44,185 bases of DNA from Oscillospiraceae bacterium (lineage in GTDB: Bacteria > Bacillota > Clostridia > Oscillospirales > Acutalibacteraceae): positions 1-44,185 of the forward strand of contig SVPR01000018.1 in the NCBI GenBank assembly GCA_015065785.1. The letters run 5' to 3'. The position numbers and the translations under genes were made by a program. Positions 1 to 44,185 of this stretch are shown one piece after another. Numbering within the stretch: the first letter of the stretch is position 1; each line of letters opens with the position of its first letter. The notes below the pieces were generated by a model, which saw only the letters and a list, made by a program, of their open reading frames with translations, made no database searches and was not told the origin of the DNA.

Positions 1-8
1 ATTTTCAT
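1..8 (-). CDS. Start of a leftward gene cut by the left edge
   Basis: Only an ATG (positions 8-6) and the next few bases are inside the window, so nothing can be said about the product. The start is supported by a GAGG Shine-Dalgarno core at 20-17 (minus strand), 8 nt before the ATG, and by a promoter further upstream at 49-76. The gene runs off the left edge. Confidence 0.45.
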
Positions 9-48
9 ATTTGAAGCCTCTTTTTTATTTTATATCAAATACAATTAC

Positions 49-76
49 ATTATAACTTTTTTTATATAAAATTCAA
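49..76 (-). promoter_or_regulatory. Sigma-A type promoter for the edge gene
   Basis: On the minus strand, TTGAAT (76-71) and TATAAT (54-49) are 16 nt apart. They lie upstream of the ribosome binding site and ATG at the left edge. The -10 is perfect and the -35 matches four of six. The surrounding bases are very AT-rich, so chance matches are possible. Confidence 0.5.
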
Positions 77-150
77 GTAATTTTGAGTTTTTACACTTAA
101 ATTCGATATTTCAATTTAATTTTTTCTGATTTTATTCTAGTTTATTTAAT

Positions 151-180
151 AAAAAAACGCAACTAAACAGTTGCGTTTTT
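151..180. terminator. Rho-independent terminator after the ahpC-reductase pair
   Basis: CGCAACT (158-164) pairs with AGTTGCG (169-175) around an AAAC loop. It is flanked by seven A on the left and five T on the right, so it can work on both strands. It lies just beyond the stop codon of the leftward reductase gene. Confidence 0.85.
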
Positions 181-188
181 CTATATAT

Positions 189-1838
189 TCAATTACCAAT
201 CAATTCTAAAACCTGATTTATATTTTTCTTACCGAAAGATATTTTGTCATCATTAATAACAAGGCACGGAACACTCATCACATTGTATTTTTTTCGTAAT
301 TCATCAAAATGCTGAATGTCGTAAACTTCGGCACGGATATTTGGATTTAATGTTGCTATACGCTGACAAGCAATAACTAAATCAGGGCACATAGTACACG
401 ATAATGTTACAAGAATCTTCATATCTACAGTATTTTTTATTTCTTTAATTCCCTGAATAGTTTGTTCATCTGATTGTTGACCTGGTCCTGATGCATTATA
501 AAGACTAATCACAAATGTTGTGAACTCGTGACCGGACGGAACACCATGAAACGCAATACCTGTATCACTACCATCTTCAAGAAAAACGCGTACACATGGA
601 GCTACATCTGACGTAGTATTTTTTTCAGCAATTGTTACTGTAATTTTATCTGTAAGAGTTGAGATGTTTTCGATTAAACTTTCTAACTCATTTGAAACAG
701 GACGATTATCTAAATAAAGCTTCAACACAAGATTACGCTCAAACTTACTGAAAATATCTAATAACTGTTGTTTTATTTCACTTGAAAAAGCTTCGTTTGA
801 ATTATGAGAAATATTTTCTTCTCTAACATTTTGTTTTTCAACAACTTTTGCTTTTGGTTGTTCTGGATACAGCCCTGTTTTTTGTTGCATTTCTGCAACA
901 TATTTTTCAAGCTCGGTAGCAGCCAAAGCACCATCACCAGTAGCAGTTACAATCTGACGAAGTGGTTTTATGCAAACATCTCCAGCAGCATAAATTCCGT
1001 CAACATTTGTTTTTTGCTCAGAATCGGTAATAATATAACCGTGCTCATTCAGTTCAATTATATCTTTTACAAGTTCTGTGTCAGGAGAATATCCAGCAAA
1101 AACGAACACACCGAAAAAGTCACCGTTTTCAGCACGATATTCTGAAATTTCACCTGTTTTTGTGTTTTTATAACGGATATAATTAAGCCCACTTTCACCT
1201 GAGACTTCTTCAACTACAGTATTTGGCACAACAGTTATTTTCTCGTGATTTTTTGCCTTGTCTGCTACAGAAGCGGCACAACTGAAATCATCTTTTCTTA
1301 TAAAAATTGTTATGTGTTTTGCAAACTTAGTTAAAAAAACGCTTTCTTCAGCAGCAGCAAAACCGCCACCTATAACAAACACTTCTTTGTCGGTGAAAAA
1401 TTCGCCATCACAAGTAGCACAATAAGCAACACCACGACCTTTGTGCTCTTCTTCACCCTTAAAACCAACTGTTCTTGGGTGTGCACCAGTAGCAATCAAG
1501 ACACCGAAACAATAAAAATCCCCCTGGTCGGTGTGAACTGTTTTGATTTCGCCAGTAGCTTCAAAACCCTTAGCTTCACAGATTAAACATTCTGCGCCAA
1601 AGCTTTCAGCCTGACGACGCATTGTATCGGTAAGTGCTTTACCACTTGTTTTCTCTATACCAGGATAATTTACAACTTCGTTTGTAATAGTAATCTGACC
1701 ACCGAACTGCTCTTTTTCGAGTAATAATACTCTGTATTTAGCACGGGCGAGATATAGAGCGGCGGTAAGTCCTGCGGGACCGCCACCAACTATTATTACA
1801 TCATATAAATTATCCTTGTTTATTTTTTGTAAATCCAT
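189..1838 (-). CDS. Thioredoxin reductase/AhpF-like flavoprotein with reversed domain order
   Basis: A 549-residue FAD/NAD(P)H-dependent disulfide reductase, probably the electron donor for AhpC. Residues 1 to about 310 form a thioredoxin-reductase core: FAD-binding GGGPAGL near 18-24, redox CATC at Cys140/Cys143, a nucleotide-binding GGGFAAAEES near 157-166, and the second FAD motif TNVDGIYAAGD. After a linker, residues about 350-549 match the twin thioredoxin-fold N-terminal domain of AhpF (GHEF, then LSCTMCP with Cys481/Cys484, then a MSVPCLVI cis-Pro region). In classical AhpF that domain precedes the reductase core; here it follows it. The start overlaps the ahpC stop as TAATG, so translation is probably coupled. 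Cytoplasmic. The enzyme class is certain; AhpC as partner is inferred from the operon. Confidence 0.93.
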   Translation of the reverse strand: MDLQKINKDNLYDVIIVGGGPAGLTAALYLARAKYRVLLLEKEQFGGQITITNEVVNYPGIEKTSGKALTDTMRRQAESFGAECLICEAKGFEATGEIKTVHTDQGDFYCFGVLIATGAHPRTVGFKGEEEHKGRGVAYCATCDGEFFTDKEVFVIGGGFAAAEESVFLTKFAKHITIFIRKDDFSCAASVADKAKNHEKITVVPNTVVEEVSGESGLNYIRYKNTKTGEISEYRAENGDFFGVFVFAGYSPDTELVKDIIELNEHGYIITDSEQKTNVDGIYAAGDVCIKPLRQIVTATGDGALAATELEKYVAEMQQKTGLYPEQPKAKVVEKQNVREENISHNSNEAFSSEIKQQLLDIFSKFERNLVLKLYLDNRPVSNELESLIENISTLTDKITVTIAEKNTTSDVAPCVRVFLEDGSDTGIAFHGVPSGHEFTTFVISLYNASGPGQQSDEQTIQGIKEIKNTVDMKILVTLSCTMCPDLVIACQRIATLNPNIRAEVYDIQHFDELRKKYNVMSVPCLVINDDKISFGKKNINQVLELIGN

Positions 1839-2401
1839 TATAACTGACCTACAAGGTCAAGACTTGGTTTAAGTGTTTCAGCACCTGGTTTCCAGTTAGC
1901 AGGACAAACTTCATCGCCGTGAGCGTGAACGAACTGACAAGCCTGAACCTTACGGAAAAGTTCTTCTGCATTTCTACCAACATTACCCGCAGTAATTTCA
2001 TAACCTACAATTTTTCCCTCAGGGTTAATAATAAACGTACCACGCTCTGCTAAACCGTCAGATTCAATAAGAACTTCAAAATCTTCTGAAATTTCGTGTG
2101 TAGGGTCTGCAAGCATTGGGAAATTGATTTTTTTGATTCTTTCAGAAGCATCGTGCCAAGCTTTGTGAACGAAGTGAGTATCAGTAGAAACTGAATATAT
2201 TTCACAACCGACATTTCTGAATTCTTCATACTTGTTCGCTAAATCTTCAAGCTCAGTAGGACAAATAAAAGTGAAATCTGCAGGATAGAAAAAGAAAACA
2301 CTCCATTTGCCGAGAATATCATCTTTTGAGACTGTCTTAAATTCACCAGCGTGAAATGCATTGGCTTTAAAATTTGAAACTTCTTTGTTAATAATTGACA
2401 T
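1838..2401 (-). CDS. ahpC: Alkyl hydroperoxide reductase AhpC (2-Cys peroxiredoxin)
   Basis: A 187-residue typical 2-Cys peroxiredoxin, full length for AhpC, that reduces hydrogen peroxide and organic hydroperoxides in the cytoplasm. The peroxidatic cysteine is Cys47 in the motif DFTFICPTELEDL. The resolving cysteine is Cys166 in EVCPANWKPG near the C-terminus. The ATG is preceded on the minus strand by AAAGGATGG. It is first in a two-gene operon whose second gene encodes the likely recycling reductase, with a one-base stop/start overlap. I saw no clear promoter hexamers or PerR box in the short gap to the divergent MFS gene, so peroxide regulation is expected from the family but not shown here. 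Confidence 0.97.
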   Translation of the reverse strand: MSIINKEVSNFKANAFHAGEFKTVSKDDILGKWSVFFFYPADFTFICPTELEDLANKYEEFRNVGCEIYSVSTDTHFVHKAWHDASERIKKINFPMLADPTHEISEDFEVLIESDGLAERGTFIINPEGKIVGYEITAGNVGRNAEELFRKVQACQFVHAHGDEVCPANWKPGAETLKPSLDLVGQL

Positions 2402-2475
2402 AGTAAAACCATCCTTTTTTTAATTTCTGGATTTAGTATGTCATTTTTTCTTAAATAAATACATTCTGTCTTGGT

Positions 2476-2481
2476 TATAAT
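2476..2481 (+). promoter_or_regulatory. Possible -10 element for the MFS/SDR pair
   Basis: A perfect TATAAT lies 24 nt before the MFS start codon. No good -35 hexamer is present at 16-18 nt; the best is TTAAAT at 2451-2456, 19 nt away. This makes it a weak or activator-dependent promoter at most. Confidence 0.35.
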
Positions 2482-2505
2482 AAAAACAGATTGGAAGTGA
2501 CGTTT

Positions 2506-3921
2506 ATGAAAACAATTTTAGAAAAGCCACATATAAAAGGTTTTATTCCTTTTGGTCTTGCTGCTTTTCTTGTAGGGTTGGTTGGTGGTTTCACCTCTTT
2601 ACTCGGCCCTGCTTTTGTTGAAGAATTAAATCTCCCATACAACAATACAACCTGGACAGCACTTGCTATGGCTATGTCAACCGCCGCATTTGCACCCATA
2701 TTAGGTAAATTAGGCGATATAATAGGACGAAGAGTAACCTTATTAATAGGTATAGTTGTTTTTGCACTCGGTAATGTTCTCACCGCAATAGCACCATCAC
2801 TATTATTTATGCTTTTAGCACGTTTTATTGTTGGTATGGGAACTGCCGCTATTGCACCTGTCGTAATGTCGTATATAGTCACAGAATTCCCAAGAGACAA
2901 AATCGCAAAAGGCTTTGCACTTTATATGTTTGTTTCCAGTATTTCAGTAATTTTTGGACCAACTCTCGGTGGCTTGATTATCGAATATTTTAACTGGCGC
3001 ACAATGATTTGGGTGTGTGTCGTTATTTCGGTGATTATATTTTTACTATGCCTTATGATTGGTAATAAAAAGCCGACTGTAAAAAATGATATAAAGAATT
3101 TTGATGGTATAGGTGCTGTTTTTATATTAATCTTCTTTAGTCTATTGCTTTGTGTACCATCTTTTGGTCAGAATTTCGGTTGGCAATCAAAGCAATTTTT
3201 AATAGTTCTCATTGCTTCGATAATTTCAGGTATAGGATTATGTATAGCAGAAAAAAGAGCGACAAATCCAATTATACAATGGCTATTTGTAAAGAGGAAA
3301 GCATTTATACTTTCTGTTCTTGCACTTTTTCTTACGCAAGGACTTATGCAAGCAAATATGACTAATGTTATTATTTTTGTAAACTACACTCAGCCACAAA
3401 ATTCTATTATTTCTGGTTACGCAATTTCTATTATGTATATCGGAATGTCTCTCGGAGCTGTAATTTTAGGACCACTTGCAGACCGATATGAACCTAAAAA
3501 AGTACTTGCAGGTTCTCTTACTCTTACAGGAATAGGTAGTGCAATTATGCTACTGTTCACAGAAAATTCTTCAGTTCTTTTGCTTGCAGCTTCACTTGGG
3601 TTGCTCGGATTCGGTCTTGGTGGAAACGGCACAATCTTTATGAAAGTTGTTCTGTCTGGTGTACCACTTGAAAACTCAGGTGCAGGAACTGGAACTTACG
3701 GACTCTTTCGTGACTTAGCAGCTCCATTTGGCGTTGCCGTATTTGTACCGATGTTTACTAACAGAGCCTCTACCCTTATAAATTCAGGGGCAACTGAAAT
3801 TACTGCCGCTATTGACTCAGTAAAAACACTTGCTTTAGTTGAAATAGCGTGTATTGTAACAGGCATAATAACAGTGCTTTTTCTTCCCAAAATTCACAAT
3901 AAAAAAGGAGAAACTTTATGA
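2506..3921 (+). CDS. MFS multidrug-type exporter (DHA2-like, about 14 helices)
   Basis: A polytopic inner-membrane protein of 471 residues. The MFS motif A appears as GKLGDIIGRR after the second predicted helix, and the ARFIVGMGTAAIAPVV stretch resembles helix 4 of drug:H+ antiporters. Its length and hydrophobic pattern fit the 14-helix DHA2 (EmrB/QacA) group. I chose ATG 2506 over an upstream TTG at 2491, because the sequence GGAAGTGA at 2493-2500 would serve as the ribosome binding site for the ATG. The stop overlaps the next gene (ATGA), so the pair is one translationally coupled unit. The substrate is unknown; the neighbouring steroid-dehydrogenase-like gene makes bile acids or another toxic sterol-like compound a guess. 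Confidence 0.85.
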   Translation: MKTILEKPHIKGFIPFGLAAFLVGLVGGFTSLLGPAFVEELNLPYNNTTWTALAMAMSTAAFAPILGKLGDIIGRRVTLLIGIVVFALGNVLTAIAPSLLFMLLARFIVGMGTAAIAPVVMSYIVTEFPRDKIAKGFALYMFVSSISVIFGPTLGGLIIEYFNWRTMIWVCVVISVIIFLLCLMIGNKKPTVKNDIKNFDGIGAVFILIFFSLLLCVPSFGQNFGWQSKQFLIVLIASIISGIGLCIAEKRATNPIIQWLFVKRKAFILSVLALFLTQGLMQANMTNVIIFVNYTQPQNSIISGYAISIMYIGMSLGAVILGPLADRYEPKKVLAGSLTLTGIGSAIMLLFTENSSVLLLAASLGLLGFGLGGNGTIFMKVVLSGVPLENSGAGTGTYGLFRDLAAPFGVAVFVPMFTNRASTLINSGATEITAAIDSVKTLALVEIACIVTGIITVLFLPKIHNKKGETL

Positions 3922-4715
3922 AATTAAAAGATAAAATTATTTTGATAACCGCATCTACAAGAGGTATTGGCTTAGCTTGTGTTAAAGCGTGTGCTAAAGA
4001 AGGTGCTGTCGTTTATATGGCGGCAAGGAATTTAGACCTTGCAAAAGAAGAAGCCGACAAGCTCAATGCTGAGGGTTATAATGTAAAATATGTTTATAAC
4101 GATGCAAGTAAGCCTGAATCTTTTACTACAATGATAGAAGATGTTGTAAAAGATTCAGGTCGTATTGACGTTCTCGTAAATAATTTCGGAACATCAAAAC
4201 CCGGTCAGGACCTTGATTTTTCAAATACCGATGTCAATGTTTTTCTTGATACTGTTAACATCAATCTCAGGAGTGTTTTTGCCGCAAGTAAAGAAGCGGT
4301 AAAATATATGGCAAAGCAAGGTGGCGGAAGTATTATTAACATTTCTTCTGTTGGTGGTCTTGTGCCTGATATTTCGCAAGTATCATACGGCACAAGCAAG
4401 GCGGCAATAAATTACCTCACGAAACTTATTGCAGTACACGAAGCGAGAAACAACATTCGTTGTAATGCAGTTCTTCCCGGAATGACTGCCACTGATGCAG
4501 TCGAGAAAAATCTTACCGGTGAATTCAGAGAGTTGTTTCTTCGCCACATACCATTTAACAGAATGGGTAAACCTGAAGAAATTGCTTCTGCAGTAGTTTA
4601 TTTTGCAAGTGATGATTCACTCTACACTACAGGTCAGATATTAACCGTTTCTGGTGGATTTGGTCTTGCAACACCGCTTTATGGTGATTTAGCGAACAAT
4701 ACAAATCGCAGATAA
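3918..4715 (+). CDS. Short-chain dehydrogenase resembling 7-alpha-hydroxysteroid dehydrogenase
   Basis: A 265-residue classical SDR with a Rossmann fold. The cofactor loop is TASTRGIG (residues 11-18), the structural motif NNFG is at 88-91, and the catalytic set is Ser143/144, Tyr157 and Lys161 (YGTSK). From memory of the family, several stretches are very like clostridial 7-alpha-hydroxysteroid dehydrogenases: STRGIGLA, GGGSIINISS, the NIRCNAVLPG segment, and the C-terminal SGGFGLATPLYGD. Such enzymes oxidise the 7-alpha-hydroxyl of primary bile acids to a 7-oxo group. Arg39 in the AARNLD segment after the second strand would favour NADP. It overlaps the upstream MFS gene by four bases. SDR membership is certain; bile-acid specificity is an inference that needs an assay. 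Confidence 0.88.
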   Translation: MKLKDKIILITASTRGIGLACVKACAKEGAVVYMAARNLDLAKEEADKLNAEGYNVKYVYNDASKPESFTTMIEDVVKDSGRIDVLVNNFGTSKPGQDLDFSNTDVNVFLDTVNINLRSVFAASKEAVKYMAKQGGGSIINISSVGGLVPDISQVSYGTSKAAINYLTKLIAVHEARNNIRCNAVLPGMTATDAVEKNLTGEFRELFLRHIPFNRMGKPEEIASAVVYFASDDSLYTTGQILTVSGGFGLATPLYGDLANNTNRR

Positions 4716-4718
4716 AAT

Positions 4719-4764
4719 AAAAATACGGTTAAGTATCTATATCCTCTTGACAATTCCGTTTTTA
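4719..4764 (+). terminator. Possible terminator after the SDR gene
   Basis: ACGG (4725-4728) pairs with CCGT (4756-4759), extended outward by AAAAA/TTTTT with one bulge and inward by TTAAG/CTTGA-type pairing. The 3' arm ends in five T. The long loop and short GC core make it weaker than the other terminators here. It overlaps the -35 box of the next promoter. Confidence 0.4.
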
Positions 4765-4775
4765 TATACTATATA
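4747..4775 (+). promoter_or_regulatory. Near-consensus sigma-A promoter driving a non-coding transcript
   Basis: A perfect TTGACA (4747-4752) and TATATA (4770-4775) are separated by 17 nt. The predicted start is near 4782. The only downstream content before the strong terminator at 5189-5216 is the palindromic element and the tRNA-like 3' end. The expected product is therefore a non-coding RNA of about 430 nt. Confidence 0.65.
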
Positions 4776-4826
4776 TGCAGATATAGAAAAAGGCAAAACA
4801 CGAAACCCCTTGATTTTATTGGGATT

Positions 4827-5102
4827 AGAGTGAGTGTGTTCGAACCAGATATGGTTTAATACAGTCACTTTTCCCTGTAACATCGTTAAAACTCTTGAAA
4901 TACGGCAGTATTCCTACGAGTTTTGCCTTGTTACAGAAAAAACTGCCAAGTATTAAACTTCGCAGAACCTTAAATGTTCGAGTTTGCGTGCATTTTGGGT
5001 TTTCTTTGGCGTAGTTATACTGGCGTATATCAAGACAAAAAAACACAAAGGGTGCGTGAAATCGGACATTTAAGGCATATTTGGTTCAAATACACTCACT
5101 CT
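4827..5102. repeat. Palindromic element with 27-bp terminal inverted repeats and two nested arms
   Basis: The outer arms 4827-4853 and 5076-5102 match at 24 of 27 positions. Directly inside the left arm, 4854-4862 pairs perfectly with 4950-4958, 4875-4881 with 4930-4936, and 4888-4894 plus 4899-4903 with 4918-4924 plus 4908-4912 around a GGCA loop. Directly inside the right arm, 4968-4991 pairs with 5052-5075 (18 Watson-Crick, 5 G-U, 1 mismatch), capped by TATAC/GTATA at 5016-5029. The outer helix abuts both inner helices with no spacer, forming a compact three-way junction. No target-site duplication or transposase is visible. Confidence 0.7.
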
Positions 5103-5140
5103 TGAGCTTATCATCGAGGTCGTGTGACCTTTAGGTTCTT

Positions 5141-5182
5141 GTGCCGTAAGGTGTGCAGGTTCAAGTCCTGTCAGGTGCACCA
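5141..5182 (+). pseudogene. tRNA-like 3' fragment (variable arm, T arm, acceptor strand, CCA)
   Basis: A T arm is clear: GCAGG (5155-5159), loop TTCAAGT, CCTGT (5167-5171). It is followed by seven acceptor-like bases (5172-5178), discriminator A and encoded CCA (5180-5182). Just before it, GTGCC-GTAA-GGTGT (5141-5154) could form a class II variable arm, so a leucine-type tRNA is the best guess. The complementary 5' acceptor strand (GCACCTG) and a proper anticodon arm are not found upstream; instead a hairpin AGGTC-GTGT-GACCT lies at 5117-5130. It is therefore a remnant, an attachment-site copy, or a tRNA-mimicking end of the ncRNA, not a functional tRNA. Confidence 0.6.
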
Positions 5183-5188
5183 AAAAAG

Positions 5189-5216
5189 AAAAACGATTGC
5201 TGGAGCAATCGTTTTT
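5189..5216 (+). terminator. Strong Rho-independent terminator
   Basis: AAAAACGATTGC (5189-5200) pairs perfectly with GCAATCGTTTTT (5205-5216) around TGGA, giving a 12-bp stem with a terminal T run. It closes the non-coding transcript. A second, weaker hairpin (AAGTGA/TCACTT type, about 5248-5273) follows in an otherwise featureless stretch. Confidence 0.85.
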
Positions 5217-5309
5217 CCTTTTTCAACTAAGTTTGCCTTACGGCAAGTGAGGTTTGCTTTCACTTTTCTTAAAATTTGATTTTTATGATTAATAATAAAC
5301 ATCCCTTAA

Positions 5310-5338
5310 TTTACAAACCCTTTACTGTATGATATAAT
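5310..5338 (+). promoter_or_regulatory. Sigma-A promoter of the 112-residue unknown gene
   Basis: TTTACA (5310-5315) and a perfect TATAAT (5333-5338) are exactly 17 nt apart, about 40 nt before the start codon at 5377. Confidence 0.7.
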
Positions 5339-5376
5339 TAGTTCTATAAATTTGAATTTGCAGGGGTGTAATCCAC

Positions 5377-5715
5377 ATGTCATATAATGATTCATATAAA
5401 GCAATTGTTAATTCGAAATTTGATAAATTAGATTTAATGGTAAATGAATATAATACTATTGATTGCAACCATTTTTTTGCGAGAAAGCATGAACATTTCT
5501 TAAAATGTTTATCCTATGTAATTCAACTCGAAGAAGATGGTATGATAGTAAAATGTAAGAACAAAAAATACAATATTTCATATTTAAAAACTATTTTAGA
5601 TAATGATGGTCCTGAATACGCTTTAACGATAGATTTTTATAATCCATACAGAAGTGAAATGATATATGAGATTGGAGTTTGTGTAAGAGGAACTCCGTTA
5701 CTTAAAAAATTATAA
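5377..5715 (+). CDS. Unknown small protein (112 residues)
   Basis: I do not recognise this protein. It has its own promoter (5310-5338) and a good ribosome binding site (AGGGGTG about 8 nt before ATG), so it is likely expressed. The protein is soluble, with no signal peptide or membrane segment, rich in Asn, Tyr, Lys and Asp. The N-terminal half looks helical and the C-terminal half (IVKCKNKKYNISYL through EIGVCVRG) looks like beta strands. It is bracketed by the non-coding element upstream and an unrelated MFS gene 64 bp downstream. No neighbour suggests a role. Confidence 0.7.
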   Translation: MSYNDSYKAIVNSKFDKLDLMVNEYNTIDCNHFFARKHEHFLKCLSYVIQLEEDGMIVKCKNKKYNISYLKTILDNDGPEYALTIDFYNPYRSEMIYEIGVCVRGTPLLKKL

Positions 5716-5779
5716 ATTTATAGACAAATCCCAATTTATATGACTAAAAACACAACAACGCAAATTATCCGGAGGTTTT

Positions 5780-6958
5780 ATGGTTTTTTTATTAATTGTT
5801 ATATATATTGCATTTATAGGTCTGGGGGTCCCTGATTCTCTTATTGGCTCTGCCTGGCCTGCTATTCATACGGAAATGGAAATTCCTGTTGAAGCCGTGA
5901 GCATTCTCACATTTATTATTTCCGGTTGCACTGTGTTATCAAGTATGTTCAGTGCAAGAATTCTCAATAAATTAGGGACTGCTAAGGTTACAGCATTCAG
6001 CACAGCTTTAACTGCGGCGGCTTTACTCGGATTCTCTGTAGCTGACTCTTTTTGGTTTATGATACCTTTAGCGGTTATTCTCGGACTTGGTGCCGGTGCA
6101 ATTGATTCCGGCCTTAATAATTATGTAGCGCTTCACTGTAAAGCAAGTCATATGAATTTTCTGCATTGCTTTTATGGTGTGGGAGTAAGCCTCAGCCCTT
6201 ACCTTATGTCACAGGCGTTAAGCAATGTAGGCTGGCGTGGCGGTTATCGTTATGCTTTTTATGTGCAGGCAGTTATTACACTGCTACTGATTGTGTCAGT
6301 TCCCCTGTGGAAAAAGACCTCCTCATCTGAAGAAACAGAAGAGGAAAAGAGTGTTAGTCTCACTCTTTTGCAGATGGCAAAAAGGTCAGAAGTACGCTGG
6401 GTTTGGATTATTATGCTTGCAACAAATGCAATTGAATATGCCTGCGGAGTCTGGGGAAGTACATATCTTGTAACAGAAAAAGGCTTCGAGGCAAAATATG
6501 GCGCACTCGCTCTGACCATATATTATGTCGGAATGTCTATCGGGCGTTTTGTTTCCGGTTTACTTGCTGATAAAATCAGCACATGGAAACGCATTGGTAT
6601 AGGCGCCTTTATTCTTGCTCCTGCCATTGCAATTATGCTTCTTCCTCTGCCCGGTGCAGTTACTGTTGCTGGTTTGTTCCTTGTAGGCTTAGGTAATGGC
6701 TCTATTTACCCGAATATGATACACCTGACACCTCACAACTTCGGCAAGGAAGCCTCACAATCTATTATGGGCTCACAAATAGCCTTTGCTTACATTGGTG
6801 TTATGCTGGCACCACCTATGGTCAGTCTTATAAGCAGACTGTTTGGTATAGGGGTATATCCTGTATTGCTTGCTGTACTCTATGTGATAATGGTTATTGC
6901 TCTGAGGTTCTTTATAAATCGATTGAAAAAGCAGAATAGATACAATGCAGATGTCTGA
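5780..6958 (+). CDS. MFS transporter, sugar-type (12 helices)
   Basis: A 392-residue membrane protein with 12 predicted helices. It begins directly with helix 1 (FLLIVIYIAFIGLGVPDSLIG), a pattern seen in Firmicutes MFS proteins related to the fucose/glucose permease group. A loop rich in Ser/Thr/Glu/Lys (about residues 177-195) separates the two six-helix halves. GGAGG at 5771-5775 precedes the ATG. The glycoside hydrolase gene starts 21 bp after its stop, so the two are probably co-transcribed. This context suggests import of a saccharide that the hydrolase then cleaves in the cytoplasm; the actual substrate is not shown by the sequence. Confidence 0.83.
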   Translation: MVFLLIVIYIAFIGLGVPDSLIGSAWPAIHTEMEIPVEAVSILTFIISGCTVLSSMFSARILNKLGTAKVTAFSTALTAAALLGFSVADSFWFMIPLAVILGLGAGAIDSGLNNYVALHCKASHMNFLHCFYGVGVSLSPYLMSQALSNVGWRGGYRYAFYVQAVITLLLIVSVPLWKKTSSSEETEEEKSVSLTLLQMAKRSEVRWVWIIMLATNAIEYACGVWGSTYLVTEKGFEAKYGALALTIYYVGMSIGRFVSGLLADKISTWKRIGIGAFILAPAIAIMLLPLPGAVTVAGLFLVGLGNGSIYPNMIHLTPHNFGKEASQSIMGSQIAFAYIGVMLAPPMVSLISRLFGIGVYPVLLAVLYVIMVIALRFFINRLKKQNRYNADV

Positions 6959-6979
6959 ATAAACAAGGACGGTTGAATA

Positions 6980-9424
6980 ATGAAAAGCAATAATAAATTT
7001 GATATAAATAATTTCATTTTTCCTGATGCTTCCTATGCTCCTGTGTATGTCTGGGTGTGGAATGATATCTGCACCAGAGATATTATAGACGAACAGCTTT
7101 CTGAGATGCAAGCTCTCGGCATAAGAGCATTTTATATTCTTCCTGAGCCAAAGGAATTCCGACCTGACAGTATGCCTACAAGCCTTACTCCTGACTATCT
7201 CTCACAGGAGTATTTTGAGCTTTGTAAATATGCAACAGAAAAAGCAAAAGTTCTTGGTATGCAATGCTGGATTTATGATGAAGGCGGATGGCCCTCAGGC
7301 AGTGCGTGTGGAAAAGTTGTAAAAGAGCACCCTGAATATGCCCGACAAGTATTGGAAATTTATGAACGCAATTTTTCTGCCGGAGATGTGTATAAAAAAT
7401 CTTCCCCCGATGTTCTGACAGCTTTTTTGCAGGACAAAGAAATAATCGAAGAGGGATACAAATTCTTTGCGGATTCTGTTGTAACCGAGTATATTGTAGA
7501 AAAAGAAGACTCTGATTACCCTGATTTGCTGAATAAAGATGCGACAGAATATTTTATTAAAATCACTCACGAAAAATACGCCCGTGCGATGAAAAATGCA
7601 CTTGGCAAAACCGTTACGGCTGTATTTACAGACGAGCCAAAGGCCTCTTTAAGAGCATTCAATAAAGAGTTAGCTGAGAAATACGAAGCTATATATGGCG
7701 AATCAATATTACCGTATTTGCCACTGATTGCACGACGAGTAGCTGCAACAGAAGAAAACATTCACATATTGTACCGTTGGTACGATTTATGCAGTAGAAT
7801 GTTCTGCGATAATTTTCTTCTCACCTGCAAAAAATGGGCAAACGAGCACGGCTTGGCTTTTACCGGACATATGGATAAGGATCATGAGCCTCTTGGTTGC
7901 ATTAATGGTGGCGGAAACTTCAACTTAATGCGTGCTCTCAGGTGCTTTGATATCCCTGGAGTTGATGTCATCTGGCGACAGCTCTACCCCGAAAATAAAA
8001 CAACAACCAAGGACGATTTGAACAGCTACAACGGATTTTTCCCAAGATATGCTTCCTCTGCCGCCGCGCAGAACGGCACAAAGCTTGCAATGAGTGAAAT
8101 TTTCGGTGTAGCGGGTCCCGGACTGACTTACGATATAATGCGATACACCGTAGGATACCAGGCTGTACGCGGAATAAACATCTTCAATCCGTTTAATTTT
8201 CCACTCGGTCGCAAGGGTGCACTTCTTGCACAGGAACTGCCGATTTTCACAGAAAGTCAGATGTATTGCCGTAATCTCAATGAGTTCAATCGTTATATTG
8301 AACGGTTATCGTATATATCCACTCTCGGAGAACGCGTCTGTAAAACAGGACTTTATTATCCGGCGTGCGATTTTCAGGGTGGCTTGAAAGCAGATATTAT
8401 AGCAAAAGAATTCGATACTCTTGGCAGAACGCTTGAAGATATGATTGTGGATTTCCACATTGTTGACGATGATGTTATACAAGCTGCAGAAGTCAGAGAT
8501 GACGGCTGTATATGCATTGGCAGTGCTGTGTATCGCAATATAATCATACCTGAAAATGCATACATTCCACCTGAAACTCAAAAAGTGCTGGAGCTTTTCA
8601 CCAAAGGTGGTGGCAGAGTTTCACACAGTCTTGCAGAGCTCACACCTGTTATTGAAATTGAGGGTACGGGTTTACGAGCAATGCACAGAAAAACTGAAAA
8701 TGCTGATATATTCTGTCTGTTCCGTGAATCAGGTGAGAATGGAGATTATCAGATTCACCTGCCATCGTCAAGTGGATATCTTCTTGATTTAGTAAACGGA
8801 GCATTACAGAAGTTTGATGCTGAAAACAGCATTTTAAAGCTCTCGCTTGCTATAGGTGAAACGGCTGTAATATTGCTGACAGATGAAATTCTTAGTGCCG
8901 AAAATAAAAAAGAGTACTTTGAAAAATTTGATATTTCAAACAAGTTCCTGTTCCACAAAGAGCTTGAGCTTACCTGTAATGAAAACGGATTCAGTAATAT
9001 TAAACATTCTGACAAAGCAACTCCAATTGCACTTGGTGATTGGGCATATTTAATTGGCAGTGCTTACTCTGGTAGCGGTGTTTATGAAACAACATTTACA
9101 CTCCCCACTAAAAAAGTCGGAAAAGCAGGAGAAATTGACCTTGGTGATGTACATTTCACGGCTGAGGTTTTTCTCAACGACCAACCTTTAGGAACGGCTT
9201 TGATGCCACCATACAGATTAAAAATACCTGAGGGTGTTCTTCTTGAAAACAATAAACTGAAAATAGTTGTGACTAATACTTCAGCAAACTGGTACATTCA
9301 CACCGATTACTTTGACAAGTGGAAAACGGAAGAATTATCGCCATATTTTGATGGTGAAAAGGATTTTGCAAAAGACTTTGTATCAGGCGGACTTTATGGT
9401 CCTGTTACAGTGTATACAGAATGA
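6980..9424 (+). CDS. Large glycoside hydrolase, alpha-L-rhamnosidase (GH106)-like
   Basis: An 814-residue cytoplasmic protein without a signal peptide. The N-terminal part (about 1-430) resembles the (beta/alpha)8 region of GH106-like enzymes: IIDEQLSEMQALGIRAFYIL, a YDEGGWPSGS motif near residue 100, and a VFTDEPKAS motif near 217, the acidic residues being candidates for catalysis. The middle (about 450-620) looks like the glutamine-amidotransferase/beta-galactosidase trimerisation fold. The last 120 residues form a galactose-binding-like jelly roll (GVYETTFTLP through FLNDQPLG). It follows the MFS gene by 21 bp. The family call rests on general resemblance; another retaining or inverting family with this architecture is possible, and sugar specificity is unknown. 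Confidence 0.7.
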   Translation: MKSNNKFDINNFIFPDASYAPVYVWVWNDICTRDIIDEQLSEMQALGIRAFYILPEPKEFRPDSMPTSLTPDYLSQEYFELCKYATEKAKVLGMQCWIYDEGGWPSGSACGKVVKEHPEYARQVLEIYERNFSAGDVYKKSSPDVLTAFLQDKEIIEEGYKFFADSVVTEYIVEKEDSDYPDLLNKDATEYFIKITHEKYARAMKNALGKTVTAVFTDEPKASLRAFNKELAEKYEAIYGESILPYLPLIARRVAATEENIHILYRWYDLCSRMFCDNFLLTCKKWANEHGLAFTGHMDKDHEPLGCINGGGNFNLMRALRCFDIPGVDVIWRQLYPENKTTTKDDLNSYNGFFPRYASSAAAQNGTKLAMSEIFGVAGPGLTYDIMRYTVGYQAVRGINIFNPFNFPLGRKGALLAQELPIFTESQMYCRNLNEFNRYIERLSYISTLGERVCKTGLYYPACDFQGGLKADIIAKEFDTLGRTLEDMIVDFHIVDDDVIQAAEVRDDGCICIGSAVYRNIIIPENAYIPPETQKVLELFTKGGGRVSHSLAELTPVIEIEGTGLRAMHRKTENADIFCLFRESGENGDYQIHLPSSSGYLLDLVNGALQKFDAENSILKLSLAIGETAVILLTDEILSAENKKEYFEKFDISNKFLFHKELELTCNENGFSNIKHSDKATPIALGDWAYLIGSAYSGSGVYETTFTLPTKKVGKAGEIDLGDVHFTAEVFLNDQPLGTALMPPYRLKIPEGVLLENNKLKIVVTNTSANWYIHTDYFDKWKTEELSPYFDGEKDFAKDFVSGGLYGPVTVYTE

Positions 9425-9471
9425 TTCTCTCATTACTATCTTTGTTTATATAAAAACCACGCAATAAAATT

Positions 9472-9517
9472 CAGCAGGTGGCCCGAATCTATGATTCAAG
9501 TCACCTGCTGTTCTTTG
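9472..9517 (+). terminator. Terminator between the hydrolase operon and the DUF3800 gene
   Basis: CAGCAGGTG (9472-9480) pairs with CACCTGCTG (9502-9510), with a second stem GAATC/GATTC (9485-9489 with 9493-9497) inside. It is followed by TTCTTTG, a modest T-rich tail. It sits between convergent genes and may serve both. Confidence 0.75.
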
Positions 9518-9556
9518 TTTATAGCGATAAATTTCCCACATTATTTAGTTCAAACT

Positions 9557-10237
9557 TTAAATATGTTTTTGTGCAATATATTTATAGTACGACTTTTTAA
9601 AATCTCTTGATGAATGGAAAAATTCAAGTTCCGAATGTGTAAAAGAAGCTGATTCTGTTTTCTCAAACAGTAACTCTAATGTGCAAATTAAATCTGCAAC
9701 TTGGAAAAGTTTATAATCGGTTGGTTTCACCTTTCTAAACTCTACATTGTTAAATAAAGCGTTAAACAATGTAGTAAGAATTTTAGTAAGCTCTACCTGT
9801 CCGTTATCGTAGTAAACAATGATTTTATCAAAGCTTTCAAAATATTCCGCCTGTTCTCTCAAAATTCGCGATATAGATTTTGAAAGTTTTGTGGTTAACT
9901 CAACAACATCAGCGCATTCGTTTTTCTTAACCTTTGCACAAATGTATGAAATTGGCAATTTTCTGGTAAAATGAAATAATGCACCGAATAACTTTTTTCT
10001 GTCTTCCATTAAATCATTCTTATAAATTTGCTCTCTGCGAATTAGCGGACCAACATGAATTATATGTTGCTCACAATTCAAATTTCTCATATGAGTATCT
10101 AAAGCAGAGATATTATTGACAATATCTTTTGACTGTTCATGTAAAACCATCGATACTATGTAATATGGAGCATGGTGTTCATAAGGTCCAAAATCACCTG
10201 ATTCATCAATAAAAACACTTAAAATATTTTCAGACAA
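9557..10237 (-). CDS. DUF3800 domain protein
   Basis: A 226-residue protein of the DUF3800 type. It starts with the hallmark strand and acidic motif FIDESGDFG (Asp11, Glu12, Asp15) and ends with the second acidic motif QVADL (Gln179 to Asp182 region), an arrangement like RNase H-fold nucleases. Families with this domain are often found near mobile or defence genes, but the biochemical role is not established. The start is TTG (10237-10235), supported by GAGGTG 5 nt upstream. A terminator-like hairpin (10257-10290) lies only 20 nt before the start. The gene stands alone between convergent and co-directional neighbours. Confidence 0.85.
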   Translation of the reverse strand: MSENILSVFIDESGDFGPYEHHAPYYIVSMVLHEQSKDIVNNISALDTHMRNLNCEQHIIHVGPLIRREQIYKNDLMEDRKKLFGALFHFTRKLPISYICAKVKKNECADVVELTTKLSKSISRILREQAEYFESFDKIIVYYDNGQVELTKILTTLFNALFNNVEFRKVKPTDYKLFQVADLICTLELLFEKTESASFTHSELEFFHSSRDFKKSYYKYIAQKHI

Positions 10238-10256
10238 AATAACACCTCTTTCAACA

Positions 10257-10290
10257 CAAAAATAAAAGAAAAAGCGGGGAAATTCCCCGC
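10257..10290 (-). terminator. Terminator after the GNAT operon, just before the DUF3800 start
   Basis: Read on the minus strand, GCGGGG and CCCCGC (10290-10285 with 10279-10274) form a GC-rich stem with a 5-nt loop, followed by TTTTTCTTTTATTTTT. It is positioned either to end the leftward acetyltransferase operon or to act as an attenuator in the DUF3800 leader. Confidence 0.75.
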
Positions 10291-10326
10291 CATTCGGTGG
10301 ACCAGGAACATAGTGTTCAGCCCAAA

Positions 10327-10350
10327 CAACATATATGTTGCAATATATTG
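10327..10350. repeat. Two adjacent perfect palindromes
   Basis: CAACATATATGTTG (10327-10340) is a perfect 14-bp palindrome, directly followed by the 10-bp palindrome CAATATATTG (10341-10350). They lie in the gap between the last GNAT gene and the DUF3800 gene. They could be an operator, but the AT-rich composition lowers the weight. Confidence 0.4.
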
Positions 10351-10408
10351 TATGTTTATTTTAACAAATTATTCGTTACAGGTCAAGTGAATTTAAAGAT
10401 TTATTTTA

Positions 10409-10909
10409 TCAATTTAATTCTTTGCGATACATAACCTCAACAGCACCATGAGAAACCTGTCTGTTATCTGTTAATTCAAATCCGTGTTTTTCGTAAAAGC
10501 GACGGGCACGAGTGTTCTTTTCAAATACCCATAGTAATACACTGTTATATCCTGAAATTTCAATTTCTTTAAGTATATGATTCATCATCATTGAACCATA
10601 ACCCTTACCCCAATTGTCGTATAGACTGTGAATACAAATAAGTTCTGCACTATCTGAAAACTTTGGATTTCTTGCTTTACTCCAACCAGCAATACAATGA
10701 GCTTTACCATCAATTTCAAGAATTGATATTTCCGAATAATCTGATTTTAAAACATTCAGATACATTTCCTGTACCTTATTTATATCTGTATATTTTATTA
10801 AATCATCTACTGAAATTATATCAGTAAAAGCCATTTCCCACGATTCTGTCTGAATACAGCTAAGTGTTTTTTCATCACCAATTTCTGCTTTTCTTATTGT
10901 TATATTCAT
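10409..10909 (-). CDS. GNAT family N-acetyltransferase (third of three)
   Basis: A 166-residue single-domain GNAT enzyme that should transfer an acetyl group from acetyl-CoA to an unknown amine. The acetyl-CoA pyrophosphate loop is visible as the variant NWGKGYGSMMMNHIL near residues 97-111, and the C-terminal FEKNTRARRFYEKHGFEL is the family's last helix and strand. It is the distal gene of a four-gene leftward operon, 10 bp after the preceding acetyltransferase, and is followed by the terminator at 10257-10290. Substrate cannot be deduced. Confidence 0.9.
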   Translation of the reverse strand: MNITIRKAEIGDEKTLSCIQTESWEMAFTDIISVDDLIKYTDINKVQEMYLNVLKSDYSEISILEIDGKAHCIAGWSKARNPKFSDSAELICIHSLYDNWGKGYGSMMMNHILKEIEISGYNSVLLWVFEKNTRARRFYEKHGFELTDNRQVSHGAVEVMYRKELN

Positions 10910-10919
10910 ATTATTACTC

Positions 10920-11333
10920 CTAAAACCACTTACAAGGAATGCTCAAAAATACATCATTGTTTTTCTCAAAACCGATACTTTCATAAAAACTTGCTCTTTT
11001 AGATGTAGTTCCTACAATCCATTCGGAGTTTGGACATTGTTCTCTGCACCTTTTAACAAGTTCTTTACCAATACCATTGCCCTGATATTCAGGTAACACC
11101 GCCAAATCATAAATAACAGACCTGAACATCTTATCACTCAAAACTCTTATACAACCAACTAACGAATCATTATCCCATGCAGAAAAAACTATTGTTGAAT
11201 TGACAAAAGGTTTATTGAAATTATCAACCATAGATTGTGTTGTTGTGGATTCATCTGCCCAACCAACAGAAACAAATAATTTATATAATTGTTGGTTTGG
11301 TAAATCTTTTATTGATTTATATGTTATATTCAT
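10920..11333 (-). CDS. GNAT family N-acetyltransferase (second of three)
   Basis: A 137-residue small GNAT protein. Motif A is clear: VLPEYQGNGIGKELVKRC, with the QGNGIG loop that binds the acetyl-CoA pyrophosphate. The C-terminus has SKRASFYESIGFEK, the usual last helix. It starts 2 bp after the stop of the upstream acetyltransferase, so the two are tightly coupled; its ribosome binding site (TGTGAGTTG) is weak. Size and layout resemble YjdJ/PhnO-like small acetyltransferases, but the substrate is unknown. Confidence 0.9.
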   Translation of the reverse strand: MNITYKSIKDLPNQQLYKLFVSVGWADESTTTQSMVDNFNKPFVNSTIVFSAWDNDSLVGCIRVLSDKMFRSVIYDLAVLPEYQGNGIGKELVKRCREQCPNSEWIVGTTSKRASFYESIGFEKNNDVFLSIPCKWF

Positions 11334-11335
11334 AA

Positions 11336-11806
11336 TTACAACTCACATTCCATTATATCGTTTTCAGATTTAAAATCGTTTCTTGAATACCAATTAACAG
11401 AATTATCACTTGGCCATACAAATATCAGCTCGCATCCTTGTCCTCTCAGATAGTTTTTGATATATGAAAGTAATTCTGTGCCATAGCCCTTGTTTCTGTA
11501 TTCTTGCATTGTGTGAACATTGGTGAGATATGCAATATATGATTTGCTTACTTTAGGCTTCGGTACTTTGTCAATAATTGCAACATACATTGCTGAAATT
11601 ATAACCCCGTCTTGTTCCAAAACAAAAATGGTGTATGTAGTATCATTTTGCAGGAATGTAATGTAATCATTTATGAAATTCTGTTTATCTACACCAACAA
11701 TATTTGTTTCGCCATAGGTAATATCATCTTCTGCGGAATGTTCCCATTTCATTTCTGCTAACTGTAAAAAGTCTTTTCCCTCAGCTAATCTAATCAAGTT
11801 ATTCAC
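11336..11806 (-). CDS. GNAT family N-acetyltransferase (first of three)
   Basis: A 156-residue GNAT protein. Motif A reads VHTMQEYRNKGYGTELLSYI (the RNKGYG loop binds acetyl-CoA), and the end has the SDNSVNWYSRNDFKSE helix-strand unit typical of this fold. It is second in the leftward operon, 9 bp after the small unknown gene and 2 bp before the next acetyltransferase. The three acetyltransferases differ strongly from each other, so they are not recent tandem duplicates. Confidence 0.9.
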   Translation of the reverse strand: MNNLIRLAEGKDFLQLAEMKWEHSAEDDITYGETNIVGVDKQNFINDYITFLQNDTTYTIFVLEQDGVIISAMYVAIIDKVPKPKVSKSYIAYLTNVHTMQEYRNKGYGTELLSYIKNYLRGQGCELIFVWPSDNSVNWYSRNDFKSENDIMECEL

Positions 11807-11815
11807 CTTTTAATT

Positions 11816-12106
11816 TTAATTCCAACGCTTAAAAAGAACGATTTCAGGTTCTGAACCGCCCTCACCATACTCACAAACCAAGAGATGTTTTTCATCAGCA
11901 GTTAAACCATAGCATCTTTCACTATTCTTCTTTTCAAGTTGATTTATGTAATATGTTTTTTCGTTGTCCCAAAGCTTTACAGTTTTACCGCATGGCAAAG
12001 GAAAATCAAGATTAACAAAATCGCCTTTACCTTCGTGAAGTTCTGTAACCTCTTCCATATCTGAAATACCTAAATTATTAAATTCTTTAATAAGCTGTTC
12101 TTTCAT
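11816..12106 (-). CDS. Unknown small protein heading the GNAT operon
   Basis: A 96-residue soluble protein that I do not recognise. It is acidic, with a helical start and several likely beta strands (FVNLDFPLPCGKTVKLWD, HLLVCEYGEGG, EIVLFKRW). It has a strong ribosome binding site (GGAGGT, about 9 nt before ATG) and the operon's promoter at 12137-12165. It is co-transcribed with three GNAT acetyltransferases, so it could be a partner or substrate of one of them, but nothing in the sequence proves this. Confidence 0.75.
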   Translation of the reverse strand: MKEQLIKEFNNLGISDMEEVTELHEGKGDFVNLDFPLPCGKTVKLWDNEKTYYINQLEKKNSERCYGLTADEKHLLVCEYGEGGSEPEIVLFKRWN

Positions 12107-12136
12107 AATGTTGTACCTCCATACTAAACCAATCTG

Positions 12137-12165
12137 ATTTTACCATTGTTACAAAATAAAATCAA
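12137..12165 (-). promoter_or_regulatory. Sigma-A promoter of the GNAT operon
   Basis: On the minus strand, TTGATT (12165-12160) and TAAAAT (12142-12137) are 17 nt apart, about 30 nt before the start codon of the small unknown gene. Confidence 0.65.
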
Positions 12166-12235
12166 CCCAAGAGTGAGTTTTATCTGCATTCCGCGTCTTT
12201 TTATGTCATCATTTTCTGACTTCGTTATGTTCACC

Positions 12236-12264
12236 TTGAAAAATATTCTTATATATGCTACAAT
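12236..12264 (+). promoter_or_regulatory. Sigma-A promoter of the ATP-grasp gene
   Basis: TTGAAA (12236-12241) and TACAAT (12259-12264) are 17 nt apart, 40 nt before the ATG at 12304. It is divergent from the GNAT operon promoter with about 70 bp between the two -35 boxes. Confidence 0.7.
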
Positions 12265-12303
12265 ACTCCTGTTTTAGAAACTATTTTGTAAGGGGCTTTA
12301 AAA

Positions 12304-13362
12304 ATGAGTAATATCATTTACATTTTAAAAAGATTATTGCATATGGACTACAAGGCAATGCTCCAGAAAATCAATTCTGTTCACAAAAAGACCAAAATGT
12401 CAAGAATTGCAATTTTTATGGATATGCAAAAATGTGCAAGGCTTTATGGTGCAGGTTATATGGATTACGATTTATTTGAAATGTATAACTTAACTGCAGA
12501 GCAACGAGATACATATTTAACCCGTGGCAGAAACAATGCATTTGTTTTAAAATATTGCGACAAAAGCGTGCTTCACTACTTTATGAACAAAGATGAATTC
12601 AACACTCGTTTTAATGATTATATTAAAAGGGATTGGATTAAAGTAATTGGCTCAGAAAAGCAGGATGTTATTGACTTTATGAAAAAGCACCCTACTTTTA
12701 TGGCGAAGCCTATTGATGGCGGTTGCGGTAAGGGTATTGAAAAAATCAACATTGAAGAATACAGCTCACTTGATGAGTTATATGAAAAATTATCAAGTGA
12801 AGCAGATAACTTTGAATTAGAAGAGCTTATTATTCAGCACGAGGATGTGAGCCGTGTTCACCCTCATTCAATTAACACGGTAAGAGTTGTTACTGTTGTT
12901 ACAGATGAAGACGGCAACTCAGTTTTAGAAACACCTGTTGAAAAGCGAAAAGATTTAAAGCTCACCCCACACATTATTGCGGCATATTTCAGAATTGGTA
13001 ATGGTAAATTTGTTGATAACTTCAACAGCGGTGGTATGACTGCACCTATTGATGTTGAAACAGGCATTGTTTCACAGGTTGCAATAGATAAGCAAAAGAA
13101 TGCTTTTACAAATCACCCACTTACAAATGAACCAATTAAAGGTTTTAAATTTCCTTACTGGGAAGAAGCACTTGAGCTTTGCAAAAAAGCGTGTCAGGAA
13201 ATTCCTGAAATGGGTTACGCCGGTTGGGATGTTGCTTTCACACCAGATGGCCCATTATTCGTTGAGGGCAACGAATTCCCCGGACACGATATTTACCAAT
13301 TACCTTTACATACGCCAGATAAAATCGGTATGATGCCGAAGTTTGATTTTAAGAAAAAATGA
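12304..13362 (+). CDS. ATP-grasp protein of the sugar-transfer-associated type
   Basis: A 352-residue soluble protein resembling the sugar-transfer-associated ATP-grasp family (PF14397). The N-terminal third is helical and basic. The ATP-grasp core covers about 130-340, with FMAKPIDGGCGKGIEKI as the glycine-rich nucleotide loop, EELIIQHEDVSRVHP as the adenine/hinge region, and GWDVAFTPDGPLFVEGNEFPG as the metal-binding end (Asp and Glu/Asn residues). Such proteins occur in exopolysaccharide and cell-wall glycan loci and are presumed to ligate carboxylates to amines or hydroxyls. Here the gene is alone with its own promoter and terminator, so no partner is indicated. A ribosome binding site AAGGGG lies 8 nt upstream. 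Confidence 0.85.
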   Translation: MSNIIYILKRLLHMDYKAMLQKINSVHKKTKMSRIAIFMDMQKCARLYGAGYMDYDLFEMYNLTAEQRDTYLTRGRNNAFVLKYCDKSVLHYFMNKDEFNTRFNDYIKRDWIKVIGSEKQDVIDFMKKHPTFMAKPIDGGCGKGIEKINIEEYSSLDELYEKLSSEADNFELEELIIQHEDVSRVHPHSINTVRVVTVVTDEDGNSVLETPVEKRKDLKLTPHIIAAYFRIGNGKFVDNFNSGGMTAPIDVETGIVSQVAIDKQKNAFTNHPLTNEPIKGFKFPYWEEALELCKKACQEIPEMGYAGWDVAFTPDGPLFVEGNEFPGHDIYQLPLHTPDKIGMMPKFDFKKK

Positions 13363-13370
13363 GAAAGCAT

Positions 13371-13407
13371 AAAAACTACTCGTTCACTGATGAACGAGTA
13401 GTTTTTT
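13371..13407. terminator. Bidirectional terminator
   Basis: A perfect 16-bp stem, 13371-13386 with 13391-13406, closes around the loop CTGA. It has A-rich and T-rich flanks on the two sides, so it can serve both the rightward ATP-grasp gene and the leftward GH110-like gene. Confidence 0.9.
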
Positions 13408-13408
13408 G

Positions 13409-15040
13409 CTATTTTATAATATTATTTTCTTTTGCAACATTACCCACACAAATTGTTTCAATCTGAAATCCTTTATCGAACACATTATTTTTAATTTCTG
13501 CATTTTCTAAATATTCAAGGTGGATTTTATGTGTATCGCCATAAGAATTTTTAAAGGTATTGTTTTCTAAAATCAATTTTCCGTGAACGAATTCCTTTGA
13601 CCTTTCGTCCATAACCTTTGGGGTGTAGCGAATTGTCGGTGCACCGTCATAGGTTGGTCCGAAATCACAAGCGTCAATTACATTGTTTCTGAATATAATT
13701 TCTTTTGTGTAGCCCGATTCAAACCAGAAGTTGCAGTCATCTTCAATAAGAAGTGCGGGCCCCCACAACTTAAAAAATGTATTATTTTCAATAACAACCT
13801 TACCACGCGTTGTTGCGAGAATTCCCCTGCCTGCAGTCTGTGAGAAAGAGCAATTCTGAACTAACAAATCCGGTGTCCAGGATGCATTTTCTACTACATC
13901 CTTGTTTCGTTTAAGCTTTGGCAATTCTCTGTCAAGAAAGAGCTTGATATCAGTATCGTTAAGACGAGTAAAGTCTTTAACCTTTACACAATAATATGGT
14001 TTTAAAGTATCCCATTTAATAAACTCTAATTCGTCACCAATCCCGAATGCCTGAAAGCCCCAGCTTTCAGCGTGCATAAAGCGGACAACAATTGATTTTT
14101 CTCTTTTATTTGCTTTGACAATTCTCAGATGTGTTCCGTGAACATTTATGTAGTCATCGTGTGCGCCATAAGCTTTGCAATTTTTAATTTCGAGCTGACC
14201 GCGACAACCTGAAAACTGAAAGAAATCGGCTGTACTTGCAACTGTTCTATGCTCTGCAGGTGTAAAATCACAATCGACAAATGACACATTCTCACAAAAC
14301 TGCGAAACCATACCAAGTCCGTGCATAAACTTCATTCTGAGATTTTCAAATTTAAGATTTTTACATCTTTCAAAAAAGCTACCAACCTGGTCACGAATAA
14401 TATTTCGTGTCTGAATTGTTGTGCCTGCTTTAAAACAAATTTCAGGATTTTTGAAATGCACTCTTAAAGTATTATTTCCGAGCTCTTCAATTTTTGTGAA
14501 ATTCAAATCTGCTCTTCTGAAATCGCGTGTTTCGTAAGTTTCAGGGTCAAAAACCTTAATATGACGCTTGTTTCCGTGGTAACTGTCTTCCCAGTACGGT
14601 TTCCCGTTTTTATCGTTTTCACCTGTCCAGATAAGCTCATTACCACGAATGATATAAAGGCAATCGTCATTTATTTTAATATCACAAACCCCATTTTCGC
14701 TCGAAAGAACTTTAAATTCTGACATTGTAGGGCAAGCGTAATCTATTATAAGATTTTTAACAGTTATATTTTCACAATGGTCAAAAAGCATTGGTGTCAT
14801 TTTGCCGTGAACTAAAATAACTGCACCGTTTCCGTCAATTGTAATGTTATTTTTATTCTTCAAATAAACTGCGGTGTAGCGTGTCCCGTCAGGATTTTCG
14901 TGTTTTTTAGCAGTATTTGAACAGTAGTAATTATGAAGCAGGAAAGAATCATCCTGCCTTACATCATAAATTTTATCTTTTTCTAAAACTACTGTTTCGT
15001 TGTCATTTACTTTAAGAAAAATTCCGCTTAATTCGTTCAT
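13409..15040 (-). CDS. Right-handed beta-helix glycoside hydrolase, GH110 (alpha-1,3-galactosidase)-like
   Basis: A 543-residue protein without a signal peptide, built of parallel beta-helix turns (NITIDGNGAVILVHG, NITVKNLIIDYACP, VVIENNTFFKLWG, IIFRNNVIDA). Several signatures match, from memory, the GH110 family that removes terminal alpha-1,3-linked galactose as in the blood group B antigen: IDGNGAVILVHGKMTPML near the start, AHDDYINVHGTHLRI with Asp295/Asp296 as candidate catalytic acids, RGILATTRGKVVIENN, and FESGYTKEIIFRNN. Its ATG lies one base after the GH3 stop, so both are made from one mRNA. It would act in the cytoplasm unless exported by another route. Other beta-helix families (polygalacturonase-like) remain possible. 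Confidence 0.72.
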   Translation of the reverse strand: MNELSGIFLKVNDNETVVLEKDKIYDVRQDDSFLLHNYYCSNTAKKHENPDGTRYTAVYLKNKNNITIDGNGAVILVHGKMTPMLFDHCENITVKNLIIDYACPTMSEFKVLSSENGVCDIKINDDCLYIIRGNELIWTGENDKNGKPYWEDSYHGNKRHIKVFDPETYETRDFRRADLNFTKIEELGNNTLRVHFKNPEICFKAGTTIQTRNIIRDQVGSFFERCKNLKFENLRMKFMHGLGMVSQFCENVSFVDCDFTPAEHRTVASTADFFQFSGCRGQLEIKNCKAYGAHDDYINVHGTHLRIVKANKREKSIVVRFMHAESWGFQAFGIGDELEFIKWDTLKPYYCVKVKDFTRLNDTDIKLFLDRELPKLKRNKDVVENASWTPDLLVQNCSFSQTAGRGILATTRGKVVIENNTFFKLWGPALLIEDDCNFWFESGYTKEIIFRNNVIDACDFGPTYDGAPTIRYTPKVMDERSKEFVHGKLILENNTFKNSYGDTHKIHLEYLENAEIKNNVFDKGFQIETICVGNVAKENNIIK

Positions 15041-15041
15041 A

Positions 15042-17297
15042 TTATCTCTCTATTTTTATAGTTTCAGAAAGTCTTATATCATTTGAAGAAGCACCAACAA
15101 GAATCTGGAATTCACCATTTTCTACTACCCATTCAAAATCCTTATTAAGAAGCTTGAATGAATCAAATCCGAGTGTAAATTCCACTGTTTTTGTTTCATT
15201 TACATCGAGTGTAATTCTCTCGAAGCCTTTAAGCTCTTTAAGTGGTGTAATAATTGATGAAACCTTATCATTCACATAAAGCTGAACAACCTCGTCGCCC
15301 TTGACCTTGCCTGTATTTTTAACATTAACCGAAACCTTGTAGTCAAGCTCACTTTGCTTTTCAAGCTTTAAATCTGAATACTCAAATTCTGTATAAGAAA
15401 GACCAAAACCGAATTCATAGCGAGGTCTTCTGCTACCCTCAAACATAACCTCTGTATTATTAGGAAGAACTGTGTAGTAGCAAGGAATTCTATAAGAATC
15501 CTGTGGGAATGATACAGGTAATCTACCGGCAGGGTTATTTAAGCCAACAAGTGTTTCTGCAATTGCCTTTGCACCTGTTTCGCCACCGAACCAGGCAAGT
15601 AAAATTGCATCACAAATGCCACTTTCAACCTGTAAATCTACTGCTCTGCCGTTTTCTAAAACGAGAACAACAGGCTTACCTGTTTTAGCAACCTCCTCTA
15701 CTAATTCGCGTTGCTTACCGGCTAATTTTAAGTCAGCTCTGTCGTGACCCTCACTGCTTGTGAATGTGTTATCACCGCCGACAATAATAACAATGTCAGA
15801 TTTTTCAGCAATTTTAACTGCATCTTCTATACACTCTTTTTCATCCTCGTCATAAACTTCAACAAGATGTGGCTGACCTTCTTGAGTTTCAACGTGTAAA
15901 TCTTTAGGAATACCACAACCGTTGCAATATTCAATTTCTACTTCGTCTCCGAGTAATTCTCTTAATTCCTGAAGTACACTCCTTAATTCGTAACCATCAG
16001 GCACAGATGAATAACCGCCTAATCTCTGACGATTTGCAGATGGCCCTAAAAGAGCAATTTTTTTGTATTTACCCTTTTCTAATGGTAAAATACCGTTATT
16101 TTTAATAAGAGTCATTGACTTTTTAGCCGCCTCGTGAGAAGCTGTTAAATGCTTTTCGCATCTTATAACACTTTCGTGTAAATTCTCATCAGTATATGGA
16201 TTTTCAAAAAGCCCTAACTTAAATTTAATTGTAAGAACTCTTAAAACTGCATCGTCAATTCTTTCCATTGGAATTCTGCCTGACTTAACATTTTTAACAA
16301 TAGTTTCTTCCCAGGTTTTTGTGTCGTAGTCACAACAGCCCTGCATATCAAGACCCGCATTAACGCAGTCGCATATTGCATCTTCATCAGTTGCGGCAGT
16401 GAAGTGACGGTTTACGAGTCTTACAACTGAGCCCCAGTCTGCTCTTACATAGCCTTTCATTCCCCACCTCTTGCGGAGAATGTCAGTTAAATAATATTCA
16501 GAGCTTAAAACAACCTCGCCATCAATTGCATTATAACAAGCCATTACATTGTAAGCCCCTGCTTTTTTAATCGCAGTTTCAAATACAGGCAAATAGCTCT
16601 GCTCAATTTCGCGTCTGCCAACTCGTGCCTGAGCGCAGTTTATGCCATTTTCGGGAATACCGTGAACACAGTAATGCTTTGGCTCACAAACGACTGCGTC
16701 AGGTCTTTCAATATTGCCATCTTGTTGCTCACCTGTAACAATCTGGTAAGCAAGCTCTGAAGAAAGATATGTATCCTCGCCGAATGTTTCTTCAACTCTG
16801 CCCCAACGAGGCTCTCTCGCAACATCTAAATTAGGTGCCAAAATTTCGTGCATACCTAAAGCACGGGTTTCTCTTGCAATTGCTCTGCCTATTGTGTTAA
16901 CATTTTTTCTGTCAAAGCTTGAAGCCAATGCAAGTGGTACAGGGAAAACAGTAGCACCCGGCCAGAGAATTCCGTGTAATGCTTCGCCTGTGAACATACA
17001 AGGAATACCGAGCCTTGAATTTTCAACAACAAATTTCTGTAATTTATTAAAAAGGACAGGGTGAGAGTAGCAATCGTGAATAAAGCCTATACCCCTGTTA
17101 CCTAAAGCTTCTTTTAATTTATCTTCAAGTATTTCTGAATCTGTATGTACAGCACAGTGATACAATTTGTGCGGTTTAGTTGAAAATTCAACACCCCTTA
17201 TAATATCCATCTGTGCAACCTTTTCTTCTAATGTCATTAAAGAAAGAAGTGCTTTTGCTCTTTCTTCAGGTGAAAGTGAAGCGTTTTTGTAGTCCAT
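15042..17297 (-). CDS. Glycoside hydrolase family 3 beta-glycosidase
   Basis: A 751-residue GH3 enzyme of the beta-glucosidase/beta-xylosidase type, cytoplasmic. The N-terminal (beta/alpha)8 domain (about 1-350) includes GEALHGI, NLDVAREPRWGRVEETFGED and the nucleophile Asp287 in GYVRADWGSV. The alpha/beta sandwich domain (about 390-600) has DNTFTSSEGHDRADLKL, a likely home of the acid/base Glu. A fibronectin III-like domain (about 655-745, VNVKNTGKVKGDEVVQLYV) ends the protein. It is the first gene of a leftward operon with the GH110-like gene. The promoter at 17332-17360 lies in a perfect inverted repeat shared with the divergent hydrolase gene, implying co-regulation. Sugar specificity is not readable from sequence. 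Confidence 0.93.
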   Translation of the reverse strand: MDYKNASLSPEERAKALLSLMTLEEKVAQMDIIRGVEFSTKPHKLYHCAVHTDSEILEDKLKEALGNRGIGFIHDCYSHPVLFNKLQKFVVENSRLGIPCMFTGEALHGILWPGATVFPVPLALASSFDRKNVNTIGRAIARETRALGMHEILAPNLDVAREPRWGRVEETFGEDTYLSSELAYQIVTGEQQDGNIERPDAVVCEPKHYCVHGIPENGINCAQARVGRREIEQSYLPVFETAIKKAGAYNVMACYNAIDGEVVLSSEYYLTDILRKRWGMKGYVRADWGSVVRLVNRHFTAATDEDAICDCVNAGLDMQGCCDYDTKTWEETIVKNVKSGRIPMERIDDAVLRVLTIKFKLGLFENPYTDENLHESVIRCEKHLTASHEAAKKSMTLIKNNGILPLEKGKYKKIALLGPSANRQRLGGYSSVPDGYELRSVLQELRELLGDEVEIEYCNGCGIPKDLHVETQEGQPHLVEVYDEDEKECIEDAVKIAEKSDIVIIVGGDNTFTSSEGHDRADLKLAGKQRELVEEVAKTGKPVVLVLENGRAVDLQVESGICDAILLAWFGGETGAKAIAETLVGLNNPAGRLPVSFPQDSYRIPCYYTVLPNNTEVMFEGSRRPRYEFGFGLSYTEFEYSDLKLEKQSELDYKVSVNVKNTGKVKGDEVVQLYVNDKVSSIITPLKELKGFERITLDVNETKTVEFTLGFDSFKLLNKDFEWVVENGEFQILVGASSNDIRLSETIKIER

Positions 17298-17331
17298 AAA
17301 TTTACTCCATCAATAAAATTTTAATATAAAA

Positions 17332-17360
17332 ATTATATCATCTGACACCTTTCAAGTCAA
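17332..17360 (-). promoter_or_regulatory. Sigma-A promoter of the GH3-GH110 operon
   Basis: On the minus strand, TTGACT (17360-17355) and TATAAT (17337-17332) are 17 nt apart, 35 nt before the GH3 start codon. The ribosome binding site is GATGGAG. Confidence 0.8.
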
Positions 17361-17370
17361 TTAAATCTGA

Positions 17371-17399
17371 TTGCAAATCTCTCGTATATGTGATATAAT
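17371..17399 (+). promoter_or_regulatory. Sigma-A promoter of the membrane hydrolase-GNAT-copA operon
   Basis: TTGCAA (17371-17376) and TATAAT (17394-17399) are 17 nt apart. The two divergent -35 boxes are separated by only 10 bp. A leader of about 100 nt precedes the start at 17509. Confidence 0.8.
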
Positions 17400-17508
17400 T
17401 TTTATATTAAAATTCAACCTGTCAGAAAATGATATAACAACAAAAAACACTGACACAAAAAACTGAAAAGCAAGCATTTAAAAGAGAATTTTAAAAGGAG
17501 TTTTTTCA

Positions 17509-19188
17509 ATGAATAAAAAACTAAAAATCGCTTTATGTATCCTTATACCGATTGCTATAATTTCCGGCTCGGTTTTTGGAATAATTGCAAGTGGAGTATT
17601 CAATAAATATGAATTTTCAATAGATGCCGGCGTTGACGGCAGAAAGCTCCCGAATGTAGTAAGCAATGTTAATATATGGTCTATTGAGGGTAACCCCTTT
17701 ACTAACGCTACTGTAAATGACAAAAATAATATTTTTGAATTTGTTGACTATGTTCAGTTTATGCAGTGCTCAGGTGGTACCGAAACACGAGATTTATTTA
17801 AAAATCCACTTGACAAAACAGTGCTTGACGACTATGACTTTACTTTACTTATAAACAACTGCCGTGGTGTTTTGAATTTAGGTGCAAAGCCACTTCTTAA
17901 ATTAGGCAGTGTTCCTCTTAAATATTCAAAAAATGCTTCAACTGAGCACGGCTTTGGTATGAACCCTTACCCACCGGATGACTATGATGTTTATTACAAC
18001 TATATTCACGCTTTAGCCTCTGCTTTAGTTGAAGAATTCGGCAAATATGAGGTTTTATCCTGGCGTTTTGGTGTTATGACCGAATTTGAAAATTCTGACT
18101 GGTTTATGGCAAATGACGAAACCGCCGAAAGCTCACTCATTGAATACTGCAAGCTTTATGATTACACAGTACAGGCTCTTATTGATGTTATTGGCAACGC
18201 AGTTTATGTTGGTGCTCACTCAATGGCTGTTACTGAAGGGCTTTGGGATGAAACAGAATTTATTAAGCATTGTGCAACCGGTACTAATTATAAAACAGGC
18301 GAAAAGGGCACAAGAATCTGCTACATTTCTGCATCATTTTATGACAGCGACCCTGAAAATTACACAAAAGGCTTTAATTTACCCGAAACAATTGCACATT
18401 TAAGAGAGACTGCTGAAAGCGTAGGTCTTACTGAATTAAAATACGGCATTGACGAGGGCAGAATTCTCACCGGTATTTCTTCAGGTAGTGTCGGCAATGA
18501 GCTTCTTTCAAGAACAGTTGGCTACACTTACCAGGCGGCTTATGACGCAAGGCTTATTACACAGATGTTTAACAATGACATTGATTATTTTTCAGCCTGG
18601 GGCTACCTTTCAAACGGATTTTTAGAGGGTAACCCAACCGTAAGCTACCATGTGGCACAAAATGCCGCAAAGTTTAAGGAGGCAAAGCTTCTTACAACTG
18701 AAAAAACAAAAAATGGTATTATTTTAGGTAGCGATGTTGATGCAGTTTCTGCATTCAATGCCAAAACAAATACAATTCACTTAATGGCTTATAACTTCAA
18801 AAATGACCTTGATTATAAAAATCAGGTTGAAATGAAATTCACAATAGATGCACCTCAGTTCGAGGGTAAAATCTGCGATGTTAAAACCTATATTATAAAT
18901 GACGACTGCAACTATTTTGATGAATGGTGCGAGGACAGAGAAAAATATAATATTACAGATGATTGCTTCTCCTGGTCACCGGATGACCCGGAAATTGATA
19001 GCCCAACCACCCTTACTGATGAAGCAAAGCGAGATATTTATTTTAATGAGCTTTACAACAAATACACAAAGTATTCGCAGTTAATTCCTACTGATACAAA
19101 TGCACGCGTTGTTGACGGTAAAATTACTCTTAATGTAACGCTCGACCCGCACGCAGTAGTATTTTATGAAATCACACCACAAGGATAA
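17509..19188 (+). CDS. Membrane-anchored clan GH-A glycoside hydrolase (GH39-like)
   Basis: A 559-residue protein with an N-terminal hydrophobic helix (about residues 6-28) after two to four lysines and no lipobox cysteine, so probably a membrane-anchored or secreted extracellular enzyme. The following (beta/alpha)8-type region has RFGVMTEFENSDWF (Glu192 or Glu194 as candidate acid/base) and KYGIDEGRIL (Glu316 as candidate nucleophile), the spacing expected of clan GH-A retaining enzymes such as GH39 beta-xylosidases. A C-terminal beta domain (about 400-559, ending LDPHAVVFYEI) is typical of that group. It is divergent from the GH3-GH110 operon under a mirror-image promoter. The clan is likely; the family number and substrate are uncertain. 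Confidence 0.68.
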   Translation: MNKKLKIALCILIPIAIISGSVFGIIASGVFNKYEFSIDAGVDGRKLPNVVSNVNIWSIEGNPFTNATVNDKNNIFEFVDYVQFMQCSGGTETRDLFKNPLDKTVLDDYDFTLLINNCRGVLNLGAKPLLKLGSVPLKYSKNASTEHGFGMNPYPPDDYDVYYNYIHALASALVEEFGKYEVLSWRFGVMTEFENSDWFMANDETAESSLIEYCKLYDYTVQALIDVIGNAVYVGAHSMAVTEGLWDETEFIKHCATGTNYKTGEKGTRICYISASFYDSDPENYTKGFNLPETIAHLRETAESVGLTELKYGIDEGRILTGISSGSVGNELLSRTVGYTYQAAYDARLITQMFNNDIDYFSAWGYLSNGFLEGNPTVSYHVAQNAAKFKEAKLLTTEKTKNGIILGSDVDAVSAFNAKTNTIHLMAYNFKNDLDYKNQVEMKFTIDAPQFEGKICDVKTYIINDDCNYFDEWCEDREKYNITDDCFSWSPDDPEIDSPTTLTDEAKRDIYFNELYNKYTKYSQLIPTDTNARVVDGKITLNVTLDPHAVVFYEITPQG

Positions 19189-19192
19189 GTTT

Positions 19193-19630
19193 ATGCTTGA
19201 ATTTAAAATTGTTAATACAGAAGAAGAATTAAAAAGTGCTTTAAAAATAAGACGAGATGTTTTTATAAATGAAATGAGTGTACCCGAAAGCATCGAGATT
19301 GATGATTATGACAAGCTCAATTCACAGTGTAAGCACATTCTTGTTTTACTTGAAAACAAGCCTGTTGGCACTGCAAGGTGCAATTTAATATCTGAAACCG
19401 AATTAAAAATTCAAAGGTTTTGCTTTTTACCCGAATACAGAAAATCAGGTTTTGGCAAACTACTTATAGAATTTATTGAAAGAGAATTTTCAGATAAAGG
19501 CTTCAATTACTTCTTTCTGGAAGCAAAATTCTCGGTACACGAATTTTATGAAAAATGTGGCTATAAAAAAGTCAGCGATGTTTTCATAGAAGCGAATGTA
19601 CCGCATATAAAAATGGAAAAGAGCTTATAA
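19193..19630 (+). CDS. GNAT family N-acetyltransferase
   Basis: A 145-residue GNAT enzyme resembling the ElaA/YjcF-like group (MLEFKIVNTEEELKSALKIRR at the start, RFCFLPEYRKSGFGKLLIEF as the acetyl-CoA motif, FYEKCGYKKVSD near the end). I chose ATG 19193 rather than the upstream in-frame ATG at 19166, because AAGGA at 19181-19185 gives correct spacing and the family starts here; the upstream start would overlap the hydrolase gene. Its TAA shares a base with the ATG of the copper ATPase (TAATG), so the two are translationally coupled. Substrate is unknown. Confidence 0.88.
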   Translation: MLEFKIVNTEEELKSALKIRRDVFINEMSVPESIEIDDYDKLNSQCKHILVLLENKPVGTARCNLISETELKIQRFCFLPEYRKSGFGKLLIEFIEREFSDKGFNYFFLEAKFSVHEFYEKCGYKKVSDVFIEANVPHIKMEKSL

Positions 19631-22194
19631 TGATACAAAAAGAATTCAATGTAACAGGTATGACCTGCGCGGCGTGTCAGGCAAATGTTGAAAAGACGGT
19701 AAAAAAACTCCCTGGTGTAGAAAGCGTATCTGTTAATCTTTTAAATGAAAATATGTCTGTTTCTTACAACGAAAAAGAAATGACAGATGACAAAATAATA
19801 AATGCAGTTATTTCTATCGGCTATGGTGCAGCAGTAAAACACAGTAACGAAGAAAAAAGCACTTTCAGAAGTGATTGGGAAGCAAAGCAATCCAATGAAC
19901 AAACGAAACAGAAGTCTATGAAAATAAGGCTTTTTTCTTCTGTTTGTTTCTTGCTTCCTTTAATGTATGTCGCTATGGGCGGTATGCTCGGACTTCCGCT
20001 ACCACAGTTTTTAACAGGCGCTGAAAACGCATTAGTTAATACATTAACACAATTGATTTTAACTGTACCAGTTATGATAATAAACAAAAAGTTTTTTACT
20101 TCAGGCTTTAAAGCATTGAGGCACAGAGCCGCTAATATGGATTCGTTAGTAGCAATCGGCTCTTCTGCCGCATTTATTTATGGTTTGATTTCGTTCTATT
20201 TTATGTGCTATGGTGCAGGTCATAATGATTTTAATTTAATTCATAAATACTCACACGAGCTTTATTTTGAATCTGCCGCTATGATTTTAACGCTTGTTAC
20301 AATCGGCAAATATTTAGAAACCCGTTCTAAAGCTAAAACCTCTGACGCATTAGGTAAGTTAATTGATTTAGCTCCAAAAACCGCTAATGTAATAAGAAAT
20401 GGTGCTGAGGTTACTATCCCTGCCGAAGAAGTAAAATCGGGCGACACCTTAATAATTCGCCCCGGCGAGAGTATTCCTGTTGACGGAATAATTATTGAGG
20501 GTGAGGCTTACATTGACCAGTCAGCAGTTACCGGCGAGAGCTTGCCTGTCGATAAAGAAAAAGACGACACTGTAATTTGTGCTACAATAAATAAAAACGG
20601 TACATTTAAAATGATTGCTACGAAAGTCGGTAACGACACTACCCTTTCGCAGATAATTAAGCTTGTTGACAACGCAAGTAACACAAAAGCGCCTATTGCA
20701 CGACTTGCCGACAAAGTAAGCGGTGTGTTTGTGCCCGTTGTTATTGGTATCTCTCTTGTTACCTTTACAGTATGGCTTATAAGCGGTGCAACAATTGATT
20801 TTTCACTTTCAATGGGCATTACTGTTCTTGTTATTTCGTGCCCGTGTGCATTAGGTCTTGCAACACCCGTTGCCATTATGGCAGGTACAGGCAAAGCCGC
20901 TGAAAATGGCATTTTAATTAAATCCGCCGAAGCACTTGAAGCATTATCAACAGTTGACACGGTAGTTCTTGATAAAACAGGCACCGTAACAACCGGTGAA
21001 ATGTCCGTTTCTGATATTTATATTTTAGATAAAGCTTTTACAGAAGATAAATTTTTATCCTTTGCCTATTCTCTTGAAAATGGAAGCGAACATCCACTTG
21101 CAAATGCCATAAGAGAAAAGGCAAAGAAAGAAAATGCTCAGTTAATTCCATCAACTGAATTCTCTGCCGAAATTGGCAAAGGCGTCAGCGCTACTATAGA
21201 TGGCGATTTCTGGTTTGCAGGCAACTACAAATTTATGTTAGAGCACGGAATTGCTGAGGGTGAATTCAAAGAAAAAAGCGAAGAATTTGCCCGTCAAGGC
21301 AAAACAAGTCTTGTATTTGCGAAAAATAAAAAGGCTATTGGCATTATAGCCATTTCTGATACAGTAAAGCCTGAAAGTAAACAGAGTATAGAAGCATTGA
21401 AAAAGCTTAATAAAAGAGTTGTAATTCTTACGGGTGATAATGCTTCTGCCGCAGAATTTGTCGCAAGGGAAGTCGGGGCAGATGATGTAATAGCAGAAGT
21501 GTTACCAACACAAAAAGAACAATATATAAGAGAATTGAAGCAACAAGGCAAAAGGGTCTGTATGGTCGGTGACGGCATTAACGACTCGCCTGCCCTTATT
21601 ACCGCAGATGTCGGCATTGCAATTGGTGCCGGTACTGATATTGCAATTGACTCTGCCGACATAGTTCTTATGAAGAACTCTTTACAAGATGCAGTAACTG
21701 CATTCGAGCTTAGCAAAGCGGTAATTAAAAACATTAAAATAAATCTTTTCTGGGCATTCTTCTACAACGCATTGGGAATTCCTGTTGCGGCGGGTGTTTT
21801 CTATCCGTTATTTCAGTTTAAGCTTACACCAATGCTTGGCTCACTCGCTATGAGTATGAGTTCATTATGTGTTGTTACAAATGCTTTAAGATTAAGATTT
21901 TTCAAAACCAAATTCACTTTTTCTGAAAATGAAAATTCACAAGAAAAAGAAATCACAGAAAGCAAAGAAAAGAAAGAGGCTGAAAAAATGACAAAAACAA
22001 TTTTAGTTGATGGTATGATGTGCAATCACTGTAAAGCACATGTTGAAGCGGCGTTAAAGGGAGTCAGTGGTGTTACTGATGCCATTGCAGATGTTGAAAA
22101 CAAAACTGCTACTGTTACAATTTCAGAAGAAGTTGATGTAAATATACTTATTGAAGCAGTAAAGGCAGCAGGCTACGAAGCAAAAGCAGAATGA
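19630..22194 (+). CDS. copA: Copper-exporting P-type ATPase with an extra C-terminal metal-binding domain
   Basis: An 854-residue P1B-1 ATPase that should export Cu+ from the cytoplasm at the cost of ATP. Order of parts: N-terminal heavy-metal domain with GMTCAAC (Cys13, Cys16), helices, TGES actuator loop, transport motif Cys404-Pro405-Cys406, phosphorylation site DKTGT (Asp448), GDGINDSP hinge, last two helices, then a Lys/Glu-rich linker and a second heavy-metal domain with GMMCNHC (Cys798, Cys801). A second metal domain at the C-terminus instead of the N-terminus is unusual and looks like a fused CopZ chaperone. An internal in-frame ATG at 21988 with its own ribosome binding site may also yield CopZ alone. 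Confidence 0.95.
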   Translation: MIQKEFNVTGMTCAACQANVEKTVKKLPGVESVSVNLLNENMSVSYNEKEMTDDKIINAVISIGYGAAVKHSNEEKSTFRSDWEAKQSNEQTKQKSMKIRLFSSVCFLLPLMYVAMGGMLGLPLPQFLTGAENALVNTLTQLILTVPVMIINKKFFTSGFKALRHRAANMDSLVAIGSSAAFIYGLISFYFMCYGAGHNDFNLIHKYSHELYFESAAMILTLVTIGKYLETRSKAKTSDALGKLIDLAPKTANVIRNGAEVTIPAEEVKSGDTLIIRPGESIPVDGIIIEGEAYIDQSAVTGESLPVDKEKDDTVICATINKNGTFKMIATKVGNDTTLSQIIKLVDNASNTKAPIARLADKVSGVFVPVVIGISLVTFTVWLISGATIDFSLSMGITVLVISCPCALGLATPVAIMAGTGKAAENGILIKSAEALEALSTVDTVVLDKTGTVTTGEMSVSDIYILDKAFTEDKFLSFAYSLENGSEHPLANAIREKAKKENAQLIPSTEFSAEIGKGVSATIDGDFWFAGNYKFMLEHGIAEGEFKEKSEEFARQGKTSLVFAKNKKAIGIIAISDTVKPESKQSIEALKKLNKRVVILTGDNASAAEFVAREVGADDVIAEVLPTQKEQYIRELKQQGKRVCMVGDGINDSPALITADVGIAIGAGTDIAIDSADIVLMKNSLQDAVTAFELSKAVIKNIKINLFWAFFYNALGIPVAAGVFYPLFQFKLTPMLGSLAMSMSSLCVVTNALRLRFFKTKFTFSENENSQEKEITESKEKKEAEKMTKTILVDGMMCNHCKAHVEAALKGVSGVTDAIADVENKTATVTISEEVDVNILIEAVKAAGYEAKAE
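21976..22194 (+). CDS. Possible internal CopZ-like copper chaperone (nested start)
   Basis: Within copA, ATG 21988 (codon 787) is in frame and preceded by GAGG (21976-21979) at 8 nt spacing, a textbook ribosome binding site. The protein from this ATG would be a free 68-residue heavy-metal domain of CopZ size and layout (MTKTILVDGMMCNHC to the end). The feature start given includes the ribosome binding site. If used, one gene gives both the pump and its chaperone; if not, this is simply the pump's C-terminal domain. Confidence 0.45.
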   Translation, partial: EAEKMTKTILVDGMMCNHCKAHVEAALKGVSGVTDAIADVENKTATVTISEEVDVNILIEAVKAAGYEAKAE

Positions 22195-22203
22195 ATAAAA
22201 ATG

Positions 22204-22245
22204 AAAAGCCATTGAAAGTCTTTGCTTTCAATGGCTTTGTTTTTA
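22204..22245. terminator. Bidirectional terminator between copA and the flagellar operon
   Basis: A perfect 14-bp stem, 22205-22218 with 22225-22238 (AAAGCCATTGAAAG and its complement), has a 6-nt loop. It is followed by GTTTTT on the + strand and by a T-rich tail on the minus strand. It ends both the rightward copper operon and the leftward flagellar operon. Confidence 0.92.
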
Positions 22246-22246
22246 T

Positions 22247-22735
22247 TTAATATACCCACTCACCGCGTAATGCAGCTTTAATCTTCATTTCTCCGTTTGA
22301 AGAATCGAAAAATTGGGTGCGACCGTAATCCTTACCGACATCTTCGGCTAAAATCGGAATACGGAGTTGTTTTAAAGTTTCTTTAACGGCTACAATATTT
22401 CTTTCACCAATAGATGAAAGCGATGTATTATTAAAGCCTGGGAACATCTGAGCACCACCGGCAATTTTTGCCTTAATTCTGAATTTGTTTGCACCAGCTT
22501 GTTCCATCTTTTTTATTAAATCCGGGATTGCAGTATCCGCAAACTTCCATATCTCTTTACCCTGTGGGTTAAAGCCCTCACTTGTAGGTAACATAATATG
22601 AGAAAGTCCGGCAACCTTTACGGTTTCATCATAAAGGCAGATGCCTATGCAAGACCCCAACGCATAGGTAACAAGAACATCGCCATTTTTAGCAATATTC
22701 AAGTCAGATATGCCTACTACAACATTCTGACTCAT
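22247..22735 (-). CDS. cheD: Chemoreceptor glutamine deamidase CheD
   Basis: A 162-residue CheD that deamidates glutamines of chemoreceptors and, in Firmicutes, binds and stimulates CheC. The catalytic Cys29 is in YALGSCIGICLYD and His46 in AGLSHIMLP, both in the expected places. It is the last gene of the flagellar operon; its start overlaps the cheC stop by four bases (ATGA), which fits the CheC-CheD partnership. It is followed directly by the terminator at 22204-22245. Confidence 0.96.
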   Translation of the reverse strand: MSQNVVVGISDLNIAKNGDVLVTYALGSCIGICLYDETVKVAGLSHIMLPTSEGFNPQGKEIWKFADTAIPDLIKKMEQAGANKFRIKAKIAGGAQMFPGFNNTSLSSIGERNIVAVKETLKQLRIPILAEDVGKDYGRTQFFDSSNGEMKIKAALRGEWVY

Positions 22736-23352
22736 ATATCTCCTAACCCCAAACTTTCCATAATTTTCTTGAGAGAGTCAACATCCGGAATCAAAATGAT
22801 TTGTGAAGATGCCGCATCTTCTTTATCAAGCTCATCCTTAATAAAAATGATTTTATCACTGATGTTAGCGTAATAAATTGCAGGGAGGCTTAAAATGGAG
22901 CCAACCATATCAACTGAAAGCTCAGGTGGTGAAATCTCAATAGCAAGACCTGTGAGCTCTGCAATAGCATTAACATAAGAAGCCGCAATAATGTTACCAA
23001 CCTCTTTAATTGCAGACTGACTCATTTCATCAAGGTCAAAGTTATCTTCAATATCCATACCTAAAAGATTGCTTAAAAGAATCTTAACAAAAGGCTTATG
23101 AATAAGGAACATAATCATTCCTGAAACATCACCTGTTAGTGACATTAAAATACCGGCAAGTACATTTTCAGGACCGCCTAAATTAGTAACAACCTCATTA
23201 TAGTCGAGAATGTTAATTTGCGGAACATTCATATCAATTGGTCTGTCAAGCATTGATGATAATGCAGAAGCCGCATGGCCTGAACCGATGTTACCGATTT
23301 CTTTTAAAGCGTCAAACTGCATTTCGTTCAATTCATAATTTTCAAATGCCAT
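22732..23352 (-). CDS. cheC: CheY-P phosphatase CheC
   Basis: A 206-residue CheC, full length, that dephosphorylates CheY-P and sequesters CheD. Both phosphatase helices are intact: Asp14-x3-Glu18-x2-Asn21 (DALKEIGN) and Ser113-x3-Glu117-x2-Asn120 (SAIKEVGN). It lies 2 bp after a rod-protein gene and overlaps cheD by four bases. Together with FliY (same fold, also with both motifs), the operon encodes two CheY-P phosphatases. Confidence 0.96.
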   Translation of the reverse strand: MAFENYELNEMQFDALKEIGNIGSGHAASALSSMLDRPIDMNVPQINILDYNEVVTNLGGPENVLAGILMSLTGDVSGMIMFLIHKPFVKILLSNLLGMDIEDNFDLDEMSQSAIKEVGNIIAASYVNAIAELTGLAIEISPPELSVDMVGSILSLPAIYYANISDKIIFIKDELDKEDAASSQIILIPDVDSLKKIMESLGLGDI

Positions 23353-23354
23353 AA

Positions 23355-24086
23355 TTATCTCCTAAGTCCGTTTATAGTTTGTTGATTTTCTTCAGCAACT
23401 GAAACAACTCTTGCTGATAATTGGTATGCTCTCTGAAGTGTAATCATTTCAACCATTTCTTCTGAAAGAACTGTGCCTGATTGTTCAAGTGCACCCTGAA
23501 TAATCTGACCCTCATTACTTTCAACTGCAACTGCAGCTCCACTCTTATCGGATACTACATAAAGATTATCCTGTGCAGGTGTTAAGTAGTTTGCATTAGC
23601 AAATGTGAAAAGACCTATTGTATTTATTAAATTTGTTGTGTCAAAATTATTTGTACCATCTTTTTTGGTGAGTACAATTCTCTGACCGTTATTATCAAGC
23701 ACAAAGCCACCGCTTTGAGTTACTAAGTAACCTGTTTCGCCATCCATACCGATATTAAAGTTACCTGCTCTGGTGTAAGCTACTACGCCATCCTGCTCAA
23801 CTGCAAATAAAGCATTACTTGTAATAGCAAAGTCCAATGCATAGTTAGTAGGTATCAATGAGCTTTGTGTGAAATTTGTATCGTTAATTTCAACCTTAAC
23901 ACCGTTGCCTTTTTCAGGGTCGGTAGGTGTATTAACATACATTTCATCATATATGAGAGATTGGAATGAAACATTTTGTGGCTTGTAACCGGTTGTGCTT
24001 ACATTCGCAACATTATTTGCTAAATTATCCATTGCCTTCTGGTTAGCAAGAAGTCCGCTTGCACCAGCATAAAAAGCAGTTCTCAT
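23355..24086 (-). CDS. Flagellar basal-body rod protein, FlgF/FlgG family (distal copy)
   Basis: A 243-residue rod or hook-basal-body protein. The N-terminal helix carries the family signature NLANNVANVSTTGYKPQ, and the C-terminus has the matching coiled helix (LEQSGTVLSEEMVEMITLQRAYQ). The middle has the flagellar basal-body beta domain (YALDFAITSNALFAVEQDG, YTRAGNFNIGMDGETGYLV). It sits 23 bp after a second family member, so one is the functional FlgF and the other FlgG; which is which cannot be decided here. Exported through the flagellar type III system without a cleaved signal. Confidence 0.92.
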   Translation of the reverse strand: MRTAFYAGASGLLANQKAMDNLANNVANVSTTGYKPQNVSFQSLIYDEMYVNTPTDPEKGNGVKVEINDTNFTQSSLIPTNYALDFAITSNALFAVEQDGVVAYTRAGNFNIGMDGETGYLVTQSGGFVLDNNGQRIVLTKKDGTNNFDTTNLINTIGLFTFANANYLTPAQDNLYVVSDKSGAAVAVESNEGQIIQGALEQSGTVLSEEMVEMITLQRAYQLSARVVSVAEENQQTINGLRR

Positions 24087-24109
24087 AATTTTACCTTCCT
24101 TTCACTCTA

Positions 24110-24865
24110 TTATACTGATGCTATTTTTGATGCTGCATTCTGGTCCATCTGGTCAATAATTTGCATTGCAGATGAATAAAGCTGGAATGACCTTTGTGCA
24201 TCGATAAGCTTTGTGAGTTCTGTGTTCATATCAACATTTGATGATTCTAAAGCACCCTGAATAACTGTGAAGCTTTCTGCTGCTATTAAATCACCCTGAT
24301 TCTGAACTAAGAATGATGAATTTTCAAGCTTTGTAACGGTAATACCCTCTGCCGGCTTGTTTATAAGAAGAGTGTCAATATAATTACCAGTTGCAGAGGT
24401 AACTGCACCATTAGGTGAAACTGTAAATCCACTTTGACCTATGTAAATTTCACCATTCTGACCTAACACTCTGCCAACACCGTTAAGTGTAAGATAGCCC
24501 TCATTGTCAAGGTCGAAATTACCATTTTTAGTAATTGCCAACTGACCGTCAGGTGTACGGATATTAAAGAAGCCGTCGCCGTTAATTGCAATATCAAGTT
24601 CTCTGTTAGTTTGCTCTATAATACCAGGGTCCATAATTGTGTGAATATCCTGAATAATAGAAGAAACCTGACCAACGCCATCACCTAAAACATCTGGTTG
24701 ACCATTTTCCATTCTTACCATTAATTCCATTTCAAAAGCAGAGGTTTCGACTCTGTCTGCCTTGTAACCCGGTGTTTTAATATTTGTAATGTTATTACCG
24801 AGAACATCTATTTCATTTTGTCTTGTAAGAATTCCCGAAGCGAGAGTGTAAAAACCTGAATACAT
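24110..24865 (-). CDS. Flagellar basal-body rod protein, FlgF/FlgG family (proximal copy)
   Basis: A 251-residue rod protein with N-terminal signature VLGNNITNIKTPGYKADR, central ELDIAINGDGFFNIRTPDG and TKNGNFDLDNEGYL motifs, and a C-terminal helix ESSNVDMNTELTKLIDAQRSFQ. These are the hallmarks of FlgF/FlgG. It follows the sigma-28 gene by 47 bp and precedes its paralogue. The two share the fold but differ clearly in sequence, so they are old paralogues with separate positions in the rod. Confidence 0.92.
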   Translation of the reverse strand: MYSGFYTLASGILTRQNEIDVLGNNITNIKTPGYKADRVETSAFEMELMVRMENGQPDVLGDGVGQVSSIIQDIHTIMDPGIIEQTNRELDIAINGDGFFNIRTPDGQLAITKNGNFDLDNEGYLTLNGVGRVLGQNGEIYIGQSGFTVSPNGAVTSATGNYIDTLLINKPAEGITVTKLENSSFLVQNQGDLIAAESFTVIQGALESSNVDMNTELTKLIDAQRSFQLYSSAMQIIDQMDQNAASKIASV

Positions 24866-24912
24866 AAGTTTTCCTCCGTTATTTATAAAAATAAGATTTG
24901 TTATCTTATTAT

Positions 24913-25695
24913 TTAGTCACATCTATATTCTTTCATTTTTTCATATAGTTTGTCAAGTGCTTTTTTACGAATTTGTGAGACTCTTTGCTGAGAAATATCT
25001 AAAACCTCACCAATTTCTCTTAAATTAAGATTTTCGTAATAATAAAGTGAAATAACTTGTTTTTCTTTTGGGTCCAAGCAATCAATTGCCTTTGCAAGCT
25101 CACCGCGAAGCTCGTTTGCTAATAAATCATTGTCAACCTGTGATTTTGAGGTGTCCATTGATTTTTCAATAACGCCTTCCCAAGCCTGCTCAATCATTTC
25201 TTCAAATGAGATTGTATCTACTGAAGCAATTTCTACTATTCTCTGACTTAACTGTTGCTCTGTTATGCCTAAATATTCAGCTAATTCTGCATCAGTCGGC
25301 TCACGAAGAAGCTTTTGTTCAAGATATTTTCTACCCTGAGAAATTTTATTCTGGGCATCCCACGCTCTGTTGGTAAGCCAGTTTTGCTTTCTCATATATT
25401 TTAAAATTGAACCACGGATAGCAAGATAACTGAAAGTATCAAAGCTTGCTCCTCTTGTAGGGTCATAACGCTCTAAGCAATCTATTAAAGCAATAACACC
25501 CTGATTAAAGAAATCTTCAAAAGGTACATTTGATAACAATACAGAACGCATACTGTAAATTGCTAAATTTACAAGGTTCAGGTAGTGCATAACAAGCTTA
25601 TTTCTTAAATCCACACTACCCGTTGCTTTAAATTCGCTCATTACTTTTTCGGGATTGTCTAATTTCACTTCTTTAATTCCACTGAAGCCGTTCAT
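24913..25695 (-). CDS. fliA: Flagellar sigma factor (sigma-28, FliA/SigD)
   Basis: A 260-residue sigma-28 that directs RNA polymerase to late flagellar and chemotaxis genes. Region 2 is visible (AIYSMRSVLLSNVPFEDFFNQG and DTFSYLAIRGSILKYMRKQ), then region 3 (DAELAEYLGITEQQLSQ), then the region 4 helix-turn-helix (LNLREIGEVLDISQQRVSQI). I start it at ATG 25695: GGGGTGA lies 8 nt upstream, and the GTG four codons earlier is inside that ribosome binding site. It follows flhA directly. In many Clostridia flhF and flhG stand between these genes; they are absent. Confidence 0.95.
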   Translation of the reverse strand: MNGFSGIKEVKLDNPEKVMSEFKATGSVDLRNKLVMHYLNLVNLAIYSMRSVLLSNVPFEDFFNQGVIALIDCLERYDPTRGASFDTFSYLAIRGSILKYMRKQNWLTNRAWDAQNKISQGRKYLEQKLLREPTDAELAEYLGITEQQLSQRIVEIASVDTISFEEMIEQAWEGVIEKSMDTSKSQVDNDLLANELRGELAKAIDCLDPKEKQVISLYYYENLNLREIGEVLDISQQRVSQIRKKALDKLYEKMKEYRCD

Positions 25696-25719
25696 AACTG
25701 TTATCACCCCTTTTCATTT

Positions 25720-27786
25720 TTACATAAGTGTTATAGTGCCAAGAGATTGAATCTGAACTGATGTATCAATATCATTAAATGATAAAACTGTAATATCAGG
25801 ATAAAATTGGTCAAGTAACTTTTTAAAGTAAATTCTTACAACAGGTGAAGTAATGATGATTGGCTCCTGAACGAGCTTTTTCATCTGATTTATCTGATCT
25901 GTTGTGCTTGTAACAATTTTTTGAATAATATCCGGTTCAAGTGCTAAGTAAGCACCGCCCTCTATCTTCTTAATACTCTTAATAATCAAATCTTCAATTT
26001 CAGAATCAAGGCTTACAACCTTTAACTGACCTGCAATTGAGAATTTGTGTGTAATTGTTCTTCTTAAAGCCTGTCTTACATATTCTGTAAGCATATCGTG
26101 GTCTTTAACATTTGGTGCATAGTCCGCAAGAGTTTCGAGAATCGTTTCCATATCTAAAATCGGAATATTTTCTCTTAAAAGATTTCTTAAAACTCTTTGG
26201 AGCTCGTTAAGAGAAACAATTGCAGGAACTGTATCTTCAACAATACTTTCGTTGCTCTGCTTAAGATTTTCAATCATTCTCTTAACCTCTTGTCTGCTGA
26301 GAAGCTCACTTGCATGTCTTCTTATAACCTCAGACAAGTGCGTAACCATAACAGAGGTCGGGTCAATAAGTGTATAACCCGCAATTTCCGCCTTAATCTT
26401 TTTATCATCACTAATCCATTTAGCAGGCATACCAAAAGCCGGTTCAACTGTTTCAATACCGTCAACATCGTTTTCAGGGGCTTCTGCAGGAACAAGTCCT
26501 AAATAGTGGTCGAGTAAAACCTCACCAACTGCAACTGATTCACCCTTTAGCTTAATTTCATATTGGTTAGGGTTAAGCTGTGAGCTGTCTTTAAGACGAA
26601 TTGCAGGAATAACCATACCCATTTCATCTGCAAAATGCTTTCTCAACATAACCACACGGTCAAGGAAGTTACCACCACTGCTTTCGTCAACAATCGGCAA
26701 AAGACTGTAACCAACCTCAACACAAATTGCATCAACATTCAGGAGATTGTAAACATTCTCAAGATTCTTGTAGTAGCTTACTTCGCTTGTAATCTCCTGT
26801 GCAGATGGCAATTCGCCGATTTCCTGCTCTGCACCAGCCGGCTTTGCTTTTCTTAAAAGCATTATTCCCAACACAAGAAGCATAATGGAAATCATAATAG
26901 TTTGTGGTGCAGGGAAGCCTATAAGTGTAAGGAATGGTAAAACCACACCTGCAATAATTAAAACGAATGGCTGATTTGAAAATTGTCTGATAACATCTGA
27001 GTTAAGGTCTGCTTCAGATGATGAACGGGTAACAACCAAGCCTGTTGCCATTGAAATTAAGAGTGACGGTATCTGGCTCATAAGACCATCGCCTACTGTT
27101 GAAATTGAGTAGGTCTGAATAATCGTCATAAAGTCGCCTTCACCGTTGATAAATCCGACAACAACACCGCCAATTAAGTTAATTAAAGTAACAATGATAG
27201 AAATAATCGCGTCACCTTTAACAAACTTCGTAGCACCGTCCATAGCACCGAAAAAGTCAGCTTCTCTCTGAATTTTAGTACGACGCTCTCTTGCCTGTTC
27301 TTCTGTAATAAGACCTGAGCTTAAATCGGCATCAATAGCCATTTGCTTACCAGGTAAAGCGTCGAGTGTAAATCTTGCAGAAACCTCAGCAACACGCTCA
27401 GCACCCTTTGTAATAACAATGAACTGAACTAAAACGAGGATTATGAATATAATAAGACCTACAACAATCTCGCCACGAATAACAAATTCACCGAATGTTT
27501 TAACAACCTCACCTGCGTACCCTGCATTTGTAAGAATTGAACGGGTTGAAGAAATATTGAGGCTCAGACGGTAAACTGTTGTAACAAGCAACAGTGACGG
27601 AAATATTGCGAATTCAAGGGTTTCTTTAATATACATCGTTATAAAGAGAATAACGAGTGAAATTGTGAGATTAAGTATAAACATGAAGTCAAGAAGTGCT
27701 GTGGGAAGCGGAATAATTAAAAGTGAAACAACCGCAACCATCAAGATAGCAACTGTACTGTTTTTAAGTCTTGATTTCATATTCAT
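25720..27786 (-). CDS. flhA: Flagellar export gate protein FlhA
   Basis: A 688-residue membrane protein forming the ring under the flagellar type III export gate. The first about 320 residues contain eight predicted helices and the FHIPEP signature (SARFTLDALPGKQMAID) in the cytoplasmic loop. The remaining cytoplasmic domain (FlhA-C) forms the docking platform for FliH-FliI-FliJ and substrate-chaperone complexes. The ribosome binding site AAGGAGG precedes ATG. It lies 23 bp after flhB. Length is normal. Confidence 0.97.
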   Translation of the reverse strand: MNMKSRLKNSTVAILMVAVVSLLIIPLPTALLDFMFILNLTISLVILFITMYIKETLEFAIFPSLLLVTTVYRLSLNISSTRSILTNAGYAGEVVKTFGEFVIRGEIVVGLIIFIILVLVQFIVITKGAERVAEVSARFTLDALPGKQMAIDADLSSGLITEEQARERRTKIQREADFFGAMDGATKFVKGDAIISIIVTLINLIGGVVVGFINGEGDFMTIIQTYSISTVGDGLMSQIPSLLISMATGLVVTRSSSEADLNSDVIRQFSNQPFVLIIAGVVLPFLTLIGFPAPQTIMISIMLLVLGIMLLRKAKPAGAEQEIGELPSAQEITSEVSYYKNLENVYNLLNVDAICVEVGYSLLPIVDESSGGNFLDRVVMLRKHFADEMGMVIPAIRLKDSSQLNPNQYEIKLKGESVAVGEVLLDHYLGLVPAEAPENDVDGIETVEPAFGMPAKWISDDKKIKAEIAGYTLIDPTSVMVTHLSEVIRRHASELLSRQEVKRMIENLKQSNESIVEDTVPAIVSLNELQRVLRNLLRENIPILDMETILETLADYAPNVKDHDMLTEYVRQALRRTITHKFSIAGQLKVVSLDSEIEDLIIKSIKKIEGGAYLALEPDIIQKIVTSTTDQINQMKKLVQEPIIITSPVVRIYFKKLLDQFYPDITVLSFNDIDTSVQIQSLGTITLM

Positions 27787-27809
27787 TTATACTCAACCTC
27801 CTTTTCTTT

Positions 27810-28874
27810 TTATTTTTTCTTATCTTTATTTTTCAAGTTATAAACAAATGCTAAGATTTTAGCAATTGCTTTGTAGAATTCTTCGGGGATTTCATCTCCG
27901 ACCTCTACAGCATCGTAAAGTGCACGAGCAAGTGGTCTGTCCTCAGTAACATAAACATCATTTTCTTCTGCTACCTTAACAATTCTGAGGGCTAACTGGT
28001 CCATACCCTTTGCAACCACTCTCGGTGCTCTGTCTTTATCTCTGTCAAATTTAAGTGCCACAGCAAAGTGAGTAGGGTTACGAATAACAACATCTGCTTC
28101 GGGAACATTCTGCATCATACGCTGACGAGAGCGTTGCTGTTGCAAATTCCTCTGCCTACCCTTAATTTGCGGGTTACCTTCAACTTGTTTATATTCATCT
28201 TTAATTTCTTGCTTGCTCATCTTCATATTCTTTTCATAGTCCCACCATTGATAAAGGTAGTCGGCTGCTGCTAAGAATACAAAAGCAATACCTGACTTTA
28301 ACACAACATCCATTATAATTTCGCCTGTTTTATTTATGGCTGAAACAGGTGTCATATTTATAAGTGTAGGTAAAGTAACAACTTCATCTATAAGCACTGT
28401 GTAAACCACATAAAGTAAAACCACAATTTTAAAAAGTGATTTAAGCAGTTCAACAATCGCTCTCATAGAGAACATTTTTTTAATACCGTTTAACGGGTTT
28501 ATTCTGCTAAATTTAGGTGCAAATGCCTTTGGTGAAAAAAGCATTTTTGTCTGTGCCATAGTAACAACCACTGCAACCAGAGCTGAAACTAACACAAGTG
28601 GCATTGCACACTTTAAAAATACCAACCCTAAATCAGTAAAGGTTGTGGATATATCCGAAGATAAGAAAACTTCAGTTGTACCGGCTAAGGAAATATATCT
28701 TTTGACTAAATCCTGAATACCGCTAAAAATGGTAGATGCGAATACTTTTAACGCGTAAAATGAAGCGATAAGCGACACAGCCGTGACAGCATCCTTACTC
28801 AGAAAGACGTTACCTTTCTTTCGTTCGTCTTTTCGCTTTTTGGGCGTCGCTTTTTCGGTTTTCTCACCCGCCAT
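27810..28874 (-). CDS. flhB: Flagellar export switch protein FlhB
   Basis: A 354-residue membrane protein that switches export from hook to filament substrates. The N-terminus is basic (EKTEKATPKKRKDERKKG), four helices follow, and the cytoplasmic domain has the autocleavage site Asn266-Pro-Thr-His269 intact. It ends in a lysine-rich tail. It is between fliR and flhA, the standard order. Confidence 0.97.
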   Translation of the reverse strand: MAGEKTEKATPKKRKDERKKGNVFLSKDAVTAVSLIASFYALKVFASTIFSGIQDLVKRYISLAGTTEVFLSSDISTTFTDLGLVFLKCAMPLVLVSALVAVVVTMAQTKMLFSPKAFAPKFSRINPLNGIKKMFSMRAIVELLKSLFKIVVLLYVVYTVLIDEVVTLPTLINMTPVSAINKTGEIIMDVVLKSGIAFVFLAAADYLYQWWDYEKNMKMSKQEIKDEYKQVEGNPQIKGRQRNLQQQRSRQRMMQNVPEADVVIRNPTHFAVALKFDRDKDRAPRVVAKGMDQLALRIVKVAEENDVYVTEDRPLARALYDAVEVGDEIPEEFYKAIAKILAFVYNLKNKDKKK

Positions 28875-28922
28875 TTTTTAACCACCACTTTTCACAGTAA
28901 GAATAAAATAAATAAACTGAAG

Positions 28923-29693
28923 CTATATCGAAGTAAATAGATTATATATGTTATCTGTTAATATTCCGACATAGTTTTCCATAAAATTTCCTACCGGAAT
29001 AGAGAATGCAAATAAAAGTGAAAATCCGAGAAAAATTTTTATCGGAAAATGTATTGAGAATATATTGATCTGAGGTGACAATTTCATTAACACACCCAAA
29101 GCAACTTCTAAAACAAAGGTCGCAACAATAAACGGTGCACCAAGCTTTATTATAAGCGAAAACGCTGAAACAAACATCGTCATAACAAACTGCGCCGTAT
29201 TCTGACCTATTTCTACTGCACCCATTGATACAATATCATAAGACGAAGCCATTATTCTTATAAAAGTCAAATGGCTGTCTGTTGCGAAAAAGTACATTAC
29301 AAACAAAAGCTCGAATAATCTACCTGAAACAGATGCCTGAATGCTGGTACCCGGGTCAAACGCCTTTGCCATTGAAAGACCAAAGCCCATATCAATTATA
29401 TCACCGGCTGCAAAAAGCATATAGTAAAAAAATTGGAAAACAAGTCCTGCGACAAAGCCAACTAAAAACTCTTTAAGCATTGCAAAAAGAAATACTAAAC
29501 CATCAAATGACTCAATTGCGTTAGCATTAAGAGCAGGGGTAAGAATTAGTGTTAAGCCTAATGCCAAGCCTACTTTGACTGATGATAAAATATTTTTTCT
29601 TGCAAGTAGCGGATTGAAAAAGAGCATAGCTCCCATTCTGCAAAAAACAAGAATGTATGCGCCAAGACCTTGTACTATCAATTGCCCTGACAT
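28923..29693 (-). CDS. fliR: Flagellar export gate protein FliR
   Basis: A 256-residue polytopic membrane protein with six hydrophobic segments, part of the FliP5-FliQ4-FliR1 export gate. Recognisable stretches are the start (ILVFCRMGAMLFFNPLLARKN), GLVFQFFYYMLFAAGDIIDM, and GAPFIVATFVLEVALGVL. It starts 3 bp after fliQ and precedes flhB by 48 bp. Confidence 0.96.
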   Translation of the reverse strand: MSGQLIVQGLGAYILVFCRMGAMLFFNPLLARKNILSSVKVGLALGLTLILTPALNANAIESFDGLVFLFAMLKEFLVGFVAGLVFQFFYYMLFAAGDIIDMGFGLSMAKAFDPGTSIQASVSGRLFELLFVMYFFATDSHLTFIRIMASSYDIVSMGAVEIGQNTAQFVMTMFVSAFSLIIKLGAPFIVATFVLEVALGVLMKLSPQINIFSIHFPIKIFLGFSLLFAFSIPVGNFMENYVGILTDNIYNLFTSI

Positions 29694-29696
29694 TTA

Positions 29697-29960
29697 CTAC
29701 AACCCCGCCATATATGACATTATATACTGAAAAAATTCCTGAATGTTAGAAATCATCCACGAGCCTGCAACAATAAGAATAACGCCTATAATTAAAATCT
29801 TAGGTGCAAATGAAAGGGTTTGCTCATGAATTTGTGTAGCCGCCTGAAATATAGCAATTACCAAACCAACTCCAACGCTTATAATAAGCATTGGTGACAC
29901 AAGCTTTATAATTAAAAGTATAGACTCTCTGAATATAACAAGAGCATCTTCCTGTGTCAT
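29697..29960 (-). CDS. fliQ: Flagellar export gate protein FliQ
   Basis: An 87-residue protein with two membrane helices, the usual FliQ size. I start it at ATG 29960 (MTQEDALVIFRES) because AAAGGAG lies 8 nt before it; the in-frame ATG six codons upstream overlaps that ribosome binding site and would give an atypical extension. It stands between fliP and fliR. Confidence 0.95.
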   Translation of the reverse strand: MTQEDALVIFRESILLIIKLVSPMLIISVGVGLVIAIFQAATQIHEQTLSFAPKILIIGVILIVAGSWMISNIQEFFQYIMSYMAGL

Positions 29961-30009
29961 TTCAAACTCTCCTTTCATTTAACATTCTAAAAAAGTTTAT
30001 AAAGCGTAG

Positions 30010-30828
30010 CTAATTAAAGCTCGTTATCAGCATTTCTATAAGTAGTCCCCAGCCATCAACTACAACGAAAAGCATCAGCTTAAACGGTAGCGAAATCATC
30101 GATGGCGGAAGCATAACCATACCCATCGACATAAGGGTACTTGAAACAATCATATCAATTATTAAGAACGGCAAGAACAACAAAAATCCCATTGTAAATG
30201 CTCGTTTTAATTCACTTGTTATAAAAGCAGGAATAATAACAGAAAGTCCTAATTCTTTTAAAGATTCTGTATTACCGCTTTCAATTTTCTCTTCATCACC
30301 CGACAAGGATAAAAACATATCCAGGTCTTTATCTTTAGTCTGTTTAAGCATAAACTCTTTTATAGGGTCCTGCATTCTTTCTAAAGCAACCTCTTCAGTA
30401 ATCTTTCCCTTTTGCAAAGGCTCAATTGCCTCTGTATTTACTGTTGAAATAACCGGTGACATAATAAAGAGTGAAAGTGCCAAAGCAAGTCCTATAATAA
30501 CCTGATTAGGTGGAGTTTGTTGTAAACCGATTGCGTTCCTCAGTAACGACAGAACTATTACTATTCTCGTAAAGCTCGTCATCATCATCAGTAATGATGG
30601 CGCTAACGCAAGTAACACAAACAAGAACAAAAGCTGTAATTCGCTCATTGCACCTTCTTGTGTGTCACTGTTAATGTCAACACTTACTGATGCAGCATTT
30701 GCAGTAACTGCGAAAATAATAGCAAAAACAGTTATGGCAACCGTTAATACTATTAGCCGTCCCCACAACCGTTTTATTTGCTTAGCGTGAGGAGAATTTT
30801 TCTTTTGAGTATTGGGATTATTTTTCAT
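30010..30828 (-). CDS. fliP: Flagellar export gate protein FliP
   Basis: A 272-residue protein with a cleavable-looking N-terminal signal (basic stretch, then a hydrophobic helix ending VTANAAS), a feature typical of FliP. Family blocks include LLLALAPSLLMMMTSFTRI-like sequence, NQVIIGLALALSLFIM, and the conserved end SLPFKLMLFVVVDGWGLL. I start it at ATG 30828, where GGGAGAGG precedes at good spacing; this gives an 11-bp overlap with fliO. An upstream ATG at 30852 would place the initiation region inside fliO without a good ribosome binding site. Confidence 0.95.
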   Translation of the reverse strand: MKNNPNTQKKNSPHAKQIKRLWGRLIVLTVAITVFAIIFAVTANAASVSVDINSDTQEGAMSELQLLFLFVLLALAPSLLMMMTSFTRIVIVLSLLRNAIGLQQTPPNQVIIGLALALSLFIMSPVISTVNTEAIEPLQKGKITEEVALERMQDPIKEFMLKQTKDKDLDMFLSLSGDEEKIESGNTESLKELGLSVIIPAFITSELKRAFTMGFLLFLPFLIIDMIVSSTLMSMGMVMLPPSMISLPFKLMLFVVVDGWGLLIEMLITSFN

Positions 30829-31213
30829 CGTGTCCCTCTCCCTTCTCCTCATTCTTTTTATTCAACAAATTGTTATAAGCGTCTGTGAAGAAAGTCATAA
30901 AATTATTTTCGCCCGCGTTCTGAACTACCGTGTTCTCAGGGAAAAGTGAAGCATCCATTTCTTCAATCTTTGTAACGCTTTGCGCTGTAAATGCTAAAAG
31001 AAACACTTTATCGGAAACTTTGACTAAAGCAAGTGACTGATCCTTACCAACTGCCATTCGTTCTATTATTTCAATATTTCTTGTTTTACCACCTGTTTTA
31101 GGTTGGTATTGCTTTGCAAAAAATTTAGAGAAATAATAAGCTCCGACAAAAACGGCAAGCATAAGGACAATTGTACCAATTCCTACAAGAATTGTTTCTA
31201 TACTCTGCCCCAT
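30818..31213 (-). CDS. fliO: Flagellar biosynthesis protein FliO
   Basis: A 131-residue protein with one N-terminal membrane helix (about residues 8-29) followed by a small cytoplasmic domain. The stretch NIEIIERMAVGKDQSLALVKVSDKVFLLAFT is the typical FliO/FliZ core. It helps assemble the FliP ring. It lies between cheY and fliP and overlaps fliP. Confidence 0.9.
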   Translation of the reverse strand: MGQSIETILVGIGTIVLMLAVFVGAYYFSKFFAKQYQPKTGGKTRNIEIIERMAVGKDQSLALVKVSDKVFLLAFTAQSVTKIEEMDASLFPENTVVQNAGENNFMTFFTDAYNNLLNKKNEEKGEGHDEK

Positions 31214-31252
31214 ACAAAGCCCTCTCTTATTATAAATTCAAAATTATAATGA

Positions 31253-31615
31253 TTATAAAGGTAAAATCTTAGTAACAGTCTGAACGATTCTGTCTTGCTT
31301 GAAAGGTTTAACAATGAAGTCAAGAGCACCTAATTTAATAGCTTCCATAACCATTGATTCCTGACCCATAGCAGAACACATAACTACCTTTGAGTTAGGG
31401 TCAAGCTGCTTAATAGCTGCAAGAGCTTCAATACCGCTCATATTAGGCATTGTAATATCAAGAAGAACTAAGTCAGGCTTGTGTTCCTGATAAAGCTCAA
31501 CAGCCTGAGCACCATCAGCAGCCTCAACAAAATCAGTATAACCTACACCACTTAAGTGGTTTTGAATCATTTTTCTCATGAAACCAGCGTCATCAGCTAA
31601 CATAATTTTATACAT
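31253..31615 (-). CDS. cheY: Chemotaxis response regulator CheY
   Basis: A 120-residue stand-alone receiver domain. The phosphorylation and switch residues are present: Asp8-Asp9 (metal), Asp53 (LLDITMP), Ser81 (CSAMG) and Lys103 (VKPF). It sits between fliY and fliO, the normal Firmicutes position, next to its targets FliM and FliY. CheY-P binding to the switch controls rotation. No CheA or CheW gene is in the window, so its kinase is encoded elsewhere. Confidence 0.97.
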   Translation of the reverse strand: MYKIMLADDAGFMRKMIQNHLSGVGYTDFVEAADGAQAVELYQEHKPDLVLLDITMPNMSGIEALAAIKQLDPNSKVVMCSAMGQESMVMEAIKLGALDFIVKPFKQDRIVQTVTKILPL

Positions 31616-31644
31616 AAATTCGTCCTCTTTTCTAATTATAAAAT

Positions 31645-32988
31645 TTATAATGAATTACCAAGTGAATCTAAAAGTTCTTTTGCACCAACAATTTCTGTTA
31701 CACGAACACCGAAATTATCGCCAACAACAATAACATCACCGTAAGCGAGTAACTGACCGTTAACTATAATTTCTGCAGGTGCACCTGTTTGCTTATCAAG
31801 CTCAATAACTGTACCCTGACCGAAATCCATAATATCCTTAATTTTTTTCTTTGAGCGACCAATTACAACTGAAATGTCAAGTTGAACGCCCATAAGTAAA
31901 TTAAGATTACCGCTATATGGATTTCCTGCCATACCAACCTTTTTACCGAAATCAGGGAAATCTGCAGTTTTAATTGTTACAGATGGGTCCTGTTGTTGCA
32001 TTGGCATCGGGTAACCCATAGGCTGACCCATTGGCATTCCGTAATACGGATTTTGCATATTTGGCATCATACCTTGTGGGTATTGATTCTGATACATTCC
32101 CTGAGCCATATATTGCTCCTGACCATACATAGGTGGTTGACCGTACATATTTTGTCCACCCTGATTCATTGGTTGAGCGTTGTATGTATCCTGAGGAGGT
32201 TGCTGCACAGGCGGTTGTTGCGGTTCCGGAATCGGAGCCGGTGCAGGTGTTGGAGCTGGTGCAGGAGCTGGAGCTGGTGCTGCTACCGGTGCAGGTGCCG
32301 GCTCTGGTTCTGCTGCTTCTGCGTCGCCTGAAATTATTGAAATAATTTTCTTTGCCAAGTCAATTGACAAGTATGAAGTAAATACTGTGTCAACAATTGT
32401 ATTGCCAAGAACATCATCTTCAATATTCAAATTAAAAGAAACTGCTACAACATTTTCTTCGGTACGACCTTCTGCTTCAAAGGATTCAAGAACATCAGTA
32501 CGGGATGTAATTAACTTTGACTCAGGTGTTGAAATATTAACTGTCATACCTAAGATTTCTGAAAGTGCTGTTGCTGATGAACCCATCATCTGATTCATAA
32601 CCTCACACGCAGCACTAAGGCTCATATCGTCAAATTCAAATTCCTCTTCTGAGCCTTGAGTATAATCGTTGCCCATAAGAATGTCTAAGATTATTCTCAT
32701 ATCGTTTCTTCTGAGAATAATTACATTAGAGCCTTCAACACCTTCAACATAGTTAATTTTAACTAAAATTGCAGGTTCAAGTTTTGAATAATCGATAGTG
32801 TCAAAAGTATTTAATTCAACATTAGGAGTTGTTATTAATACCTTCTTATCTAACATTGAAGATACCGCAGTAGCCGCAGCACCCATGCTAATGTTTAAGA
32901 CTTCACCAATGGCATCAAGATCATCTGGTGTTAAAAAAGTTTCGCTATTAGTCTTCAACTGTTGCATCCTCCCTTTGTTTTTCTTCAT
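31645..32988 (-). CDS. fliY: Flagellar switch protein and CheY-P phosphatase FliY
   Basis: Up to 447 residues. The N-terminal CheC-like domain has both phosphatase motifs (Asp25-x3-Glu29-x2-Asn32 and Ser125-x3-Glu129-x2-Asn132). A low-complexity linker follows, Pro/Ala repeats at about 228-258 and a Pro/Gln/Met/Tyr/Gly-rich part to about 335. The C-terminal FliN/SpoA domain is at about 362-447. The start is uncertain: ATG 32988 has only a weak ribosome binding site, whereas TTG 32958 has GGGAGG 9 nt upstream and matches the way fliH starts in this operon, giving 437 residues. The CheY-P-binding N-terminal peptide of Bacillus FliY is not seen; FliM has it. It overlaps fliM. Confidence 0.95.
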   Translation of the reverse strand: MKKNKGRMQQLKTNSETFLTPDDLDAIGEVLNISMGAAATAVSSMLDKKVLITTPNVELNTFDTIDYSKLEPAILVKINYVEGVEGSNVIILRRNDMRIILDILMGNDYTQGSEEEFEFDDMSLSAACEVMNQMMGSSATALSEILGMTVNISTPESKLITSRTDVLESFEAEGRTEENVVAVSFNLNIEDDVLGNTIVDTVFTSYLSIDLAKKIISIISGDAEAAEPEPAPAPVAAPAPAPAPAPTPAPAPIPEPQQPPVQQPPQDTYNAQPMNQGGQNMYGQPPMYGQEQYMAQGMYQNQYPQGMMPNMQNPYYGMPMGQPMGYPMPMQQQDPSVTIKTADFPDFGKKVGMAGNPYSGNLNLLMGVQLDISVVIGRSKKKIKDIMDFGQGTVIELDKQTGAPAEIIVNGQLLAYGDVIVVGDNFGVRVTEIVGAKELLDSLGNSL

Positions 32989-33973
32989 GTTGGTCGCCTA
33001 ATGACTTAACAAGCTTAATTGCTTTCTTATTATTGGATTCACCCATTCGGGCTGTGTACCACGGCATACCCTCAATGTGAACCTCAATGTTGTCATCAAT
33101 ACGCTTATTTAACATTAAAACATCATTTACTCTTAAGTCGGTAACCTCTTCAAAAGACATTGTACATCTGTCAAGATAAGCTTCAATATTAAGGTCAGAT
33201 TTCTTAAGGTAATCCATAAGTAAATCTTTCTTTTGTCTTTCCTTATCCTGATCCTGCTGTCTTTCGCCCTGAGAATATTTCTGACTCAAGTTGTTAATGA
33301 CTTCTTCAAATTTATCAGCAGGCATACATAAGTTTGCCGTACCTTCGTAGAATTCTTCTTTTATATCAAACGAAACAATAAGAACTATATCCTGCGGTGA
33401 AAACGCCTGAATAAGTCTTCCGTTTGTCTGAAGTCCTTTAAAAGAAGTTTCAAGTGGGAAATAGGTCTGCCAGGCATCTTTCATAGTCCTTGCAACCTTG
33501 GTCATTACATGTTCAAGTAACGCCGTTTCAATTTCCGTGAAATCTCTCTGAAGTACCGTTGGTTCGCCATTACCACCCATCAGTCTGTCAATTAATGTAT
33601 AACCGAATGATGTAGGAAATTCAAGAAGCATTGTAGTTTCACCGAAACTTGAATTTTCAGGCTCAAAACCAATAATACCTACCAGAGTACTATCTGGAAT
33701 AGCGTTGTTAAACTCAAAATATCGTTGTTCTTCTAACTGACTGACATTTACTTCGCAAATACTGTGAAGTGCATTAGTGAAGTAAGAAGAAACAATTCTT
33801 GCAAATGTTTCAAGAAAGTTGTTTAACGATTTAAGCTGATCCTTAGTAAACTTTTTCGGCGAAGCAAAGTTATATGTTTTAATTCGCTCTTCCGGTTCAC
33901 TTTCAACCGGAGCACCGCTTTTCATTCGCTGCAAAAGTTCATCAATCTGGCTCTGGGATAACGCTTCTGCCAT
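32948..33973 (-). CDS. fliM: Flagellar motor switch protein FliM
   Basis: A 341-residue C-ring protein. The N-terminal CheY-P-binding helix is clear (ALSQSQIDELLQRM). The middle domain is CheC-like, with LLEFPTSFGYTLIDRLMGGNGE, and the C-terminal SpoA domain includes DLRVNDVLMLNKRIDDNIEVHIEG. It couples CheY-P binding to rotor direction together with FliG and FliY. It follows motB directly; the fliL gene often found between them is absent. Confidence 0.97.
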   Translation of the reverse strand: MAEALSQSQIDELLQRMKSGAPVESEPEERIKTYNFASPKKFTKDQLKSLNNFLETFARIVSSYFTNALHSICEVNVSQLEEQRYFEFNNAIPDSTLVGIIGFEPENSSFGETTMLLEFPTSFGYTLIDRLMGGNGEPTVLQRDFTEIETALLEHVMTKVARTMKDAWQTYFPLETSFKGLQTNGRLIQAFSPQDIVLIVSFDIKEEFYEGTANLCMPADKFEEVINNLSQKYSQGERQQDQDKERQKKDLLMDYLKKSDLNIEAYLDRCTMSFEEVTDLRVNDVLMLNKRIDDNIEVHIEGMPWYTARMGESNNKKAIKLVKSLGDQHEEKQREDATVED

Positions 33974-34024
33974 TCAGCTACTCAACTCCTTTCTTGGAAT
34001 AAATATTTTTAAAAAGTCTTTTCA

Positions 34025-34840
34025 TCATTTAGATAACTGTGGAAGTAAAACATCATTTACATCGCCTTGCTTTGGATATTCATCATTATTATAAAGCTCT
34101 GCAAGGGCATCGTAAATATTTGTATCTACATTACTGTCTTTACCGATAATAACAAGCTCAACACGGCGGTTTTTTCTCATACCATCTTCTGTGTCGTTAG
34201 GTGCTACAGGGAAGTTATCACCATAACCCAATGTAACAAGCTTCATATTATCAATTTTTTTATTCAATTCAAAATAGTTTGCAACAACTGCAGCTCTTTC
34301 GCCTGAAAGACGCCATGTTCTTTCGGGGTCCTGCTCATAAGCCGGATTTGCAGTGTGACCTAAAATATTTATAACTTTAATTTCTTTTTCATATTCTTTT
34401 AAGCCACTACCTATAAAATCCAATACTTCATAAGCATCATCACGCAAGGTATATTCATTAGCCTTAAAGAATATTGCACTATCAAATCTTATGTAAATAA
34501 CATCTTCAATTTTTGCCATTGTAACAGAATCCTGCATCTGACTCTGTTCAACATACTCTTGTAATTTTTCAAACAAGGTATCCATCGGGGCTTCGTCTAA
34601 ATTCTGGTTATTACCGGAACCTTCACCGCCACCTTGCTGATTTGCTATAATCTCCTCAATTACTTCCTTATCAATATTCTGGAAGGACTCAAGAAATGCA
34701 TTAAATTTTTCTTCATCGATTTGTGACATACTGATCATCAAAACGAAGAATGTCAAAAGCAAGGTAACCATATCGGCATAGGTATTAAGCCACGCCTGAC
34801 CACCACCGCCACCACCGGACGATTTTCTTTGTCTTGCCAT
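34025..34840 (-). CDS. motB: Flagellar stator protein MotB
   Basis: A 271-residue stator subunit. A short basic and glycine-rich start (six glycines at residues 9-14) leads into the single membrane helix with the proton-accepting Asp23 (LNTYADMVTLLLTF). The C-terminal OmpA-like domain (NILGHTANP, RTWRLSGERAAVVANYF, RKNRRVELVI) binds peptidoglycan. It lies 36 bp after motA. The helix and neighbours do not settle whether protons or sodium drive it. Confidence 0.96.
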   Translation of the reverse strand: MARQRKSSGGGGGGQAWLNTYADMVTLLLTFFVLMISMSQIDEEKFNAFLESFQNIDKEVIEEIIANQQGGGEGSGNNQNLDEAPMDTLFEKLQEYVEQSQMQDSVTMAKIEDVIYIRFDSAIFFKANEYTLRDDAYEVLDFIGSGLKEYEKEIKVINILGHTANPAYEQDPERTWRLSGERAAVVANYFELNKKIDNMKLVTLGYGDNFPVAPNDTEDGMRKNRRVELVIIGKDSNVDTNIYDALAELYNNDEYPKQGDVNDVLLPQLSK

Positions 34841-34876
34841 TTTTTACCAACCTTTACATAGTTAATTGGGTTTTAA

Positions 34877-35740
34877 TTATTTTTTACCCTTTTTACCGCT
34901 GCCACCTTCTTCAGATGAACTGCCGTCGCCCGGATTAAATTTCTTTTGCTTATATTCCGGTAACATATGTATAAGTCTTTCCTGAACTAATTTCGGGTTT
35001 TCACCGGCCTGAATAGCCTGTACGCCCTCTGCAATAATTGTCATACAAAGATATTCTTCTTCGTGACGAACTCTTAATTTATTTGAAATAGGTACGAAAA
35101 ATGCATTAGCTAAAAGCGAACCATAGAATGTTGTAACAAGTGCAACAGCCATGTTAGGACCTAATGAATCCATATCACTCAAGTTCTGAAGCATATTTAT
35201 AAGACCTATGAGTGTACCAATCATACCGAACGCAGGACCAAGCTCTGCACCTTTATCATAGAATGCTCTGTCAGCTGAGTGACGGTCATCTAAGTTAGCA
35301 AGCCAGCAATCCATTTGTTCTTTAACTTTTTCCTGGTCAACCGAGTCAACTACCATCTGAAAACTGTTTTTCATAAAGGCATCGGTCATTTCGTTTGTAT
35401 CTTCTTCAAGTGCCAAAAGACCATTTGCTCTCGCCTTTTTTGCACATTCAACTATTTTTGCTATGTAAACTTCCGGGTTATATACTTTTGGAGAAAAGAT
35501 AATACCTAAATGTTTTGGTATTTTTGCGAATTGTGCAAGCGGAAAGCTGAACATTAAACATGCAAAAACACCACCGATAACAATGAGAATACTTGGTGGG
35601 TCAATAAAGTGTTTCATTGTTTCAAAAGAAAACTCATAGCTTTCCGTTTCCGGATTTTTATTACAGATAATACCAAACACAACCATGCCAAAAGCAAGTA
35701 TAAGTCCGATTATTGACATTATATCGATTTTACGTTTCAT
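34877..35740 (-). CDS. motA: Flagellar stator protein MotA
   Basis: A 287-residue membrane protein with four helices, two at the start (IMSIIGLILAFGMVVFGII, ILIVIGGVFACLMFSFPL), and two after the cytoplasmic loop (GPAFGMIGTLIGLINML, MAVALVTTFYGSLLANAFF). It pairs with MotB to form the torque-generating stator. The tail is Lys/Gly-rich with EEGGSGKKGKK. It is followed directly by motB. Confidence 0.96.
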   Translation of the reverse strand: MKRKIDIMSIIGLILAFGMVVFGIICNKNPETESYEFSFETMKHFIDPPSILIVIGGVFACLMFSFPLAQFAKIPKHLGIIFSPKVYNPEVYIAKIVECAKKARANGLLALEEDTNEMTDAFMKNSFQMVVDSVDQEKVKEQMDCWLANLDDRHSADRAFYDKGAELGPAFGMIGTLIGLINMLQNLSDMDSLGPNMAVALVTTFYGSLLANAFFVPISNKLRVRHEEEYLCMTIIAEGVQAIQAGENPKLVQERLIHMLPEYKQKKFNPGDGSSSEEGGSGKKGKK

Positions 35741-35791
35741 AAAGCCTGATACGCCCCTTTAAACTTATTTTCCTAATTTTTCAAATCAGTT

Positions 35792-36010
35792 TTATAAATC
35801 GCCGATATTAGGAATTATTTTTGCTGCGGAACTTCCTGCAATTGAACGATACTCGTAAATTCTCTGAGTTACTTCCTGCATAGGTTCTTTAACAATAATA
35901 ATATTCTTTGTAACTAATCTTATTGTTGTGTCCGGGTTTTCTTCAATTGTTTCAATTAAATCCGGATTCAATGCAAATTTAACATCGTTTAATTTAGTTA
36001 AAATAATCAT
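35792..36010 (-). CDS. flbD: FlbD/SwrD family flagellar protein
   Basis: A 72-residue protein of the FlbD family (IILTKLNDVKFALNPDLIETIEENPDTTI pattern; text shortened to key parts: NDVKFALNPDLIE and GxxVKEPMQEV). In Bacillus the homologue SwrD raises motor power, and the gene is regularly found just before motA, as here. The preceding 274-bp gap with repeats separates it from flgE. The ribosome binding site GGGGA is 8 nt before ATG. Confidence 0.9.
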   Translation of the reverse strand: MIILTKLNDVKFALNPDLIETIEENPDTTIRLVTKNIIIVKEPMQEVTQRIYEYRSIAGSSAAKIIPNIGDL

Positions 36011-36284
36011 AGTCTTTTCCCCACATACTTAAAATTTTGATTGCTTTATAGTAATAACGGTGGCAACCCGTTAGCAACCTAAAAGATTGCCACCGCATTA
36101 TTTGGGTTTTAAGATTTATGGTATGGGTTTATATAAGTTGAAAAATCAACTTTTAAATACATCTCGATACGTTCTGAATAACATACCAAAAATGTATTTT
36201 TTAAAGATTTATGGTATATATTCAAAAGATTTATGGTATGTAGTTAAAACAAATTTTGGGTAAACGCCTTAACTAAACACCTTA
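36011..36284. repeat. Repeat- and hairpin-rich gap between flgE and flbD
   Basis: No gene is seen. The 14-bp sequence AAGATTTATGGTAT occurs three times in direct orientation (36111-36124, 36204-36217, 36226-36239). A 9-bp stem CGGTGGCAA/TTGCCACCG encloses a 20-nt loop (about 36058-36096). A perfect hairpin AAGTTGA-AAAA-TCAACTT is near 36137-36154. A possible minus-strand promoter (TTGCTA, 18 nt, TACTAT) lies by the larger stem, near flbD. The region may mark an internal promoter, processing site or regulator binding. Confidence 0.55.
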
Positions 36285-38684
36285 TTATCTCTTAAGATTG
36301 ATAAGCTCTTCTAACATTGAGTCAGAAACTGTGATTATACGAGAGTTTGCCTGGAAACCTCTTTGTGTAGTAATCATATCAGCGAATTCTGATGAAAGGT
36401 CAACATTAGACATCTCAAGAGCACTTGTAACGAGAGAACCTGTACCATCTGAGCCTGGGTCGCAAAGATTTGGTTCACCTGAGTTAGCTGTTGCTGCAAA
36501 GTAGTTTGTACCTTGTAATAAAAGACCTGCAGGGTTTGCAAAGCTTGCAAGTGAAATTCTACCTGCTACAACATTACCGAGTTCACCGTGAGAAACAGTG
36601 ATTGTACCATCAGAAGCAATTGCGATACTGTTGATTTCATCAAGAGTAACAACGCCACCATCTGTACCACCAGCGAGTGTGAATGGTTTAGATGAAAGAC
36701 CCATTTCTCTTGAAGCAACTGATGGAGTGATTTCAATAGTATTATTACCATTAAGAGCCTGAACTGAATCGCCTGTTGCAGGGTCGCGTGGTGGGTTTTG
36801 TTGGCTTCTGAAGTAATCATTCATACCTTCAAAGCCTGGGTTAGTAACCTGAATGTAGTCACCCTCAGGACCTTTGAGAAGTAATGAAGAAGCGATTGTA
36901 CCCTCTGAAATTGTTGTTGTGTATTCTTTACCATCAATATCGAGAGTAACTGTCCAGTATGAGTTACCGTCATCAACGCCTTCAACATAAGAAGCAGTAA
37001 ACTTGTCAGGTGTAACTGTACCTTTACCTACGAAGTCTGTACTTGTCTGCATAAATAACATACCGCCACCGAAGAAACCATCTTCAACAGCACCTGTCAT
37101 CTGACCTGTTGTAACAGAGAAGTCAGTGCCAGCAATTTCAGCACCTGTAAGTGGCTCTGTTACAGCTTCTTTTGAAGCAACTGATGCATAAGAATGTAAA
37201 TCAATACTGTTATTAAGTAAATCGTTAAGTGCTGCATTAAAGCCTGCACTGTTTATATCTAAACCATAGTTCTCAGCCATTGTTGTGAGAGCAGGAATAG
37301 AAAGTGTAATTGAACCGTCAGCTTCATTATCTGTTTTAAGAGTAATTTCCTGACCAGGTACAGCAGGATTTTCTGAAGTATAAGTAATACCTGCGATTGT
37401 AACTGTAAGGTCAAATGTATGAGTAGTAGCATCAAGATTTGAAATAGCAAAATCCATAGCACTTGAGCTTGGGAATTTTTCGCTAACACCTGAAATCTGA
37501 GCACCACCAAGGAAAAACTCAGGAGCAGAAACTGTACCTGTTACCGGTTGTAAAGCAGCTCTGTCTAAATCAGTCTGTGTGAACTTCTGACCTAATTTAG
37601 TGTTAATTTCAATAGAACCGCCGCCTGCTGATTCTAAAGTTACAGGATAAATTGAAGTACCTGTTACTTTACCAATATAATCAATACCGTTTACAGAAGC
37701 GGTGATTGTATATTCTGCAGGATTTGTATTAGCAACCGCTGCAGTTGTAAATGTAATCTGAGAGCCATCAGCAATAATCTGAGTTGTTTCTTCAGGGTCA
37801 AACTTTGTAACTGTTAATTTGCCCTCGAAAGCATCTGCAGGTAATGTGATTTCTGATTTATTTGCAACCGCAACACCCTTGAATGTACCAGCAGTAGCCT
37901 CTGTACCGAACATATTTCTTGTTGCAGTAAGAGTGAATTTACCTGCTGCGTGTTGGTTACCACCGTTAGCCTCTGTAATAGCGTCATTGATAGCAGTGTT
38001 AAGCTCGTTCATTGAATTGAACTTATGGTAAGCATTAAGTTCAACTGAAATAGCACCTGTTGAAGAAATAACAGCTTTTGCAGGAAGACCATCCGGAAGA
38101 CCTTCACTTGAAGAGATTGAAATTGCTATATTACCAAATTTATTTGGGTTAGAAGCAGTAATAGTATAATCAATACCATTGATTGATTCAGTAACTGTTG
38201 ATTTCTTAGGGTTAACAGTACCAATGTTGCTTAAGCAGATTTTTTGTGTATCTGCTGTACCTGTAGCTGTTGTACCAAGAACAAAGTTACCATTGATATC
38301 AGTTAAGTAACCGTTTGCGTCGTAATCGAGCATACCAGCTTTAGTGTAGAAGATGTTACCTGAAGGGTCCATAACCTGAAGGAAGCCTTCACCTGTAATA
38401 GCAACATCCATACCATAGCCTGTTGTCTGCATGCTTGATTGTGACATTTGTGTCTGAATACCAGCAAGTTGAGAACCGTAACCAACTGCTGATGGGTTTT
38501 TACCACCCTGGCTTGCAGTACCTGCTGAAGCACTTCTGAGTGCCTGGTAGTAAAGGTCGCTGAACACAGCGCGCTGTGATTTATAACCGTATGTGTTAAC
38601 GTTTGCGATGTTATTACCGATAACATCCATTTTAGTTTGGTGGGTTTTTAAACCTGCCACACCTGAAAACAAAGCTCTATTCAT
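36285..38684 (-). CDS. flgE: Flagellar hook protein FlgE, enlarged
   Basis: A 799-residue hook protein. Ends are canonical: FSGVAGLKTHQTKMDVIGNN and IANVNTYGYKSQRAVFSDL at the N-terminus, ALEMSNVDLSSEFADMITTQ and RGFQANSRIITVSDSML at the C-terminus, with the D1 motif MDVAITGEGFLQVMD near 90-105. Typical hook proteins have about 400-450 residues; the extra length lies between about 140 and 700 as Thr/Ala/Gly-rich beta sequence, likely added surface domains. A chain of hairpins lies just upstream, the last touching the ribosome binding site (AAGGAG). It is between the TIGR02530-type gene and flbD. Confidence 0.95.
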   Translation of the reverse strand: MNRALFSGVAGLKTHQTKMDVIGNNIANVNTYGYKSQRAVFSDLYYQALRSASAGTASQGGKNPSAVGYGSQLAGIQTQMSQSSMQTTGYGMDVAITGEGFLQVMDPSGNIFYTKAGMLDYDANGYLTDINGNFVLGTTATGTADTQKICLSNIGTVNPKKSTVTESINGIDYTITASNPNKFGNIAISISSSEGLPDGLPAKAVISSTGAISVELNAYHKFNSMNELNTAINDAITEANGGNQHAAGKFTLTATRNMFGTEATAGTFKGVAVANKSEITLPADAFEGKLTVTKFDPEETTQIIADGSQITFTTAAVANTNPAEYTITASVNGIDYIGKVTGTSIYPVTLESAGGGSIEINTKLGQKFTQTDLDRAALQPVTGTVSAPEFFLGGAQISGVSEKFPSSSAMDFAISNLDATTHTFDLTVTIAGITYTSENPAVPGQEITLKTDNEADGSITLSIPALTTMAENYGLDINSAGFNAALNDLLNNSIDLHSYASVASKEAVTEPLTGAEIAGTDFSVTTGQMTGAVEDGFFGGGMLFMQTSTDFVGKGTVTPDKFTASYVEGVDDGNSYWTVTLDIDGKEYTTTISEGTIASSLLLKGPEGDYIQVTNPGFEGMNDYFRSQQNPPRDPATGDSVQALNGNNTIEITPSVASREMGLSSKPFTLAGGTDGGVVTLDEINSIAIASDGTITVSHGELGNVVAGRISLASFANPAGLLLQGTNYFAATANSGEPNLCDPGSDGTGSLVTSALEMSNVDLSSEFADMITTQRGFQANSRIITVSDSMLEELINLKR

Positions 38685-38692
38685 ATTTATTT

Positions 38693-38842
38693 CTCCTTAT
38701 GCGAAGCTGCGCATAAGTAACCTATTGGTGTTTAAGGGTAATGTGAATTATTTATTATTTTACTCATATTTCTCATTACCTAACGAAGTGGTATCTATCA
38801 ATCGGTCAAGATACCGTAAGCCTCCTCCAAAGGTCCGGCTTA
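38693..38842 (-). promoter_or_regulatory. Structured leader of flgE: four stem-loops in a row
   Basis: Read along the minus strand there are four stems: TAAGCC/GGCTTA (38842-38817), GGTATC/GATACC (38815-38790), GGTAATG/CATTACC with a long AT loop (38780-38737), and a perfect CTTATGCG/CGCATAAG (38717-38696). The 3' strand of the last stem shares three bases with the AAGGAG ribosome binding site (38698-38693) of flgE. The arrangement could control hook protein translation or mRNA stability. It does not match a riboswitch I know. Confidence 0.55.
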
Positions 38843-38855
38843 AGTTATTAATAAG

Positions 38856-39260
38856 TTACACAATAACAGCTCCGTTAATATTTGTAAATACATTGCCTTG
38901 AATTGAATTGTTGTTTACTGTTGTGATTACTGTGTTATTTTTAACACTAACCACAAATGCTTTTTCACCAACAAGAATCAGAGTGTCGTCAAGGTTCTTC
39001 TCGCTCGCAAGTCGCACACCTTCATTTAATCTATTAAGCTCGTCGTCCGTTATATCCATATTATGGTCAACTGCTCTTTTAATAGCATGATTTGAAAAGT
39101 TTACTTCGCTGTTCTTTTCGATTGTGCTTTTTAACACATCAGCAAAAGAAACTGAAGGCTCACTTGTTTGTGTGCTTGTTGAAGGCGGATACAATCCCTG
39201 ACCCGCACCCGGAGTACCTGTTACGATAGGCGAAAAGTGTTTGAAACGAATATCCTCCAT
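38856..39260 (-). CDS. Flagellar operon protein of the TIGR02530 family
   Basis: A 134-residue protein that matches the conserved family found only between flgD and flgE in Firmicutes flagellar operons. The signature is NFSNHAIKRAVDHNMDIT-like, followed by a short helix region (LNRLNEGVRLASEKN) and a beta-rich end with VGEKAFVVSVKNNTVIT. Its function is not established; position suggests a role in hook assembly. Confidence 0.9.
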   Translation of the reverse strand: MEDIRFKHFSPIVTGTPGAGQGLYPPSTSTQTSEPSVSFADVLKSTIEKNSEVNFSNHAIKRAVDHNMDITDDELNRLNEGVRLASEKNLDDTLILVGEKAFVVSVKNNTVITTVNNNSIQGNVFTNINGAVIV

Positions 39261-39298
39261 GATATACTCACCTTTCTATTAAATTTTCTTTAACTCTG

Positions 39299-40051
39299 TT
39301 ATGCTGTTTTGGTCTGAACTTTAATTGGTTCGTAGCAATATTTATTACCTTTTGAATCTTCAATAATTACATTGAAGAAGTAATCAGTAGCAGACTCTAA
39401 TTTAGTAACAACCTGTTCGAGATAATCACTCTTGAGTGAAGAACCGCCGAGTGTACCGTTTTTAAGAATTTCATCTACTGTAGTAAATGCAGAATCTTTT
39501 GAGTAATAAACGCTATAATTAAGCCCTCCAGCTGCTATATCATCTTCTGTTGGAGCTTCCCAATTAAGTCTGACTGAGTTTTCGGTAACATCTGAAGATG
39601 TAATACCATATTTAGTTGGGTCAATTGTAGCAGATGAATCTGAATCCTGAACCGACATAATTTGTGAAAGTGTATATCTCTTACTACCGATATAGAATAC
39701 ATATTCATTATCTACTAAGGAAACCTTGTCGATTTTACCTGTTGTTGTATCAAGCTCACCACTTACTGTGTAACGGGAAGCTGTTACTGTTTTACCAACT
39801 AAAGACATTGCGTAGCTTGTTCTTGAATATGAAAGCATTTCTTGCATAGCCTGCATATTTGAGAACTGGGTCATCTGGTTTACCATCTGACTTGTATCTG
39901 CTGTGTTATTCATATCCTGATTAGTAAGCTCTGTAATCATAAGCTTTAAAAAATCTTCCTGAGTAAGAGTTGAGTTATCTTTCTTATCAGTAAACACTGC
40001 ATTATAAGTTTTGGCACTACCTAAAACTCTGTCTGTTGTATAATCGCCCAT
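39299..40051 (-). CDS. flgD: Hook-capping protein FlgD with a fibronectin III-like C-terminal domain
   Basis: A 250-residue hook scaffold protein. The N-terminal part is typical (LTQEDFLKLMITELTNQD, TSQMVNQMTQFSNMQAMQEM, about 28-75). A Tudor-like beta segment follows (LVGKTVTASRYTVSGE to TLSQIMSV, about 85-134). The rest (about 152-250) looks like a fibronectin type III domain: SVRLNWEAP, LNYSVYYSKD and LESATDYFFNVIIEDSKG in the usual strand order. That replaces the normal FlgD Ig-like part. It lies between fliK and the TIGR02530-type gene. Confidence 0.93.
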   Translation of the reverse strand: MGDYTTDRVLGSAKTYNAVFTDKKDNSTLTQEDFLKLMITELTNQDMNNTADTSQMVNQMTQFSNMQAMQEMLSYSRTSYAMSLVGKTVTASRYTVSGELDTTTGKIDKVSLVDNEYVFYIGSKRYTLSQIMSVQDSDSSATIDPTKYGITSSDVTENSVRLNWEAPTEDDIAAGGLNYSVYYSKDSAFTTVDEILKNGTLGGSSLKSDYLEQVVTKLESATDYFFNVIIEDSKGNKYCYEPIKVQTKTA

Positions 40052-40072
40052 TTAATTTCCTCCTTTCAGAAA

Positions 40073-41428
40073 TTATACATAAGTGTCTAATCCGTCAACA
40101 GCCGACTTAATTCTGCCTGCATAATCTGCAGTAACCTCTTCTGTAGCATAAGCTCCGTGCTGTGCTGCGTAATAAGGTTTTTCACCCTGCTGTTGCTGAT
40201 TTTGGAATGCTCGTTGTTGCTCAGAGAATTGCTGACTTGTCATATTAAACTGTGCACTGTTTTCCTGAATTTCCTCAGGCGCAGAAACCGTAACCTCTCT
40301 GACTTCAATATTCATTGAGCCGACAGATTCACGAAGTGCTGCAATGTCACCGTTTAACATTCTCGCAGTTTTCTCACTTGCTGCAGTAATATCCAAAACC
40401 ATTTTACCATTTTCTTCAATAAGCTTTAAGGTTAATTCACCTAATTCTTCAGGGTTTAACTTAACGGTAAATTCACTTTTTTCAAGGTTTATATTTGCCT
40501 TTACACCATCAGTGATTTGTTCCGAAACATTAAACTCATTAAATAAAGAATTGCTAAGATTCTGAACCTTAGGTAATTCGATTTCGGTCATACCCGCATT
40601 TGAATTAGCATTCGCCAGTGCAATTTCGCTTAACTGAGCGCTGAAGTCCTGGTTTTCGTTGTTATTGTCATCACCATTTAATTGCTCTAAAGCACTTAAA
40701 TCAGCTTTAACAATTCTTTGAGAAACCATATTCGGTACAGTAACACCTATTGTTGGTTGAACTAACTGCGTTTCAGAAGATTTTTCATAAGAAACTGAAG
40801 TAATTGGTATTTCGTTTGCTCCGTTGCTTAATTTAGCATTTTCAGCTCTGTTAGCTTCTGAAGTTGTTCTTGTTTGCATTGTAGCTGTTACAGCTGGATT
40901 AGTAGCACCTGCTAAAGTGATATTGTTAGCTTCGCCCGACTCAAGTCTGGAATTTATGTAATCCCTTATTGCTTCTACCTGAGCATCAATATAATTGTAG
41001 GTATTGTTACCCAAGGTATAGAGTGTGTCTGCTGCGTCCTCGCTCATTCCCATTGACTCTAAGAAATTGTTTTGCTGAAGCTTAGAAATTATATTTGGAA
41101 TTTCAATGCTATCGATACTTACATTTTCCTTTAAGCTCTGGAAAAGCGATAAAATATCATTTGAAAGATTGCCACGATTTGACTGTAAAAGCTCGCTAAG
41201 CATACTCAACAATGAAGCATTGTCTGCAACATCTTCACCGTTCTGCAAATTACCACCTGAAAGAATATCAGTTATTCCTAATGAGTTTCCGTCAATGATG
41301 TTTTCAAGCATACTGTCGATAAGCTGCATAAAACCATCAGAGCCTTCAGAAGCCTCATCAGTAATACCGCTACTCTTAGAGCGAGATAACTGCTTTTGCT
41401 TAATTGCTTGTAAAGTCACCTGTTCCAC
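40073..41428 (-). CDS. fliK: Hook-length control protein FliK
   Basis: A 451-residue exported ruler protein. The N-terminal two thirds are polar, rich in Asn, Ser, Glu and Gln, and poorly conserved as usual. The C-terminal domain, which contacts FlhB to switch export specificity, is recognised at about 325-400 (FTVKLNPEELGELTLKLIEE, MVLDITAASEKTARML, ALRESVGSMNIEVREVTV). A Gln-rich tail follows. It is between fliJ and flgD. The longer hook protein next to it does not by itself imply a longer hook. Confidence 0.93.
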   Translation of the reverse strand: MEQVTLQAIKQKQLSRSKSSGITDEASEGSDGFMQLIDSMLENIIDGNSLGITDILSGGNLQNGEDVADNASLLSMLSELLQSNRGNLSNDILSLFQSLKENVSIDSIEIPNIISKLQQNNFLESMGMSEDAADTLYTLGNNTYNYIDAQVEAIRDYINSRLESGEANNITLAGATNPAVTATMQTRTTSEANRAENAKLSNGANEIPITSVSYEKSSETQLVQPTIGVTVPNMVSQRIVKADLSALEQLNGDDNNNENQDFSAQLSEIALANANSNAGMTEIELPKVQNLSNSLFNEFNVSEQITDGVKANINLEKSEFTVKLNPEELGELTLKLIEENGKMVLDITAASEKTARMLNGDIAALRESVGSMNIEVREVTVSAPEEIQENSAQFNMTSQQFSEQQRAFQNQQQQGEKPYYAAQHGAYATEEVTADYAGRIKSAVDGLDTYV

Positions 41429-41483
41429 TTTTTCACCTCCTTAAATAACATTTATATAATATAGTATTTTCGAGGGGGACAGG

Positions 41484-41924
41484 CTATTCTTCTTCGGTAG
41501 ATTTTTGTGCTACCATTTCAAGAATTTCTTCCTGCATTTCCTTTGCCTCTAAATACTTATATTCCTCTAACTGTTTATCACGGAGTTTATCAAGTCCCGA
41601 AACCTCTTGCGAGGCACTTACAACAACCTTAATCTGTGCATCAATTCTTGCCTCTGCACGCCTTAGCTCTTCATAGAGGTTGTTAAGCTGCAACCGGGTG
41701 TTTTCCGAATGAAACTTATAAAGCATAAGCTCGCTCGCCATTAACCCGTTTTTGCTACCCTTAAATTCCTCTTCGCGCATTTTGCGATGATTAAGGAGAT
41801 TTTCAATATCTGTTTCTATCTTCGCTTTATCTGCCTGAAGCTGTCTTAAAGTTGTTTTTTCCTTTTCGAGAACCTGCTCCTTATAACTACGCATTTTTGC
41901 TAATGAAAATTGAAACGATTTCAT
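41484..41924 (-). CDS. fliJ: Flagellar export chaperone FliJ
   Basis: A 146-residue protein predicted to be almost wholly coiled coil, with the family start FQFSLAKMRSYKEQVLEKE. FliJ sits in the centre of the FliI hexamer and links it to FlhA. It lies between fliI and fliK in the standard order. The C-terminus is acidic. Confidence 0.92.
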   Translation of the reverse strand: MKSFQFSLAKMRSYKEQVLEKEKTTLRQLQADKAKIETDIENLLNHRKMREEEFKGSKNGLMASELMLYKFHSENTRLQLNNLYEELRRAEARIDAQIKVVVSASQEVSGLDKLRDKQLEEYKYLEAKEMQEEILEMVAQKSTEEE

Positions 41925-41954
41925 TTAAAACACCTATTTAGAATAAAACCTATT

Positions 41955-43277
41955 CTAATTAACAGCAAGTTTAAGAAGTCGAAGTGTTTCTTCGAATCCG
42001 CAAGGGTCATCAACCCTTTGTTGCAAGAATTCGTTGATTTTTGGCATATGACTTATTGCTCTGTCAAGCTCAGGGTTATTGCCCTGCTTATAAGCACCAA
42101 TTGAAATAAGGTCTTCATTTTCTTTGTAAATGGACATCATATTTCTTAATTTACCTGCCGCGTCTTTTTGTTCAGGAGAAGCAATGCCATTCATAAGACG
42201 GCTAAGACTACTTAGAACATCAATAGCGGGGTAATGGTTTCTTGATGCTATTTTTCTTGACAAAACTATATGGCCGTCAATGATACTTCTTACAGTATCA
42301 GAGATTGGCTCGTTTGTATCATCACCCTCTGAAAGAACGGTGTAAATACCTGTAATAGAGCCGGTTTTAAAGTTACCGGACCTTTCGAGTAGCTTTGGTA
42401 AAGCTGAGTAAATTGAAGGAGTGTATCCCCTTGCTACCGGTGCTTCACCTGTACTCAAGCCGATTTCACGCTGAGCCATTGCAAAACGGGTTAAAGAGTC
42501 CATCATTAAAAGAACATCTTTACCTTGTCTTTGGAAATATTCTGCAATAGCTGTTGCAGTCTGTGCACATTTGTATCTCATAAGCGCAGGCTGGTCAGAA
42601 GTTGCAACAACTAACACTGAACGCTTCTGACCCTCAGGACCTAAGTCACGCTCAATAAATTCAACAACCTCTCTGCCACGCTCGCCAACAAGTGCAATAA
42701 CATTGACATCAGCTTTAACATTTCGGGCAATCATACCCATAAGGGTACTCTTACCGACGCCACTTCCTGCAAATATACCCATACGCTGTCCCTTACCGAT
42801 TGTAAGAAGACCATCAATGCACTTAACACCTAATTCGATTACCTCGTTAATTGGTGGTCGTGCCATTGGGTTTTCAGGAGCACCGCCTATGGAAATGGAT
42901 GTTCCCTCAGTAATCTCTTCCTTATTATCAATAGGTTTACCGAGAGCATCAACTGCTCTGCCTATGAGCTGGTCACTTGCAAGAACAGCAAGCTTTTTGC
43001 CCGTATTTATTACCTTGCAACCGTAACCAATTCCGTCAACCTCCTGATACGGCATTAAAAACGCCGTGCTTTCAGAAATTCCGACTACTTCAGATAAAAC
43101 TACTCCATCTTCACCCGGAAGAAAAATTTTGCAAATATCGCCGATACTACAAGTTAATCCTGTTGCTTCAACGGTCATACCGATTATTTTGTTAATTCTG
43201 CCCTCTCTTGTGAGAGTGTCTGTTAACTGTAATACTCGCTCGTACTTTTTTAAATCAATATTACCGTAATTAAGCAC
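41955..43277 (-). CDS. fliI: Flagellar export ATPase FliI
   Basis: A 440-residue F1-beta-like ATPase energising flagellar export. The Walker A loop is AGSGVGKST (about 170-178), Walker B is VLLMMDSLTRFAMAQREIGL, and the family block TGEAPVARGYTPSIY is present. It forms a complex with FliH and FliJ encoded on either side. It starts 2 bp after the fliH stop. Confidence 0.98.
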   Translation of the reverse strand: MLNYGNIDLKKYERVLQLTDTLTREGRINKIIGMTVEATGLTCSIGDICKIFLPGEDGVVLSEVVGISESTAFLMPYQEVDGIGYGCKVINTGKKLAVLASDQLIGRAVDALGKPIDNKEEITEGTSISIGGAPENPMARPPINEVIELGVKCIDGLLTIGKGQRMGIFAGSGVGKSTLMGMIARNVKADVNVIALVGERGREVVEFIERDLGPEGQKRSVLVVATSDQPALMRYKCAQTATAIAEYFQRQGKDVLLMMDSLTRFAMAQREIGLSTGEAPVARGYTPSIYSALPKLLERSGNFKTGSITGIYTVLSEGDDTNEPISDTVRSIIDGHIVLSRKIASRNHYPAIDVLSSLSRLMNGIASPEQKDAAGKLRNMMSIYKENEDLISIGAYKQGNNPELDRAISHMPKINEFLQQRVDDPCGFEETLRLLKLAVN

Positions 43278-43279
43278 TC

Positions 43280-44011
43280 TTAGACCTCCATCTCTGCCTC
43301 TCTGAAAGCAAGGCGAAGATTATCTGCCTGAACAGATATAGTAGCGACAACTGCGCCTGTTTCAGTGCTTACAACACAAGTGTCATCTGCACAGGCAATC
43401 GGCTTAACTTCGGCAACACCACGATATTCGGGTTTTGAAAGTTCAGCCTTTGCAGCCTCTACAAGACCGGCTAAAGCATCTGAAACCTCTAATGTGAGCC
43501 AATTTGTACCTTTACATTCGCTTACTGTTTTTGTAACAAGCTCTTGTAAATATAAATCGTCCTCACTGATTTTTCTGCAGACTAATTTTTCTGCAATATC
43601 TATGGCAAAAAACTTCAATTTCTTCTCGTAATCATCTAAATACGATTTTTGAAGCTCTTCCATCTCGTTAATTTTTTGAGAAATACTGTCAATGCTTTGT
43701 TGAAGCTCTGCTTTTTTGCTTTGTAAAGCATCAGAATAAGCTTTGATTTCAACCTCTAAAGCAATTGCATTGAGTTCATCTCTGTAAAATTCTGCTAATT
43801 CCTCGCGTGTAGGATAAACGAGCTTTTCCTGAGGCTCTTCGGGTTCTTCAATCACCTCGAAGCTTTCTGGAGTGAATTCCATAAAAGCCTCTTCCGGTGG
43901 AAGCTCCTCCTGTTCCTCAATAGTCACTCTGGGTAACTCGAAGTCAACATCGGGGATTTTAACAGAATCTGAGTCAGCAACATAATTGTAGGTTCTGAAA
44001 ATATCACTCAA
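43280..44011 (-). CDS. fliH: Flagellar export ATPase regulator FliH
   Basis: A 243-residue FliH. A very acidic N-terminal region (about 25-65, many Glu and Pro) leads to a long coiled coil (about 70-135) and a C-terminal domain (DIAEKLVCRKISEDD) like V/F-ATPase stalk subunits. The start is TTG at 44011: GGGGAGG lies 9 nt upstream, and the ATG directly after that ribosome binding site runs into a stop two codons later. The start overlaps the end of fliG. It regulates FliI. Confidence 0.95.
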   Translation of the reverse strand: MSDIFRTYNYVADSDSVKIPDVDFELPRVTIEEQEELPPEEAFMEFTPESFEVIEEPEEPQEKLVYPTREELAEFYRDELNAIALEVEIKAYSDALQSKKAELQQSIDSISQKINEMEELQKSYLDDYEKKLKFFAIDIAEKLVCRKISEDDLYLQELVTKTVSECKGTNWLTLEVSDALAGLVEAAKAELSKPEYRGVAEVKPIACADDTCVVSTETGAVVATISVQADNLRLAFREAEMEV

Positions 44012-44185
44012 TTATTGCATCCTCCCCACCGTGAGAAATTGTGATTTCTCCGGACTCCTCTAATGTACGAATAATATCAACAACTTTCTGTTGAGCCTTT
44101 TCAACATCACGCATACGAACATTTCTGAGGTATTCAAGGTCAGAAAGAATGTTTTCTTTAGCACGGGCAGAGATATTTGAAAGCA
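44004..44185 (-). CDS. fliG: Flagellar motor switch protein FliG, C-terminal end (partial)
   Basis: Only the last 60 residues are inside the window; the gene continues past the right edge. They include LSDLEYLRNVRMRDVEKAQQ and IIRTLEESGEITISHGGED, the usual C-terminal helices of FliG that face the stator and hold the torque residues. It stops at 44006-44004, overlapping the fliH start. Upstream in such operons lie fliF, fliE and flgBC, which would be expected beyond this window. Confidence 0.93.
   Translation of the reverse strand, partial: LSNISARAKENILSDLEYLRNVRMRDVEKAQQKVVDIIRTLEESGEITISHGGEDAIIE

Follow-up and report, generated by a model that had tools for sequence, protein, structure and literature searches.

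Positions 4828-5101 of the window (the whole stretch of 44,185 nucleotides that was analysed) are very probably one copy of a non-autonomous, MITE-like mobile element. What a sequence-only reading had presented as a single RNA gene is two things, a repeated element and an older site that the element entered; the structure is genuine, the unit was misjudged, and the family is apparently a new and unusually structured MITE-like one. The evidence for this assignment, which we hold with high confidence, consists of repeats with common ends, empty sites, homologues of the host site that are free of the element, covariation, spread across the bacterial family, and copies in rnpB on either strand. 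The surrounding stretch (4716-5376) is flanked by an ORF at 3918-4715, which we take to be short-chain-dehydrogenase-like, and by an ORF of 112 aa at 5377-5715; the longest listed ORF touching the element has 73 aa, and no transposase gene lies inside. The features are listed in Table 1, where the subfamily names (F1-F8) are our own labels and the window copy belongs to F1.

Table 1. Putative features of the element and of its host site in the window
Feature	Position	Strand	Basis or remark
Element body (274 bp), an F1 copy	4828-5101	+	common ends in copies elsewhere
TA, left insertion end	4826-4827	.	TA flanks of 26 copies; empty sites
Right-hand counterpart of the left TA	5102-5103		reads TT in the window copy
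P1 5' strand, left terminal inverted repeat (partner 5076-5102)	4827-4853	+	RNAalifold (36 copies), pair counts
Arm P2	4854-4958	+	RNAalifold (36 copies), pair counts; G-U pairs on the - strand
Arm P3	4968-5075	+	RNAalifold (36 copies), pair counts; G-U pairs on the + strand
P1 3' strand, right terminal inverted repeat	5076-5102	+	RNAalifold (36 copies), pair counts
Promoter, assigned to the older host site and not to the element	4747-4775	+	layout shared by element-free L068-L071, L076, L092, L093
Host-site leader left of the insertion, with degenerate AACCC..GGG hairpin half	4776-4825	+	homologue comparison
Host-site leader right of the insertion	5104-5129	+	5106 onward homologous to L068 and others
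tRNA-Leu(UAG) 3' half, CCA end, no 5' half	5130-5182	+	alignment; ARAGORN found no tRNA in the window
Terminator-like hairpin 3' of the tRNA half, 13 pairs	5188-5217	+	

Positions 4716-5320 were used as the query for the copy search. Besides isolated ends, the genome of the window (G000) contained three more copies, two of them full (95% and 93%) and one diverged (78%), and in 60 relatives the full copies spanned query positions 110-387 and halted there at both sides. Matches to the query were obtained in 43 of the 60 genomes, a count that includes matches to the tRNA part alone. The printed set consists of the window copy and 25 fetched copies, of which 21 are full (277-280 bp in the interval used) and four internally deleted (160-161 bp); most of the printed copies begin TTAGAGTGAG and finish CTCACTCTAA or close to it. 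A pattern for the end sequence (3 mismatches allowed) was present in 13 of the 22 genus genomes, and the reversed control pattern gave no match. A covariance model of the core (R1), run on 200 family genomes sampled out of a larger group, detected relatives (E no higher than 1e-5) in 69 of these genomes and in 49 of 135 genera. Because the R1 search scores few candidates per genome, it gives minimum copy numbers and misses weak matches. The best listed matches of R1 were nearly all full length. The labels of the fourteen named stretches, all metagenome assemblies, read Oscillospiraceae or Clostridia, and the titles that give a source point to ruminant gut. The element thus resembles MITEs in being short, multicopy, dispersed and devoid of a transposase gene, and in having terminal inverted repeats. 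Many near-identical scattered copies lacking promoter and terminator had been named beforehand as what would speak against an RNA gene, and this is largely what was found, but the F1 copies are not random in orientation to genes (see below). A model of the half unit gave 103 matches in genome G131 and 62 in G241; among the loci from these two genomes (L230-L239 and L240-L242, respectively) some elements are shortened on the P3 side, some are nested within others, and one starts directly after a tRNA-Ser gene. Carriage by phages or plasmids was rejected, as the window copy had no match in phage and plasmid records and one exact pattern found nothing in viral contigs.

The region 4782-5216 was predicted to fold at -157.2 kcal/mol, compared with a mean of -102.4 for shuffled sequences (z = -10.95; none of 100 shuffles was equal), and the opposite strand of the folding region gave z = -9.21. 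Over the element no Rfam family matched at its gathering score (sub-threshold matches alone were obtained, at E up to 1), in agreement with the statement that the fold belongs to no recognised RNA family. Thirty-six copies from the eight subfamilies were aligned end to end (276-281 bp), and RNAalifold returned from this alignment a helix P1, made of the terminal repeats, and the arms P2 and P3, with double-sided changes in 43 of the 84 pairs. The three long helices of the sequence-only reading were thus recovered, with zero spacer at P1-P2 and at P3-P1 and with 9 nt separating P2 from P3, and the covariation check that it had proposed gave strong support for the junction. In an independent count, 97.1% of the cells (sequences, not events) were paired compared with 83.0% in shuffles, and covariation was 0.392 compared with 0.151; no shuffle out of 500 was as high on four of the five measures, and two were on the fifth. 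Sliding the partners by 1-3 columns brought pairing down to 34-45%, a control that favours the fold because the fold was derived from the same 36-copy alignment. The sequence of P1 differs greatly among the subfamilies yet remains paired by compensatory change, and the interior segments are conserved. The three-way junction is genuine and has been maintained in evolution. Each half of the element carries a hairpin arm and the ends are complementary, so that a single strand can close into the junction; the left half can be aligned with the reverse complement of the right half, as two inverted units. The terminal repeats of many subfamilies hold GGTTCGA(A/C)T or a similar sequence, a motif that we take to be T-loop-like. 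The tip of P2 is of the AUAC..GUAU or the AGG..CCU type, and the latter is common to L040, L045, L047 and L051-L053 (F1) and to L083 and L084 (F6), which suggests exchange between these otherwise different subfamilies.

An excess of G-U over A-C pairs had been taken as a sign that the + strand RNA is the selected molecule. Over all cells, P1 contained 35 G-U and 12 A-C pairs, P2 contained 4 and 11, and P3 contained 167 and 5; by distinct pair types P1 was nearly even (12 G-U, 10 A-C). The excess therefore stands in P3 and more weakly in P1 and is reversed in P2, so that the G-U case for a + strand RNA fails, and the argument was dropped after both strands had been counted. The + strand was the more stable one in 19 of the 36 copies, the consensus energies were -66.2 (+) and -66.7 (-) kcal/mol, and Watson-Crick covariation was seen in 45 pairs on the + strand and in 45 of the best - strand structure, which has 18 pairs of its own (9 in P2; wobble pairs on the - strand). 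A more diverse set, in which the + strand was more stable in 25 of 33 copies (mean -4.6 kcal/mol), speaks for the + strand, with a bias from the + strand model by which the 33 copies were oriented. The strand asymmetry of structure looked for as a mark of an independent RNA gene was not found, and the strand symmetry better suits a DNA inverted repeat, or a fold on both strands, than a single functional + strand RNA.

The other parts of the supposed gene were present as described, namely the promoter layout (TTGACA at 4747-4752, 17 nt, TATATA at 4770-4775), the tRNA-like 3' end, which aligns with tRNA-Leu(tag) 3' halves, and the terminator-like hairpin; the promoter is absent from our simple promoter scan because the scan requires T at the last -10 position. 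Judged by homology, these parts belong to an older site, a unit of promoter, hairpin and tRNA-Leu 3' half whose leader the window copy entered, since they occur without the element in homologues: L068, L069, L070, L071, L076, L092 and L093 are element-free and have a promoter of the same layout, an AACCC..GGGTT hairpin leader and a tRNA-Leu-like 3' half with CCA. Query positions directly right of the element likewise match other loci in G008, G003, G007 and G006. The window copy is thus nested within an older tRNA-Leu remnant. ARAGORN detected tRNA-Leu(tag) in L072-L075 and no tRNA in L068-L071, L076 or the window; the attached tRNA half varies by locus (L071, L092 and L100 compared with L068), and G000 has an intact tRNA-Leu(tag) whose 3' half is different. 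The element-free homologues L068-L071 and L076 lack the 5' half as well, so that splitting of the tRNA by the element alone was rejected. We infer that the host site is an attachment-site remnant of a tyrosine-integrase element. A similar hairpin comes after an ORF in L109 that is presumably phage-integrase-like, and an ORF shared by three loci, which we take to be helicase-like, stops immediately short of the site in L089 and L100, the distance being about 1 kb in L093. Two observations count against this reading: the window copy has no integrase beside it, and the 20 kb surrounding two host sites of this kind in G008 contained metabolic genes and no recognisable integrase. The promoter, hairpin leader, tRNA-Leu 3' half and terminator-like hairpin (4747-4825 and 5104-5217) may possibly be a transcribed tRNA-like RNA in themselves. 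Next to the site, at 5219-5254, lies a short palindrome that appears to belong to a further family of small repeats, with many matches of 90-97% over about 30-36 nt in G006, G008, G017, G018 and G020 and at other positions in G000. Elsewhere in the window, an Rfam match to DUF3800-XI RNA (50.3 bits; 10276-10324, - strand) lies directly upstream of a - strand ORF (9557-10237).

These observations bear on two readings in which the fold acts as an RNA. An independent gene for a structured + strand RNA, equipped with a promoter, tRNA-like 3' end and terminator of its own, would agree with the presence of all these signals around a stable fold and with the G-U pairs of P3, but the structured part is multicopy, its copies at most loci do not have a promoter and terminator of their own, the flanks exist without it, and the - strand is equally supported; the RNA-gene reading is largely refuted by the copies and the element-free homologous sites, and we regard it as highly improbable. 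A simple scan of both strands found no promoter-like or terminator-like site wholly within 4828-5101, and one weak + promoter-like site begins within P1 and extends out of the element. A self-splicing or otherwise excised intron-like RNA, which the interruption of rnpB and of a tRNA-derived unit might call to mind, is more improbable still: no Rfam intron family (group I or II) matched, copies lie beside coding regions, and one of the rnpB insertions is antisense. A group I intron in a tRNA, raised by the tRNA-Leu half, was rejected on the same lack of an Rfam match and because no tRNA 5' half lies to the left.

The insertion site was examined by searching the flanks of 11 copies in 22 genomes, which gave 20 comparisons of occupied and empty sites; the informative ones were read by eye, only a few being close enough to resolve the junction and the rest too diverged or ambiguous. 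The comparison of L046 with L172 was clear, ATTG-TA-ACAGGAGG having become ATTG-TA-element-TA-ACTGGAGG. L050/L174 and L029/L167 were compatible with TA duplication (the latter with one base changed), and L028/L164 was ambiguous, neither flanking dinucleotide being TA. Among the 26 printed copies TA was present at the left in 19, at the right in 16 and at both sides in 13 (right side by eye). Insertion at TA with a 2-bp duplication is most likely, and a target site duplication is a further feature shared with MITEs. The empty sites carry a Shine-Dalgarno sequence, which accordingly predates the insertion. At one locus, whose gene we take to be polA-like, remnants of about 15 and 48 nt were seen by eye in two other genomes (L160, L176), and the remnant in L160 appears to provide the stop codon of the upstream gene.

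Placement beside genes was assessed with one rule (an ORF of at least 60 codons starting within about 50 nt of the element end, with at least 4 contiguous Shine-Dalgarno bases) in 49 loci, the window and 48 others; L049, an orthologue of L044, and ten loci of another subfamily were left out, and L140 and L141 may be the two halves of a single copy. For F1, 38 copies could be scored at the right end, of which 29 had a start there (26 of them within 25 nt); of the 37 that could be scored at the left end, 2 had a start (one of them within 25 nt). When both ends were testable, 19 of 26 copies lay in sense just 5' of a start with a Shine-Dalgarno sequence, one lay antisense, and six had neither, including the window copy, two rnpB copies and L037, whose gene has a weaker Shine-Dalgarno sequence. 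Fragments of F1 with the right end only were also located before starts, at 10 of 12 loci. As a control, 117 non-coding TA sites of window positions 1-15050 were scored on either strand against a gene list that we took from the ORF list of the window; a start lay within 25 nt in 10 and within 50 nt in 31. Under the same rule, 48 copies of the other subfamilies gave 8 sense, 12 antisense and 28 without a start, so that the sense bias is a property of F1. The genes downstream of F1 are of mixed kinds, some seemingly essential, according to labels that we assigned. For the other subfamilies a preference for the loop of terminators is only suggestive (4 of 48 under a strict flank-stem rule; mean 1.08 and maximum 4 in mismatched pairs); apparent insertions in the loop of a terminator-like hairpin were seen at L190, L199 and L204 (by the rule) and at L208 and L229 (by eye). 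In L210, the end of an element copy encodes the 22 N-terminal residues that two ORFs (582-920, + strand; 901-1476, - strand) have in common, and the element may supply the start codon and N-terminus to neighbouring genes.

Insertions were also found within the gene for RNase P RNA. In G001 the sole match of RF00010 is interrupted by a full copy on the same strand, at the hairpin of model positions 126-148, which we take to be P12; in G003 a copy that is shortened internally and lies on the other strand breaks the sole match near its 5' end, by comparison at or beside P3. Both genomes are drafts (82% and 76% complete, respectively), in either of which a second rnpB is possible, and G000 gave no RF00010 match.

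The orientation of F1 could have a functional or a mechanistic origin. A mobile cis-regulatory leader, spreading in 5' untranslated regions and controlling or insulating translation of the gene that follows, would account for the starts at the right end, nearly absent from the left, and for the right-end-only fragments. Against it stand the mixed kinds of downstream gene, the lack of such a bias in the other subfamilies, the lack of a + strand bias in the fold, and a body in which the simple scan found no whole promoter-like or terminator-like site, and we consider it rather unlikely. Targeted insertion, in which the machinery would favour TA sites adjoining a purine-rich Shine-Dalgarno sequence and join the right end to that sequence, could yield both the proximity and the orientation; it agrees with the Shine-Dalgarno sequences that preceded insertion at the empty sites and with the 17 of 26 two-end-testable copies that have a start no more than 25 nt away (16 sense, one antisense), compared with 10 of the 117 non-coding TA sites of the window. 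Six of the 26 copies are elsewhere, including those in rnpB and in the tRNA remnant of the window, with the right end not abutting a Shine-Dalgarno sequence, and we treat targeted insertion as a possibility short of a probable one.

Under the MITE-like reading, the element would be moved in trans by an enzyme encoded elsewhere, and the copies fit insertion at TA with duplication of the TA. In any transcript the paired ends might close the element into a self-contained branch, leaving the flanking RNA usable, which would explain survival beside Shine-Dalgarno sequences and in RNase P RNA as well as the fold on both strands. This idea leaves the sense bias of F1 unexplained; simple tolerance does not predict a bias of 19 to 1, which counts against it. 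A point against the MITE-like reading itself is that in usual MITEs the ends and not the interior are conserved, the reverse of what is seen here. The DDE_3 (IS630-type) transposase was detected in 3 of 14 control genomes but in none of the 22 from the genus, and mobilisation of the IS630/Tc1-mariner kind was rejected. The list of end-pattern matches from the same 22 genomes contained no paired ends at transposon distance, no autonomous relative sharing the ends was found, and the ORF lists of L210, L211, L230, L231 and L236 showed by eye no recognisable transposase; since draft assemblies break at repeats, this absence of a mobilising enzyme is weak evidence. An autonomous copy of the form half unit, gene, half unit was also considered and rejected, since the spaced pairs in L210, L211, L230 and L240 seem to be copies, either separate or nested in one another, that surround ordinary genes.

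Correia elements duplicate a TA target, and REPINs, the palindromes mobilised by RAYT, have two inverted hairpins per repeated unit, as is the case here; compared by description, the present element differs from REPINs in its much longer arms, its long closing helix and its TA duplication. Also by description, the Correia elements (NEMIS) of Neisseria are similar in being short, in having inverted repeats and in becoming part of transcripts (PMC2649163), but their DDE_3 transposase is the one absent from the 22 genus genomes. According to PMC3049150, RUP and BOX of Streptococcus pneumoniae are short, interspersed repeats of MITE-like kind that have terminal inverted repeats and target duplications and whose terminal repeats pair with each other in a tightly folded predicted transcript; in the same text BOX, RUP and SPRITE show an excess between convergent genes, and many RUP are located 50-150 bp from genes. 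Relative to that description, F1 differs in abutting Shine-Dalgarno starts in sense, in its conserved interior and variable ends, and in its host family. According to the main text of a review (PMC10969869), prokaryotic MITEs are normally intergenic and give transcripts with stable stem-loops, and that main text contains no mention of Shine, ribosome, Clostrid, tRNA or RNase P. We recognised no description of this element family in the literature searched, a search that most subscription papers and all preprints fell outside.

A bolder proposal, which we put forward as speculative, is a new class of mobile elements known by their fold and not by their terminal sequence. The recognised object would be the paired ends with the two inverted hairpin arms in a single strand (DNA or RNA), the terminal repeats would drift while keeping their pairing, an unknown enzyme would act at a two-base TA core, and F1 would be delivered one way directly before ribosome-binding sites. 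As a caution for similar predictions, a covarying structure near a promoter and a terminator need not be an RNA gene. If the present assignment is true, a third of the sampled genomes (69 of 200) of one gut-bacterial family carry an apparently undescribed mobile element; a hairpin insert persists in the sole rnpB found in each of two drafts and in the leaders of seemingly essential genes; and a conserved fold and interior with drifting ends would invert the usual MITE pattern and provide a testable case of mobility recognised by fold.
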